Below are positions 1-39,356 of a stretch of DNA of 39,356 nucleotides, one piece after another. The stretch spans positions 1-39,356 of the forward strand of contig JAPYTK010000012.1 of the NCBI GenBank assembly GCA_029941785.1, given 5' to 3'. How positions within the stretch are numbered: position 1 is the first letter of the stretch; the number at the start of each line of letters is the position of its first letter. This DNA is from Polyangiaceae bacterium. GTDB taxonomy: Bacteria; Myxococcota_A; Polyangia; Polyangiales; Polyangiaceae. A program made the translations under genes and the position numbers. Below the pieces are notes generated by a model. It was not told where the DNA came from. It made no database searches and saw only the letters and a program-made list of their open reading frames with translations.

Positions 1-726
1 CCCCCGCCCTCAGCAGCTGCGCCGGTTTCGTCGGCTCCTGCGGCCGGTGGATTGACGGCACCGGCGCCGCTTCCGTCCGGCGACCTCGGCCAGCCGGTGG
101 CCGCTCGCCAGCTTCAGGAAGCGGAAGACGAAGATAGCGGCCGAGGGCTCAGTTGGTTCTATTTGGACGCCGAGGGTGGCTACCAATTCGTCAGTCTCGA
201 GACCTTCGACGTGGATGTGTCGAATCTCACCGCCGGCTTCATCAAGGATGAGGCGAGTGGCGCGTTCGTCGGGGCCGGGCTTGGGCTGCGTCTCGTGTTT
301 CTGACCATTGGGCCACGCGCGCGCGTCGGTTTCTTCCAGGACTGGCAGCTCTACAGTATCGGTGGGCAAATGGGTTTTCGCTTTCCGCTCGGGCGAATTG
401 AACCGCACGCTTCGATCGGAGTCGGATATTCGGCCCTGGGTAACGTCGCCGGTGCACTAAAAGGGCTCGAAAACTCCGTCAGGATCCGCGGTTTCGACGT
501 GCGGGCCAGCGGTGGCTTGGATTTGTTTCCCACGACCTGGTTGTCCGTCGGTGGTGGCGTGAGTTGGGAGTTTTTGGCCCTCACGCGGCCGGGCGTGTCA
601 ATCGACGACCTCAACGCTCAGCCGACTGCTGATCTCAGCGCTGCTCAGGAGCAGGTGCTCGCGGCCGAAGGGTCGGGATACGGCACTGCAATCACTGTGA
701 GTGGTCGCCTCGGGTTTCACTTATAG
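1..726 (+). CDS. Outer-membrane beta-barrel-like protein, 5' truncated
   Basis: The reading frame is open from the first base, so the true start lies outside the window. A TTG at 52 is an in-frame start-like codon but sits inside a Pro/Ala/Ser-rich stretch that continues upstream, so I do not take it as the start. The visible protein is a low-complexity Pro/Ala linker, then alternating hydrophobic and polar strands rich in Gly and aromatic residues (for example GLGLRLVF, ASIGVGYSALG, VSGRLGFHL), as in small outer-membrane barrels. It ends in Leu after a typical final strand rather than the usual Phe. I do not recognise a named family. A gene of unknown membrane protein follows 8 bp after the stop. 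Outer-membrane location is inferred from composition only. Confidence 0.6.
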   Translation, partial: PPPSAAAPVSSAPAAGGLTAPAPLPSGDLGQPVAARQLQEAEDEDSGRGLSWFYLDAEGGYQFVSLETFDVDVSNLTAGFIKDEASGAFVGAGLGLRLVFLTIGPRARVGFFQDWQLYSIGGQMGFRFPLGRIEPHASIGVGYSALGNVAGALKGLENSVRIRGFDVRASGGLDLFPTTWLSVGGGVSWEFLALTRPGVSIDDLNAQPTADLSAAQEQVLAAEGSGYGTAITVSGRLGFHL

Positions 727-734
727 ATCCCATC

Positions 735-1919
735 ATGTCTGTATCGATGTGGCTCCTTGCGGTCGTTTCGATCCTCCTGCCGATCGGTGTGAGTATGTGG
801 TTGGCTTTTCGGTCGACCTTGAAAGCGGCCGTGCCGATGCTGGTCGCGACCGCGGCGACCGGCGGTGTGGGCTACTTGTTGGTCTACGCCCTGCGGACCC
901 TCGTGGAACACTGGGCGAAACTCGACATGGCAGCGGCGGATGGCGGCGGTGCTGCAGGGTTGCTCTACGTGCTGCTCATCGTCGCGCCCGTGCAGCTAGC
1001 GGTTGTCGTGTCTGCGATGGTGCCTTGGTGGCGTCTGCGGCGCAGCCGAAGCGAGCGTGGCTTCACAAGCAAGCAAGAGACGCTCGATGCCGTGGCTTTT
1101 GCCGTCGCCGTGGCGCTCGGATTTGCTAGCACGCGCACCGGCGTAGGTCTGATCATTCGCGCGAGTGAATGGCTCGATGTGCTTCGTGGATTGGTCGCGA
1201 TACCGACCTTCACCTTGCTTTGCGGCCTGTGGGGATTCGCGCTTGGGCGTAATCCAGGTTCGGGTTTGCGGAGTCCCAAGTTCCGCGCCACCTGGCTCGG
1301 CACCGTCATTCTCGCGGCGGCTACCGAGCAGATGATCTTTCACCGCGGCGGCATCGCGCTGCTCGCCGTGCTCCCCTTGCTCTTGTGCTTGCTCTTGTTG
1401 GCGTGGCTACTGTGGCGCGATGTTGTCAGGCGCGACGATCAGCCACGGTCGACACGGTTCAGTTCCCTGTCCGTCGCACCGAGCGCCTCCTTGGCTTCAT
1501 TGCAGGAGGCTTTTCGACGCCGCCAGCAGCCGCTGACCTTGCGCTGGATTAGCCTCGGGGTCTTGGTGACAAGCGGCATGATGACGGCGGGATTGGCTGT
1601 CGCGATAGGCACCGGCCGACAACTCGGCATCGACTTCGCTGTCGTGGATCGAGTCGATGCAGGCGCCCGTGCCTTGGTTCCGCTCCTGTTGCTTGGAACG
1701 GGGGGACTGGCCGCGTTTCCGGGGGCGGGCTACCTACTTGCCCGCGCTTCGGGTACGCGCAGTGTCATCGAGCCAGCGCTCGCGGCGGCTCTCACCATCG
1801 TCTTGGTGATGGTCGTGATGGGCATGGCCGAGCCCACCTCCATCGTGTTCGCTATCGCCTTCGCGCCGATCGCGTTTGCCTTGAGCTGCATCGGCGCCTG
1901 GTTCGGCCTCGCGGATTAG
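735..1919 (+). CDS. Polytopic inner-membrane protein of unknown function
   Basis: A 394-residue protein made almost entirely of hydrophobic segments; I count roughly nine or ten possible membrane spans, the first at about residues 4-26. Short basic loops separate the spans, and there is one longer polar cytoplasm-like stretch around residues 235-270. No catalytic motif stands out. It begins 8 bp after the preceding barrel gene on the same strand, so the two are probably co-transcribed. No clear Shine-Dalgarno sequence precedes the ATG, which fits coupling to the upstream gene. I do not recognise the family; a membrane-embedded enzyme or a transporter are both possible. Confidence 0.65.
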   Translation: MSVSMWLLAVVSILLPIGVSMWLAFRSTLKAAVPMLVATAATGGVGYLLVYALRTLVEHWAKLDMAAADGGGAAGLLYVLLIVAPVQLAVVVSAMVPWWRLRRSRSERGFTSKQETLDAVAFAVAVALGFASTRTGVGLIIRASEWLDVLRGLVAIPTFTLLCGLWGFALGRNPGSGLRSPKFRATWLGTVILAAATEQMIFHRGGIALLAVLPLLLCLLLLAWLLWRDVVRRDDQPRSTRFSSLSVAPSASLASLQEAFRRRQQPLTLRWISLGVLVTSGMMTAGLAVAIGTGRQLGIDFAVVDRVDAGARALVPLLLLGTGGLAAFPGAGYLLARASGTRSVIEPALAAALTIVLVMVVMGMAEPTSIVFAIAFAPIAFALSCIGAWFGLAD

Positions 1920-1961
1920 CTCCAGCCGGTGACCTGCCGGGACAACGGTCGGTCACAAATC

Positions 1962-3083
1962 TCAAGCCGTCTTGACGTGTTTCTTTCCGTCTTCGTCTTC
2001 GTCTTCGTCTTCGTTTTCGTCCGCGCCACTGAGCTCCTCGCGCAGTGTCTTGAGGATTCGGCGTGCCTCACGCGAGAGTTCGCGCGGCACATCGACCTGG
2101 ATGACGACGTGTAGTGCACCGCGGCCGGGACCATTGACGCTCGGTGTACCTTTCCCGGCGATCGTGATGATGGTGCCGGGTTGGGTTCCCGCTTCGATCG
2201 AGACCTCGTGGTCGCTGCCACCGATAAGCTCGATCGTCATCGAGTCGCCGAGTGCGGCGGCTGGATAGGAGATCGTGCGGCGCGTGATGAGATCGTCGCC
2301 CTGTCGCTCGAAGATAGGGTGTGCTTCGAGGGCGACATCCACATAGAGATGACCGGGCGGCCCTCCCGAGGTGCTCGGTAGTCCTTGGCCTGCGACTCGC
2401 AGTCGGTGGCCTTGGTCGATGCCGGGCGGAAAGGTGACGCTCACCTTGCGTGTGGCCTCTGTCCAGCCCGCTCCGTCACAGGTGTGACATGGATCGTCGA
2501 TGACGCTGCCTTCGCCTCCGCAGGAGGGACAGGGTTGCGTGAATACGACGAAGCCTCGACCTGTGGAGACCTGACCGGCCCCTGCGCACGTGGCGCAGCG
2601 TTTGGGCCTCGATCCTGGCTTTGCGCCGGAGCCTTCGCAGGTTTCGCATTGGGTCGGGGCGTGGAGCTCGATCTCCTTCTTGCAACCGAGGATGGCCTCC
2701 TCGAGGCTGAGGGCTTGGGTCACGCCCATGTCGCGACCTCGCCTCGCGCGCGATGCCTGCCTCGAGCCGCCGCCAAATCCACCCCCAAAGAAGTCTGAGA
2801 AGATGTCCTGAAAGTGTGAAAAGATGTCGCCCTGGAAGCCTGCGCCGGCGCCGCCTTCCAAGCCGGCGTGCCCGAATTGATCGTATCGTTGCCGCTTCTG
2901 GTCGTCACTCAGGACTTGGTATGCTTCCGTAACCGACTTGAATTGGCTTTCGGCTTCGTCGTCCCCTTGATTGCGGTCGGGATGGAACTGCAGAGCTAAC
3001 TTCTTGTAAGCTTTGCGTATTTCACCGGTCGAGGCTTCGCGGCCGACCCCTAGAACGTCGTAGTAATCCTGTTTTCCGCTCAT
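1962..3083 (-). CDS. dnaJ: Chaperone DnaJ
   Basis: Hsp40 co-chaperone that stimulates DnaK ATPase and delivers unfolded clients. The 373-residue protein has an N-terminal J domain with HPD at residues 34-36, a Gly/Phe-rich linker (about 70-105), four CxxCxGxG zinc-finger repeats (CETCEGSG, CATCAGAG, CPSCGGEG, CHTCDGAG) and the two C-terminal beta domains: a full-length type I DnaJ. I chose the ATG at 3083 because the family begins directly at the J domain; the open frame runs 25 codons further upstream over the promoter. Unusual is an acidic tail of alternating Glu/Asp before a basic end, encoded by CGTCTT repeats. No dnaK or grpE is nearby. A consensus-like promoter (3112-3139) lies directly upstream. 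Confidence 0.95.
   Translation of the reverse strand: MSGKQDYYDVLGVGREASTGEIRKAYKKLALQFHPDRNQGDDEAESQFKSVTEAYQVLSDDQKRQRYDQFGHAGLEGGAGAGFQGDIFSHFQDIFSDFFGGGFGGGSRQASRARRGRDMGVTQALSLEEAILGCKKEIELHAPTQCETCEGSGAKPGSRPKRCATCAGAGQVSTGRGFVVFTQPCPSCGGEGSVIDDPCHTCDGAGWTEATRKVSVTFPPGIDQGHRLRVAGQGLPSTSGGPPGHLYVDVALEAHPIFERQGDDLITRRTISYPAAALGDSMTIELIGGSDHEVSIEAGTQPGTIITIAGKGTPSVNGPGRGALHVVIQVDVPRELSREARRILKTLREELSGADENEDEDEDEDGKKHVKTA
1988..2011. repeat. Hexanucleotide tandem repeat (CGTCTT)4 in the dnaJ 3' end
   Basis: Four perfect copies of CGTCTT, followed by a degenerate fifth copy (CGTTTT). On the coding strand they encode the Glu-Asp alternation in the acidic DnaJ tail. Unit length is a multiple of three, so slippage would change tail length without a frameshift. 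Confidence 0.85.
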
Positions 3084-3111
3084 GGCGCTCGTCTCGCTCT
3101 GGTCCTGGAAG

Positions 3112-3139
3112 AAATTAAGTCGGCCTTGCTGGCTGTCAA
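3112..3139 (-). promoter_or_regulatory. Candidate sigma-70-type promoter of dnaJ
   Basis: On the minus strand, a perfect -35 TTGACA (3134-3139) is followed after 16 bp by TAATTT (3112-3117) as a -10-like element. The predicted start would lie about 20 bp upstream of the dnaJ ATG. The region is distinctly more AT-rich than its surroundings. Confidence 0.55.
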
Positions 3140-3141
3140 GT

Positions 3142-3170
3142 TCGCGTGACCTGTACAAACGTCGCGTGAC
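3142..3170. promoter_or_regulatory. Pair of 9-bp direct repeats upstream of the dnaJ -35 element
   Basis: TCGCGTGAC occurs at 3142-3150 and again at 3162-3170, exactly 20 bp (two helical turns) apart. On the minus strand the repeats sit immediately upstream of the TTGACA box, where tandem monomers of an activator or response regulator often bind. The second copy abuts the stop codon of the methyltransferase-like gene. No regulator can be named. Confidence 0.45.
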
Positions 3171-4550
3171 TTACTTGTGTTGCATGGTCGCAATCGTGGC
3201 CTGGGCTGCTGTGAGGGCCTCGGCGAGTGCGTCGTGGTCACTGCCCGCGTCGCGATATTCGGACAGTTCGCTTTCCATGGCGGCGAGTTTCCATTGAGCG
3301 GCGTGCAGATCGGCCTCGTAGCGTGCCGTGCGCTCGTCGGGGGCTGTCTCGGGTGGTGCGTCCCGAGTCGTCGCGGCTTGCAGTTCTTTGGCGAGGGCGC
3401 GGCCGACCCGTTCACTTTCTTGGAGAACTCCTTCGATGGATTGAATCTTCTCAGCGCGCTCCTTGAGCGCAGCTTCGAGGCGCACCAAATCGGTCATTGC
3501 CTCGGGGTCGTCGGCTGCTCCGGCTGGCGTGCACGTCGCGAGGGCCTCTTGCGCGGTTTGTAGCTTCGCCTCGAGTGAGTCTACTTGGGAGGCGATCTCT
3601 TCGAGGTCGGCGATCCGCTCGAACAGCTGATCGAACTCTTGTTGGTCGACGTGGTCGTCGTGTTCCTCTTGGCGCTTGCGGTCTTCGTCGGAGGCGGCAT
3701 TGAGTTCGGCCTCGAGTTCCGCGACCCGGGCCGCGAGCTGGGTCGCGTTGTCTTGCCGATCGCGAGCGAGCCGCTCGTATCGGGCGAGTTGAGCTTTGAG
3801 TTTGTCGACCTCGTCTCGCTGGGCGGCCTCGTTCTGCGCGCTGGTCGCGGGTTGGGCTTCGTCTGCCCTCGCGGCAGCCGTATGCTCTTCGATGGGCCCG
3901 GGGAGTTGAACCAGGGTGTAAGGATCGAGTTCGATGCTCGCCCCGCTGGCCGCGGCGATGAAGTGAGTAGGCTCGGCGGTTTGGCTCATCAAGGAGCTAT
4001 CGATCGTCACCGGTGGCTCGTTCTCGGCGGCAAAATCGGCGATCGTGGCTCCAGAGAAGCTGGCTTGTCCTAGCATCTTGACGTGCTCGAAGCGTGTGGC
4101 GACCAAGTCGTACAGCTCGTAGTAGCCCATCGGCTCGTCGCGATCGTCGGGGGCGTTGCGGATCCCGAAAAACACGAGTCCCCGCTGGCCTACCAAGCTC
4201 TCGACGAGAGCGACGACCGACTCGGCGTCATCGAAGAGCCCCAGCTCGGGCACGATGGCAACATCGAAGGCTCCCTCGCGGAAGTCGAGGTCGTCTTCGA
4301 GTACATTAAAACTAATGCGCGCGCTGTGGGCCTTACGTGTGGCCTCCGCCACGCTCGTGGCGACCCGCTCCGCCTCGGGGTCGTACGCGTGGATGCGTCG
4401 CCCCGCGAGCGCCGCGAGCTGCTCGGCGAGTCCGTTGCGACAGTTGCCAATGAGAGCCACACGGCGACCGTCCACGTGCGAGGCGACGTAAGCACCGAGC
4501 ACCGTCGCAGGGTGCAAGTCTGTCGAGGACGCAGTCATAAGAGTGGCCAT
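3171..4550 (-). CDS. Methyltransferase-like domain fused to a long coiled coil
   Basis: A 459-residue protein. Residues about 15-200 read as a Rossmann-type class I SAM-binding fold: a first strand and glycine loop (VALIGNCRNG, residues 31-40), an acidic residue at the end of the next strand (IHAYDPE), and a later FDVAIVPELGLFDD stretch matching the post-II/motif IV area. The canonical GxGxG loop is degenerate, so catalytic activity is uncertain. Residues about 235-459 are heptad-rich coiled coil with many Glu, Ala, Leu, Gln and Arg. It starts 27 bp after the HAD phosphatase gene on the same strand and is probably co-transcribed. The role is unknown; the coiled coil suggests a scaffold or polar-localised protein. 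Confidence 0.65.
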   Translation of the reverse strand: MATLMTASSTDLHPATVLGAYVASHVDGRRVALIGNCRNGLAEQLAALAGRRIHAYDPEAERVATSVAEATRKAHSARISFNVLEDDLDFREGAFDVAIVPELGLFDDAESVVALVESLVGQRGLVFFGIRNAPDDRDEPMGYYELYDLVATRFEHVKMLGQASFSGATIADFAAENEPPVTIDSSLMSQTAEPTHFIAAASGASIELDPYTLVQLPGPIEEHTAAARADEAQPATSAQNEAAQRDEVDKLKAQLARYERLARDRQDNATQLAARVAELEAELNAASDEDRKRQEEHDDHVDQQEFDQLFERIADLEEIASQVDSLEAKLQTAQEALATCTPAGAADDPEAMTDLVRLEAALKERAEKIQSIEGVLQESERVGRALAKELQAATTRDAPPETAPDERTARYEADLHAAQWKLAAMESELSEYRDAGSDHDALAEALTAAQATIATMQHK

Positions 4551-4577
4551 GGTGATAGGTCGCGCCGGCCCAGTTGT

Positions 4578-5240
4578 CTACTGGCTTTGGTCGGTCAAGC
4601 CCAGCAAGGAGCTCGCTTCGTGGAGGTTGTCGACGACGTGAGGCGTCAGTCGAGCGAAGCGCTGTGGCTCGTCTTCCGGAACGGCGATCACCCTCATTTG
4701 GGCCGCCACGCCTGCTCTGACGCCCGCGATGGAGTCCTCGAGCACGACGCATTGCCGTGGAGGAGCCCCGAGCCGTTCAGCCGTGCGCAAGAAAATGTCG
4801 GGAGCCGGTTTTGGCTCCGGGACGTCAACTCCGCTCATCAAGATGTCGAAGGAATGGCGCATGGCGACCTGATCGAGCACGGCGTGGATGAGGTGGGTGG
4901 GCGAGGAGGAGGCTACCGCCAAGCGCATCCCTCGCGCTCTGGCCGCGCCGACGAGCTCTTCGCATCCGGGCTTGAGGTGGATTTCGGCCTGTCGAGCCAC
5001 GAAGTCCCGTTGAAGCAGTCGGACTCCTTCCTCGACGCTGATCGTCAGCCCGAGCTGTTCTCGCATCGTGGAGATGACGTGCTCGAGGCCCTTGCCCACG
5101 CAGCTGCGTGCCCGATCTTCGCTCCATTCTATGCCGTGAGCGTGAGCGAAGGATTGCTCGACGCGCCACCAGACGGGCTCGCTGTCGACAATGAGGCCAT
5201 CCATGTCGAAGATGAGGGCGTCATATTGAGTGATAGGCAC
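4578..5240 (-). CDS. HAD-superfamily phosphatase, HxpB/beta-phosphoglucomutase-like
   Basis: A subfamily IA HAD hydrolase, 220 residues from the GTG at 5240. Motif I is FDMDGLIVDS with nucleophile Asp12 and acid/base Asp14; motif II is the AVASSS segment; the motif III Lys is in PEPKPAPDIF; motif IV is VLEDS. A helical cap lies between motifs I and II. This fits a cytoplasmic, Mg-dependent sugar-phosphate phosphatase or phosphomutase; the start resembles hexitol phosphatase HxpB, but substrate cannot be read from sequence. I chose the GTG at 5240 because the family starts within about ten residues of motif I. An ATG at 5294 would add 18 residues and overlap the divergent peptidase start. The first gene of the HAD/methyltransferase pair. 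Confidence 0.8.
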   Translation of the reverse strand: MPITQYDALIFDMDGLIVDSEPVWWRVEQSFAHAHGIEWSEDRARSCVGKGLEHVISTMREQLGLTISVEEGVRLLQRDFVARQAEIHLKPGCEELVGAARARGMRLAVASSSPTHLIHAVLDQVAMRHSFDILMSGVDVPEPKPAPDIFLRTAERLGAPPRQCVVLEDSIAGVRAGVAAQMRVIAVPEDEPQRFARLTPHVVDNLHEASSLLGLTDQSQ

Positions 5241-5292
5241 GATGGGATTGTGCCAGCTAGGATGTGCCTCGCGCAATCTGCGCGGACTGACC

Positions 5293-6933
5293 ATGCGATT
5301 TGATCCACGAGCGGCACTGTTCTTCGTCATCGTCGCGGTGGCCGGCTTGGTAGGCGAGGCGCTTCGCGTCCCAGCCGTCGTCTCTGCGAACGCGCCGGAC
5401 GCCGCGTTTTCGGGTGCACGTGCTTTCGCTCAGCTCGAGGTGCTGTTGCGCGAGCGCCTGCCTCATCCCGTGGGTAGCCCCGCGAATGCCGAGGTTCGCA
5501 GGCGGATCGTCCGACGCCTTCGCGAACTTGGTTACGCTTCCGACGTGCAGACGGTGCGGTCGTGTGCCCGTGGACCTTGTGTTTCTCTTCACAATTTGGT
5601 CATCGTGGTTCCCGACGTATCGGGGCAGCGACCTTCCGTTGACCATCCTGCCGTGATGTTGACTGCGCACTACGATTCGGTGCCGACAGGCCCAGGTGTG
5701 GCGGACGACGGTGCGGGCGTGGCGACTTTGCTCGAGATCGCTCGTGCGATCCGGCATCGTCCGCGGTTTAACCGCCCTCTGATCTTGTTGTTTTCCGATG
5801 GCGAAGAGCACGGGCTTCTCGGCGCCCAGGCTTTCGTCGCGCAGCATCCCTTAGCCCGCGCGGTAGATGTGGTCATCAATCTCGAAGCACGGGGAACGGG
5901 CGGCCCGAGCATGATGTTCGAAACCGCCGGCGACAATGCGGCCCTCATCCAGACCATGTCGGAGTCCGTGCCCCGCCCGGTGACGACCTCGCTCTTTGCA
6001 CTTGTGTACCGCAAGATGCCCAATGACACGGATCTGTCGGTGTACGAGCGGGAGGGTATGCGAGGTTACAATTTCGCGTTCATTCGGCACGTCGAGAACT
6101 ACCACACTCCGCGCGACGATCTCGACCATCTCGATCGCGGGAGCTTGCAGCATCACGGGGACAACGCACTGTCGTTGTTGGACAAGATTGGACGGTCCTC
6201 CGCAACAGGCCGAGATGGACACGCGGTGTGGTTCGATGTTCTCGGGCGTTTCGTCGTTTGGTGGCCCCTGAGCTGGACGGTGCCGTTCGCGTTGTCGGCG
6301 TTGGCCCTGTTGGGGATTTTTTGTCGTCGTGTGCATGTTGCCGGTAGATTCCAAGCCGCTCATTGGCGTCAGGCGGCTTGGAGCGCGGCGAAGATGTCGT
6401 CCGCGATGCTGTGTCTCGTGGGTTTGCTGGCATGGGTCGTTTTCCTTGGTGGCTTGCGGGTGGCGCCGCCGGTGATGCTCAGTGCGCTGGCGACCGCCGC
6501 CCTGGTCTGCGTGTGGGGCATGCGTTGTCTCAGTTCGCAGTCCTATCCCCTGCGGCTTGCGGCCTACTGGGCGATTCACGCTCTTCTCGGTCTTCTCACG
6601 GCGCTTGTCGCGCCGGAGGCTAGCTATCTGTTCGTCGTACCGGCAGCGGTCGCGGCGGTGGCTTTTTTTGTGCTGCGGCCCGAGGAGAGTTCCTCGCGGG
6701 GCTGGCGTGCGACCATCGTGACGTCCTTGCCGCTTCTGGCGACGGCCGTATTGTGGTTGCCCATGGTCATCGGTTTCCGGGACGCCCTTGACGTGATGGC
6801 CATGCCCTTCGTCGCAGCAGCGGCGGTGCCGGTGTTCGGTAGCCTCATCCCCGTGATGCCCTTGCGAGGTCGGGAGGCGTGGAAGGTTGCAAGGTTACTG
6901 CTGCTGGTCTTTTGCGTTGGCTTGTTTTTCTGA
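5293..6933 (+). CDS. Membrane-anchored M28-family metallopeptidase
   Basis: A 546-residue protein with an N-terminal signal anchor (about residues 6-33), an extracytoplasmic di-zinc M28 peptidase domain and a C-terminal block of about six or seven membrane spans (from about residue 325). Likely zinc and catalytic residues are visible: His126 in TAHYD, Asp138 in VADDGAG, the Glu171/Glu172 pair in SDGEEHG, Glu198 in INLEARG and His271 in ENYHTPRDD. The plan resembles eukaryotic ER metallopeptidase 1 and bacterial M28 homologues, implying an aminopeptidase facing the periplasm. The ATG at 5293 gives a normal signal anchor; upstream in-frame codons lack a ribosome site. It is divergent from the HAD gene and overlaps the convergent 609-residue gene by 39 bp at its 3' end. 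Confidence 0.87.
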   Translation: MRFDPRAALFFVIVAVAGLVGEALRVPAVVSANAPDAAFSGARAFAQLEVLLRERLPHPVGSPANAEVRRRIVRRLRELGYASDVQTVRSCARGPCVSLHNLVIVVPDVSGQRPSVDHPAVMLTAHYDSVPTGPGVADDGAGVATLLEIARAIRHRPRFNRPLILLFSDGEEHGLLGAQAFVAQHPLARAVDVVINLEARGTGGPSMMFETAGDNAALIQTMSESVPRPVTTSLFALVYRKMPNDTDLSVYEREGMRGYNFAFIRHVENYHTPRDDLDHLDRGSLQHHGDNALSLLDKIGRSSATGRDGHAVWFDVLGRFVVWWPLSWTVPFALSALALLGIFCRRVHVAGRFQAAHWRQAAWSAAKMSSAMLCLVGLLAWVVFLGGLRVAPPVMLSALATAALVCVWGMRCLSSQSYPLRLAAYWAIHALLGLLTALVAPEASYLFVVPAAVAAVAFFVLRPEESSSRGWRATIVTSLPLLATAVLWLPMVIGFRDALDVMAMPFVAAAAVPVFGSLIPVMPLRGREAWKVARLLLLVFCVGLFF

Positions 6934-8724
6934 GCGTGCGGGCACGACCGCGAGCGCGTGACCGGCCCCGTCGATTCGCACAGCATAAAGCTGCTCGTCG
7001 ACATCCTGGATCACCAACAACGCGAGCCCGTCCGCGGTGATGAGACGCATGCTCAGGGGACTGTAGCTCGGATCGTCCAGGAGAATTTGGTCGCGCGCCT
7101 GGCCCATGTTGCTGATCTTGTCCAGGCGTAGCCGCAGCGGCGCTTTGGGCTCCGACCACACGAGCAGAAGTTGCTCGCCCACCGCTGCCACTGCGCCCCG
7201 TCCCTCGGCGAGACCGGGCAAGCCCTTGACCAGGCTTCGCTCGCAGCGCTCTGGGTCGCATCGCCAGACCGTCACGTCTGCTCCCGCCCGTTGAGTCAAC
7301 ATCGCGCTGGTGCCGTGGCAACTCAAACTGACTGCACCGCTGGCCGTGCCGACGTCGATGGGGCTGGCAGCAACCTGATCGAGCCACACGAGGGTATGGC
7401 GCTTCGCTTGGTCTTTCGTCTTGAACAGCAGCGCGCGTCCCGACTCGCTTTTGCACTGTGCTTCGTAGAGCGAACCACTCGGTAGTTGACCGAGTGGTTG
7501 CCGGGGCAGCACGCGTCGCTTTTGCATGTCGATGGCCAGGGACCACAACACGTCATGCTTCTCCTTGCCTTCGCCTTGGGTGTGCCACCAAAGCAGTCGA
7601 TCGGATTGGAGGCGCGCGTTGGCGTCGGTGGGTATGCGGAGGCGGTGATTACGAGGGGGGCGCGCAAGCTGGAATTGCACGAGCCGATGGCTCTGCACGT
7701 CGTTTGCCTTGTTGAGTCGCGCGTACAAGATGTTCGTCGCCCCGCTGCGTTTGACGAAAGCCTGCGCGCCGGTGAACCGTGGGCGCCAGATCCGCTGTCC
7801 GGTGACGGCGTCATACAGACCGTCTGCACCGTCGTCCCTGCGAGCGTAGATCAGGTCGACGCCGCCTGCCTCCGCTTCGGTGAGCGTGAGGGTGCGTGGT
7901 TTTGGGAGCGGGATGTAGGCTTCTCGACACGTTGCTGTTTGCCAGCGGGAGACCGATTCCGCGCTTGTATTTTCGCCTTCCAGAGCCTCTCGAACCGTCG
8001 AATGAAAGTGGCACAAAGTGCCGTCTGCGAGCAGAAGGCGGAGCCGCTGGTTGTCGTCGATACGGTACTGCGCGGTGTCGAGCTGTCCCGTCCGTCCCAT
8101 CGCGCGCAACGTTCCTCGCTTGAGGAGCGCGGGCTGGCTGATCGGGGCGCGTGCGGGTTGCGCGCCATGACCCCTCTTCGAGGCGGCGACGACGGCGTGT
8201 CGGGGCAGCGGCAACGATGCCCCTCTCAGCGAGGTCCACAACTTATCGACTGCTCGGCCGCGTTCTTCGAAGTCGCGCATCTCGAGCGCAGCACGCGACG
8301 ACGGCAGATGGCCAAATTGTGTTCGTGCGCTGAAGGTCGAGGTGGCCTCATCGAGTTGCTGAGCGTGCCCAAGGCAGCGGGCCGGCCAGTCCGCCTTCGG
8401 TGCGGTGAACGCGATGGCCCGCATGCGCTTGCTGGGTCGTTCTCCAGTGCGCAATCCATTCCCCAAGAGGCAGACGCGGAGCGATTCCCAAGCGTCGGCG
8501 ACGGATTGCCGGTTCGCCCGGGCCTTGACCCGCCCGGTCACGAACCAGGCACCGCCGCTCAGCACGGCGATCAAGCCTATCGATAGGGCGACGCGTGCGA
8601 CAGTCCGTGCACGGCGCATGACGAACAGGCTCGTGCGCTTCGGGAGCTCCACAGCCCGAGGGTCCGTCACTTCGCTTTCGGTTGGGTGGTCGTCGACCAC
8701 ACGTTGGCTTTCGGGTTGGCTCAC
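6895..8724 (-). CDS. Single-span membrane protein with large extracytoplasmic domain, kinase-linked
   Basis: A 609-residue protein starting at a GTG preceded by AGAGGA on the minus strand, which fixes the start. Residues 1-35 are hydrophilic and cytoplasmic, residues about 40-60 form one membrane span after an Arg-rich stretch, and the remaining 540 or so residues are polar and should face the periplasm. The periplasmic part has many short beta-like segments with repeated W/L/V patterns, compatible with a propeller-type fold, but I see no named domain. It follows the Ser/Thr kinase gene by 75 bp on the same strand, so it may be a sensor, effector or substrate of that kinase. Its last 13 codons overlap the 3' end of the M28 peptidase gene. 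Confidence 0.7.
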   Translation of the reverse strand: MSQPESQRVVDDHPTESEVTDPRAVELPKRTSLFVMRRARTVARVALSIGLIAVLSGGAWFVTGRVKARANRQSVADAWESLRVCLLGNGLRTGERPSKRMRAIAFTAPKADWPARCLGHAQQLDEATSTFSARTQFGHLPSSRAALEMRDFEERGRAVDKLWTSLRGASLPLPRHAVVAASKRGHGAQPARAPISQPALLKRGTLRAMGRTGQLDTAQYRIDDNQRLRLLLADGTLCHFHSTVREALEGENTSAESVSRWQTATCREAYIPLPKPRTLTLTEAEAGGVDLIYARRDDGADGLYDAVTGQRIWRPRFTGAQAFVKRSGATNILYARLNKANDVQSHRLVQFQLARPPRNHRLRIPTDANARLQSDRLLWWHTQGEGKEKHDVLWSLAIDMQKRRVLPRQPLGQLPSGSLYEAQCKSESGRALLFKTKDQAKRHTLVWLDQVAASPIDVGTASGAVSLSCHGTSAMLTQRAGADVTVWRCDPERCERSLVKGLPGLAEGRGAVAAVGEQLLLVWSEPKAPLRLRLDKISNMGQARDQILLDDPSYSPLSMRLITADGLALLVIQDVDEQLYAVRIDGAGHALAVVPARSEKQANAKDQQQ

Positions 8725-8799
8725 CGTCCTCTTAGGTAGCGAGCTGTGCAGGTCCGAGGCAAGAAAACCGCGGTCTTGGCGGGGTGTGGGCGACTCGGG

Positions 8800-9711
8800 T
8801 TATTCGGGCAAGGAGAAGTTCTGCCGCGCAAGTTCAGCGCTCGGTCCACCGCCGGACATGACCAAACGGATGAAGTCGTTCCACATCGAGCTGACGTAGG
8901 GATAGCGAGCGTCGGCATCGATCGCGAGCGTCTTGGCCACCCAAGCATCCATCCCAGCGGGAAGATCGGGTCGGAATGTCGAGAGCTTAGGGCGGTCGCC
9001 CATCGTCGCGGCCATCAAGATGTCCACCATCGATTCGCCGCGAAAGGGCGGCTCGGCGGCCAAGGCCCGAAAAATGACGGCCCCAAAGGAGTACACGTCA
9101 ATGCGGTGATCGAAGGGTTTTGCGCGCCACACCTCGGGCGCAATGTAGCTCGGCGAGCCTGCCACCATGCCTGCTTGCGTCAGTTGCATCGCCCCATGGA
9201 TCTTGGCGAGGCCAAAGTCCATGAGCCGCGTACCGCCACCGGTTTCCGGATACAGCACGATGATGTTCGCGGGTTTCAAGTCCCGGTGAATGATCCCCTT
9301 CGAATGGGCCGTGTGCAGGGCGCGGGCAACCGGATCGAGCACCTCCAGCGCGCGATAGGCGCTGAGTCGGTCGCCAAAATCTTCGATATTTGTGAGAAAT
9401 TGTCCGAGCGTCTCGCCGTCGAGATACTCCATCGCCATGTAGACGAAGCCTCGTTCTTCATCGGTGCCAAAGCCGTACACGCGAACGACGCATTCGCCCC
9501 ATAATGCGGCCAACGACTGCGCTTCGCGCCAGAGCCGCACGGTGTATTGCGGATCGTCCGTGACGGCCTGATTGAGGATCTTGAGCGCGACGGGTTGCCC
9601 GGTCTCGCGGTCTTCGGCTCGAAATACCACGCCGTGGCCGCCGCGCCCGAGTTCGTGATGCAACTCGTAACGGCCCTCGATGACGTCCCCAGGTTTTGGT
9701 TCGGTTGCCAC
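8800..9711 (-). CDS. Hanks-type serine/threonine protein kinase (soluble)
   Basis: A 303-residue kinase that transfers phosphate from ATP to Ser/Thr. Conserved elements are present in order: glycine loop GRGGHG (22-27), VALK with Lys44, Glu63 of helix C, HRDLKPAN (142-149, catalytic Asp144), DFG (165-167) and a GSPSYIAPE activation-loop end. It should be active. Unlike PknB there is no transmembrane segment or sensory domain; the protein ends soon after the kinase fold, so the kinase should be cytoplasmic. Start is GTG at 9711. It lies between the RND exporter (82 bp upstream) and the single-span protein (75 bp downstream), suggesting it acts on one of them. Such kinases are abundant in myxobacteria. 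Confidence 0.92.
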   Translation of the reverse strand: MATEPKPGDVIEGRYELHHELGRGGHGVVFRAEDRETGQPVALKILNQAVTDDPQYTVRLWREAQSLAALWGECVVRVYGFGTDEERGFVYMAMEYLDGETLGQFLTNIEDFGDRLSAYRALEVLDPVARALHTAHSKGIIHRDLKPANIIVLYPETGGGTRLMDFGLAKIHGAMQLTQAGMVAGSPSYIAPEVWRAKPFDHRIDVYSFGAVIFRALAAEPPFRGESMVDILMAATMGDRPKLSTFRPDLPAGMDAWVAKTLAIDADARYPYVSSMWNDFIRLVMSGGGPSAELARQNFSLPE

Positions 9712-9793
9712 GGTCAGCCAAGATCTACTGCAATTTTGGTCCAGAGGAAAAGGGACAGTGTAGTCAGCCGAATGGAGCGCGCCACAAAAAGGC

Positions 9794-12688
9794 TCAGGCG
9801 CGGCGCCGGGCGAGCAGTTCGAGAAGCGCGGGCAGCACCACCACGCTCGCGAGCAAGCAGCAGCCGATCCCCATGCTCATGGTGAGTCCCAGGCTCTTCA
9901 TTCCGCCGTAGTCGCCCATGATCAGGGCGGCGAAACCCACCCCGGTCGTTAGCGAAGCGAGTATGACGGCCGCCCCCGTTCCACGGACGACTTCGTCCAG
10001 ATCGGCTACGCCCCCGTGCTCTTCCATGCTTTGGCGCCAACGGTGGGTCATGTGGGCACCTGCATCCACGCCAATACCGAGAATGAGAGGCAGCACGACG
10101 ATGTTCGCGACATTGAATTCGATGTCCAGCCAGCCCATCAGGCCGAAGAGCCAGCCGACGCCAATGACGCACGGGAAGAGAGCGATCAAGGCGTCGGAGA
10201 GGCGCCGGAAGCCGACGAGCAAGACCAGGAGGACCAGCGAGGCGGAGAGCAAGCTGGCGCGGACGAATCCCTCGCGGATCATGCGCATGTGTTCAAACAC
10301 GTTGATCGCGAGCCCGGACACGTTGGACGTGACCGCCTCGACCTCGGCGTTGAAGGTCCGTGCGGTTTGCTCATCCCAGATGTCCCCGGCGGGGCTCGCG
10401 AAAACCGCTAGGGCCTTCCCGTCATTGGATGCGAAGCGGGCACGAAACACTGGCGGTAAATCGGTGGGGAGGTAGTGCCCGCGGTCGGCGACCGCACGCG
10501 CCGTGGTCCATGCTCGCTCAAGCAAAGAAGCGATGTTTTGTTCGAGATCCGCCAAGCGCTGCGGCGCGTCTTTCGTACTCATGATGCGCTTGCGAACGGC
10601 TGCGACGGCCTTTCTCGTTTTGGTGACGGTTTTCGTGTCACGCTGGTTCTGGCGGAGTACGAACAAGAGTTCATCGAGCGTGTCGGTCAAGTCTCTCAAG
10701 TTCTCTGTGACCTCATCGACATGACGGGTTCGCTTGCGTAGCTTGTTCCAGTCAGGGGTCGGGCCCGAGACTCCTTGCTTCAGCTGGGCGAGCAACTTAG
10801 CGTTGAGCGGGGGGAGCAGATCGGTGGCGGTTTGCACCGCGGCGACGGCGCGCGTCTTGCGCAACTTCTCGGCCAAGGTGCGTGCTTCACTGACGCTTTC
10901 CGCCATCGTCTCGGCGAAGATAGGGCTGACGGCTGCGTCCTTTTCGATGCGCCGCAGTGCCCGTGCGCTCTCGGTTTCTTCTGGCAAGAAGTCGAAGTGC
11001 CGAGGGTTGAAGCGAAGGTCCCCATATGCCAAGCCACCCAACGCGACGAGGCCTAGTGCACTGACGACGATCGCTCCCGGAGCGCGTCGGACCAGGCCGG
11101 GGATGTGTTCCACGCCGGGTAGTTCAGGCGCGCGAATCGTGGCTCCACGGCCCGCGAGCCACAGAAGCGGAGGCAACATCAAAAAGGTGATGGTCACCAT
11201 CAGGATGAGGCCGATCGCCGTGATGACGCCGAGTTCGCGATAGGCAGTAAACTCGGTCGTTGTCGTCATCAAAAACGCCATCACCGTGGTGACAGCACCG
11301 ACCAACATGCCGGGACCCGCTTTGGTCAGGGCGCCGCGGATGGCCTCTTCTGGGGTAGCCCCAGCGCGGACCATCTCGCCGTAGCGGCTCAGCAGGAACA
11401 CGCCAAAATCGATGCCCAAGGCCAACAAGACCGAGATGAAACATGAGGTGATGAGATTGAGTCCGCCGTAAAGTGGTCGGATGATGGCCAAGGTGAGGAG
11501 CACGCCGGCGCCCAAGGGGATGAGGGCGAGGATCGTGTAGCGAAAGCTGCGAAAGGCGGCATAGAGCAAGAGCAGAATCGCGAGGCTCGTGCTGAGGGAG
11601 GTTTGCCATAGACCGCGCTGCACGAGTTGGAGTTCGTCGGTGCCGAGGGCCGGCATGCCGGTCACAGCGGCGTTGACCGGACTCAATTGGGTCTCTGAAA
11701 CGATTCGACGAATGGTCCTCACGAGAGGTTGAACTTCGCTCGCCTCATCGCCGGGGATGTCCGGGAACAACGCGATCATGTGGTAGCCCCCGTCGCTGCC
11801 GATCACGTAGCCCGCTTCGTCGATGCTGATGCTGCGCGGTATCGTGGCGCCTTCTCCCATGCTCGGCAGCTCGCTCATGGCGTCGCCCTGCGTGATGGAT
11901 TTGTCCAACGCGCGCAGCATCGAGGTCAGCCGCGTGAAGGTGTCGTCGATGGTTTTTTGATCGGTGAGAGCGGGAGACTTGGGTTCCTTGTTTTCAGCTG
12001 CGAGGGGCTCTTGCACGTCCTTGTCTTTGGCGTCCTTGTCTTTGGCGTCCTTGGCGTCCTCCGCTCTCTCGTCCCTTTCGTCCCTTTCGTCCTCGTCCTT
12101 GTCGTCTTTGTCCAGTCTATCGTCGTCGTCGTCGTCGTCGTCGTCCTCGTCGTTTTCGGATTCAGGCGCGTCGAGCGTCAGGGAAATCTTGGTGTTGATC
12201 GCGTCAATCCAGGCCGGAAGACCGCCCGTGAGTAGCGTTGGCAGGTCGTCTTCGCCCAGTTCGGTGCGTAACTTGTCGAGTGCGGCGGGCTGCATCAAGA
12301 ACAGCACTTCCGCAACGAGTTTTGGACCGACCCGCGCCAGGACTCGGTTGTGCAGTTCGGGCTCCTTCTCGAGCTTTGCGCTGAGTCTGTCGACAGCCCG
12401 GTGTCGTTCGGCGACCGTGCCTCCGGTCAGCACGAGCACCATCGAGTCGGGATAGCCGAAACGACGAATGAAGCGCATTTGTCGCGCCTGGATCGGATGG
12501 TCCTCGGAGACGAGATTGTACCGGGAAGTGCTCACCGGTAGATCCCAAGCGATGGCGGCGCACACCATCATCACCAAGATCCCGCAAGCGACGATCGGCT
12601 TGGGGTACCGCAATCCGAGATTGGCTATCGCGCCGAGGGTGCCGGTTTGTTCGGGCGCGCTTGGAGGCTCGCTGCGGGGGCCGGACAT
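9794..12688 (-). CDS. RND/MMPL-family lipid exporter, BstA/HpnN-like
   Basis: A 964-residue inner-membrane transporter with classical RND duplication: span 1 (about 32-50), a large periplasmic loop, spans 2-6 (about 370-520), span 7 (about 540), a second periplasmic loop and spans 8-12 at the C terminus. Proton-relay-type Asp residues occur in both halves (ALGIDFGVF and GIGVDAGAH). Layout resembles the hopanoid exporter HpnN and the related sterol transporter BstA. An acidic insert of about 60 residues (about 175-235) in the first periplasmic loop is unusual. It lies 30 bp after the TatT-like lipoprotein gene and is third in the five-gene cluster. Substrate is inferred from neighbours; hopanoids or other envelope lipids remain possible. 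Confidence 0.85.
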   Translation of the reverse strand: MSGPRSEPPSAPEQTGTLGAIANLGLRYPKPIVACGILVMMVCAAIAWDLPVSTSRYNLVSEDHPIQARQMRFIRRFGYPDSMVLVLTGGTVAERHRAVDRLSAKLEKEPELHNRVLARVGPKLVAEVLFLMQPAALDKLRTELGEDDLPTLLTGGLPAWIDAINTKISLTLDAPESENDEDDDDDDDDDRLDKDDKDEDERDERDERAEDAKDAKDKDAKDKDVQEPLAAENKEPKSPALTDQKTIDDTFTRLTSMLRALDKSITQGDAMSELPSMGEGATIPRSISIDEAGYVIGSDGGYHMIALFPDIPGDEASEVQPLVRTIRRIVSETQLSPVNAAVTGMPALGTDELQLVQRGLWQTSLSTSLAILLLLYAAFRSFRYTILALIPLGAGVLLTLAIIRPLYGGLNLITSCFISVLLALGIDFGVFLLSRYGEMVRAGATPEEAIRGALTKAGPGMLVGAVTTVMAFLMTTTTEFTAYRELGVITAIGLILMVTITFLMLPPLLWLAGRGATIRAPELPGVEHIPGLVRRAPGAIVVSALGLVALGGLAYGDLRFNPRHFDFLPEETESARALRRIEKDAAVSPIFAETMAESVSEARTLAEKLRKTRAVAAVQTATDLLPPLNAKLLAQLKQGVSGPTPDWNKLRKRTRHVDEVTENLRDLTDTLDELLFVLRQNQRDTKTVTKTRKAVAAVRKRIMSTKDAPQRLADLEQNIASLLERAWTTARAVADRGHYLPTDLPPVFRARFASNDGKALAVFASPAGDIWDEQTARTFNAEVEAVTSNVSGLAINVFEHMRMIREGFVRASLLSASLVLLVLLVGFRRLSDALIALFPCVIGVGWLFGLMGWLDIEFNVANIVVLPLILGIGVDAGAHMTHRWRQSMEEHGGVADLDEVVRGTGAAVILASLTTGVGFAALIMGDYGGMKSLGLTMSMGIGCCLLASVVVLPALLELLARRRA
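12121..12144. repeat. Trinucleotide repeat (CGT)8 encoding poly-Asp in the RND exporter
   Basis: Eight perfect CGT units read as consecutive Asp codons on the minus strand. Flanking DNA (12003-12120) contains further short repeats (GTCCTTGTCTTTG-type and TCGTCC-type units) that encode the rest of the acidic insert. In-frame length variation by slippage is likely. Confidence 0.85.
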
Positions 12689-12718
12689 CGAGGCGCGGTT
12701 ATAGCATGCGAGTTGGCT

Positions 12719-13390
12719 TCAGCCGCAATCCAGCTCTGCGGTGCCGCCGGCGACATCGATCAAGCGCATCAATAAGCGTCGATCCGACGGGCGGAGGCTG
12801 GCTTGCTTCTCGATACAAAAGCACAAGTATGCGGCGGCAGGTTCAGGATCGTCGAGGGCGAGGAAGGCCTCGGCGAGACGCAGATGATTGCTCGGTTCGC
12901 TGGGATGAGCGTCGCGTTGTTCTTCGAGCAGTTCGATTCCCACCTCCGAGTCACCGTGGGCGACGAGAGATGCGGGCGCCAAGACGTACAGCGTGCCGAG
13001 TACGCGTCGCGCATGCCCGCCGCGATAGCCTGGATCGAGTTCCATGCTCAAGCGTGCCCATTTCTCGACTTGCCTGACCAAGGTCACCGCGGTCACCCCG
13101 CGGATCTGTGCGACTCGCCCGGCGAGGACAGCCCTCGCAAGGGCGTAGCCTGGTGTGTCGTCTTTCCACTGACGCACTGCATCATATGCACCCTCGCGAT
13201 CTTGTTTCGTCGCCTTGCGGCGATCGATCATGCGCTCGAGTGCATCCATCAAGCCCACGGCGTCGTGCTTCACGGCGGCGGCACGCAAGGGCGGCCGCAA
13301 GTGGGCCACGAAGCAGCCGCTGAGCGAGTTGCCGAGCACGATGGCGATCGTCAGCACCAGCAGCCGTGCGCCGAGCAAGCGTTCGTTCAG
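12719..13390 (-). CDS. TatT/BstC-like TPR lipoprotein
   Basis: A 223-residue protein from a proposed CTG start at 13390. That start gives a textbook lipoprotein signal: basic n-region, hydrophobic core and LSGC lipobox with Cys at residue 26. The CTG overlaps the upstream stop as CTGA, suggesting translational coupling. An alternative ATG at 13468 would place 52 residues before the lipobox Cys. The mature part is helical and contains the family-like stretch GYRGGHARRVLGTLY followed by repeat helices, as in TRAP-transporter T-component (TatT) TPR lipoproteins. In Methylococcus capsulatus a protein of this type (BstC) is the outer-membrane partner for sterol transport. The gene sits between a PhnD-like binding protein and the RND exporter, the same three-part set. 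Family call is moderate; function is inferred. Confidence 0.7.
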   Translation of the reverse strand: MNERLLGARLLVLTIAIVLGNSLSGCFVAHLRPPLRAAAVKHDAVGLMDALERMIDRRKATKQDREGAYDAVRQWKDDTPGYALARAVLAGRVAQIRGVTAVTLVRQVEKWARLSMELDPGYRGGHARRVLGTLYVLAPASLVAHGDSEVGIELLEEQRDAHPSEPSNHLRLAEAFLALDDPEPAAAYLCFCIEKQASLRPSDRRLLMRLIDVAGGTAELDCG

Positions 13391-14199
13391 CGACGGTACG
13401 CGCTCACGACGGCCGCAAAAGCGGCGTCGCTTGCAGGTTTGATCGACAGGATTCCGACCTTGTCGCATTTCGCTTGGCCCCGGCCATCGCATACAGAACT
13501 CAGATTGCTCTTCAACTTCGCACGGGCAGGCCCGCTCGCACCAGAAAACGCCACGACGGCCATCGGTGGGAGGCGCTTGGACGCCCACACCGACCGGATA
13601 CCCTGTGTGCCCTCGATGTGGGAAAGTTCTGCGAGCTGAGCGTCGTCGATGAGCGCGCACACGGCCTTGCCGCGCGACACCTTCTTGATGGTCTGAACTG
13701 GGCGCCTCGTCTTGACCACTTCAAAATCCGTGAGCTTGAAGGCGCCATTGGCGATGACTTTTTCGACGAAGCTGCGGTCGGCCAAATGGTTGCTGGCCAA
13801 GGTCTTTCCTTTGCAATCTTCGACGCTGCCGGCATCCTTGCTGATCAGGTGATACTGGCGGCCGCCGGCCCGGGCGACCTCGGCCGTTCCGACGACGGTC
13901 AAGCGATGTGGTTTCTTCATGGCCAGAAAAGCACCGAGGGACAAGATGCCGAACTGCGGGCCCTTCTTCTTGATGTACTTCTCGGCACTCTTGCGACGCG
14001 TGATGTACTTGCCCTTGGCCTGACCCCAACCGTTCTTCTTGGCGAACAGTTGGATCAGCTCGTTCACGTAAGGTTGTGCCTGCGCGGCGCTGCCAAGGCC
14101 GTGTTCGCGGAGCACGATGAGGTGCACCGTCTGCGCCGCATGGCTAGGAGCGGCGAGCGCGATGACCGAAAACAAGAAAGCGAAGACCAGATGTTTCAA
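13387..14199 (-). CDS. PhnD-like periplasmic substrate-binding protein, BstB-like
   Basis: A 270-residue periplasmic protein starting at TTG 14199. GGAGG seven bases upstream decides the start and gives a clean signal peptide ending around SHA-AQ. The mature sequence follows the PhnD/phosphonate-type type II binding fold: first strand VHLIVLRE, a central segment GILSLGAFLA, then the hinge region with KGKTLAS and a Phe/Val-rich second lobe, and the AVCALIDD segment typical of this family. No ABC permease or ATPase is nearby, so it is unlikely to feed an ABC importer. Instead it is followed by a TatT-like lipoprotein (4-bp overlap) and an RND exporter, as in the BstB/BstC/BstA set. Ligand is inferred to be a lipid such as a sterol or hopanoid. 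Confidence 0.75.
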   Translation of the reverse strand: MKHLVFAFLFSVIALAAPSHAAQTVHLIVLREHGLGSAAQAQPYVNELIQLFAKKNGWGQAKGKYITRRKSAEKYIKKKGPQFGILSLGAFLAMKKPHRLTVVGTAEVARAGGRQYHLISKDAGSVEDCKGKTLASNHLADRSFVEKVIANGAFKLTDFEVVKTRRPVQTIKKVSRGKAVCALIDDAQLAELSHIEGTQGIRSVWASKRLPPMAVVAFSGASGPARAKLKSNLSSVCDGRGQAKCDKVGILSIKPASDAAFAAVVSAYRR

Positions 14200-14380
14200 A
14201 GGGATCCCTCCGATGCTTTGACGAAGCCCCCAGCGAAACGATGCAAGTGTTCTTGCGGCTCGCTGGCCTGACCCACGACTTACCATGGGATGACCAGAAG
14301 CGCAGTAGTTCAAGGTGTTTGAAGCACAATCAGGGCGCTCGCTTGCAGGTGGTCCATCGCGAGGTTAGGCACGAGGGCGA
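14200..14380. promoter_or_regulatory. Divergent intergenic region between the Bst-like cluster and the amidase
   Basis: 181 bp separate the two divergent starts. It holds a short inverted repeat TTCAA-N5-TTGAA at 14309-14323, about 110 bp upstream of the binding-protein start and 58 bp upstream of the amidase start, which could be an operator. The ribosome sites are GGAGG for the minus gene and GAGGG for the plus gene. I see no convincing -35/-10 pair. Confidence 0.35.
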
Positions 14381-15856
14381 ATGAACGAGTTCCTCGAACT
14401 TTCAGCACGCGCTCTCGCGGCGCGCATTTCCGATGGCAGCGCGAGCGCTCGGGACGTGGTGGACGCTCACATCGATGCGATCGAGCGGGTCAACCCAACG
14501 CTCAATGCCGTTGTCGCGACTCGTTACGATGAGGCGCGTCGTGAGGCCGACGAAGCGGACGACCGCGTGCGACGCGGCGAGGCGGGCCGGGGTCCCTTTC
14601 ATGGTGTGCCGTGCACCATCAAGGAATCTTTCGCCTTGAGCGGCATGCCTCATACCAGCGGTTTGCCACGTCGGGTGGGTAGGCCAGCGCAGGGCGACGC
14701 CACGGCTGTTGCCCGCATGCGGTCGGCGGGTCTGATCCCTCTAGGGGTGACCAACACCTCGGAACTCTGCATGTGGATGGAGACGAACAACCGCGTGTAT
14801 GGGCGGACCAACAACCCCTACGACGCGAGCCGTATCGTCGGGGGAAGTTCCGGAGGGGAGGGGGCCATCGTCGGGGCCGGAGCCTCTCCCATCGGTCTCG
14901 GGGCCGACGTGGGCGGCTCGATCCGCATGCCAGCGTTCTTTTGCGGTGCTTTTGGTCACAAGCCGACCGGCGGCCTCATTCCCAACACCGGGCAGTGGCC
15001 CATCGCGGAGAACGAGGCCTTGCGCTACCTCACCACGGGTCCGATCACACGACGCGCCGAAGATATCTGGCCCTACTTGAAGGCGCTGGCCGGTCCCGAC
15101 GGCGAGGACGAAGGATGTCAGCTGATCGAGCTCGGCGATCCGGCCGATGTCGATCTTGCGGGCTTGCAGGTCATCACTGTGGCGGACAATGGAAGGACGC
15201 GGGTATCGCCTGAGCTGAAGTCCGCGCAGCGTCTGTGCGCCGACCACCTGGCGAACTTGGGCGCGCGCGTGCGTGAGATCCACATCGACGACCTGAGTCA
15301 TTCCTTCGAGATTTGGGGCGCGATGATGGAAGCTGCGGGAGGCACGCCGTTTCGCGAATTGCTGGGCGAGGGCGAGCCGATCTCCCTGCTGCGCGAATTC
15401 TTAGGTCTCATGGTCGGCCGATCCGATCACACCTTGCCGGCGCTCGTGCTCGCCTTGGGCGAGAAGTTCCCCGCGTTGCGAGGCGAACGCGGAGCGCGAC
15501 TCGTGCAGCGAGGTCGACAGCTGCAGCTTCGAGTCGAGGCTGAGATGGGCGACGGGGTGATGCTCTACCCTTCCTATTCGTGCACCGCTCCGCCGCACTT
15601 CGGTCCGCTGCGTCGCCCATTCGACTGGGTGTACACGGCGATCATCAATGTGCTGGAGCTGCCGGCCACCCAAGTTCCGCTGGGCCTCGATCAAGCGGGG
15701 CTGCCGCTCGGCGTGCAGGTCATCGCTCGTCGGGGGGCGGATCACCGGACGGTCGCCGTCGCGCTCGAGTTCGAACGCGCTTTCGGTGGCTGGGTTCCAC
15801 CGCCGAACGTTCCGACGAGCGCGAGCGCCGAAGAGGCAGCCAGCTCATCGAGTTGA
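14381..15856 (+). CDS. Amidase signature-family hydrolase
   Basis: A 491-residue amidase that hydrolyses a carboxamide bond. The Ser-cisSer-Lys triad is complete: Lys81 in CTIKES, Ser156 in GGSSGG and nucleophile Ser180 in ADVGGSIRMPA, with the 75- and 24-residue spacings seen in fatty acid amide hydrolase. The substrate could be a fatty amide, an aryl amide or an amino acid amide. It is not the GatA subunit in any obvious way, because no gatB or gatC is adjacent. There is no signal peptide, so it should be cytoplasmic. GAGGG sits four bases before the ATG. It is divergent from the Bst-like cluster and followed by a small minus-strand remnant and an aminotransferase. Confidence 0.88.
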   Translation: MNEFLELSARALAARISDGSASARDVVDAHIDAIERVNPTLNAVVATRYDEARREADEADDRVRRGEAGRGPFHGVPCTIKESFALSGMPHTSGLPRRVGRPAQGDATAVARMRSAGLIPLGVTNTSELCMWMETNNRVYGRTNNPYDASRIVGGSSGGEGAIVGAGASPIGLGADVGGSIRMPAFFCGAFGHKPTGGLIPNTGQWPIAENEALRYLTTGPITRRAEDIWPYLKALAGPDGEDEGCQLIELGDPADVDLAGLQVITVADNGRTRVSPELKSAQRLCADHLANLGARVREIHIDDLSHSFEIWGAMMEAAGGTPFRELLGEGEPISLLREFLGLMVGRSDHTLPALVLALGEKFPALRGERGARLVQRGRQLQLRVEAEMGDGVMLYPSYSCTAPPHFGPLRRPFDWVYTAIINVLELPATQVPLGLDQAGLPLGVQVIARRGADHRTVAVALEFERAFGGWVPPPNVPTSASAEEAASSSS

Positions 15857-16145
15857 AGGGCTCGCCCCTTTGCACCGCGGATCGAGCGACGCGAGGTCTA
15901 CAAACGCCGCGGTCAACTCTGCTGGGGGCCGCCTTCTCCCGGCGCAGGGGGTCCTTGTGGCCATGCTTGGGCACCGAAGCGATGTGTTTCTCGCCATCGT
16001 CCAAGCCTTCGTCATCGTCGAAGACGAACATGCTGCGCATCGGAATCAAGGGCACCCAAAAGACGTGGAAGAACTTGGTCTCGACCGCGCCCACGTCCTC
16101 GATCTCGTCAACTCTTCCGTAGGTGCGTGTTCCGTAGATGATCAT
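15720..16145 (-). pseudogene. Small conserved protein with degraded or truncated C-terminus
   Basis: An ATG at 16145 with GGAG nine bases upstream opens a frame whose first 45 or so residues look like a real protein: YGTRTYGRVDEIE, then TKFFHVFWVPLIPMRSMFVF. This recalls small bacterial proteins in which a zinc-ribbon-like start is followed by a short FFxxFWxPLIP membrane-associated segment. After that the frame becomes Arg/Pro-rich and runs 137 bp into the antisense of the amidase end, which does not look like coding sequence. I infer a 3'-truncated or decayed gene. The alternative is a very short functional protein with a non-conserved tail. The proposed aminotransferase promoter lies just upstream in the opposite direction. 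Confidence 0.4.
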
Positions 16146-16171
16146 GATGAGAAACTCCGATCCCTCTGTGC

Positions 16172-16200
16172 TGGACAATAGGAAGATCCATTTTTATAAC
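16172..16200 (+). promoter_or_regulatory. Sigma-70-type promoter of the class III aminotransferase
   Basis: TGGACA (16172-16177; 5 of 6 match to TTGACA), a 17-bp spacer and TATAAC (16195-16200; 5 of 6 match to TATAAT). Transcription would start near 16207, leaving a GC-rich leader of about 95 nt before the ATG at 16302. I see no known riboswitch in that leader. Confidence 0.65.
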
Positions 16201-16301
16201 GAATTCGCCTTGCCGGCTCGAGCGAAGTGCGATTGCGGCCAGCCTCTCGGCGCGACGCGCAGGGCCGCCTCTGCTATGGGTGCCGTCTTCGGAGAAGCAC
16301 C

Positions 16302-17621
16302 ATGGATGCAGAGCAAATCGTCGAGTTGTGTAAACGCCACACCGTCTTTTCCTGGGCGGCCCAGGGCAAGATCAACCCCCTCACGGTCGATCGCGCCAAG
16401 GGGATCTATTTCTGGGACAAGAGCGGCAAGCGGTACATCGATTTCAACTCGCAGTTGATGTGCGTCAACATTGGACACAACCATCCCAAGGTGGTCGCGG
16501 CGATCAAGGCCCAGGCCGACAAGTTGGTCTTCTCGTGGCCTGGTTCGGCGACGGAGCCGCGGGCCCGGCTCGGCAAACTGCTGAGCGAGATTTGCCCCGC
16601 TGACATCGACAAGTTCTTCTTCACCAACGGTGGTGCGGAGTGCAACGAGGCGGCGATCAAGATCGCCCGCCTGTACACCGGTCGGCACAAGATCCTCAGC
16701 TACTATCGGTCGTATCACGGCGGTACGCATGGGGCGATGCAGCTCACGGGCGATCCGCGCCGCTGGGCGACGGAGCCGGGGGCCCCCGGTTTCGTCAAGG
16801 TGATGAACCCGTACCCCTACCGCTATCGTTTTGGCAGCAGTGACGAGGAGATCACCGAGAACAATATTCGCTACCTATCGGAGGTCATCGACTACGAAGG
16901 TCCGCAGAACATCGCCGCCATGTTCATCGAGCCCGTACTCGGTACGAACGGGATCCAGGCGCCGCCCAAGGGTTATCTCGAGGCCTTGCGTGATCTGCTG
17001 CACAGCCACGGCATTTTACTGGTCGCCGATGAGGTGATGGCGGGCTTTGGTCGAACCGGGAAGTGGTTCAGTCATCAACACGCCGACGTCGTGCCGGATC
17101 TCATGTGCATGGCCAAAGGTTTGACCTCGGCGCACTTGCCTCTTGGTGCCCTGGGAATGCGGGCGAAGATCGCGCAGCATTTTGATGACAATGTGTTCTC
17201 TGCTGGCTTGACCTATAGCTCCCACGCGATGAGCCTCGCGGCGGGGATCGCGGCGGTCGAGGCGACGAGGGACGAGGGCTACGTCGACAACGCCGCGCGG
17301 ATGGAAGAGGTGATGCGAACGCATATGCGGGAGCTCGCTGCGAAGCACCCGAGCGTCGGGAGTTATCGGGCCACCGGTCTGTTCGGCGCGCTCGAGCTCC
17401 AGAAGAATGCCGCGGGCGATCCACTCAGTGGGTACAACGAGACGCATCCCGCGGTCCCGAAGCTCATTCGGGCGCTTCTCGAAAAGGGCCTGTTCACCCT
17501 CTCGCATTGGAACATGATCTTCTGCAATCCGCCGCTGTGCATCAACGAAGAGCAGCTTGGGGAATCTTTCAAACTGCTCGACGACTGCCTCGCGATCACC
17601 GACGACGTGTACGAGGGCTGA
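16302..17621 (+). CDS. Class III pyridoxal-phosphate aminotransferase
   Basis: A 439-residue fold-type I omega-aminotransferase. The family layout is clear: substrate-side N-terminus, NIGHNHPKV, the phosphate-binding TNGGAECNEAA segment, the cofactor-binding LLVADEVMAGFGRTG with its Asp, and PLP Lys272 in CMAKGLTS. It transfers an amino group from an amine or omega-amino acid, such as taurine, beta-alanine or a polyamine, to a keto acid. Taurine-pyruvate-like enzymes are the nearest impression, but substrate is unproven. The start is set by GGAG seven bases before the ATG at 16302; the frame extends 25 codons upstream but without a ribosome site. It is preceded by a good promoter and probably forms its own transcript. 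Confidence 0.9.
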   Translation: MDAEQIVELCKRHTVFSWAAQGKINPLTVDRAKGIYFWDKSGKRYIDFNSQLMCVNIGHNHPKVVAAIKAQADKLVFSWPGSATEPRARLGKLLSEICPADIDKFFFTNGGAECNEAAIKIARLYTGRHKILSYYRSYHGGTHGAMQLTGDPRRWATEPGAPGFVKVMNPYPYRYRFGSSDEEITENNIRYLSEVIDYEGPQNIAAMFIEPVLGTNGIQAPPKGYLEALRDLLHSHGILLVADEVMAGFGRTGKWFSHQHADVVPDLMCMAKGLTSAHLPLGALGMRAKIAQHFDDNVFSAGLTYSSHAMSLAAGIAAVEATRDEGYVDNAARMEEVMRTHMRELAAKHPSVGSYRATGLFGALELQKNAAGDPLSGYNETHPAVPKLIRALLEKGLFTLSHWNMIFCNPPLCINEEQLGESFKLLDDCLAITDDVYEG

Positions 17622-17689
17622 TCGCGCTGCGGGGGGGCGGCTGCGAAAGCGCCGGCTTTCTTACCGCGGCGACAGCTTGCGGCCCCGAC

Positions 17690-17736
17690 TGTTGCATGTG
17701 GCAACAACCGTGGCGCGCGCGCGTTGCCTTTGGCAA
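17690..17736 (+). promoter_or_regulatory. Two enhancer-like palindromes upstream of a sigma-54 promoter
   Basis: Two sites share the form TTGC-N5-GCAA: 17692-17704 (extended to TGTTGC-N5-GCAACA, 17690-17706) and 17724-17736. Their centres are 32 bp apart, about three helical turns, and lie roughly 107 and 75 bp upstream of the predicted start site. This is the usual placement for dimers of a sigma-54 activator (bacterial enhancer-binding protein). No such activator gene is in the window. Confidence 0.7.
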
Positions 17737-17778
17737 TCTTGAGGTCTTTCTGCGCCCGGGATAACGGCCCCTTAGCTC

Positions 17779-17794
17779 TGGCACGTGCTTTGCT
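17779..17794 (+). promoter_or_regulatory. Sigma-54 (-24/-12) promoter of the lipoprotein gene
   Basis: TGGCAC-N6-TTGCT with the invariant GG (17780-17781) and GC (17792-17793) separated by exactly 10 bp, a near-perfect RpoN element. Transcription should start near 17805, about 55 nt before the ATG at 17860. Transcription would require an ATP-dependent enhancer-binding protein; two candidate binding sites lie just upstream. Confidence 0.8.
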
Positions 17795-17859
17795 CTGCTT
17801 GGTCACCATACATCACCCCAAGCGCCTCATTCTTGGCGCGTTCACCGATGGAGGTACCC

Positions 17860-18963
17860 ATGCGTCATTCGATTACAACATTCGCTCTCATGTTCGCCCT
17901 TGGCTGCTCTGCTCAAGTTGGCGGCGACACCGACTCCGCTGCAGGCGCTGGAGGCGCTGGCGCGCAAGCCACCGCTGGCAGCGGTGGCTCTGACTCGGCA
18001 AGCTCGGCTGCGGGCCAGCAGCCTACTGACGAGGCGCCAGCGTTCATCGCGACGATGACCCATCTCGAAAGCGGATGGAATTATGATGGCCCCGACGGCA
18101 ACGCCAAATTTGACATAGACGTGCTCAAGATCCGTACAGGGATGGACATCTTCAGTGCGGCGGGCGGGATCATGACGGTCGAGTCGGAGGTCCCGTTTTC
18201 GACCAAGGCGATAGCGGTGAACAGTCCGATCTTCACCGATCTTCTTGCTGCGAACTTCGGCGTCGGTAGCCATTGCGACATCAAGTCAACCCTCGACATC
18301 AGTGACGAGGCGATGGCGGAGGAGTTTCGTCTGCGCAAGGAACCAATGGACCTTCTCATCGGTGCGGACAACAACCTGGGCTGCTCCGGCGGGGCATCGA
18401 AGAGTGACTGGGTCTTGGGGGCGCACCTCGCGGGTTTCAAGTACATCAATGGCATCGTCGGAATACACTATCTGTCGATGGACGAAGACGCGCGGCCCGA
18501 AGGTTGGACCGACGATTCGATCCTCAACGGCGGTCACTTTCATGACGTCTCACCCGTCGATCTCACCCACCGAATGCATCCTTTCATGATGGCGGATGCG
18601 ACGGATTTTGAGCCCGACGCGGACGGAGTGATTTTGGCCAATCCAGGAGAGCTCGGCTCGCTACCAAACTTCGCCGAGTTGGAAAAAGGACAGAGCTGTT
18701 CCAAGGGCTGTGCGCTCACGAGCGAAGATGTCGACGTCGCCATGGCGAAGATCGAAGAGAGCTTGGCCGTGCGGGATGCCGGAAGGGTGTTCAAGGTCGA
18801 TCTGTATCTGCCGCTGATGCTGTTCACCGAAGCGAACCGAGCCGTGCTCGAGAGCTTCATCGAGCAAGTCAACACGAAGTTCGTCGAGACGGGACGTCTG
18901 CAGTGGGGCAGCCAGCGGGACGTCTACGAAGCGTACGTTGCCTACAACGCGACCGCGCCTTGA
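17860..18963 (+). CDS. Secreted lipoprotein with polysaccharide-deacetylase-like core (tentative)
   Basis: A 367-residue lipoprotein: short signal peptide ending in the ALGC lipobox (Cys near residue 16), a Gly/Ala/Ser-rich linker of about 45 residues, then a globular domain. GGAGG five bases upstream fixes the ATG at 17860; the open frame runs further upstream over the promoter. The core has GVGSHCDI, an acidic DVLKIRTGMDIF strand and IGADNNLGCSGG, a pattern loosely like NodB/polysaccharide-deacetylase barrels, but the metal triad is not clearly recognisable and I do not assign a reaction. It is the only gene here behind a sigma-54 promoter, so it is probably condition-specific, for example developmental or starvation-linked. 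It ends 5 bp from the convergent TetR gene. Confidence 0.75.
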   Translation: MRHSITTFALMFALGCSAQVGGDTDSAAGAGGAGAQATAGSGGSDSASSAAGQQPTDEAPAFIATMTHLESGWNYDGPDGNAKFDIDVLKIRTGMDIFSAAGGIMTVESEVPFSTKAIAVNSPIFTDLLAANFGVGSHCDIKSTLDISDEAMAEEFRLRKEPMDLLIGADNNLGCSGGASKSDWVLGAHLAGFKYINGIVGIHYLSMDEDARPEGWTDDSILNGGHFHDVSPVDLTHRMHPFMMADATDFEPDADGVILANPGELGSLPNFAELEKGQSCSKGCALTSEDVDVAMAKIEESLAVRDAGRVFKVDLYLPLMLFTEANRAVLESFIEQVNTKFVETGRLQWGSQRDVYEAYVAYNATAP

Positions 18964-18968
18964 GTTCT

Positions 18969-19622
18969 TCAGCTGGGGAGCAGCAAGGCGTGCGCCGCTT
19001 CGCTTAGATGTTTCTCCACCGCCGCGAGCGTGATTTCGTCATGCTCGCGGCGCGATTCGGTTGTGACGCCCAGGAGTTCGTTCATCTCGTCCGGGGGCAG
19101 CAAGGCGTATCGCACGATGAGAAGACTGCAACTTCGTAAGGCCAAGCGCAGAGCCAAAGGATCCTTTCCGGTCGCGTCGCCGAGCCAGCTGCTCGTCGCG
19201 TCGAGAAAAGGAAGCAAGAAGTCTCCTCGTCGCTGGCCGTGTGCCTGGTGACCATCGATCGCGTCACGGGTTGTCATGCGCACCGCCGACAGATGCTGCA
19301 AACAGAAGCGAAAACTCGTTTGCACGATGCGCGTGATGAGCTCGCGGAGATCCAGGTCGGCTTGGACGACGGCGTCACGCGCGATCTCGCCCAGCTCGTC
19401 TTGCAAGGTCGCAAGCTCGGCGTACATGGCCTCGACGACGGCCTCGCGCAGCTCGGCCTTGCTCCCGAAGTAGTGGTGTACCGTGGCTTGGCTTACTTTT
19501 GCGGCGCGCGCGATGTCCCGCATGGACGAGCCGTCGGATCCTCGATCCGAGAAAAGTTGGCTCGCGGCTGTCAGGACACGGTGACGGGTTTGCGTGGCGT
19601 TTGCGTCGGTGGGTCGGGCCAT
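18969..19622 (-). CDS. TetR-family transcriptional regulator
   Basis: A 217-residue regulator with an N-terminal helix-turn-helix (about residues 13-60, including DIARAAKVSQATVHHYFGSKAELREAV-type TetR signature features) and a helical ligand-binding domain. It starts within the 3' end of the sterol-desaturase-family gene, overlapping it by 52 bp in another frame on the same strand, so the two are co-transcribed and probably translationally coupled. The operon begins next to a perfect 24-bp palindrome (20583-20606), the most likely binding site; autoregulation of the operon is therefore inferred. The inducer is unknown but could be a lipid substrate or product of the neighbouring enzyme. Confidence 0.9.
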   Translation of the reverse strand: MARPTDANATQTRHRVLTAASQLFSDRGSDGSSMRDIARAAKVSQATVHHYFGSKAELREAVVEAMYAELATLQDELGEIARDAVVQADLDLRELITRIVQTSFRFCLQHLSAVRMTTRDAIDGHQAHGQRRGDFLLPFLDATSSWLGDATGKDPLALRLALRSCSLLIVRYALLPPDEMNELLGVTTESRREHDEITLAAVEKHLSEAAHALLLPS

Positions 19623-20575
19623 GATGTTCCGGGTTTCGTCGTCGCTGGGTTGGGAGGCGGAGGTGTTATCGTGCTCCGCCGGTAGCGGCTCGTGTTTCGC
19701 TTGTACGTGAAGGGCAGGCCGAGGTGCAGCCAGAAATGGTCCGGCAAGGAAGCCTCGTTAAGCCCGATCGCAGCTGATGGTCTCTGGCCCTGAGGGGCGT
19801 GGCGCGTGCCAAAGACGACGTCCCACACAATCAGGTTGCTGCCGTAGTTGGCGTTGGACTCGGCGAGCAGGCGGCTGTGGTGATAATGATGCAGATCGGG
19901 TCCGGCGAAAACCCACGCGAGGGGGCCCAAGCGCATGTCGATGTTGGCGTGTTGAAGCAGGCCGTTGACTCCAGTGAAGACGTTGAGCAAGGCGATGGTT
20001 TCGATCGGTGCGCCGAGCAGCACCAGCGGTGCCGTGCTCACGAAGAAGGTCGTGGCGATGTTGATGGGGTGGGTGCGTCCGGCGGCCAAGCTATGCATCT
20101 TCTCGGCACTGTGGTGCACGGCGTGGATGGGCCACAGGGGTAACAGCTCGTGGTAGGTGCGGTGTGCCCAATAGGTACCAAACTCTGCGACGAGCAAGGC
20201 GCCGAGCAGTTGCAGGCCGAGGGGTGCATCGCTCGGCCATAGGGCGAGACCCCAGGTGAGCAGCCTCTCGGTGCCGGCATGAAGTGCACCGATGGTCGCC
20301 GCGTGCAGCAGGCTCGGCACCGCCGCGGAACTGAGCAGGGAATGTGACAAGTCGACGACCCACGTCCGTCGATTTGGTCGCCATGACCGGTGGTGCGGCC
20401 ACCGCCTCTCGATCACCTGGATCACGAGGGCAGGCAGGAGGATAGCCAAGCTGACGCTCGGGCCGCTGGCCAGGCCAAGCCACTGAAGGGCCCAGCTTCC
20501 GCTGAGGCTCGCGACGAGCAGCAGGGGGTAAAGCGCCCACGTCCGTACCGGTTGTCGTGGGCGGCTCGGATGCAT
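19571..20575 (-). CDS. Sterol desaturase/fatty-acid hydroxylase-superfamily di-iron membrane enzyme
   Basis: A 334-residue integral membrane protein with the di-iron histidine boxes of the superfamily: HRTYH (138-142), HAVHH (151-155) and HHYHH (229-233), plus a further His-rich segment around 161-169. Several membrane spans surround them. Members hydroxylate or desaturate sterols, fatty acids, alkylglycerols or carotenoids using O2; the exact substrate is not readable. A Pro/Thr-rich tail of about 40 residues after the last conserved part overlaps the TetR start. It is the first gene of the operon and begins only seven bases after the palindrome, so the transcript could be nearly leaderless. 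In a window with sterol-transporter-like genes, a sterol or sterol-like lipid is an attractive substrate but unproven. Confidence 0.87.
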   Translation of the reverse strand: MHPSRPRQPVRTWALYPLLLVASLSGSWALQWLGLASGPSVSLAILLPALVIQVIERRWPHHRSWRPNRRTWVVDLSHSLLSSAAVPSLLHAATIGALHAGTERLLTWGLALWPSDAPLGLQLLGALLVAEFGTYWAHRTYHELLPLWPIHAVHHSAEKMHSLAAGRTHPINIATTFFVSTAPLVLLGAPIETIALLNVFTGVNGLLQHANIDMRLGPLAWVFAGPDLHHYHHSRLLAESNANYGSNLIVWDVVFGTRHAPQGQRPSAAIGLNEASLPDHFWLHLGLPFTYKRNTSRYRRSTITPPPPNPATTKPGTSWPDPPTQTPRKPVTVS

Positions 20576-20582
20576 GCTCGTT

Positions 20583-20606
20583 AATTAATCGATCGATCGA
20601 TTAATT
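20583..20606. promoter_or_regulatory. Perfect 24-bp palindrome, probable TetR operator
   Basis: The 24 bases form an exact inverted repeat: AATTAAT arms around a GATC-repeat core centred at 20594/20595. It is strikingly AT-rich for this genome. On the minus strand a -35-like TTGCAA touches its distal edge and a weak TTAATT/TAATTA -10-like block overlaps its proximal arm, so bound repressor would occlude the promoter of the desaturase/tetR operon. It also lies in the 99-bp divergent region shared with the HExxH lipoprotein gene. Confidence 0.75.
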
Positions 20607-20674
20607 GCAAGAGGGCCAGCGCCTGATCCGTGCTTTTCTCGTCACATTCGCCAGCTGATTCGCGATGAGGGGAT

Positions 20675-21610
20675 ATGAATTCACTATGGACGCCGTTGAT
20701 TTTGGCGTGCTGCTTGCTCGGCTGCACTCCCGCCGAACCTACCCATCTGATGGCCAAGGGGCCGGGTGTTCGCCCGCCCGTCCTGCAGCGCGCGATCCCC
20801 GAACCCCTGCGCGGAAGGCCGCACCCCGCCCGCAGCACAGACTACGCGAAACACCTCCGCCTGCTTCGCCAGCGTTTGCCCAACGGTTTCACGGTGGTTC
20901 TCGAGCCTCCTTTCGTCGTGATCGGCGACGAGTCGCCCGCGCGGGTGCGTCAGCGCGCCGCCGGCACGGTCCGGTGGGCGGTCAAGCGGCTGAAGCGCGC
21001 CTACTTCCCCGACGATCCGAAACACATCCTCGATATCTGGCTCTTCAAAGATGGGCGCAGCTATCGGGAGCATGCGAAGCGTCTTTTTGGAGAAATGCCC
21101 GATACCCCTTATGGCTACTATTCTTCCTCGGATCGGGCCTTGGTCATGAACATCTCGACCGGGGGCGGCACCCTCGTGCACGAGATCGTGCATCCTTTCA
21201 TGGAGGCGAACTTTCCGTCGTGTCCAGCTTGGTTCAACGAAGGGCTCGGCTCCTTGTACGAACAATCGGCCAGTCGCGGGCAGCAGATCATTGGACTCAC
21301 GAATTGGCGTTTGGCTGGTCTGCAGCGCGCGATTCGTGCCGCTAGGCTGCCGTCATTCGAGCAGCTGACGCGCACGAGCAGCCGTGCCTTTTACGATCGG
21401 GATCCGGGGACCAACTATGCCCAAGCACGTTATCTGCTCTACTACTTGCAGGAGCGTGGTCTCCTGCGGCGCTACTATCGCGTCTATCATGCGCAAAGGC
21501 GCCGGGACCCTACGGGGTATCAGAGCTTGAGACAGGTCCTTGGCGAGACGGACATGACGCGCTTCCAGAAGCGGTGGGAGCGCTACGTGCTCACGCTGCA
21601 GTTTCCGTGA
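20675..21610 (+). CDS. Lipoprotein with HExxH gluzincin-type metallopeptidase domain
   Basis: A 311-residue protein with a lipoprotein signal (LLGC lipobox, Cys17) and a globular domain with HEIVH at residues 169-173 followed by Glu189 in WFNEG. This HExxH...NEG arrangement is the zinc site of gluzincin/peptidase-MA-like families, so a periplasmic or outer-membrane-attached zinc hydrolase is likely. Substrate unknown. GAGG four bases upstream supports the ATG at 20675. It is divergent from the desaturase/tetR operon and convergent with the DUF1302 barrel gene (12 bp apart). Whether the palindrome at 20583-20606 also affects this gene cannot be told. Confidence 0.8.
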   Translation: MNSLWTPLILACCLLGCTPAEPTHLMAKGPGVRPPVLQRAIPEPLRGRPHPARSTDYAKHLRLLRQRLPNGFTVVLEPPFVVIGDESPARVRQRAAGTVRWAVKRLKRAYFPDDPKHILDIWLFKDGRSYREHAKRLFGEMPDTPYGYYSSSDRALVMNISTGGGTLVHEIVHPFMEANFPSCPAWFNEGLGSLYEQSASRGQQIIGLTNWRLAGLQRAIRAARLPSFEQLTRTSSRAFYDRDPGTNYAQARYLLYYLQERGLLRRYYRVYHAQRRRDPTGYQSLRQVLGETDMTRFQKRWERYVLTLQFP

Positions 21611-21622
21611 CGAGCGAGCAAG

Positions 21623-23377
21623 CTAGAAACTGAAGCGGCCTCGGGTCCACACCATCGAGCCACCGGCGGCCGGATCGCCGAATTTGGTGTGCTTCTCGCC
21701 GAGCTGCACCAGCGCGCCGCCCTCCAGCTCGAGGCCATTGCCAAAGTTGTAGGCGAGCTGCGGGTAGATGACCGCGCTGTGACCTTTTTGACTGAAGGGG
21801 CCGTAGTGTCGCCTCTTTCGCGTCGCGCTAGCTGCGTCGTAAAAACTCTCGTCGATGCCGTTCAAGGCCAACATTCCGAAGAGGCGCAGCAGTCCCTTGT
21901 TGTTCGAAAATCGAAAGTCGATGCCCGCCACGGCGTAATCGGCAAGGCGGGGCGCGAGCAGTTCGTAGGCGCACTTCGTGCCGTCCTTCCCAAGCGCGCA
22001 CACCACCGAATCGGCATCCTCGCTCGTGACGCCGCTGGCTCGCAGAACCTCGCCGTCCTGGATGAAGTCGCCGGCACCGAATTCGTCGACGATCCCGTGC
22101 ACCCATTGAACGTTGGCGTACACATACTCGCTGAAGGTGTAATCGAGGCCCACGCTCCACTTGGCGAAGGGGGTGTCGTCGAGCACGATCGGACGCTCGC
22201 CTCCGGGATAGTCATATTCACCCGCGGGAAAGCTCGCACCGGCGAGCTCGATGGGGTCCGTGGTGATGCTCATCCTCGACTTTTCCGGTGAAGCGTGGTC
22301 GCCAGGAACGATGAGCGCCGCCTCGATGCGGTAACCCACGGCCTTGATCGAGCTGGACAGTTTTTTCAGCAGGCCGATCTCGCCCGCCATGTTAAACCCG
22401 TAGACGTGCATCTCCGGGTAGGTGAGCGTGACGTCCTGCATGAGGCGGCCCGCGATGCACTGCGTGGCGTCGTTGGGGTTGCATTGCGGGGTGGTTTCTT
22501 GGCGAATGTGATTGCTGAGCGCGATCGGAAAATCGTGGCGACCACGGTAGTAGCTAAGCGCGAGGTCCTGGCCGCCAACCATGCCGTCGAGGCGAAAGGC
22601 GAACTGCATGTTCTCGAAGGTCGGGTCTGGCAGCACGGTCTTGATATCGCCGATGATGACCGGGCTGTTGCCGAGGCCCGCCGCGAGGGCATTCTCCGAC
22701 TCGATGCGGTGTCGTATGCGCTCATCGAGCATTGGGAGACGATCGATGGCGGCCGCTGCGAGCTGACCGGAGCGGGGCAAGGCGGCCGGTCTGAAGATCG
22801 GCACGAGCACGCCGCTCAGTGACCAGGTTTCGTCGACCCAATAATCCAGTTTGGCCATCACGTTGCCGAGCTGGTCGCCAAACTTGAGGGGATCTTCCAA
22901 ATCGTCAGCGTTGAGGTTGTTTGTAGGATTGAATTGATCGCCTACGCCCCACATCACGAGCTGTTGGCCGAGCCGCAGGTCGAGCCCTTCGATGAACACA
23001 TCCTTGACCTGAACATAGAGGGAGTGAACATCGAAGCGATAGGGATCGAGTTTCTCTCGTCGTGTGAGATCGCTGAGGTGCTCGACGTCGGCAGCGTAGC
23101 CGTACAGCACGAAGTCCACGTCCGCCTTGGCTGACACAGCACCCATGGACGCGTTGAGCCGGGCGCCGAAGAGGTTCTCGTTGCGGGCGATCCCGGCGGG
23201 CAGTGAGCGACGGCCGTACCAATCGCCGACGGAGACTTCTTTTGCGCGGAAGCGAATGTCGCTTTGGACGATGCCACCGAAAGTCACTTCGGGTTCGTCT
23301 TGCGCCAAGGCACCGGCAGACAATGTGAAACATGTTCCACAAATGGCCGCGAGGAAACACGTCTTCGAGTTCGTCAT
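21623..23377 (-). CDS. DUF1302-family outer-membrane beta-barrel
   Basis: A 584-residue outer-membrane protein. A signal peptide ends near ALA-QDEP (about residue 25). The conserved part of DUF1302 proteins is evident around residues 130-190: LRLGQQLVMWG, DQFNPTNNLN and the DPLKFGDQ stretch, then many amphipathic strands, ending in Phe (RGRFSF) as barrel proteins do for BAM recognition. DUF1302 proteins are typically encoded with RND exporters and LolA-like or DUF1329 carriers, where they are thought to move hydrophobic compounds across the outer membrane. It is last in the order aminotransferase, RND, LolA-like, DUF1302, with a 158-bp gap before it in which I see no clear terminator. Confidence 0.85.
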   Translation of the reverse strand: MTNSKTCFLAAICGTCFTLSAGALAQDEPEVTFGGIVQSDIRFRAKEVSVGDWYGRRSLPAGIARNENLFGARLNASMGAVSAKADVDFVLYGYAADVEHLSDLTRREKLDPYRFDVHSLYVQVKDVFIEGLDLRLGQQLVMWGVGDQFNPTNNLNADDLEDPLKFGDQLGNVMAKLDYWVDETWSLSGVLVPIFRPAALPRSGQLAAAAIDRLPMLDERIRHRIESENALAAGLGNSPVIIGDIKTVLPDPTFENMQFAFRLDGMVGGQDLALSYYRGRHDFPIALSNHIRQETTPQCNPNDATQCIAGRLMQDVTLTYPEMHVYGFNMAGEIGLLKKLSSSIKAVGYRIEAALIVPGDHASPEKSRMSITTDPIELAGASFPAGEYDYPGGERPIVLDDTPFAKWSVGLDYTFSEYVYANVQWVHGIVDEFGAGDFIQDGEVLRASGVTSEDADSVVCALGKDGTKCAYELLAPRLADYAVAGIDFRFSNNKGLLRLFGMLALNGIDESFYDAASATRKRRHYGPFSQKGHSAVIYPQLAYNFGNGLELEGGALVQLGEKHTKFGDPAAGGSMVWTRGRFSF

Positions 23378-23535
23378 AAGAGGCCAAAGCTACTACGGGG
23401 CTGGCGCGCGAACAACTGCGCGGCCGCCCACCGAGGAGCCTCATCGCTTCGGGTGTGCGACGGATCGAGCGCGGTCGTTGCGACCTGCGATCACTCCACT
23501 GGCTTCGCGCTGCGGAGCCTCGAGTGTTGACGAAC

Positions 23536-24297
23536 TCAGCGCAAGTTGCGCTTGCTGAACAGCTTCTTGGAGATCGTGGGATTGATCTTGTGTTTGGTGA
23601 GCGTCAGCTCCGACCAGAGGCCGCCCTTGGCGTGGTTGATCATCTTCATCGTGCGGGCCGTGCAAACCTTGCCATCGCATAGGTACTCTTTCCGGGTCTC
23701 GCTCTTGACGTGACTCCCGCCCTTGTCGAAGTACTTGAACGACGTTGGCAGCATTTTACCGTCGATGGTCATGACAATGCGACCGTAGGCGACCGCGGCG
23801 CCGGCGCGTGCTGTGAGATTGAGCGTGCTGCCGCTCTTGGTGCATCCGTACTCGGGGCTGTAGCGCGTCAGGTTCATATCCGCCGCGCTGAAGGCCGTGC
23901 CGAGAAAGCTCTGATCGCTGGTGTGACTGTCGACCTTCCTCACTTTGCGAAAACTGGGAAGGTAGATCCACATTTTGGTGGGAGACTTGCTGAGCACCTT
24001 GGTGCCTTTGAGATCGCCGGGGGCGAGCAGCTCGGTGAATTGCTTCTTCTTCGTTTTCGTGGCCTTGAAGCGGGTCCGCAGTTTCATGGTCGTGGCCGTT
24101 TTACCGGGCTCTTGGGTCACCATCGTGTAGTGAAGATCCAGGCTCTTGTAGCTATTGAGCGCGCCGTCGACCTGCTTGAGGGTCGCCTCGCAGTTCGCGT
24201 CGGCTGTCGCTTCCGATGGCGCCAAACAGGTGACGATCATGGCCGCGGTGGCCCCCATGAGAACTCTTGAAATCACGTTACTTCGACCCCTCGACAT
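23536..24297 (-). CDS. Periplasmic LolA-like lipid carrier (outer membrane lipoprotein-sorting family)
   Basis: A 253-residue secreted protein: signal peptide cleaved near residue 32 (ATA-DAN), then a half-barrel LolA/LppX-type fold. The family hallmarks are KMWIYLPSFRKVRKV followed by QSFLGTAFSAADM, and a final helix/strand set ending KRNLR. The start has AGGAAGGG about eight bases upstream. Such proteins carry lipids across the periplasm between an RND exporter and an outer-membrane barrel; here both partners flank it. A 179-bp gap separates it from the RND gene and contains two palindromes (24436-24477) and a possible -10 box (GATAAT on minus, 24358-24363), so it may also have its own promoter. 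Confidence 0.85.
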   Translation of the reverse strand: MSRGRSNVISRVLMGATAAMIVTCLAPSEATADANCEATLKQVDGALNSYKSLDLHYTMVTQEPGKTATTMKLRTRFKATKTKKKQFTELLAPGDLKGTKVLSKSPTKMWIYLPSFRKVRKVDSHTSDQSFLGTAFSAADMNLTRYSPEYGCTKSGSTLNLTARAGAAVAYGRIVMTIDGKMLPTSFKYFDKGGSHVKSETRKEYLCDGKVCTARTMKMINHAKGGLWSELTLTKHKINPTISKKLFSKRNLR

Positions 24298-24435
24298 TGC
24301 GTCACCCTTCCTGCGCTAGACCACGCCGCGGCGTACCACGGACATGACTACGACGTGATTATCATCAAATGTATTCAGGAAGAAGTGCGCCGCGCTTTAG
24401 CACGCGGTGAAGCAGGCTTTCGACGGCGCGCACGT

Positions 24436-24477
24436 GAACATGTTCCATTTGTGTGCGCTATGGCGATGAACGTGTTC
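24436..24477. promoter_or_regulatory. Two GAACRTGTTC palindromes, 32 bp apart
   Basis: GAACATGTTC (24436-24445) is a perfect 10-bp palindrome; GAACGTGTTC (24468-24477) is the same with one central mismatch. Centre spacing is 32 bp, about three turns. They lie about 140-180 bp upstream of the LolA-like gene and touch the stop codon of the RND gene. A binding site for a dimeric regulator of the LolA-like/DUF1302 genes is a reasonable inference; the regulator is unknown. Confidence 0.4.
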
Positions 24478-27449
24478 TATTGGTTGGCCGTCGACGCGCG
24501 CGTCTCGCCGGGGCCGGCGCGGCGGTACGATGCTCGGCGAGCGAGTGCCGGGAGCGCGACAAAAGTAGCGAGCGCCGCCGTCACCATGGCCGCTGCGGTG
24601 AGGCCGCCAACGGTTTGCAAGGGACGAGCTTCGCCGAGGGTGAGCACGTAGAAGCCCGCGCCGACCATCAAGGCATTCGTCCAGATCGAAGGTCCGGCGC
24701 GTTCCGCCGCGCGGCGGGCAGCCTCGTCGAGGGACCGCTCGTCTGTCGCTCCGTTTTCGACGCGCCACGCGGCGAGCAAGTGAACCGCGTAGTCCACACC
24801 GGCGCCGATGATGATGCTCGCGAGCATCGAGGTCCCGATGTCCAGATGGATGTTCATCGCGCCCATCGCGCCGTAGATCACCAGCAAGGTCAGCACGGTC
24901 GGACAAGCGGCGAGCAAGCCACTGAGGATGGATCGAAAGAGGACCATCATGATAAGCAAGACCAGGGCGAGGGCCAGCGCCAAGCTGCGGACTTGATTCT
25001 TCGTCACGCTCTCGGACAGTCCGCGGTACAGCACCGGGACGCCGCTCAGTTCGTAGGACAGGGCATGCTCCGGGGAGGCTGCAGGATCCGGCAGTAGCGC
25101 CCAAGGAAGGTCGAGATCGAGCAGCGCGTGTTCCGTGCGTTCGCGCAGTTGAGCACGGCTGTCCGCAGAAGCCTTGGCGAGCTGCGGCCCGAGTGCCGAG
25201 GGGGCGCGAGCACTCGCGCGGGCCCGGCGCCAGATGTCAGCAAGAGGCGCAGAGAGCGAAGAACTCAGGTCGGATGCAAAGGAGTCGTCCTCCTCTTCTT
25301 CTTCTTCGTCCTCCTCCTCGTCTTGGTCGGTGTCCTCGCGTTGCTCTTGGGCTTGTTTCTGTTTTGCGTTTTCGGCGCCGAGCACGTTGGCGATCGACGC
25401 TTCGAGGGCGCTCGGGGACGGCGTGGCGCCAAGCTTGACGATGGCAGGTGCCAGCGGCTTGGCGAGTCGGTGCTGTTCCTCTTCGAGCATCGACTCCTCG
25501 GATCCGAGGTACCGGGCCAGCCGTTGCTCGACGTCTGCGGAATCGGCCTCGATGGCGCCCAGGGCGGCGATTCGTTTTCCGAGCGCGGCTTGACCGTTCT
25601 CGTCGAGCCGCAGCGCGCTGGCCGTCCAGCTGACGGCGGCAATTCGGGCCGTGGCAAGGGCGATGCGTCGCTGGCGGATCTTGGTGTCCTTTGGGTCTTT
25701 CCCGATCGTGTAACCGCGTGGGGCGGCGGCGACCAACGTTTCGATCTGCTCGAGAAGTTGTGAGACCGCGACGTGTTCGTCGGTGTCGATCTTGATGTGG
25801 ATGAGCGCCCGGTTGCGCAAGATGGCCGAGTCGGATGCGTCGCCGGCCGTCTTGGTGTCCACCTCGCTCTTTTCGTAGGTGACGAGTTGTTTTACTGCGG
25901 TCTTGGATCCGACGAAACGATAGATGGTATTGATTTGTCCGCGCTCCGTCGGGATGCGCCGCTCGTCGGCCATCGCATCGGTGGCCATCGCAAGCACCTG
26001 TCCGACATGAAGAACTGCGCTGACGTGGGGAAGGGGAGTGATGGCGTCGGCGAGCCCTTGCACCTGACGGACCACAGCGGGCTCGTTCATGTCACCGGCG
26101 ACGAGGATCTGAATGAACATCGATCCGCCGAATTGTTCACGCAAGAAGCGATCGGCCTGCTCTGGCGGGCTACCCTCGGCGAAGAAGGCGCGGTTCTCCA
26201 TTCTCGCTTCGACCTGCCCGGCGAAGGCCGACCCGAGGCCCGCGAGGATCACCAGACCACCGATCACGGGCCGTCGGTGTCGTCGGGCCCAGCTCGCCAG
26301 GGACACGAGGGCGCGGCGAAAAACGCTATCTTTCAGACGCCGACTCTTGAGATTCAACAAGCGGATGACTGCGGGGACAAAGGTGATGGAGAGCACGAGC
26401 GTGGAGGAGATGCCGACCGCTGTGAACACTCCGAACTGTTGCATCGGCTCGATGTCCATCGCCAAGAACGACAGAAGGCCCGCGACCGTCGTGAGACCTG
26501 CGGCGAGGACCGTGGGCCCGATCTGAGCCAGGGTTTGCGGCAAGGCCTCCTCGACGGGTAGCTCCGCCGCGATGGTGTAGTAGCGGACGAGCACGTGCGT
26601 CCCGTAGGCGCTACCCACGGCGAACAGGATCACTGGCATGCTACTCAGGACGATGTTGGCGTTGATCCCAAACGTGCCCATCCAGCCGTAGGTGAAGAGG
26701 ATACCCAGTCCTGTCGACCCGAGTGCGAGCAAGCTTCCGATCGGGTCACGGAAGGATGCGACCACGATGAAAAGGATCACCGCCACCGCCCAGGGGATCA
26801 GCGTGCGCATGTCCGTCTCGGTAATGTCGTAGATGTAACCCGCGACGAAGGGCGCACCGCCCCAGTAGATCGTCTCTCCTGGCAGTTGCCGTTCGACCTC
26901 TTGCCGGATCTGTGCGGCGGTGCGTCGAGGCTCTGCATCTGGACGCAAGAAACAATAGATGATGACGCCTTTGCCATCGCGCGCCACGACGTTGCCGACC
27001 ACGTGGTCCAAGCCCATCACGCGTTCGCGGAGCTTCTTGCGTGCCGTTTCGTCTTTCGGGATCTCCGTGACGAGGTAGTTCGTCTCGACGCCGCCCTTGA
27101 CCGGATCTTTGACGAAATCTTCCATGTTGCTCAAGCTCAAGGCCTTGGCGATGGTCGGCTGGGCGTCGAGCGTCTGGGTCAGGGTCTTGAGCTTGCCGAA
27201 GAATTCGGGGTCGAGCGGATCTTCGACCGCGATACCCACGATGGCGACGTTCAAGCCGCCGAACATGTTGTTGATCCGGTCGAAGGTGGTCACGGCGATG
27301 TTGTCCTTTGGCAGGAAGGCCAGGACGTTGTCGTCGCGTTGGACTTTCGCGGCTTGGCTGGCGGCGAAGGCGGCGAGCACCGTCACGAGCAGCACGACGA
27401 GCCGTGCGACGGACTTGCGAGCCAACTGTCGCCCGAGCCAATGCATCAT
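24477..27449 (-). CDS. RND/MMPL-family exporter with acidic periplasmic insert
   Basis: A 990-residue RND transporter with duplicated architecture: span 1 near residues 17-35, periplasmic loop, spans 2-6 (about 210-360), span 7 (about 390-410), second loop and spans 8-12. The second half keeps a relay-type Asp (GAGVDYAVHL), while the corresponding site of the first half reads AVGSAYGTHVL without Asp. An acidic run of Glu/Asp lies at about residues 706-724 in the second periplasmic loop. Its ATG overlaps the aminotransferase stop as ATGA, so translation is coupled. With the downstream LolA-like carrier and DUF1302 barrel it should form a lipid or hydrophobic-metabolite export route. It is clearly different in detail from the RND protein at 9794-12688. 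Confidence 0.88.
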   Translation of the reverse strand: MMHWLGRQLARKSVARLVVLLVTVLAAFAASQAAKVQRDDNVLAFLPKDNIAVTTFDRINNMFGGLNVAIVGIAVEDPLDPEFFGKLKTLTQTLDAQPTIAKALSLSNMEDFVKDPVKGGVETNYLVTEIPKDETARKKLRERVMGLDHVVGNVVARDGKGVIIYCFLRPDAEPRRTAAQIRQEVERQLPGETIYWGGAPFVAGYIYDITETDMRTLIPWAVAVILFIVVASFRDPIGSLLALGSTGLGILFTYGWMGTFGINANIVLSSMPVILFAVGSAYGTHVLVRYYTIAAELPVEEALPQTLAQIGPTVLAAGLTTVAGLLSFLAMDIEPMQQFGVFTAVGISSTLVLSITFVPAVIRLLNLKSRRLKDSVFRRALVSLASWARRHRRPVIGGLVILAGLGSAFAGQVEARMENRAFFAEGSPPEQADRFLREQFGGSMFIQILVAGDMNEPAVVRQVQGLADAITPLPHVSAVLHVGQVLAMATDAMADERRIPTERGQINTIYRFVGSKTAVKQLVTYEKSEVDTKTAGDASDSAILRNRALIHIKIDTDEHVAVSQLLEQIETLVAAAPRGYTIGKDPKDTKIRQRRIALATARIAAVSWTASALRLDENGQAALGKRIAALGAIEADSADVEQRLARYLGSEESMLEEEQHRLAKPLAPAIVKLGATPSPSALEASIANVLGAENAKQKQAQEQREDTDQDEEEDEEEEEEDDSFASDLSSSLSAPLADIWRRARASARAPSALGPQLAKASADSRAQLRERTEHALLDLDLPWALLPDPAASPEHALSYELSGVPVLYRGLSESVTKNQVRSLALALALVLLIMMVLFRSILSGLLAACPTVLTLLVIYGAMGAMNIHLDIGTSMLASIIIGAGVDYAVHLLAAWRVENGATDERSLDEAARRAAERAGPSIWTNALMVGAGFYVLTLGEARPLQTVGGLTAAAMVTAALATFVALPALARRASYRRAGPGETRASTANQ

Positions 27450-28660
27450 GGTCGGAAGTCTTCCAAGGTCTGCGCCAGTCGGCGGATCCCCTCGAGGACG
27501 CGCGGCCGAGGGGCTCCCGTGTAGCAGAGCCGGAGGAATGGCCCGTAGTCGTCACCGAAGGCTTCGCCAGGTGCGAGCAGCACGCCTCGCTCGATCGCCG
27601 CTTCCAAGAAGGGTTTCATCGGTCCGCCGCCGAGACGGCTGTCCAAGTTGATGAAGACGAAGCTCCCGCCCCGGGGCAGGTAAAAGGGGAGGCCGATCTC
27701 CTGCAGGGCGGCGGCCGTGGCATCCCGGGCGTCGCGGTAATTGCCCTGGGCGTGGCTCACCCAGGGTTCGCCGTGTTGTAGCGCGGCGAGGGCCGCTTGC
27801 TGCATGGGCACCGGGACATTGTAGACCGTGTGGTTGGAGATTCGTCGGGCCGCGTCGATGACCGAGGTCGAAGCGACGATCGAACCGATGCGGACGCCGC
27901 TCATGCCGTGGCTCTTGGACATCGAGTAACAACTGATCGTCCGATCGGCCATCCCCTCGAGATTGGCGATGCTCTGGTGCTCGTCGGCGTAAACGAAATC
28001 GCTGTAGACCTCGTCCGCGAAGACCCAAAGATCGTGCTCTTTGGCGAAAGCGGCAATCTGTTCGAGCTGATCTTGCGTGTAGACGTAGCCGTCTGGGTTG
28101 TTCGGCGTGATGAAATAAACAGCTCGGGTCGTGTCGGTCCGGGCTTGCTCGAGCTTCTGCGCGATGTCGAGGCCGGGGTTCGCGTACAGCTGTTGGGTGA
28201 GCGGGACACCGATGGGATCGGCGCCAGCGGTGCGGAGCACGCCGATGATCAGGGGCCAATAAGGTGTCACCACGAGGATCGAATCGCCTGGGTTGAGGAC
28301 GGCACGGGCGGCACAGAATAGCGCGTGGGTGCAGCCACACCCCACATGAACGTTCGCGCCGCTGTGGGCCTTGGCGAAGCCACGGCGTGTCAGTCGCGCG
28401 GCCAAGGCTTCGCGTAGCTCGGGCATGCCCGGAACCGCCCCGTACAAGGCGAGATCTTTTGGGGGGGTCAGGAGCTGGGCTTCGGGCGGCGGGTCGAGAT
28501 GCGTGTCTCCAATATGGAGTGGGATGAGATCTCCGCCGCTTTGTCGAAAGCGAACGATGCTTTGTTGCAGCGTCGCGAAGACGCTCTGTCGCATTCCGCT
28601 CGCTGCCTTTGAAAGTTGCCGTGCCGGTTCGCTCATCGAGTTTGCAGCGTACGATGCCAA
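27446..28660 (-). CDS. Class I/II pyridoxal-phosphate aminotransferase
   Basis: A fold-type I aminotransferase of 404 residues from the TTG at 28660, or 396 from the ATG at 28636. GAGGGG seven bases before the TTG, and no ribosome site before the ATG, favour the longer form. Features: PLHIGDTHLDPP at the N-terminus, TPNNPDGYVY, FADEVYSDF (cofactor Asp and Tyr) and the PLP Lys249 in SMSKSHGMSGVRIG. The reaction is amino transfer or possibly C-S lyase or decarboxylase chemistry; substrate unknown. It overlaps the RND exporter start by four bases, which is unusual for a metabolic enzyme and suggests it makes or modifies something linked to the exported compound. Divergent from the VWA lipoprotein. 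Confidence 0.88.
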   Translation of the reverse strand: MASYAANSMSEPARQLSKAASGMRQSVFATLQQSIVRFRQSGGDLIPLHIGDTHLDPPPEAQLLTPPKDLALYGAVPGMPELREALAARLTRRGFAKAHSGANVHVGCGCTHALFCAARAVLNPGDSILVVTPYWPLIIGVLRTAGADPIGVPLTQQLYANPGLDIAQKLEQARTDTTRAVYFITPNNPDGYVYTQDQLEQIAAFAKEHDLWVFADEVYSDFVYADEHQSIANLEGMADRTISCYSMSKSHGMSGVRIGSIVASTSVIDAARRISNHTVYNVPVPMQQAALAALQHGEPWVSHAQGNYRDARDATAAALQEIGLPFYLPRGGSFVFINLDSRLGGGPMKPFLEAAIERGVLLAPGEAFGDDYGPFLRLCYTGAPRPRVLEGIRRLAQTLEDFRP

Positions 28661-28749
28661 AGCGCGGCCCCTCGCGCAAGCCGGGCGGAGAAGTGCTCGT
28701 CCGGACGCGCAGGCAGTACGAGTTTGGATCTGCTACAGTCGTGCTCACG

Positions 28750-29877
28750 ATGCTCACTTTCTCGACCGCGCGGCCAATCCCATTTGGGGCGATCCCATCG
28801 GTGCGCCGAGCGGCTATCGTATGGGGCAGCGCCCTCGCACTTTTCATTGGCAGCGCGTGCGCCGCGACGGGGCCCGCCGCTGATACCGGCTCGAGCAGCG
28901 GAGTCGGCGGATTTACGGGGTCCTCGGGGTCCGGTGATGGCGGCTTCGACACCTGCGCGAGTGCCAGTGACGAGGCCAAGCTCGTGCCCGTCAATATGTA
29001 CATCCTCTTCGACAAGAGTGGATCCATGGCGGGTGTCAAATGGAGCCAGACGACCGCCGCCGTGCAGAGTTTTTTCGAGGATCCGGGGAGTGCGGGCTTG
29101 CGCGTGGCTTTGCGATTCTTTCCTGACGGCGCGTGCGACTCGTCGTGCAAGATCAGCGCCTGCGCGACGCCCAAAGTGGCCCTGGGCGAACTCACCGAAC
29201 TCTCCGCTCCGACCGACACCCACGAACAGGCCCTGTTCGACGCCTTTGTTGGCGTTCTACCGAGTGGCGGCACGCCCCTCTCGGCTGCGCTCTCCGGTGG
29301 CTACCTCTGGGCGGAGGGGGTGCTGCAACAACATCCGTCGGAGAAGGCTGTGGTCGTGCTCGTGACCGACGGCAAGCCTGAGGATTGCGACACGAGCGAA
29401 TCGAATATCGCGGCATCAGCAGCTGCGGCTTACACCGATCGAGGGATCATCACCTTTGCCATCGGTCTCGAAGGTTCCAGCACCTCGCTGATGACGGCCC
29501 TCGCCATGAAGGGGGGAAGTGGCGAAGCGGTGTTCGTGGACACGGACGGCGCGAAGGAGCAGCTCAGCAAGGCACTCTCGGAGATTCGCGAGAGCACGGT
29601 GGCGTGCGAGTACATCCTGCCCACCGAAGCGGGGGGCGAAGATGTCGATCCTGCACTCGTCAACATGCTCTACACGCCTGGGGGCGAGACGGAGTCCATC
29701 ACGATCGGTCAGGTGGCCGATGCTTCTGCCTGCAATCCGCAGGTCGGCGGGTGGTATTATGATGACCCGGTCAATCCCAAGCGTCTCATCCTGTGCGCAT
29801 CGAGCTGCGGCGCGATTCGTTCGGATACGGGCGGCAAAATAGACATTCTCTTCGGTTGCAGCACGGTTCCGGCTTAG
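28750..29877 (+). CDS. VWA-domain lipoprotein
   Basis: A 375-residue surface or periplasmic lipoprotein. The signal sequence ends with GSAC (Cys37), followed by a Gly/Ser-rich linker (about 45-66) and a von Willebrand A domain with an intact MIDAS: DKSGS (Asp88, Ser90, Ser92), the Thr in SGGTPLS and the Asp in VTDGKPEDC. Numerous Cys residues suggest disulfides and export. VWA-MIDAS proteins bind metal and usually mediate protein or matrix adhesion. I chose ATG 28750; GTG 28741 is possible and the open frame extends further up without support. It is followed after 10 bp by a glycosyltransferase and is divergent from the aminotransferase operon. This architecture is common in myxobacteria. Confidence 0.85.
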   Translation: MLTFSTARPIPFGAIPSVRRAAIVWGSALALFIGSACAATGPAADTGSSSGVGGFTGSSGSGDGGFDTCASASDEAKLVPVNMYILFDKSGSMAGVKWSQTTAAVQSFFEDPGSAGLRVALRFFPDGACDSSCKISACATPKVALGELTELSAPTDTHEQALFDAFVGVLPSGGTPLSAALSGGYLWAEGVLQQHPSEKAVVVLVTDGKPEDCDTSESNIAASAAAAYTDRGIITFAIGLEGSSTSLMTALAMKGGSGEAVFVDTDGAKEQLSKALSEIRESTVACEYILPTEAGGEDVDPALVNMLYTPGGETESITIGQVADASACNPQVGGWYYDDPVNPKRLILCASSCGAIRSDTGGKIDILFGCSTVPA

Positions 29878-29887
29878 CATCCCTCGT

Positions 29888-30883
29888 GTGCGGCGCATCC
29901 TCACCTTCAATTGCCACGAGGCGTGGGTTCATCAGCTCGCCTCCCTCGGTTTGGAGGTCGACGTCGTGGATGGACTGCCCGGGCGGTACACAGCGAGTTG
30001 GGACGAGCGAATGCGGCCGGTGCCCTCGTGTTTCCGTCTACTGGCCCTCGAAGATGCACTGAAAGAGCCGCGGCCCTACGACTGCATCGTCGCCCACAAC
30101 CTCAGCGATCTGTTGTGCGTCAAAGCCCTGAATGCGCCCCGTGTTCTCGTGTTGCACGTGACCCTGGAGCACCGATTGATGCAAGCTAGGATCACGACCC
30201 CTCCCGATGACTTTTGCGCGACCATTCGGTCCTATTTGGCCCGTGTTGGCGGTCATGTCGTGGCGGTGACGGAAGCGAAGCGCCGCAGTTGGGGTCTTGG
30301 CGGGGACGTCGTCGAGGCTGGGGTGGATCTAGCGAGTTACCCCATCGCGACGAGAGAGGTCGCGGCAGCGGTACGGGTTGCCAATCAGATTACGGCCCGG
30401 CAGCAGTACTTGTTTTGGGATTTCCACAAGACCGCGTTTGCCGACATTCCCGTGCGAATTGTAGGTTACAACCCTGAACTCCCAGGGGTTGAAGCATCGC
30501 GCGACTGGGCGGATTTGAAACACATACTGAGTCGTCATCGCTTCTTCATCCATACTGCCGATCCGCAGCTCGAAGATGGTTTCAACATGGCTCTGATGGA
30601 GGCGGCCGCCACCGGGCTTCCGCTTTTGGGCAATCGCCATCCGACTTCGCCCGTCGAGCACGGCGTCCATGGTTTTCTAAGCGATGACCCCGAAGAGTTG
30701 GGCCGGCTTGGTCGGCGCTTGCTCGATGAACCAGAGCTCGCTGCGACCATGGGCGCCGCGGCTCGAGATCTCGCCGAGCGGCGATTTTCCACGGTGCGTT
30801 TTGCCCATCAATTTAGTCATGCGATGGATAGGGCGCGCGACGCGTGGTTGCGCGTAGCCGCGTCGAAGCGATCGCCGGGGTAG
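29888..30883 (+). CDS. GT4-like glycosyltransferase
   Basis: A 331-residue cytoplasmic protein, start GTG at 29888, 10 bp after the VWA gene. It has a GT-B-like plan: an N-terminal Rossmann domain (RILTFNCHEAW, CIVAHNLSDLL) and a C-terminal domain whose LEDGFNMALMEAAATGLP segment matches the EX7E donor-binding motif of GT4 enzymes, followed by GNRHPTSPVEHGVHGFL, the usual late acceptor/donor loop. The donor sugar and acceptor are unknown; it may build a surface glycan. The stop codon (30881-30883) overlaps the 3' end of the tRNA-Leu gene on the other strand. Confidence 0.8.
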   Translation: MRRILTFNCHEAWVHQLASLGLEVDVVDGLPGRYTASWDERMRPVPSCFRLLALEDALKEPRPYDCIVAHNLSDLLCVKALNAPRVLVLHVTLEHRLMQARITTPPDDFCATIRSYLARVGGHVVAVTEAKRRSWGLGGDVVEAGVDLASYPIATREVAAAVRVANQITARQQYLFWDFHKTAFADIPVRIVGYNPELPGVEASRDWADLKHILSRHRFFIHTADPQLEDGFNMALMEAAATGLPLLGNRHPTSPVEHGVHGFLSDDPEELGRLGRRLLDEPELAATMGAAARDLAERRFSTVRFAHQFSHAMDRARDAWLRVAASKRSPG

Positions 30884-30965
30884 CCCTGCCCGGACTCGAA
30901 CCGAGAAAACCACGAGGGTCGGTGGGTTTTAAGCCCACTGCGTATACCAATTCCGCCACAGGGCT
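30881..30965 (-). tRNA. tRNA-Leu (anticodon UAA)
   Basis: 85 nt on the minus strand fold as a class II tRNA: acceptor AGCCCTG/CAGGGCT (seven Watson-Crick pairs), D arm with GCGG...CGC, anticodon stem GTGGG/CCCAC enclosing CTTAAAA (anticodon TAA), a long variable arm with an ACC/GGT stem, T stem CTCGG/CCGGG around TTCGAGT, and discriminator A. The CCA end is not encoded. Its last three bases overlap the stop codon of the convergent glycosyltransferase gene. Confidence 0.95.
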
Positions 30966-30977
30966 GGCTGTGATGAA

Positions 30978-31006
30978 TTTATAGCCCGATTTTCACAGAT
31001 TGTCTC
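30978..31006 (-). promoter_or_regulatory. Promoter of tRNA-Leu
   Basis: On the minus strand GAGACA (31001-31006), a 17-bp spacer and TATAAA (30978-30983). The -10 box ends 12 bp before the mature tRNA 5' end, giving a very short leader, as usual for tRNA genes. Confidence 0.65.
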
Positions 31007-31057
31007 GCGGTCTGCGGCTTGTGCTCTCGCGCGAGTCCTGCAACACTAAAAAGCAGC

Positions 31058-32878
31058 ATGGCGGACAATCCGTTTCATCACGACGCGGCAGCGTTCGAGC
31101 CGATTGAGGTGCCGACAGGCGTCAACGTCGACGAGGCGGAGGCAAAGTACGCTGACCTCTTTGCCGAAGTGATCTGGGATGGCGTGATCACGGCCGAAAA
31201 ACGCGACCGATTGAAAACGGCGGCGACGACCTTCGGACTCGATGAGGCACGCGTCACTCAGATCGAGCAGGCGCTCACGGCGGCCCACACGACGATTCAC
31301 CACGTTGGGATCGTGGAAGAGGCGTCGCGCAAGGCGTCGGTCAGCTACGAGGAGGAGCCCGCGCCTCAAACGATGGCTCCCTTGGCGCAAGCGAGCGACC
31401 CCCGGCTGGCCGTGCTGCAGGGCCGAATCGACGTTCTCGAGGATGAGAACGCGAAGCTCGAAGAAGAAAAGGAGGAGCAGTCCACCCGCATCGGTGAGCT
31501 TGAGCAGCTTGTCGGACAGCTTCAGCATGCCCTCGAGTCGACGATGGTCGACCTCGACAAGTTGGGCGCCAAGCTGGGTGAACTCGAGGCTGCGGCGAGC
31601 GACTCCGACCCTGACGAGGACGATGAGGGGCCGGTCTCGACGGTGCAGCCGCTTGCCTCCTCCGAGGAAGTTCCCGCCGTTGTCGCGGTCGCTGTTCCGC
31701 GACCCGATACCAAGGTCGGTGATGCCGAGACGAAATCTTTCGCGGGCCCCGTTCGGTCACGGCGGACCTTTCGGGCCTCAGAGCTTCCGCCCGCGCCGGC
31801 CGAGCTACAGCAGGAGATTCGACTTCGACCCAGCCGCGGTGATCCGGCAGAGATCCACCGTCTGGTTCGACTTGAGCCCAGGGATCCGCAATTGTTGCGG
31901 GCGTTGTTCGCTGCCCTACAGCGCGCTGACGATCTCGATCGTCGTTGGTGCATTTCCAACGTGCTCGTGTTTCTGGGGGAGGCCAACGACGAGGAGCGCG
32001 ATCTGTACGTGACGCATGGCCAAAGTGGCCTCGTCCGACCGCGGCGGGCCATCAATGAAGACGAGTGGCGCGAGCTCCTGTTCCACCCAGACGAGAGCCT
32101 GCTGACGGGACAGATCATGGCCGAGATCGCACCGGCCGTACTCCTCGGACATGCGACGGCGATCCGCGCGAGTCTTTCCCCGGATGATTTCGATCCGGCC
32201 CAGCGTGTCGATCCGGAGAAGTCGACCTTGCAAGCCGCACGCTGCATCTCATGGGCGTCGGCGATCCTCGGTCTGCAGCCGCCGACCCTGTACGCGGCTC
32301 CAGAATACGAGGGGCTTGCGCGGCTGGTGCTCGACCCTAAGCCGGCGAGTAAGATTGGCCGCGAAGGCCTGATGGGGCGCTCGACCCGTGAACTAGCTTT
32401 TTTTGCGGGGTCGCACCTCACCTGGTACCGCAAAGAACACATTTTGGCGCAGACCCTGCGGTCGATGCGCTATCTCGAAGACTGTTTTTTGGCGGCGCTG
32501 ATGATCGGAAATCCCGGATTGCCGATGACGAGTGAAATCAAGAAACGCGTCGAGCCGATTCGCAAGACCATCGCTCCTTTGCTCGATGAGGTAGCTGTCC
32601 AACGACTTCAGGGCTACTTCGCGCGCTTCGTCGAACAGGGCGGTCGAACCAATCTCGCCGAGTGGGTAACCGCGGTGAAGAGAACCGCCGCCTGCACCGG
32701 CCTGCTCCTGGCTAACGATCTGTACGCGGCACGGGACATGCTCGCTATCGAATCGCCCGAAGGGTTACAAGAACAGATCGACGAGCTCATCGTGTTTTTC
32801 ACCGCCGGTCGATGTAGCTTGCTGCGTAAGCGTATCGGTTTGGCGATCAAGGTGGCCGAGGGTGGTCGCGACGAGTGA
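31058..32878 (+). CDS. Conserved coiled-coil protein of unknown function
   Basis: A 606-residue soluble protein; I take the ATG at 31058 (MADNPFHH) rather than 31019. Residues about 20-70 form a short helical module (YADLFAEVIWDGVITAEKR) that loosely recalls TerB-like domains. Residues about 115-180 are coiled coil, then an acidic/Pro linker, then an alpha-helical, TPR-like C-terminal domain from about 260 (DPAEIHRLVRLEPRDPQLL) that includes a long all-helical block. No catalytic motif is visible. The composition is typical of conserved myxobacterial proteins with scaffold or signalling roles. It is followed by a small lipoprotein gene 12 bp downstream and is divergent from tRNA-Leu. Confidence 0.75.
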   Translation: MADNPFHHDAAAFEPIEVPTGVNVDEAEAKYADLFAEVIWDGVITAEKRDRLKTAATTFGLDEARVTQIEQALTAAHTTIHHVGIVEEASRKASVSYEEEPAPQTMAPLAQASDPRLAVLQGRIDVLEDENAKLEEEKEEQSTRIGELEQLVGQLQHALESTMVDLDKLGAKLGELEAAASDSDPDEDDEGPVSTVQPLASSEEVPAVVAVAVPRPDTKVGDAETKSFAGPVRSRRTFRASELPPAPAELQQEIRLRPSRGDPAEIHRLVRLEPRDPQLLRALFAALQRADDLDRRWCISNVLVFLGEANDEERDLYVTHGQSGLVRPRRAINEDEWRELLFHPDESLLTGQIMAEIAPAVLLGHATAIRASLSPDDFDPAQRVDPEKSTLQAARCISWASAILGLQPPTLYAAPEYEGLARLVLDPKPASKIGREGLMGRSTRELAFFAGSHLTWYRKEHILAQTLRSMRYLEDCFLAALMIGNPGLPMTSEIKKRVEPIRKTIAPLLDEVAVQRLQGYFARFVEQGGRTNLAEWVTAVKRTAACTGLLLANDLYAARDMLAIESPEGLQEQIDELIVFFTAGRCSLLRKRIGLAIKVAEGGRDE

Positions 32879-32890
32879 AGGGATGGGCTG

Positions 32891-33697
32891 ATGATGCGAA
32901 GTGAAAGGACGAGACGAGGATTGATCTGCGGGGTTGCCGTGGTCGTGGGGGCGGTTGGCTTCCTTGCATGCGACGACAAGAAGGAACCGGCGCCCCCGTC
33001 GGCCGGGCCGGTTCCTGAGACAGCCGCGACCGTGTCATCCGCGGCCGGACGGGCGACTGTCCCGAGCGCGAGCAGCACGGCTTCGCCGAGCGCGATCGCT
33101 TCGGCTTCCGCGGCTGCTTCTGCCTCATCAGATGCTACCGGCTCGGTTGGCTCTGCGCCGGCGGCGTCGACGGCTGTTGCAGGCGTCGCTTCGGGCGCCC
33201 GCGGACCGAGCGCTGCTGCGCCGAGCGCGAGCGCTGCGGTTGCTGCGGCGAGTGGCAGCAGCACGGCTTCGCCGAGCGCCGTTCCTGCAGTAGCTTCCGC
33301 CAAGACGGTCACCGGATCGAAGGGCCAGACGGCGGGCGTGTATTCCACCTGGATGCAGTCTTCCGGGCGTTTCGTCGCAGGAAAGGCGGGGACGGTCCGA
33401 GCCGTGGTGGTGGCCAAAGGGGAGTTTAAAACCAATCCCAACTATCCCTACAAGGTCAAGATGGCCGCGCCGCCAGCTGGGGTGAGTTATCCGCAACCGA
33501 TCGTGCGTGCCGTTTCGCGGACCGACAAGCGTGCGGTGATCACGGTGCCCGTCGTGCCCACCTCTGCAGGACCGAAGACGGTGCGCGGGACCTTCTACTT
33601 TTCCGTGTGCACAGCCGAGCAGTGCCAGATCAAGAAACAATCTCTCGCGGTGACGATTCAAGTCGATGAGGCGGCGGCCCCGAAAGAGGGCTCCTGA
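32891..33697 (+). CDS. Lipoprotein with Ala/Ser-rich linker and small beta domain
   Basis: A 268-residue lipoprotein: basic n-region, hydrophobic core and FLAC lipobox (Cys near 27), a 110-residue Ala/Ser/Pro/Thr low-complexity linker that contains a 22-bp near-exact DNA repeat (33070 and 33257 areas), and a C-terminal beta domain of about 120 residues. That domain ends with RGTFYFSVCTAEQC, resembling the two-Cys N-terminal domain of DsbD or related immunoglobulin-like folds, so a redox or binding role in the envelope is conceivable. The distance from the upstream gene is 12 bp, suggesting co-transcription. Function not identified. Confidence 0.75.
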   Translation: MMRSERTRRGLICGVAVVVGAVGFLACDDKKEPAPPSAGPVPETAATVSSAAGRATVPSASSTASPSAIASASAAASASSDATGSVGSAPAASTAVAGVASGARGPSAAAPSASAAVAAASGSSTASPSAVPAVASAKTVTGSKGQTAGVYSTWMQSSGRFVAGKAGTVRAVVVAKGEFKTNPNYPYKVKMAAPPAGVSYPQPIVRAVSRTDKRAVITVPVVPTSAGPKTVRGTFYFSVCTAEQCQIKKQSLAVTIQVDEAAAPKEGS

Positions 33698-33712
33698 GAA
33701 GAAGCGCTCGGG

Positions 33713-34198
33713 TCATTCGAGAATGGTCGTTTCGCTTTCGCTGGTCAAAGCCTGCGAAAGCATGTCGGACATGCCCATGGCCAGCGATGCCGGCAAGTCG
33801 TCGGGCGAGAAAAGTCGCGCTTCACGGATCTCGATCGCGTTGCGGGGACCGCTGATCGGCTCGGCGACTTCGGCAAGAACACAAACCGTTACCGCATGAA
33901 ATCGCGGGTCGCGATCGGGCCGCGAGTAGACGCCGATGATTCGACCGAGTTTCACGAAATGGGCACCTGTTTCCTCTTCGATTTCGCGTGGCAAGGCTTC
34001 GGACAACAGCTCTCCCCACTCGAGCGTTCCGCCCGGCAAGGCCCAGGTGCCCGTGTCGCCGCGTCTCACGAGCAGAACGCGTCCGTCAGGCGTACGCGCA
34101 ACCGCGCAGATCCCAACGACCGGGCGCCGCAGCAGGTGCCGCGCCGCTTCGCGCATGATCGCGAAGGCTTGACGGGGAAGTCCAATGATCCGGGCCAT
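33713..34198 (-). CDS. Nudix hydrolase
   Basis: A 161-residue cytoplasmic hydrolase of nucleoside diphosphate-linked substrates. The Nudix box is complete at residues about 56-79: GGTLEWGE followed after seven residues by REIEEETG, giving the Mg-binding Glu residues. The rest has the usual mixed alpha/beta fold with VVGICAVARTPDGRVLLV at the N-terminus. Substrate, such as ADP-ribose, NADH or an oxidised nucleotide, cannot be told. It is convergent with the preceding lipoprotein gene and divergent from the VOC gene. Confidence 0.88.
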   Translation of the reverse strand: MARIIGLPRQAFAIMREAARHLLRRPVVGICAVARTPDGRVLLVRRGDTGTWALPGGTLEWGELLSEALPREIEEETGAHFVKLGRIIGVYSRPDRDPRFHAVTVCVLAEVAEPISGPRNAIEIREARLFSPDDLPASLAMGMSDMLSQALTSESETTILE

Positions 34199-34238
34199 GC
34201 TCTCTCGAAGCCGTGTCTAGCACACGCGGCTGGCAGTA

Positions 34239-34253
34239 GAGGATGGTATCCTC
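34239..34253. promoter_or_regulatory. Short hairpin just before the VOC start
   Basis: GAGGAT-N3-ATCCTC, a six-base-pair inverted repeat with a three-base loop, ends six bases before the ATG at 34260. If transcribed it would form a hairpin whose right arm is anti-Shine-Dalgarno-like and which leaves no free ribosome site; it could also be an operator. It is short enough to be chance. Confidence 0.3.
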
Positions 34254-34259
34254 GCTTTG

Positions 34260-34688
34260 ATGAGTGAATCGACGCTGCGACCGTTTCATTTGGCCTTTCC
34301 AGTGAACGATATCGAGGCCACGCGTGCCTTCTACGAACATCTCCTCGGGGCGCGCGTGGGACGTGCTGCCGAGCGATGGATCGACTTTGATTTTTGGGGC
34401 CATCAAATTTCGGCGCATGTCGTGGACGATCGACCGTCGGAGCCTGCGACCAATCCGGTGGACGGCGAACGCGTTCCGGCGCGCCATTTTGGTGTGGTGC
34501 TCTGCTGGGATGAATGGCATCGCCTCCGCGACCGCCTCGTCGAGCAGGGCGTCGCTTTTCTGATCGAACCGCAGATCCGCTTCGAGGGAGAGGTTGGGGA
34601 ACAGGCGACGATGTTTTTCCTCGATCCAAGCGGCAATGCCCTCGAGTTTAAGTCCTTCCGCGACGAAGAGCAGCTCTTCGCGAGCTGA
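34260..34688 (+). CDS. VOC-superfamily (glyoxalase/dioxygenase-like) protein
   Basis: A 142-residue vicinal-oxygen-chelate fold protein, start ATG 34260. The two beta-alpha-beta modules are visible: [22 protein letters not shown] at the N-terminus with metal-ligand-type His, a second His in RHFGVVL, and [15 protein letters not shown] with Glu near the end, the typical third metal ligand. Members include glyoxalase I, dioxygenases and fosfomycin-type resistance proteins; this one reads as an uncharacterised single-domain member. It is convergent with the PopT gene (44 bp apart). Confidence 0.8.
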
Positions 34689-34732
34689 TCGACGCGGACC
34701 GTGCGCCGCGGATCCAACCTCGGCGATGTCGA

Positions 34733-35704
34733 TCAGGCCTCGGCTTCGTTGGCCGCGATTGCCGAGTCCTTAGCCCGGCGTCGAGAGGCGTACGCTTCGA
34801 TGCCGATCACGAGCACGACGCCAACGACGAGACAGGACCACACGCCGACATCGAATTGGCCGGGTACGAAGGGAGTCGCGCCCACCACCCGTACCTTGTG
34901 CCGCACGGTGATGGTGCTCAATTGCTGATAGGGCCAGATCCGCCACAGACTACCGATGAGCAAGCCGATGAGCGAGGCGAGCGTGACGGCGTGGAAGCGA
35001 CCGAGGAGCCAGTTCAGGAGCCGCGCGAAGAACAGCAAGCCGCACAGGCAACCGAGGGAAAAAGGGATGATCACCGACAATTGCAGGTGACTCAGCGCGT
35101 TCAAAACGTAGGCGTATTTTCCCAAGATCAACAGGATGAAGGAGCCACTGATCCCGGGCAGCAGCATCGCGCAGATGGCGATGCTACCGGCGAAAAAAAT
35201 GAACGCAGGGTGCTCCGGGGTGGCGACCGGAACGAGATTCACGATCGCGAATCCGAGACCGGCTCCTACCAGCACGGCGGTTGCCAGCGAGGCACTCCAT
35301 TTCTCGAGATGGCGGGCCAGCACCACGGCCGAGGCGATCACCATGCCGAAGAACAGGGCGTAGACATGGACGCGGGTGGGGCTGTCGTGGGCCACCATTT
35401 GAGGCAGACCGATGACCTTGACCATCACGCCGATGCCGAGCCCCACCCCGCAGACGAGACTGAGCAAGAAGCGCCAATGTACGATACTCAGCAGCTCGCG
35501 GGGGCGCAGCAGCGCTTTGAGTGCGTCAGTGCCCACGGTGGTAATGGCGGAGAGCAGCTGCTCGTAAATACCCAGGGCTACGGCCATCGTGCCGCCGCTC
35601 ACACCGGGAACGACATCGGCCGCTCCCATGCAGAAACCGGAGAACACGGTGTAGGGGACGGCTTCCTTGCCGATGTCTTGTTTGTCGTGGCTTGCTTCGC
35701 TCAT
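34733..35704 (-). CDS. DUF368 undecaprenyl-phosphate flippase (PopT type)
   Basis: A 323-residue polytopic inner-membrane protein of the DUF368 family, reported to recycle undecaprenyl phosphate across the membrane for cell-wall and glycan synthesis, in parallel with DedA-type UptA. The two inverted-repeat re-entrant motifs are evident: [12 protein letters not shown] (27-38) and [15 protein letters not shown] in the second half, with about eight membrane spans. Only 29 bp separate its start from the divergent dehydratase-like gene. Function is from family knowledge. Confidence 0.87.
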
Positions 35705-35733
35705 GTTTCATCTTCTGTTATCAAACACTTGAG

Positions 35734-36735
35734 ATGAGCGCGAGCTTGCAACTGAACATCGAGCACGTACGGGAAGCGGCACGGTTCCTCGATGGCCAAG
35801 TGGTTCGTACACCGACGCTGCGCAGCGCCGCTCTCGACCGCATCATCGGGGCGGAGGTGTGGCTGAAGGCGGAGTGCATGCAACACATCGGCGCCTTCAA
35901 AGCGCGAGGTGCGCTCCACACTGTCGGTCGCTTGAGCGATGCGGAACGGGCGCGGGGCATCGTGACCTACAGTTCGGGGAACCACGCGCAGGCGGTGGCG
36001 TGGGCGGCGCGGCAGCACGGTATTGCTGCGGCGGTTGCCATGCCTACCGATGCTCCCAGCGTGAAGGTTGAGTCGGTCCAAGCGCTGGGGGCGAGGGTGA
36101 CATTTGCCGGTACGACCTCCAGCGAGCGAAAGGTGGCCGCTCTGGCGATTGCGGCGGAGACGGGAGCGGTGGTCATTCCGCCTTTCGATCATCCGCACAT
36201 CGTGGCCGGTCAGGGCACCGCCACGCTCGAACTGTTCGAAGACGTGATGACAGCGACAGGCGGAGAAACACTCGACGCGCTGGTTGTGCCGGTCGGCGGC
36301 GGTGGAGTGATTGCGGGAGCTTGCCTCGTCGCCGCGACGCATCGCACCCAAGTATACAGCGCCGAGCCATACGGTTGCGACGCGATGGGAGCGAGCCTCG
36401 AGGCGGGCGAGCGCGTTGCTGTCGAACCTGGGCCCACGCTCGCCGATGGCCTCAAGCCGGTGCGGGTGGGTGAACTCAACTTTGCCATCGCGCAAGCTGC
36501 GGGCGTGAAACCCCTGCGGGTGAATGACGAGGAGATCGGCCGCGCGCTGATCACCGTCTTGGCGCACGCGCGGGTCCTGGTCGAGCCGTCGGGAGCTGCA
36601 GGCGTGGCAGCGGCCATTCGGGGCCTTGCAGGCGGGCCTCGCCGCGTGGGGATCATGTTGACGGGCGGCAATGTTGGGATGGACACCGTGTCTGAACTGT
36701 TGAGTCGCTATTCCCTCCACCCCGTACGGTGGTAA
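35734..36735 (+). CDS. Threonine dehydratase/serine racemase-like PLP enzyme
   Basis: A 333-residue fold-type II PLP enzyme, single catalytic domain without an ACT regulatory domain. The PLP Lys is Lys56 in GAFKARG; SSGNHAQ binds the substrate carboxylate; [11 protein letters not shown] binds the phosphate; TGGNV lies near the pyridine nitrogen. This is the biodegradative threonine/serine dehydratase or serine racemase type, deaminating Ser/Thr to a keto acid or racemising Ser. The ATG at 35734 is chosen because the family starts here; the frame extends 14 codons upstream over the divergent gene start. It is followed after six bases by the CNNM/CorC gene. Confidence 0.88.
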
Positions 36736-36741
36736 GGTCGC

Positions 36742-38109
36742 GTGCAGGTCATGCCGACAGCTTTATTGGCTCTAGCGAGCGATACCCACGTGGACCAAGC
36801 GAGTGGCGGTGCCGATCCGGGGGCGGTTCTTCTCTTGGTGGGCGCTGTTTCCTTCGCCTTGGTCGTCTCCTTTCTGTGTTCGATTTTCGAGTCCGTTCTG
36901 CTCAGCGTGAGCCGGGGCAAGGTGGCCAAGATGGCCAAGGGAGGGTCTCGCTCGGGGCGCATTCTTGAGGGCTGGAAGAGCCACGACATCGAAGTGCCCA
37001 TCGCCTCGATCCTCATTCTCAACACCGTGGCTCACACCGTGGGCTCGGCCGTTGCGGGCTCGAGCTACAATGAGGCCTTCGGCGGTGCGGGCGAAGTCGT
37101 GTTCTTGTCGTCATTCACTGTGGCGGTGCTTCTCTTCACCGAGATCATTCCCAAGACCCTGGGTGTCTCCTTCGCCAATCGGCTCGCCGCGCCCGTGACG
37201 GCGGCTGTCTGGGTGCTCACCGTCGTCTTGCGCCCGGTGCTGTTCGTGACGAGCTGGATGTCGCGCAAGCTCACGGGTGATCATCGCCGACCGGTCACCT
37301 CGATTGAGGAAATTCGTCTCCTGGCTGCCATCGGTCACCAGGAGGGTGACGTCGGGCCGCGATTTGCCTCACTGATCGAGGGCGCAGCGAGCCTCCGCGA
37401 GCTAACCGTGCACGACGTCATGGTCCCGCGAGGCACGGTCGCATTCCTCTCGGGGAACAAGTCGCTCGACGACAATTTCGAGATCATCCGAGGCAGCGGT
37501 CACAGTCGTTTTCCGTTCACGCCGACCGGGGATCTCGATGACGTTGATGGCGTGGTTTTGGCCAAGGTGTTGCTCTTCCACGACCACGATTCTGATGACG
37601 ATGCACGAGAGGTCGACTGGAAACCGCTGAAGTCGGCTCTGGTGGTGGTGCCCGAGACCAAACCGCTCGATGAAGTGCTGCGCCTCTTTCAGGAACAACG
37701 AAAGCACCTCGCTATCGTTGTCGACGAGTTTGGCGGCACCCAGGGTGTGGTCACACTCGAGGACGTTCTCGAGGAAATCGTGGGTGAGATCGAAGACGAA
37801 CACGATCCGATCGAGACCCTGATCATCAAGCGCAAGGACGGCTCGCTGATGTGTGATGGGACGGCGGAGACGCGAAAAGTCTTCAAGGAGCTGGGCATCG
37901 ACCGGAAGTCCGATATGGTTTCCATCGGCGGTTTGGTGAGCGATTTGCTGGGCCGGATGCCCAAGCGTGGCGATACGGTCCATTTCGAGGGTTTCCGGTT
38001 CAAGGTCGCCGCCGCAAGCGCGCGGAGGGCGGAGCGCATCGAGGTTACGGTAGCGCCTGAGCCCTCTTCGACCGGTGAGAGCGAGCCCCCCGAAGAGAAA
38101 ATCGACTGA
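36742..38109 (+). CDS. CNNM/CorC-HlyC-family transporter-like protein (DUF21 and CBS)
   Basis: A 455-residue membrane protein with the usual order: DUF21 transmembrane domain (about 30-200, with TEIIPKTLG and the FESVLLSVSR start), a CBS pair (about 215-340), and the C-terminal transporter-associated CorC_HlyC domain (about 365-440). The family is linked to Mg or Na/Co transport and to tolerance of divalent cations. Start is GTG 36742 with AAGG four bases upstream; ATG 36751 is an alternative. It is six bases after the dehydratase-like gene, so the two are co-transcribed. Confidence 0.9.
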   Translation: MQVMPTALLALASDTHVDQASGGADPGAVLLLVGAVSFALVVSFLCSIFESVLLSVSRGKVAKMAKGGSRSGRILEGWKSHDIEVPIASILILNTVAHTVGSAVAGSSYNEAFGGAGEVVFLSSFTVAVLLFTEIIPKTLGVSFANRLAAPVTAAVWVLTVVLRPVLFVTSWMSRKLTGDHRRPVTSIEEIRLLAAIGHQEGDVGPRFASLIEGAASLRELTVHDVMVPRGTVAFLSGNKSLDDNFEIIRGSGHSRFPFTPTGDLDDVDGVVLAKVLLFHDHDSDDDAREVDWKPLKSALVVVPETKPLDEVLRLFQEQRKHLAIVVDEFGGTQGVVTLEDVLEEIVGEIEDEHDPIETLIIKRKDGSLMCDGTAETRKVFKELGIDRKSDMVSIGGLVSDLLGRMPKRGDTVHFEGFRFKVAAASARRAERIEVTVAPEPSSTGESEPPEEKID

Positions 38110-38173
38110 GCTTCTAACGCGGCGCGACGTGAAAAACGTCTGCGGATCTGCTACTCAGCCAGTCTCTCGGCTC

Positions 38174-39148
38174 ATGAAACCTTTTGACGAACTGTTCGTT
38201 GGCCATCCGGCCATCCTGGCACCTATGGAGGATGTCACCGATGCGCTGTACCGAAAGTTGTGCCGCAACCTCGGTGCCGACTTGTGCGTCACCGAGTTCA
38301 TCAACGTCGAGGGCTTGCTGCGTGGCTGCAAGAAAGCCAAGCAGAAACTAACCCTGGCGGCAGACGACCAGCCCACCGCGATTCAGATTTATGGCAGCGA
38401 TCCTGGTCGCTTGGCAGAGGCGGCGGTAGTCGCAGAGCAAGCTCAGCCGGCCTTTGTCGACATCAACTGCGGTTGCTGGGTGCCGAAGATTGCTCGCCGT
38501 GGAGCCGGCGCGGGCTGGCTTCGGGATCCTGTTGCGATGGTCGAGATGGCCAAGCTCGTGGTGGGCACGGTTTCGATGCCGGTGACGGTCAAGACTCGTA
38601 TTGGATGGGGACCCGAAGACCAGATGCCGATCGTCGATTTGGCCCGCCGAATGGAAGACGTCGGCGTGCGCGCACTCACGATTCACTGCCGCACGGCCAA
38701 GATGGGGCATAGCGGCGCGGCGGATTGGAGTTGGGTGGCCCGCGCGGTCGAGGTCGTCGACATGCCGGTCATTCTCAATGGTGATGTGAAGAGCGCACAC
38801 GATGCCAAGCGGGCCATCGATGAGACGGGGGCCGCCGGAGTGATGATTGGGCGCCGGGCCATCGAGCACCCGTGGATTTTTCGCGAGGTGCGTCGGTTTC
38901 TCGACGATGGCGTGTTGATCGATCCTCCCAGCGTCACCGAGCGGCTCAACTTGTGTCGTGAGCACCTCGTGGCGAGCGTCGCCCATCGCGGTGAGCCCCG
39001 GGGCGTGTTCTGCACGCGTCGTCATCTCGGTGGCTACATCCGTGGCTTGCGCCGGGCGTCTCATTTGCGGCAAGAGCTGTTTCAGTGCGATACGCTCGCG
39101 GGTTGCCTCGATCTTCTCGACCGCTTCGAGGGAATGCTGGCGGCCTGA
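38174..39148 (+). CDS. dus: tRNA-dihydrouridine synthase
   Basis: A 324-residue FMN enzyme that reduces uridines in the tRNA D-loop using NADPH. LAPMEDVTD is the flavin-binding start; the catalytic Cys101 is in DINCGCWVPK, where most members have GCP, so a Trp replaces the Pro; RRGAGAGWLRDP, TVKTRIGW and GVMIGRRAIEHPWIF complete the family pattern. ATG 38174 is chosen, since the frame further upstream overlaps the CNNM gene end and is not family-like. The subtype (DusA, B or C) is not clear; the GRRA motif suggests the DusB-like group. Confidence 0.92.
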   Translation: MKPFDELFVGHPAILAPMEDVTDALYRKLCRNLGADLCVTEFINVEGLLRGCKKAKQKLTLAADDQPTAIQIYGSDPGRLAEAAVVAEQAQPAFVDINCGCWVPKIARRGAGAGWLRDPVAMVEMAKLVVGTVSMPVTVKTRIGWGPEDQMPIVDLARRMEDVGVRALTIHCRTAKMGHSGAADWSWVARAVEVVDMPVILNGDVKSAHDAKRAIDETGAAGVMIGRRAIEHPWIFREVRRFLDDGVLIDPPSVTERLNLCREHLVASVAHRGEPRGVFCTRRHLGGYIRGLRRASHLRQELFQCDTLAGCLDLLDRFEGMLAA

Positions 39149-39198
39149 GTGTGGCCGCGACGCTAGCTAGCGGGTCCAGCGAGTAGTATGAGAAGAAC

Positions 39199-39356
39199 AT
39201 GAGCTGTTTTCCTGTGGCCATGCAGGTTCTGGTCGCCATGCAGGCCGTCGGCCCTCCCCCGGTGCTGCCACCGCTGCCAGCTGTCCAACCCGCACCGCCC
39301 GTCGCCCCCGCGCCTGTCGCCCCCACGCCTGTCTCACCGGCGCCTGTCTCACCGGC
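39199..39356 (+). CDS. Start of Pro/Ala-repeat protein, 3' truncated
   Basis: An ATG with AGAAG four bases upstream opens a frame that runs off the window: a short, weakly hydrophobic signal-like start, then a Pro/Val/Ala-rich stretch built from repeated APV-type units. The remainder is not visible, so no family can be given. The style is like the linker at the start of the window (position 1-60), where a similar Pro/Ala stretch precedes an outer-membrane-like barrel; the two could be paralogues. Confidence 0.5.
   Translation, partial: MSCFPVAMQVLVAMQAVGPPPVLPPLPAVQPAPPVAPAPVAPTPVSPAPVSP
39310..39354. repeat. 15-bp tandem repeats at the window end
   Basis: Three consecutive 15-bp units of the type RCGCCTGTC(T/G)C(A/C)CC(G/C) are at 39310-39324, 39325-39339 and 39340-39354; the last two differ only at their first base. 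They encode the Pro/Ala repeats of the truncated gene and run off the window. Confidence 0.8.

Follow-up and report, generated by a model that had tools for sequence, protein, structure and literature searches.

The bst-like gene trio and its neighborhood

The window analyzed here, the entire 39,356-nucleotide stretch of contig JAPYTK010000012.1 from a member of Polyangiaceae, carries three consecutive minus-strand genes whose products are homologs of BstB, BstC, and BstA. The first of them (positions 13387 to 14199, TTG start) codes for a PhnD-fold periplasmic binding protein, hereafter B, with a Sec signal peptide ending in SHA-A; the second (12719 to 13378, the 5' end being approximate) codes for C, a TPR lipoprotein of the outer-membrane type with the lipobox LSGC; and the third (9794 to 12688, ATG start) codes for A, an RND (MMPL-type) inner-membrane transporter. 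The strand and families of the three genes, as well as the 30 bp between the stop codon of C and the start of A, are as described in the initial annotation. It also listed a B-C overlap of 4 bp. This overlap is lost with a standard start codon, the first of which in C is the TTG at 13378, 8 bp past the stop of B; it is obtained only with a non-canonical CTG start (13390 to 13388), which gives a CTGA overlap with bstB. In relatives (e.g., loci L058 and L059), by contrast, the coordinates show that C begins at a standard start codon and overlaps B by 4 bp.

Since C follows B in nearly all of the ∼50 related loci compared, and the B-C-A order recurs within the same genus (L035 and L038), the trio is, as originally argued, hard to ascribe to chance. 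No ABC gene is found among the identified neighbors, in agreement with the view of B as a binding protein that lacks an ABC partner. The same neighbors include no P-subunit or membrane partners of a TRAP (TatT/TPAT) system; the partners of C are the RND protein and the PhnD-fold protein. In a scan of positions 6800 to 14500, no match to a sigma-70-type consensus promoter was detected, and 12 terminator-like sites were counted versus 6.9 expected.

The trio is adjoined by a minus-strand gene (8800 to 9711) for a Ser/Thr protein kinase (Pfam Pkinase, 8.8e-42), whose orthologs (71 to 77%) lie beside bst genes in eight loci of the same and neighboring genera (L035, L036, L038, L056, L058, L059, L066, and L069). 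Farther away, also on the minus strand, the window encodes a second RND protein, of the R2 type (24477 to 27449; Pfam MMPL, 2.1e-39), together with a LolA_like periplasmic protein (23536 to 24297; PF17131, 1e-27) and a 584-residue putative outer-membrane porin-like protein (21623 to 23377), which was assigned from the look of its sequence and has no Pfam family match. Orthologs of the R2 protein are found beside B-C in genus g6, and in locus L100 B-C is accompanied by R2 and by homologs of both other genes, the porin-like one (33%) lying between the LolA-like gene and B; the R2 protein is thus a candidate functional partner of B-C. A gene with the PF04116 domain (19571 to 20575), 5 kb from the trio, was considered as a sterol oxidase and rejected, its NCBIfam match being the ornithine-lipid hydroxylase OlsE, below the cut-off.

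Family assignment of the three proteins

The search against BstA, BstB, and BstC that had been suggested for the trio gave matches for all three proteins, all of them below the equivalog cut-offs. For B, previously described as PhnD-like, the BstB model (NF045601) scored 94 bits (8.3e-27) with a cut-off of 350, and BstB (7t1m) was the best PDB match both by sequence (1.7e-15) and by fold (AlphaFold model with a pLDDT of 93.2; E, 6.9e-23; TM, 0.82/0.86). The possibility that B is a component of a classic phosphonate-type importer that merely resembles BstB draws on a Pfam Phosphonate-bd match of 28.6 bits, barely over the 27-bit cut-off; it was rejected, and has next to no likelihood, because the fold search favors BstB, with AioX, PtxB, HtxB, and PhnD at 2.7e-16 or weaker and a TM(query) of at most 0.71 versus 0.82, and because B travels with a TPR lipoprotein rather than with any ABC gene identified nearby.

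C fits its description as a TatT-like TPR lipoprotein. The lipobox is canonical and its Cys is at least 90% conserved among 33 homologs; the closest structure is 8g53 (“TPAT family transporter”), both by sequence (1.9e-39) and in fold (model pLDDT, 95.0; TM(target), 0.93), followed by BstC 7t1s (1.1e-8 by sequence). The score of C with the BstC model (NF045602) is 41 bits (1.2e-10; cut-off, 350).

A, an RND/MMPL transporter of full length (Pfam MMPL, 2.6e-45), is of the HpnN/BstA type, consistent with the initial assignment to HpnN-type exporters. It retains an Asp in both central helices (motifs GIDFG and GIGVDAG) and carries an acidic insert (residues ∼180 to 235) that is absent from the aligned relatives. 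Its scores are 391.7 bits (6.3e-117) with the HpnN model (TIGR03480) and 306.4 bits (3.7e-91) with the BstA model (NF045600), both below cut-off, and in the PDB it matches HpnN 5khn (3.5e-34). Taken at face value, the higher HpnN score would suggest a hopanoid export set. However, the score was discarded as a guide to cargo because the RND protein encoded in an operon with oxidosqualene cyclase (OSC) and sdmAB genes follows the same pattern (393.7 versus 235.9 bits). With HpnN lacking the TM10 Asp of A, and with neither squalene-hopene cyclase nor squalene synthase in the same genome, hopanoid export is largely refuted there and extremely unlikely.

Conservation in the binding pockets was dropped as a proof of sterol binding. 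Tyr116 of B aligns with Tyr120 of BstB. The BstB cavity positions show no extra conservation in B (15 of 60 identical versus 36 of 160 elsewhere; p = 0.72), and most of the BstC cavity residues are changed in C, so sterol binding is not readable from these sequences.

Sterol genes in relatives and in the genome itself

The family-level link to sterols is strong. In another member of Polyangiaceae (JAICTZ010000009.1, loci L084/L088), a one-strand operon consists of genes for a GGR-family protein, squalene epoxidase, squalene synthase, OSC, B, C, SdmB (2.9e-88), SdmA (2.1e-112), and an RND protein of the HpnN/BstA type. bst genes are co-localized with sterol synthesis genes in two relatives (G280 and G247), with OSC near B in the latter (L087). 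Minicystis rosea and Nannocystis likewise have B and C as well as OSC. In the class-wide set of 318 genomes, OSC is found in 44 of the 54 genomes with a B ortholog versus 48 of 227 without one (Fisher test, 1.6e-16); at the level of genera within the family, the respective numbers are 10 of 11 and 5 of 37 (p = 4e-6). The window proteins and their sterol-operon counterparts score 94 and 65 bits with the BstB model, 41.3 and 41.4 (equal) with the BstC model, and 306 and 236 with the BstA model.

The genome that carries the window is different. It is 98.8% complete, yet squalene/phytoene synthase, squalene epoxidase, OSC, squalene-hopene cyclase (PF13243), and the sterol reductase ERG4/24 were all not found in it, and SdmA is represented only by weak Rieske-type matches. 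Consequently, of the initial proposal of a Bst-like sterol or hopanoid export operon, the Bst identity stands, backed by the NCBIfam matches, the folds, and the operon of the relatives, whereas export of self-made sterols or hopanoids is unsupported; the lack of sterol and hopanoid genes, which the initial proposal itself named as refuting it, does so for the latter and leaves the former untouched.

Ordinary endogenous sterol export would require that assembly or binning had dropped the sterol locus. With the genome split into 415 contigs, there is a small chance that such a locus was missed, and a congener (G001) has OSC, squalene synthase, squalene epoxidase, SdmA, and ERG24, the first four on one contig, so that one gap could be enough to take out all four. 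ERG24, however, lies on a different contig of G001, and B without OSC is also seen in the congener G002 (96% complete) and in G007, G299, G229, and G135 (97 to 98% complete), which makes such a loss quite unlikely. An attempt to demonstrate an “empty site” left by a lost sterol locus, by means of a G001 flanking gene, was abandoned, the genome having no clear ortholog of it, only ∼33% matches.

Possible cargo and role of the orphan set

The reading that accounts best for these data, at about even likelihood, is that the trio is a Bst-type envelope lipid-trafficking set that moves sterols or sterol-like lipids derived from outside, the organism apparently having no sterol synthesis of its own. 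A would be the RND pump in the inner membrane, B a soluble periplasmic PhnD-fold carrier, and C an outer-membrane TPR lipoprotein. B-C is the conserved core and the RND protein a lineage-specific partner; across the loci, B-C is adjoined by three distinct RND types, A, R2, and R3. Sterols are the most likely usual cargo in the family, because orthologs are encoded in sterol operons and track OSC. In this organism, where sterol synthesis appears absent, sterols or similar planar lipids would most likely come from prey, algae, or the environment and be moved between both membranes, with a hand-off that may resemble the one from NPC2 to NPC1. Homology, gene order, co-occurrence across the family, and the lack of sterol and hopanoid genes are shown; the cargo, the direction, and the current function are all ascribed here by inference. 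No enzyme that would use imported sterols was identified, which counts against an outside source. RND proteins usually are exporters, and import fits awkwardly with this. A more specific version, put forward tentatively, is that orphan bst sets are a dedicated system for acquisition and distribution of other organisms' sterols in a mostly non-sterol-making clade of Polyangiaceae, a bacterial counterpart of NPC1/NPC2 in which B-C plugs into different RND pumps.

Alternatively, Bst could be a general inner-to-outer-membrane lipid shuttle that has been recruited to another self-made lipid, such as a phospholipid or an ornithine lipid. The three RND types fit a modular shuttle, the g1/g6 clade is mostly devoid of OSC (2 of 8 genomes have it), the pocket residues are not specifically conserved, and the OlsE-like gene is close by. 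The genus-level co-occurrence of B and OSC and the operon with OSC and sdmAB nevertheless point to sterols for the family, and the R3-type partner is also present in OSC-bearing genomes (G005, G016, and G247), so that this explanation appears somewhat unlikely. The rarity of OSC in the g1/g6 clade could also mean that the trio is a relic, decaying or idle after the loss of sterol synthesis. This is very unlikely because the three reading frames are open and conserved and A has kept its Asp residues; moreover, in a number of genomes that lack OSC (G000, G002, G007, and G299), B and C retain ∼50 to 60% identity along with their conserved motifs, which suggests continuing selection.

The set is thus of a known kind, and its orphan status is unusual. 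Sterol movement in bacteria is almost unexplored, and a 2025 paper on myxobacterial sterols (PMC12004948) noted that insight into the proteins by which bacteria regulate and transport sterols is still scant. The present analysis links a bst set to OSC and sdmAB within one myxobacterial operon and, at the genus level, to sterol synthesis; lineages with the transport genes but without the pathway offer a clean test of sterol uptake by Bst versus a changed cargo.

Among known systems, the PhnD phosphonate importers and TatT/TPAT (TRAP) transporters differ from the trio in their partners, ABC and TRAP genes, respectively, which are missing from its identified neighbors, and B is nearest to BstB. 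The hopanoid transporter HpnN (PDB 5khn and 6wu0) belongs to the same RND family as A but is only ∼23% identical to it over the aligned part, lacks the TM10 Asp, and comes from a pathway that was not detected in this genome. The nearest solved relative of C is 8g53, a bacterial TPAT family transporter (46% identity over the structural match), whose sequence is closest (∼50 to 53%) to C proteins of other loci of the class, one of them labeled Nannocystaceae. The L084/L088 operon has B, C, and A-type RND genes of the same kinds (∼40%, 43%, and 39% identity to those of the window) but, unlike the window, embeds the genes for squalene epoxidase, squalene synthase, OSC, SdmB, and SdmA. In Methylococcus capsulatus, BstA, BstB, and BstC are sterol-transport proteins (Zhai et al. 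2024, PMC10942540; PDB 7t1m and 7t1s), and the bst genes of sterol-producing methanotrophs are stated to be co-localized with those of sterol synthesis. The window set differs in the ∼20% identity of B over the structural match, the mostly changed BstC pocket, the acidic insert of A, and a genome without detected OSC or sdmAB; it has in common with the M. capsulatus system the three protein families encoded together, the folds of BstB and BstC, and, in B, the equivalent of Tyr120 as well as Cys254.

Composition of the bst-like gene set

The three consecutive minus-strand genes at 9794-14199 described in the initial annotation were confirmed by the ORF listing and by reading of the sequence: B (bstB-like, 13387-14199, with a TTG start), C (bstC-like, 12719 to about 13378), and A (bstA/hpnN-like, 9794-12688). 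As had been claimed, 30 bp separate C and A. For B and C to overlap by 4 bp, C would have to begin at a CTG; its nearest standard start, TTG 13378, lies 8 bp past the B stop. In relatives such as those with loci L058 and L059, the B and C coordinates overlap by 4 bp with a standard start, so these genes are tightly coupled elsewhere in the family. Congener G002 has the same B-C-A order, likewise with the flanking kinase and amidase. The Ser/Thr kinase gene (8800-9711), encoding a possible regulator, adjoins bst genes in several genera at 71-77% identity, above that of the transport proteins themselves.

In Pfam, A matched MMPL (2.6e-45), B gave a marginal match to Phosphonate-bd (28.6 bits; cut-off 27), and C matched no family. 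In NCBIfam, A matched HpnN (6.3e-117) and BstA (3.7e-91), B matched BstB (8.3e-27), and C matched BstC (1.2e-10), all under the equivalog cut-offs. By sequence, the sole significant PDB match of B was BstB (7t1m, 1.7e-15), and C matched 8g53 (1.9e-39) and BstC (7t1s, 1.1e-8). Foldseek searches with AlphaFold models of B (40 homologues, mean pLDDT 93.2) and C (33 homologues, 95.0) placed BstB at the top for B (E 6.9e-23, TM 0.82/0.86), with AioX, PtxB, HtxB, and PhnD behind it (E 2.7e-16 or weaker, TM(query) ≤0.71), and 8g53 (TM(target) 0.93) followed by BstC for C. B carries a Sec signal peptide, C carries an LSGC lipobox with an at least 90% conserved Cys, and A keeps the Asp in both helices (GIDFG, GIGVDAG). 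The BstB model scored B at 94 bits versus 65 for a B encoded inside an oxidosqualene cyclase (OSC) operon, and the BstC model scored the two C proteins equally, a calibration that supports conservation of the kind. Cavity positions of B are not enriched in identities to BstB (15/60 versus 36/160 elsewhere), hydrophobicity is retained (33 against 36 of 60), and Tyr120 of BstB, a docking-predicted sterol contact, is Tyr in 33 of the 40 homologues of B. The BstC cavity residues are mostly changed in C.

A conserved B-C pair with exchangeable pumps

A scan of named genomes with the alignment of B yielded 39 loci, including those of Nannocystis exedens, of several Polyangium, and of Minicystis rosea, in which cholesterol production has been proven (PMC12004948). 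C follows B in nearly all loci, but the RND type is not constant: the window's genus has the A-type, as do L084/L088, L086, L103, and L097; genus g6 has the R2-type; and the R3-type occurs in Polyangium, Minicystis, Byssovorax, and others, with identities between types of about 15-22% by alignment. Near some B-C loci, no RND was detected. The conserved core is therefore B-C, and the pump is a replaceable partner. In another family of the class (f26, G115-G127), the BstB-like proteins match less strongly (E about 1e-25 to 1e-35) and are possibly a different branch of the carrier family; OSC was called in 1 of its 13 genomes, and in L098 the BstB-like gene adjoins a LolA-like gene.

The window has a second cluster (21623-28660) with genes for an R2-type RND, LolA-like and porin-like proteins, and an aminotransferase. 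In genus g6, orthologs of R2 are close neighbors of B-C, and L100 has its RND, LolA-like, porin-like, B, and C genes in a single run; R2 is present in several OSC-bearing and OSC-less family members. This cluster may be an additional way into the B-C carrier pair. Both window RNDs contain Asp/Glu-rich runs (residues about 180-235 of A, by alignment, and about 709-722 of the RND at 24477-27449) that the corresponding RNDs in relatives lack and that are perhaps a species-wide trait. A fatty-acid-hydroxylase superfamily gene (19571-20575; ornithine-lipid hydroxylase OlsE in NCBIfam, 3.7e-58, under cut-off) adjoins a TetR regulator.

Sterol synthesis in the class and in the window's genome

In a Polyangiaceae MAG (G280, L084/L088), genes for a GGR-family protein, squalene epoxidase, squalene synthase, OSC, BstB, BstC, SdmB (2.9e-88), SdmA (2.1e-112), and an HpnN/BstA-type RND follow one another on one strand, a neighborhood resembling that of Methylococcus capsulatus, where bstABC adjoin sterol genes including sdmA/sdmB (PMC10942540); the GGR family is the one to which the sterol C-24 reductase of myxobacteria belongs (PMC12004948). 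OSC and B are a few kilobases apart in G247. Strong B orthologs (matches ranking above a gap near E 1e-80, together with one truncated at a contig end) were found in 54 of 318 genomes of the class. OSC calls were read from the table by hand and required a TIGR03463 piece scoring at least 390 bits, our own cut between OSC-like and squalene-hopene cyclase-like scores; OSC occurs in 44 of the 54 genomes with B versus 48 of 227 without (Fisher 1.6e-16, relatedness not fully corrected). In the window's family, 10 of 11 genera with B have OSC versus 5 of 37 others (p 4e-6; genera counted by hand, relatedness not fully corrected).

Fused sterol enzymes are encoded side by side in congener G001 (L040, minus strand, 9201-12644, 13837-16134, and 16171-18942) and also in G016 (L041, 5393-7711 and 7846-11256). 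The fusions join squalene epoxidase to OSC (1147 aa), squalene synthase to a 3beta-HSD/SdmB-like reductase (765 aa), and HMG-CoA reductase to a prenyl synthetase (923 aa); elsewhere in the class, many genomes also have open frames of >1100 aa around OSC.

The window's own assembly (6.03 Mb, 415 contigs, of which the window is contig 12; 98.84% complete, 1.08% contaminated) yielded no SQHop_cyclase_C, SQS_PSY, TIGR03463 OSC, squalene epoxidase, or ERG4/ERG24 match, and the SdmA model gave only weak Rieske matches (at most 70.5 bits, versus 376-422 for SdmA-like proteins of relatives). On this gene content, the organism apparently cannot synthesize squalene, sterols, hopanoids, or phytoene-derived carotenoids. 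The same searches all found matches in G001; in G002, they found no cyclase, synthase, epoxidase, or reductase and only a trace SdmA match. Ten strong-B genomes lack OSC, six of them at least 96% complete (the window's own, G002, G007, G135, G229, and G299). A tree of B places the window in a clade with G002, G001, and genus g6 (SH-aLRT 91-92 from a quick search, moderate support), and OSC occurs in 2 of the 8 genomes of this clade. That every one of these assemblies should have missed the same locus by chance is unlikely, so the clade probably does carry bst in the absence of sterol synthesis. G007, with B-C and no OSC or squalene epoxidase found, encodes an ERG4/ERG24-type reductase (G007:C32:206-1246, 1.5e-41), which would be in keeping with the modification of externally acquired sterols.

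Proposed role and cargo

The set most likely shifts a hydrophobic lipid between membranes, with A as the inner-membrane component, B as a soluble carrier, and C acting at the outer membrane. The gene set itself was confirmed, and its initial reading as a sterol or hopanoid exporter is partly supported; we infer both cargo and direction. Given the family-wide sterol link, a scavenged sterol is favored over another self-made lipid, although not by much. The set belongs to the already known Bst kind, and its orphan status offers a testable case on sterol uptake in bacteria.

Follow-up and report, generated by a model that had tools for sequence, protein, structure and literature searches.

A predicted sigma-54 promoter with paired upstream palindromes before a surface-lipoprotein gene in a Polyangiaceae genome

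We examined a 39,356-nt stretch of a Polyangiaceae contig, hereafter the window, in which a gene for a predicted lipoprotein is preceded by a sigma-54-type promoter element and two palindromes (Table 1). A class-III aminotransferase gene ends at 17621, upstream of the promoter region, and a TetR-family gene (18969-19622) lies just downstream, convergent to the lipoprotein gene. Because this neighbor is convergent and the next notable plus-strand gene starts only at 20665-20675, the lipoprotein unit is probably monocistronic. The N-terminus of the protein (MRHSITTFALMFALGC) is a signal peptide that leads up to the cysteine of a slightly relaxed lipobox, with A rather than L at position -3.

The lipoprotein matched no Pfam or NCBIfam family, a profile search of its family against solved structures returned nothing, and no close relatives were found in GTDB contigs and plasmids. 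An assignment as a polysaccharide deacetylase (NodB-like) was rejected, as PF01522 was absent above cut-off in the window protein and appeared in two of 14 aligned proteins, at best with E = 0.065. Elsewhere in the window, a periplasmic binding protein (13387-14313) matches the sterol-transporter subunit BstB below the cut-off (E = 8e-27; 94 bits, where 350 are required), and RND/MMPL-like proteins are also encoded.

Table 1. Coordinates of the features at the lipoprotein locus, in window positions
Feature	Position	Strand	Basis or remark
Distal activator-site palindrome TTGC-ATGTG-GCAA (TTGCATGTGGCAA)	17692..17704	none	Predicted; centre 17698 = -107
Proximal activator-site palindrome TTGC-CTTTG-GCAA (TTGCCTTTGGCAA)	17724..17736	none	Predicted; centre 17730 = -75
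Sigma-54 -24/-12 element TGGCACG-TGCT-TTGCT	17779..17794	+	Sequence match
Predicted transcription start (A)	17805	+	Promoter geometry; 12 nt after the C of the -12 element
Ribosome-binding site GGAGG	17850..17854	+	Sequence
367-aa predicted lipoprotein (MRHSITTFALMFALGC...)	17860..18963	+	Signal peptide and lipobox; apparently monocistronic

The -24 half of the promoter element, TGGCAC (17779-17784), is separated by five bases (GTGCT) from TTGCT (17790-17794). A sequence-only reading of this DNA had given the spacer as six bases, which is wrong, but its description of the GG/GC spacing as perfect holds by the coordinates: ten bases lie between GG (17780-17781) and GC (17792-17793), which is the canonical distance. 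All 12 specified positions of the consensus TGGCACG-N4-TTGCW are matched, the seventh base being the consensus G. No good competing sigma-70-like site was found on the plus strand of the promoter region. The predicted 5′ leader was searched for conserved RNA, and none was found. It contains a short inverted repeat, GCGCC-N7-GGCGC (17823-17839), for which Rfam gives no match.

The 6.03-Mb genome encodes RpoN once and has 35 matches to PF00158, of which about 27 are strong sigma-54-activator domains. None of these enhancer-binding protein (EBP) matches falls on the contig of the window, suggesting that the activator is unlinked, and in the stretches examined at EBP genes we saw no convincing autoregulatory motif pairs. 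Exact TGGCACG-N4-TTGCW sites number 10 in this genome compared to 2 for the reversed control, and TGGCAC-N5-TTGCW sites number 16 compared to 8. We then asked how often a lipoprotein start, called with a home-made automatic lipobox test, lies within 220 bp downstream of a site. This was the case for 10 of the 16 correctly spaced sites and, where the spacer was one base longer, for 1 of 22 (Fisher p = 1.5e-4), with some of these own-genome calls being individually weak (e.g., L072 and L013); a stricter lipobox test gave 9/16 and 1/22. Among sites from family relatives, a subset chosen for this test, 28 of 107 correctly spaced and 0 of 50 mis-spaced sites precede a lipoprotein (p = 8e-6), and 3.7-3.9% of random positions do so. 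As the mis-spaced control has nearly equal base composition, the spacing itself matters, which suggests that many of the sites are real promoters and that they favor lipoproteins.

This spacing-dependent link, along with the perfect element, an RpoN accompanied by many activators, and the lack of a sigma-70-like competitor, supports the sigma-54 promoter that had been proposed from the sequence. In the further proposal of a full regulatory region for one lipoprotein, the word "one" is too narrow: sigma-54 promoters before lipoproteins form a group here, and this is one of its members. At other sigma-54 promoters of lipoproteins or secreted proteins (L015, L018, and L014), the upstream regions contain repeats with GTGTAC, which may be the site of another activator.

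Upstream of the element, the two palindromes have the positions previously described, with centres 32 bp apart, but their arms are longer than had been noted: the distal one extends to TGTTGC-N5-GCAACA (17690-17706) and the proximal one to GTTGC-N5-GCAAT (17723-17737). A spacing of 32 bp corresponds to about three helical turns and would place both sites on one helical face. TTGC-N5-GCAA occurs only at these two places in the window, compared to a chance mean of 0.75 (at least two copies in 18 of 100 shuffles), and a pair of such motifs with 10-30 bp between the copies is found a single time in the genome. The palindrome pair by itself is suggestive, not overwhelming. What makes it convincing is that it accompanies a sigma-54 site and that a second promoter, L101, carries a similar pair.

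L101 emerged when the 93 sigma-54 sites of this genome, which were allowed up to one mismatch, were scored for GTTGC-N5-GCAAC pairs in the 120-bp segment that stops 20 bp short of each site. The motif used for scoring came from the window pair, and each of its arms had been lengthened by one base before the ranking of L101. The window scored highest (35), L101 second (32), and the third site 27; 60,000 random windows yielded no score as high as 32. Relative to the first base of the -24 element, the L101 palindromes lie at -71 (GTTTCTTTTAGCAAC) and -49 (GTTGCCATTGTCAAC), each with one mismatch in ten arm positions, and those of the window at -81 and -49. The proximal distance is therefore equal, and the pairs differ by about one helical turn in spacing, 22 bp (about two turns) at L101 compared to 32 bp in the window. 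The genome search suggested by the sequence-only reading thus yielded one further promoter, and its two palindromes at the same proximal distance strengthen the earlier idea that TTGC-N5-GCAA is the target of an EBP. From these sequence matches, GTTGC-N5-GCAAC is probably a new activator site, and the same EBP probably activates the L101 gene too.

The L101 gene (L101:1529-2200; G000:C9 near 28,164) starts with an ATG 12 nt past the -12 element, and its reading frame runs through an in-frame TGA to end at TAG. The read-through protein matches AhpC/TSA (E = 2.5e-9) as well as ResA structures, and the TGA falls where a W-C-P-P-C motif has its first Cys. Because the thioredoxin-fold match spans the TGA, the product is apparently a ResA/AhpC-TSA-like lipoprotein and a putative selenoprotein, with selenocysteine likely at the TGA. 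A search of L101 for a selenocysteine insertion element gave no Rfam match and no unusual fold.

The palindromes could bind an ordinary repressor or activator, such as the neighboring TetR protein, at an otherwise real sigma-54 promoter. The TetR-family gene adjoins the lipoprotein gene convergently on its downstream side, and many regulators typically use short palindromes; however, the motif does not occur around the TetR gene itself, the palindromes occupy the far-upstream position expected of EBP sites, and the pair recurs before another sigma-54 promoter. We consider this explanation unlikely. We give a somewhat smaller chance to a coincidental pair in GC-rich intergenic DNA, with the EBP acting via other sites or from solution. 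Among random 160-bp windows of the genome, about 3.2% hold a twin 4+4 palindrome irrespective of its sequence, and none of the 15 other exact sigma-54 sites carries such a twin. The frequency falls to 0.9% when spacer identity of at least 60% is required and to 0.4% when helical phasing is added, and the recurrence at L101, unmatched among the random windows, also speaks against coincidence. That the -24/-12 match is itself accidental and the gene is served by another promoter seems very improbable: the reversed control implies that chance alone would supply about 2 of the 10 exact sites, but this one is intergenic, correctly oriented, placed before a lipoprotein as most true sites here are, and has no good sigma-70-like alternative.

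Judging from its sequence elements, the region before the lipoprotein gene is very probably a genuine sigma-54 promoter that serves this one surface-lipoprotein gene and has a pair of activator-binding sites upstream. The best explanation, to which we assign a probability of roughly 0.78, is an EBP-driven sigma-54 promoter for this lipoprotein, with the L101 gene probably co-activated. RNA polymerase-sigma54 would wait in a closed complex on the -24/-12 element, and dimers of an unlinked EBP would occupy both GTTGC-N5-GCAAC-type palindromes, which are separated by three helical turns, and then assemble. Short DNA looping and ATP hydrolysis by the EBP would open the promoter, giving an mRNA from near 17805 with a leader of about 55 nt, whose translation from the GGAGG Shine-Dalgarno sequence would produce the exported lipoprotein. 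The same EBP would also switch on the ResA/AhpC-TSA-like lipoprotein gene at L101. The sequence itself shows the elements and their spacing, the second pair of sites, the link to lipoproteins, and the RpoN and EBPs of the genome. Beyond the DNA elements, we infer the steps from established sigma-54 biology, and whatever concerns the identity of the EBP, the inducing signal, the looping, the start site, and the function of the lipoprotein belongs to this inferred part.

As a promoter, the region is of a known type, one more classical sigma-54 switch. In Escherichia coli glnAp2, the NtrC sites have a 32-bp spacing. As in the window, a -24/-12 element is combined there with two upstream activator palindromes, whereas GTTGC-N5-GCAAC is not a known NtrC site and the target in the window is a single lipoprotein gene. 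The glnAp2 promoter with its tandem NtrC (NRI) sites serves as a model enhancer (PMC4740811). In Myxococcus xanthus, Nla28 uses tandem half-sites, CT(C/G)CG(C/G)AG, upstream of TGGCACG-N4-TTGC(T/A)-like promoters, and one of its listed targets is the putative lipoprotein MXAN881 (PMC9765219). The Nla28 regulon thus resembles the window in promoter type and tandem EBP sites but differs in half-site. Reading of the upstream region of the window revealed neither an NtrC nor an Nla28 site, the palindromes being GTTGC-N5-GCAAC. The sigma-54 regulome of Desulfovibrio vulgaris has the promoter tGGcacg...tTGCt and inverted-repeat EBP motifs such as yGTCA-N6-TGACr (PMC4641369); a search of the main text of that study for TTGC/GCAA found no such EBP motif, and the word "lipoprotein" is absent from it. 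GTTGC-N5-GCAAC is therefore different from the Nla28 site (PMC9765219) and from the motifs in that main text (PMC4641369).

Across the class, TTGC-N5-GCAA was not enriched before sigma-54 sites (5 of 317 genomes compared to 1 in the control), which weighs against the best explanation. Twin GTTGC-N5-GCAAC motifs sought throughout GTDB came mainly from Streptomyces among the matches listed, and the few sigma-54-like elements downstream were imperfect and unconvincing.

Homologues of the lipoprotein are distant (24-36% identity over long matches) and patchily distributed. Counting its own genome, 13 of 193 gave a hit, several of them only a weak one, and neither of two searched genomes from the same genus had a homologue. 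In one related genus, several homologue copies share a GGCAC[A/G]C-N4-TG[T/A/C]A block before the gene, reading GGCGC in one copy, and the palindrome GTCCACTGGAC is centred about 74 or 84 bp upstream of the GGCAC-like element, or lies about 77 or 87 bp upstream when counted to its GG. The palindrome together with a GGCACRC-N4-TGTA-like block was seen before lipoprotein paralogues at L024, L025, L026, L032, L033, L035, and L037. Because the -12 element is degenerate (TGTA/TGAA), the block is only tentatively, and perhaps, a sigma-54 variant. By their predicted elements, these homologues have an architecture equal to that of the window, with copies displaced by one helical turn and with a different activator motif. 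The shared architecture speaks for the best explanation; the degenerate -12 and the different palindrome speak against it.

Many sigma-54 elements in the family lie unusually close to a start codon. In 108 family genomes (this one and 107 relatives), an ATG begins 11-13 nt past TGGCACG-N4-TTGCW in 49 of 150 cases among the matches listed, compared to about 3 at each other offset, and in the genome of the window an ATG lies at 12-13 nt in 19 of 82 one-mismatch sites. The proteins behind the 11-13-nt sites are mostly secreted or lipoproteins and are mutually different. With +1 ten bases past the element, such sites would have a leader of 1-3 nt, pointing to near-leaderless mRNAs. The lipoprotein gene of the window, with its ATG 65 nt past the element, falls outside this class. 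Our searches of open-licence papers found none on start-codon-fused sigma-54 promoters. We see an even chance of a family-wide sigma-54 regulon of lipoproteins and secreted proteins in which many promoters are start-codon-fused (ATG at about +2 to +4) and near-leaderless, with the window as a leadered member whose GTTGC-N5-GCAAC EBP is shared with a putative thioredoxin-fold selenolipoprotein.

Surface molecules, among them lipoproteins, have been predicted from genomic context to be under sigma-54 control, mainly as regards their biosynthesis (PMC3162934). The promoters described here lie directly before lipoprotein genes, and the bias toward surface lipoproteins agrees with that prediction. 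What began as a single promoter thus becomes evidence that sigma-54 in this lineage largely switches surface lipoproteins, which fits the "bacterial exterior" idea (PMC3162934), and it offers a concrete candidate activator motif with two targets. If confirmed, start-codon-fused sigma-54 promoters would be a case in which leaderless translation is coupled with activator-gated transcription.
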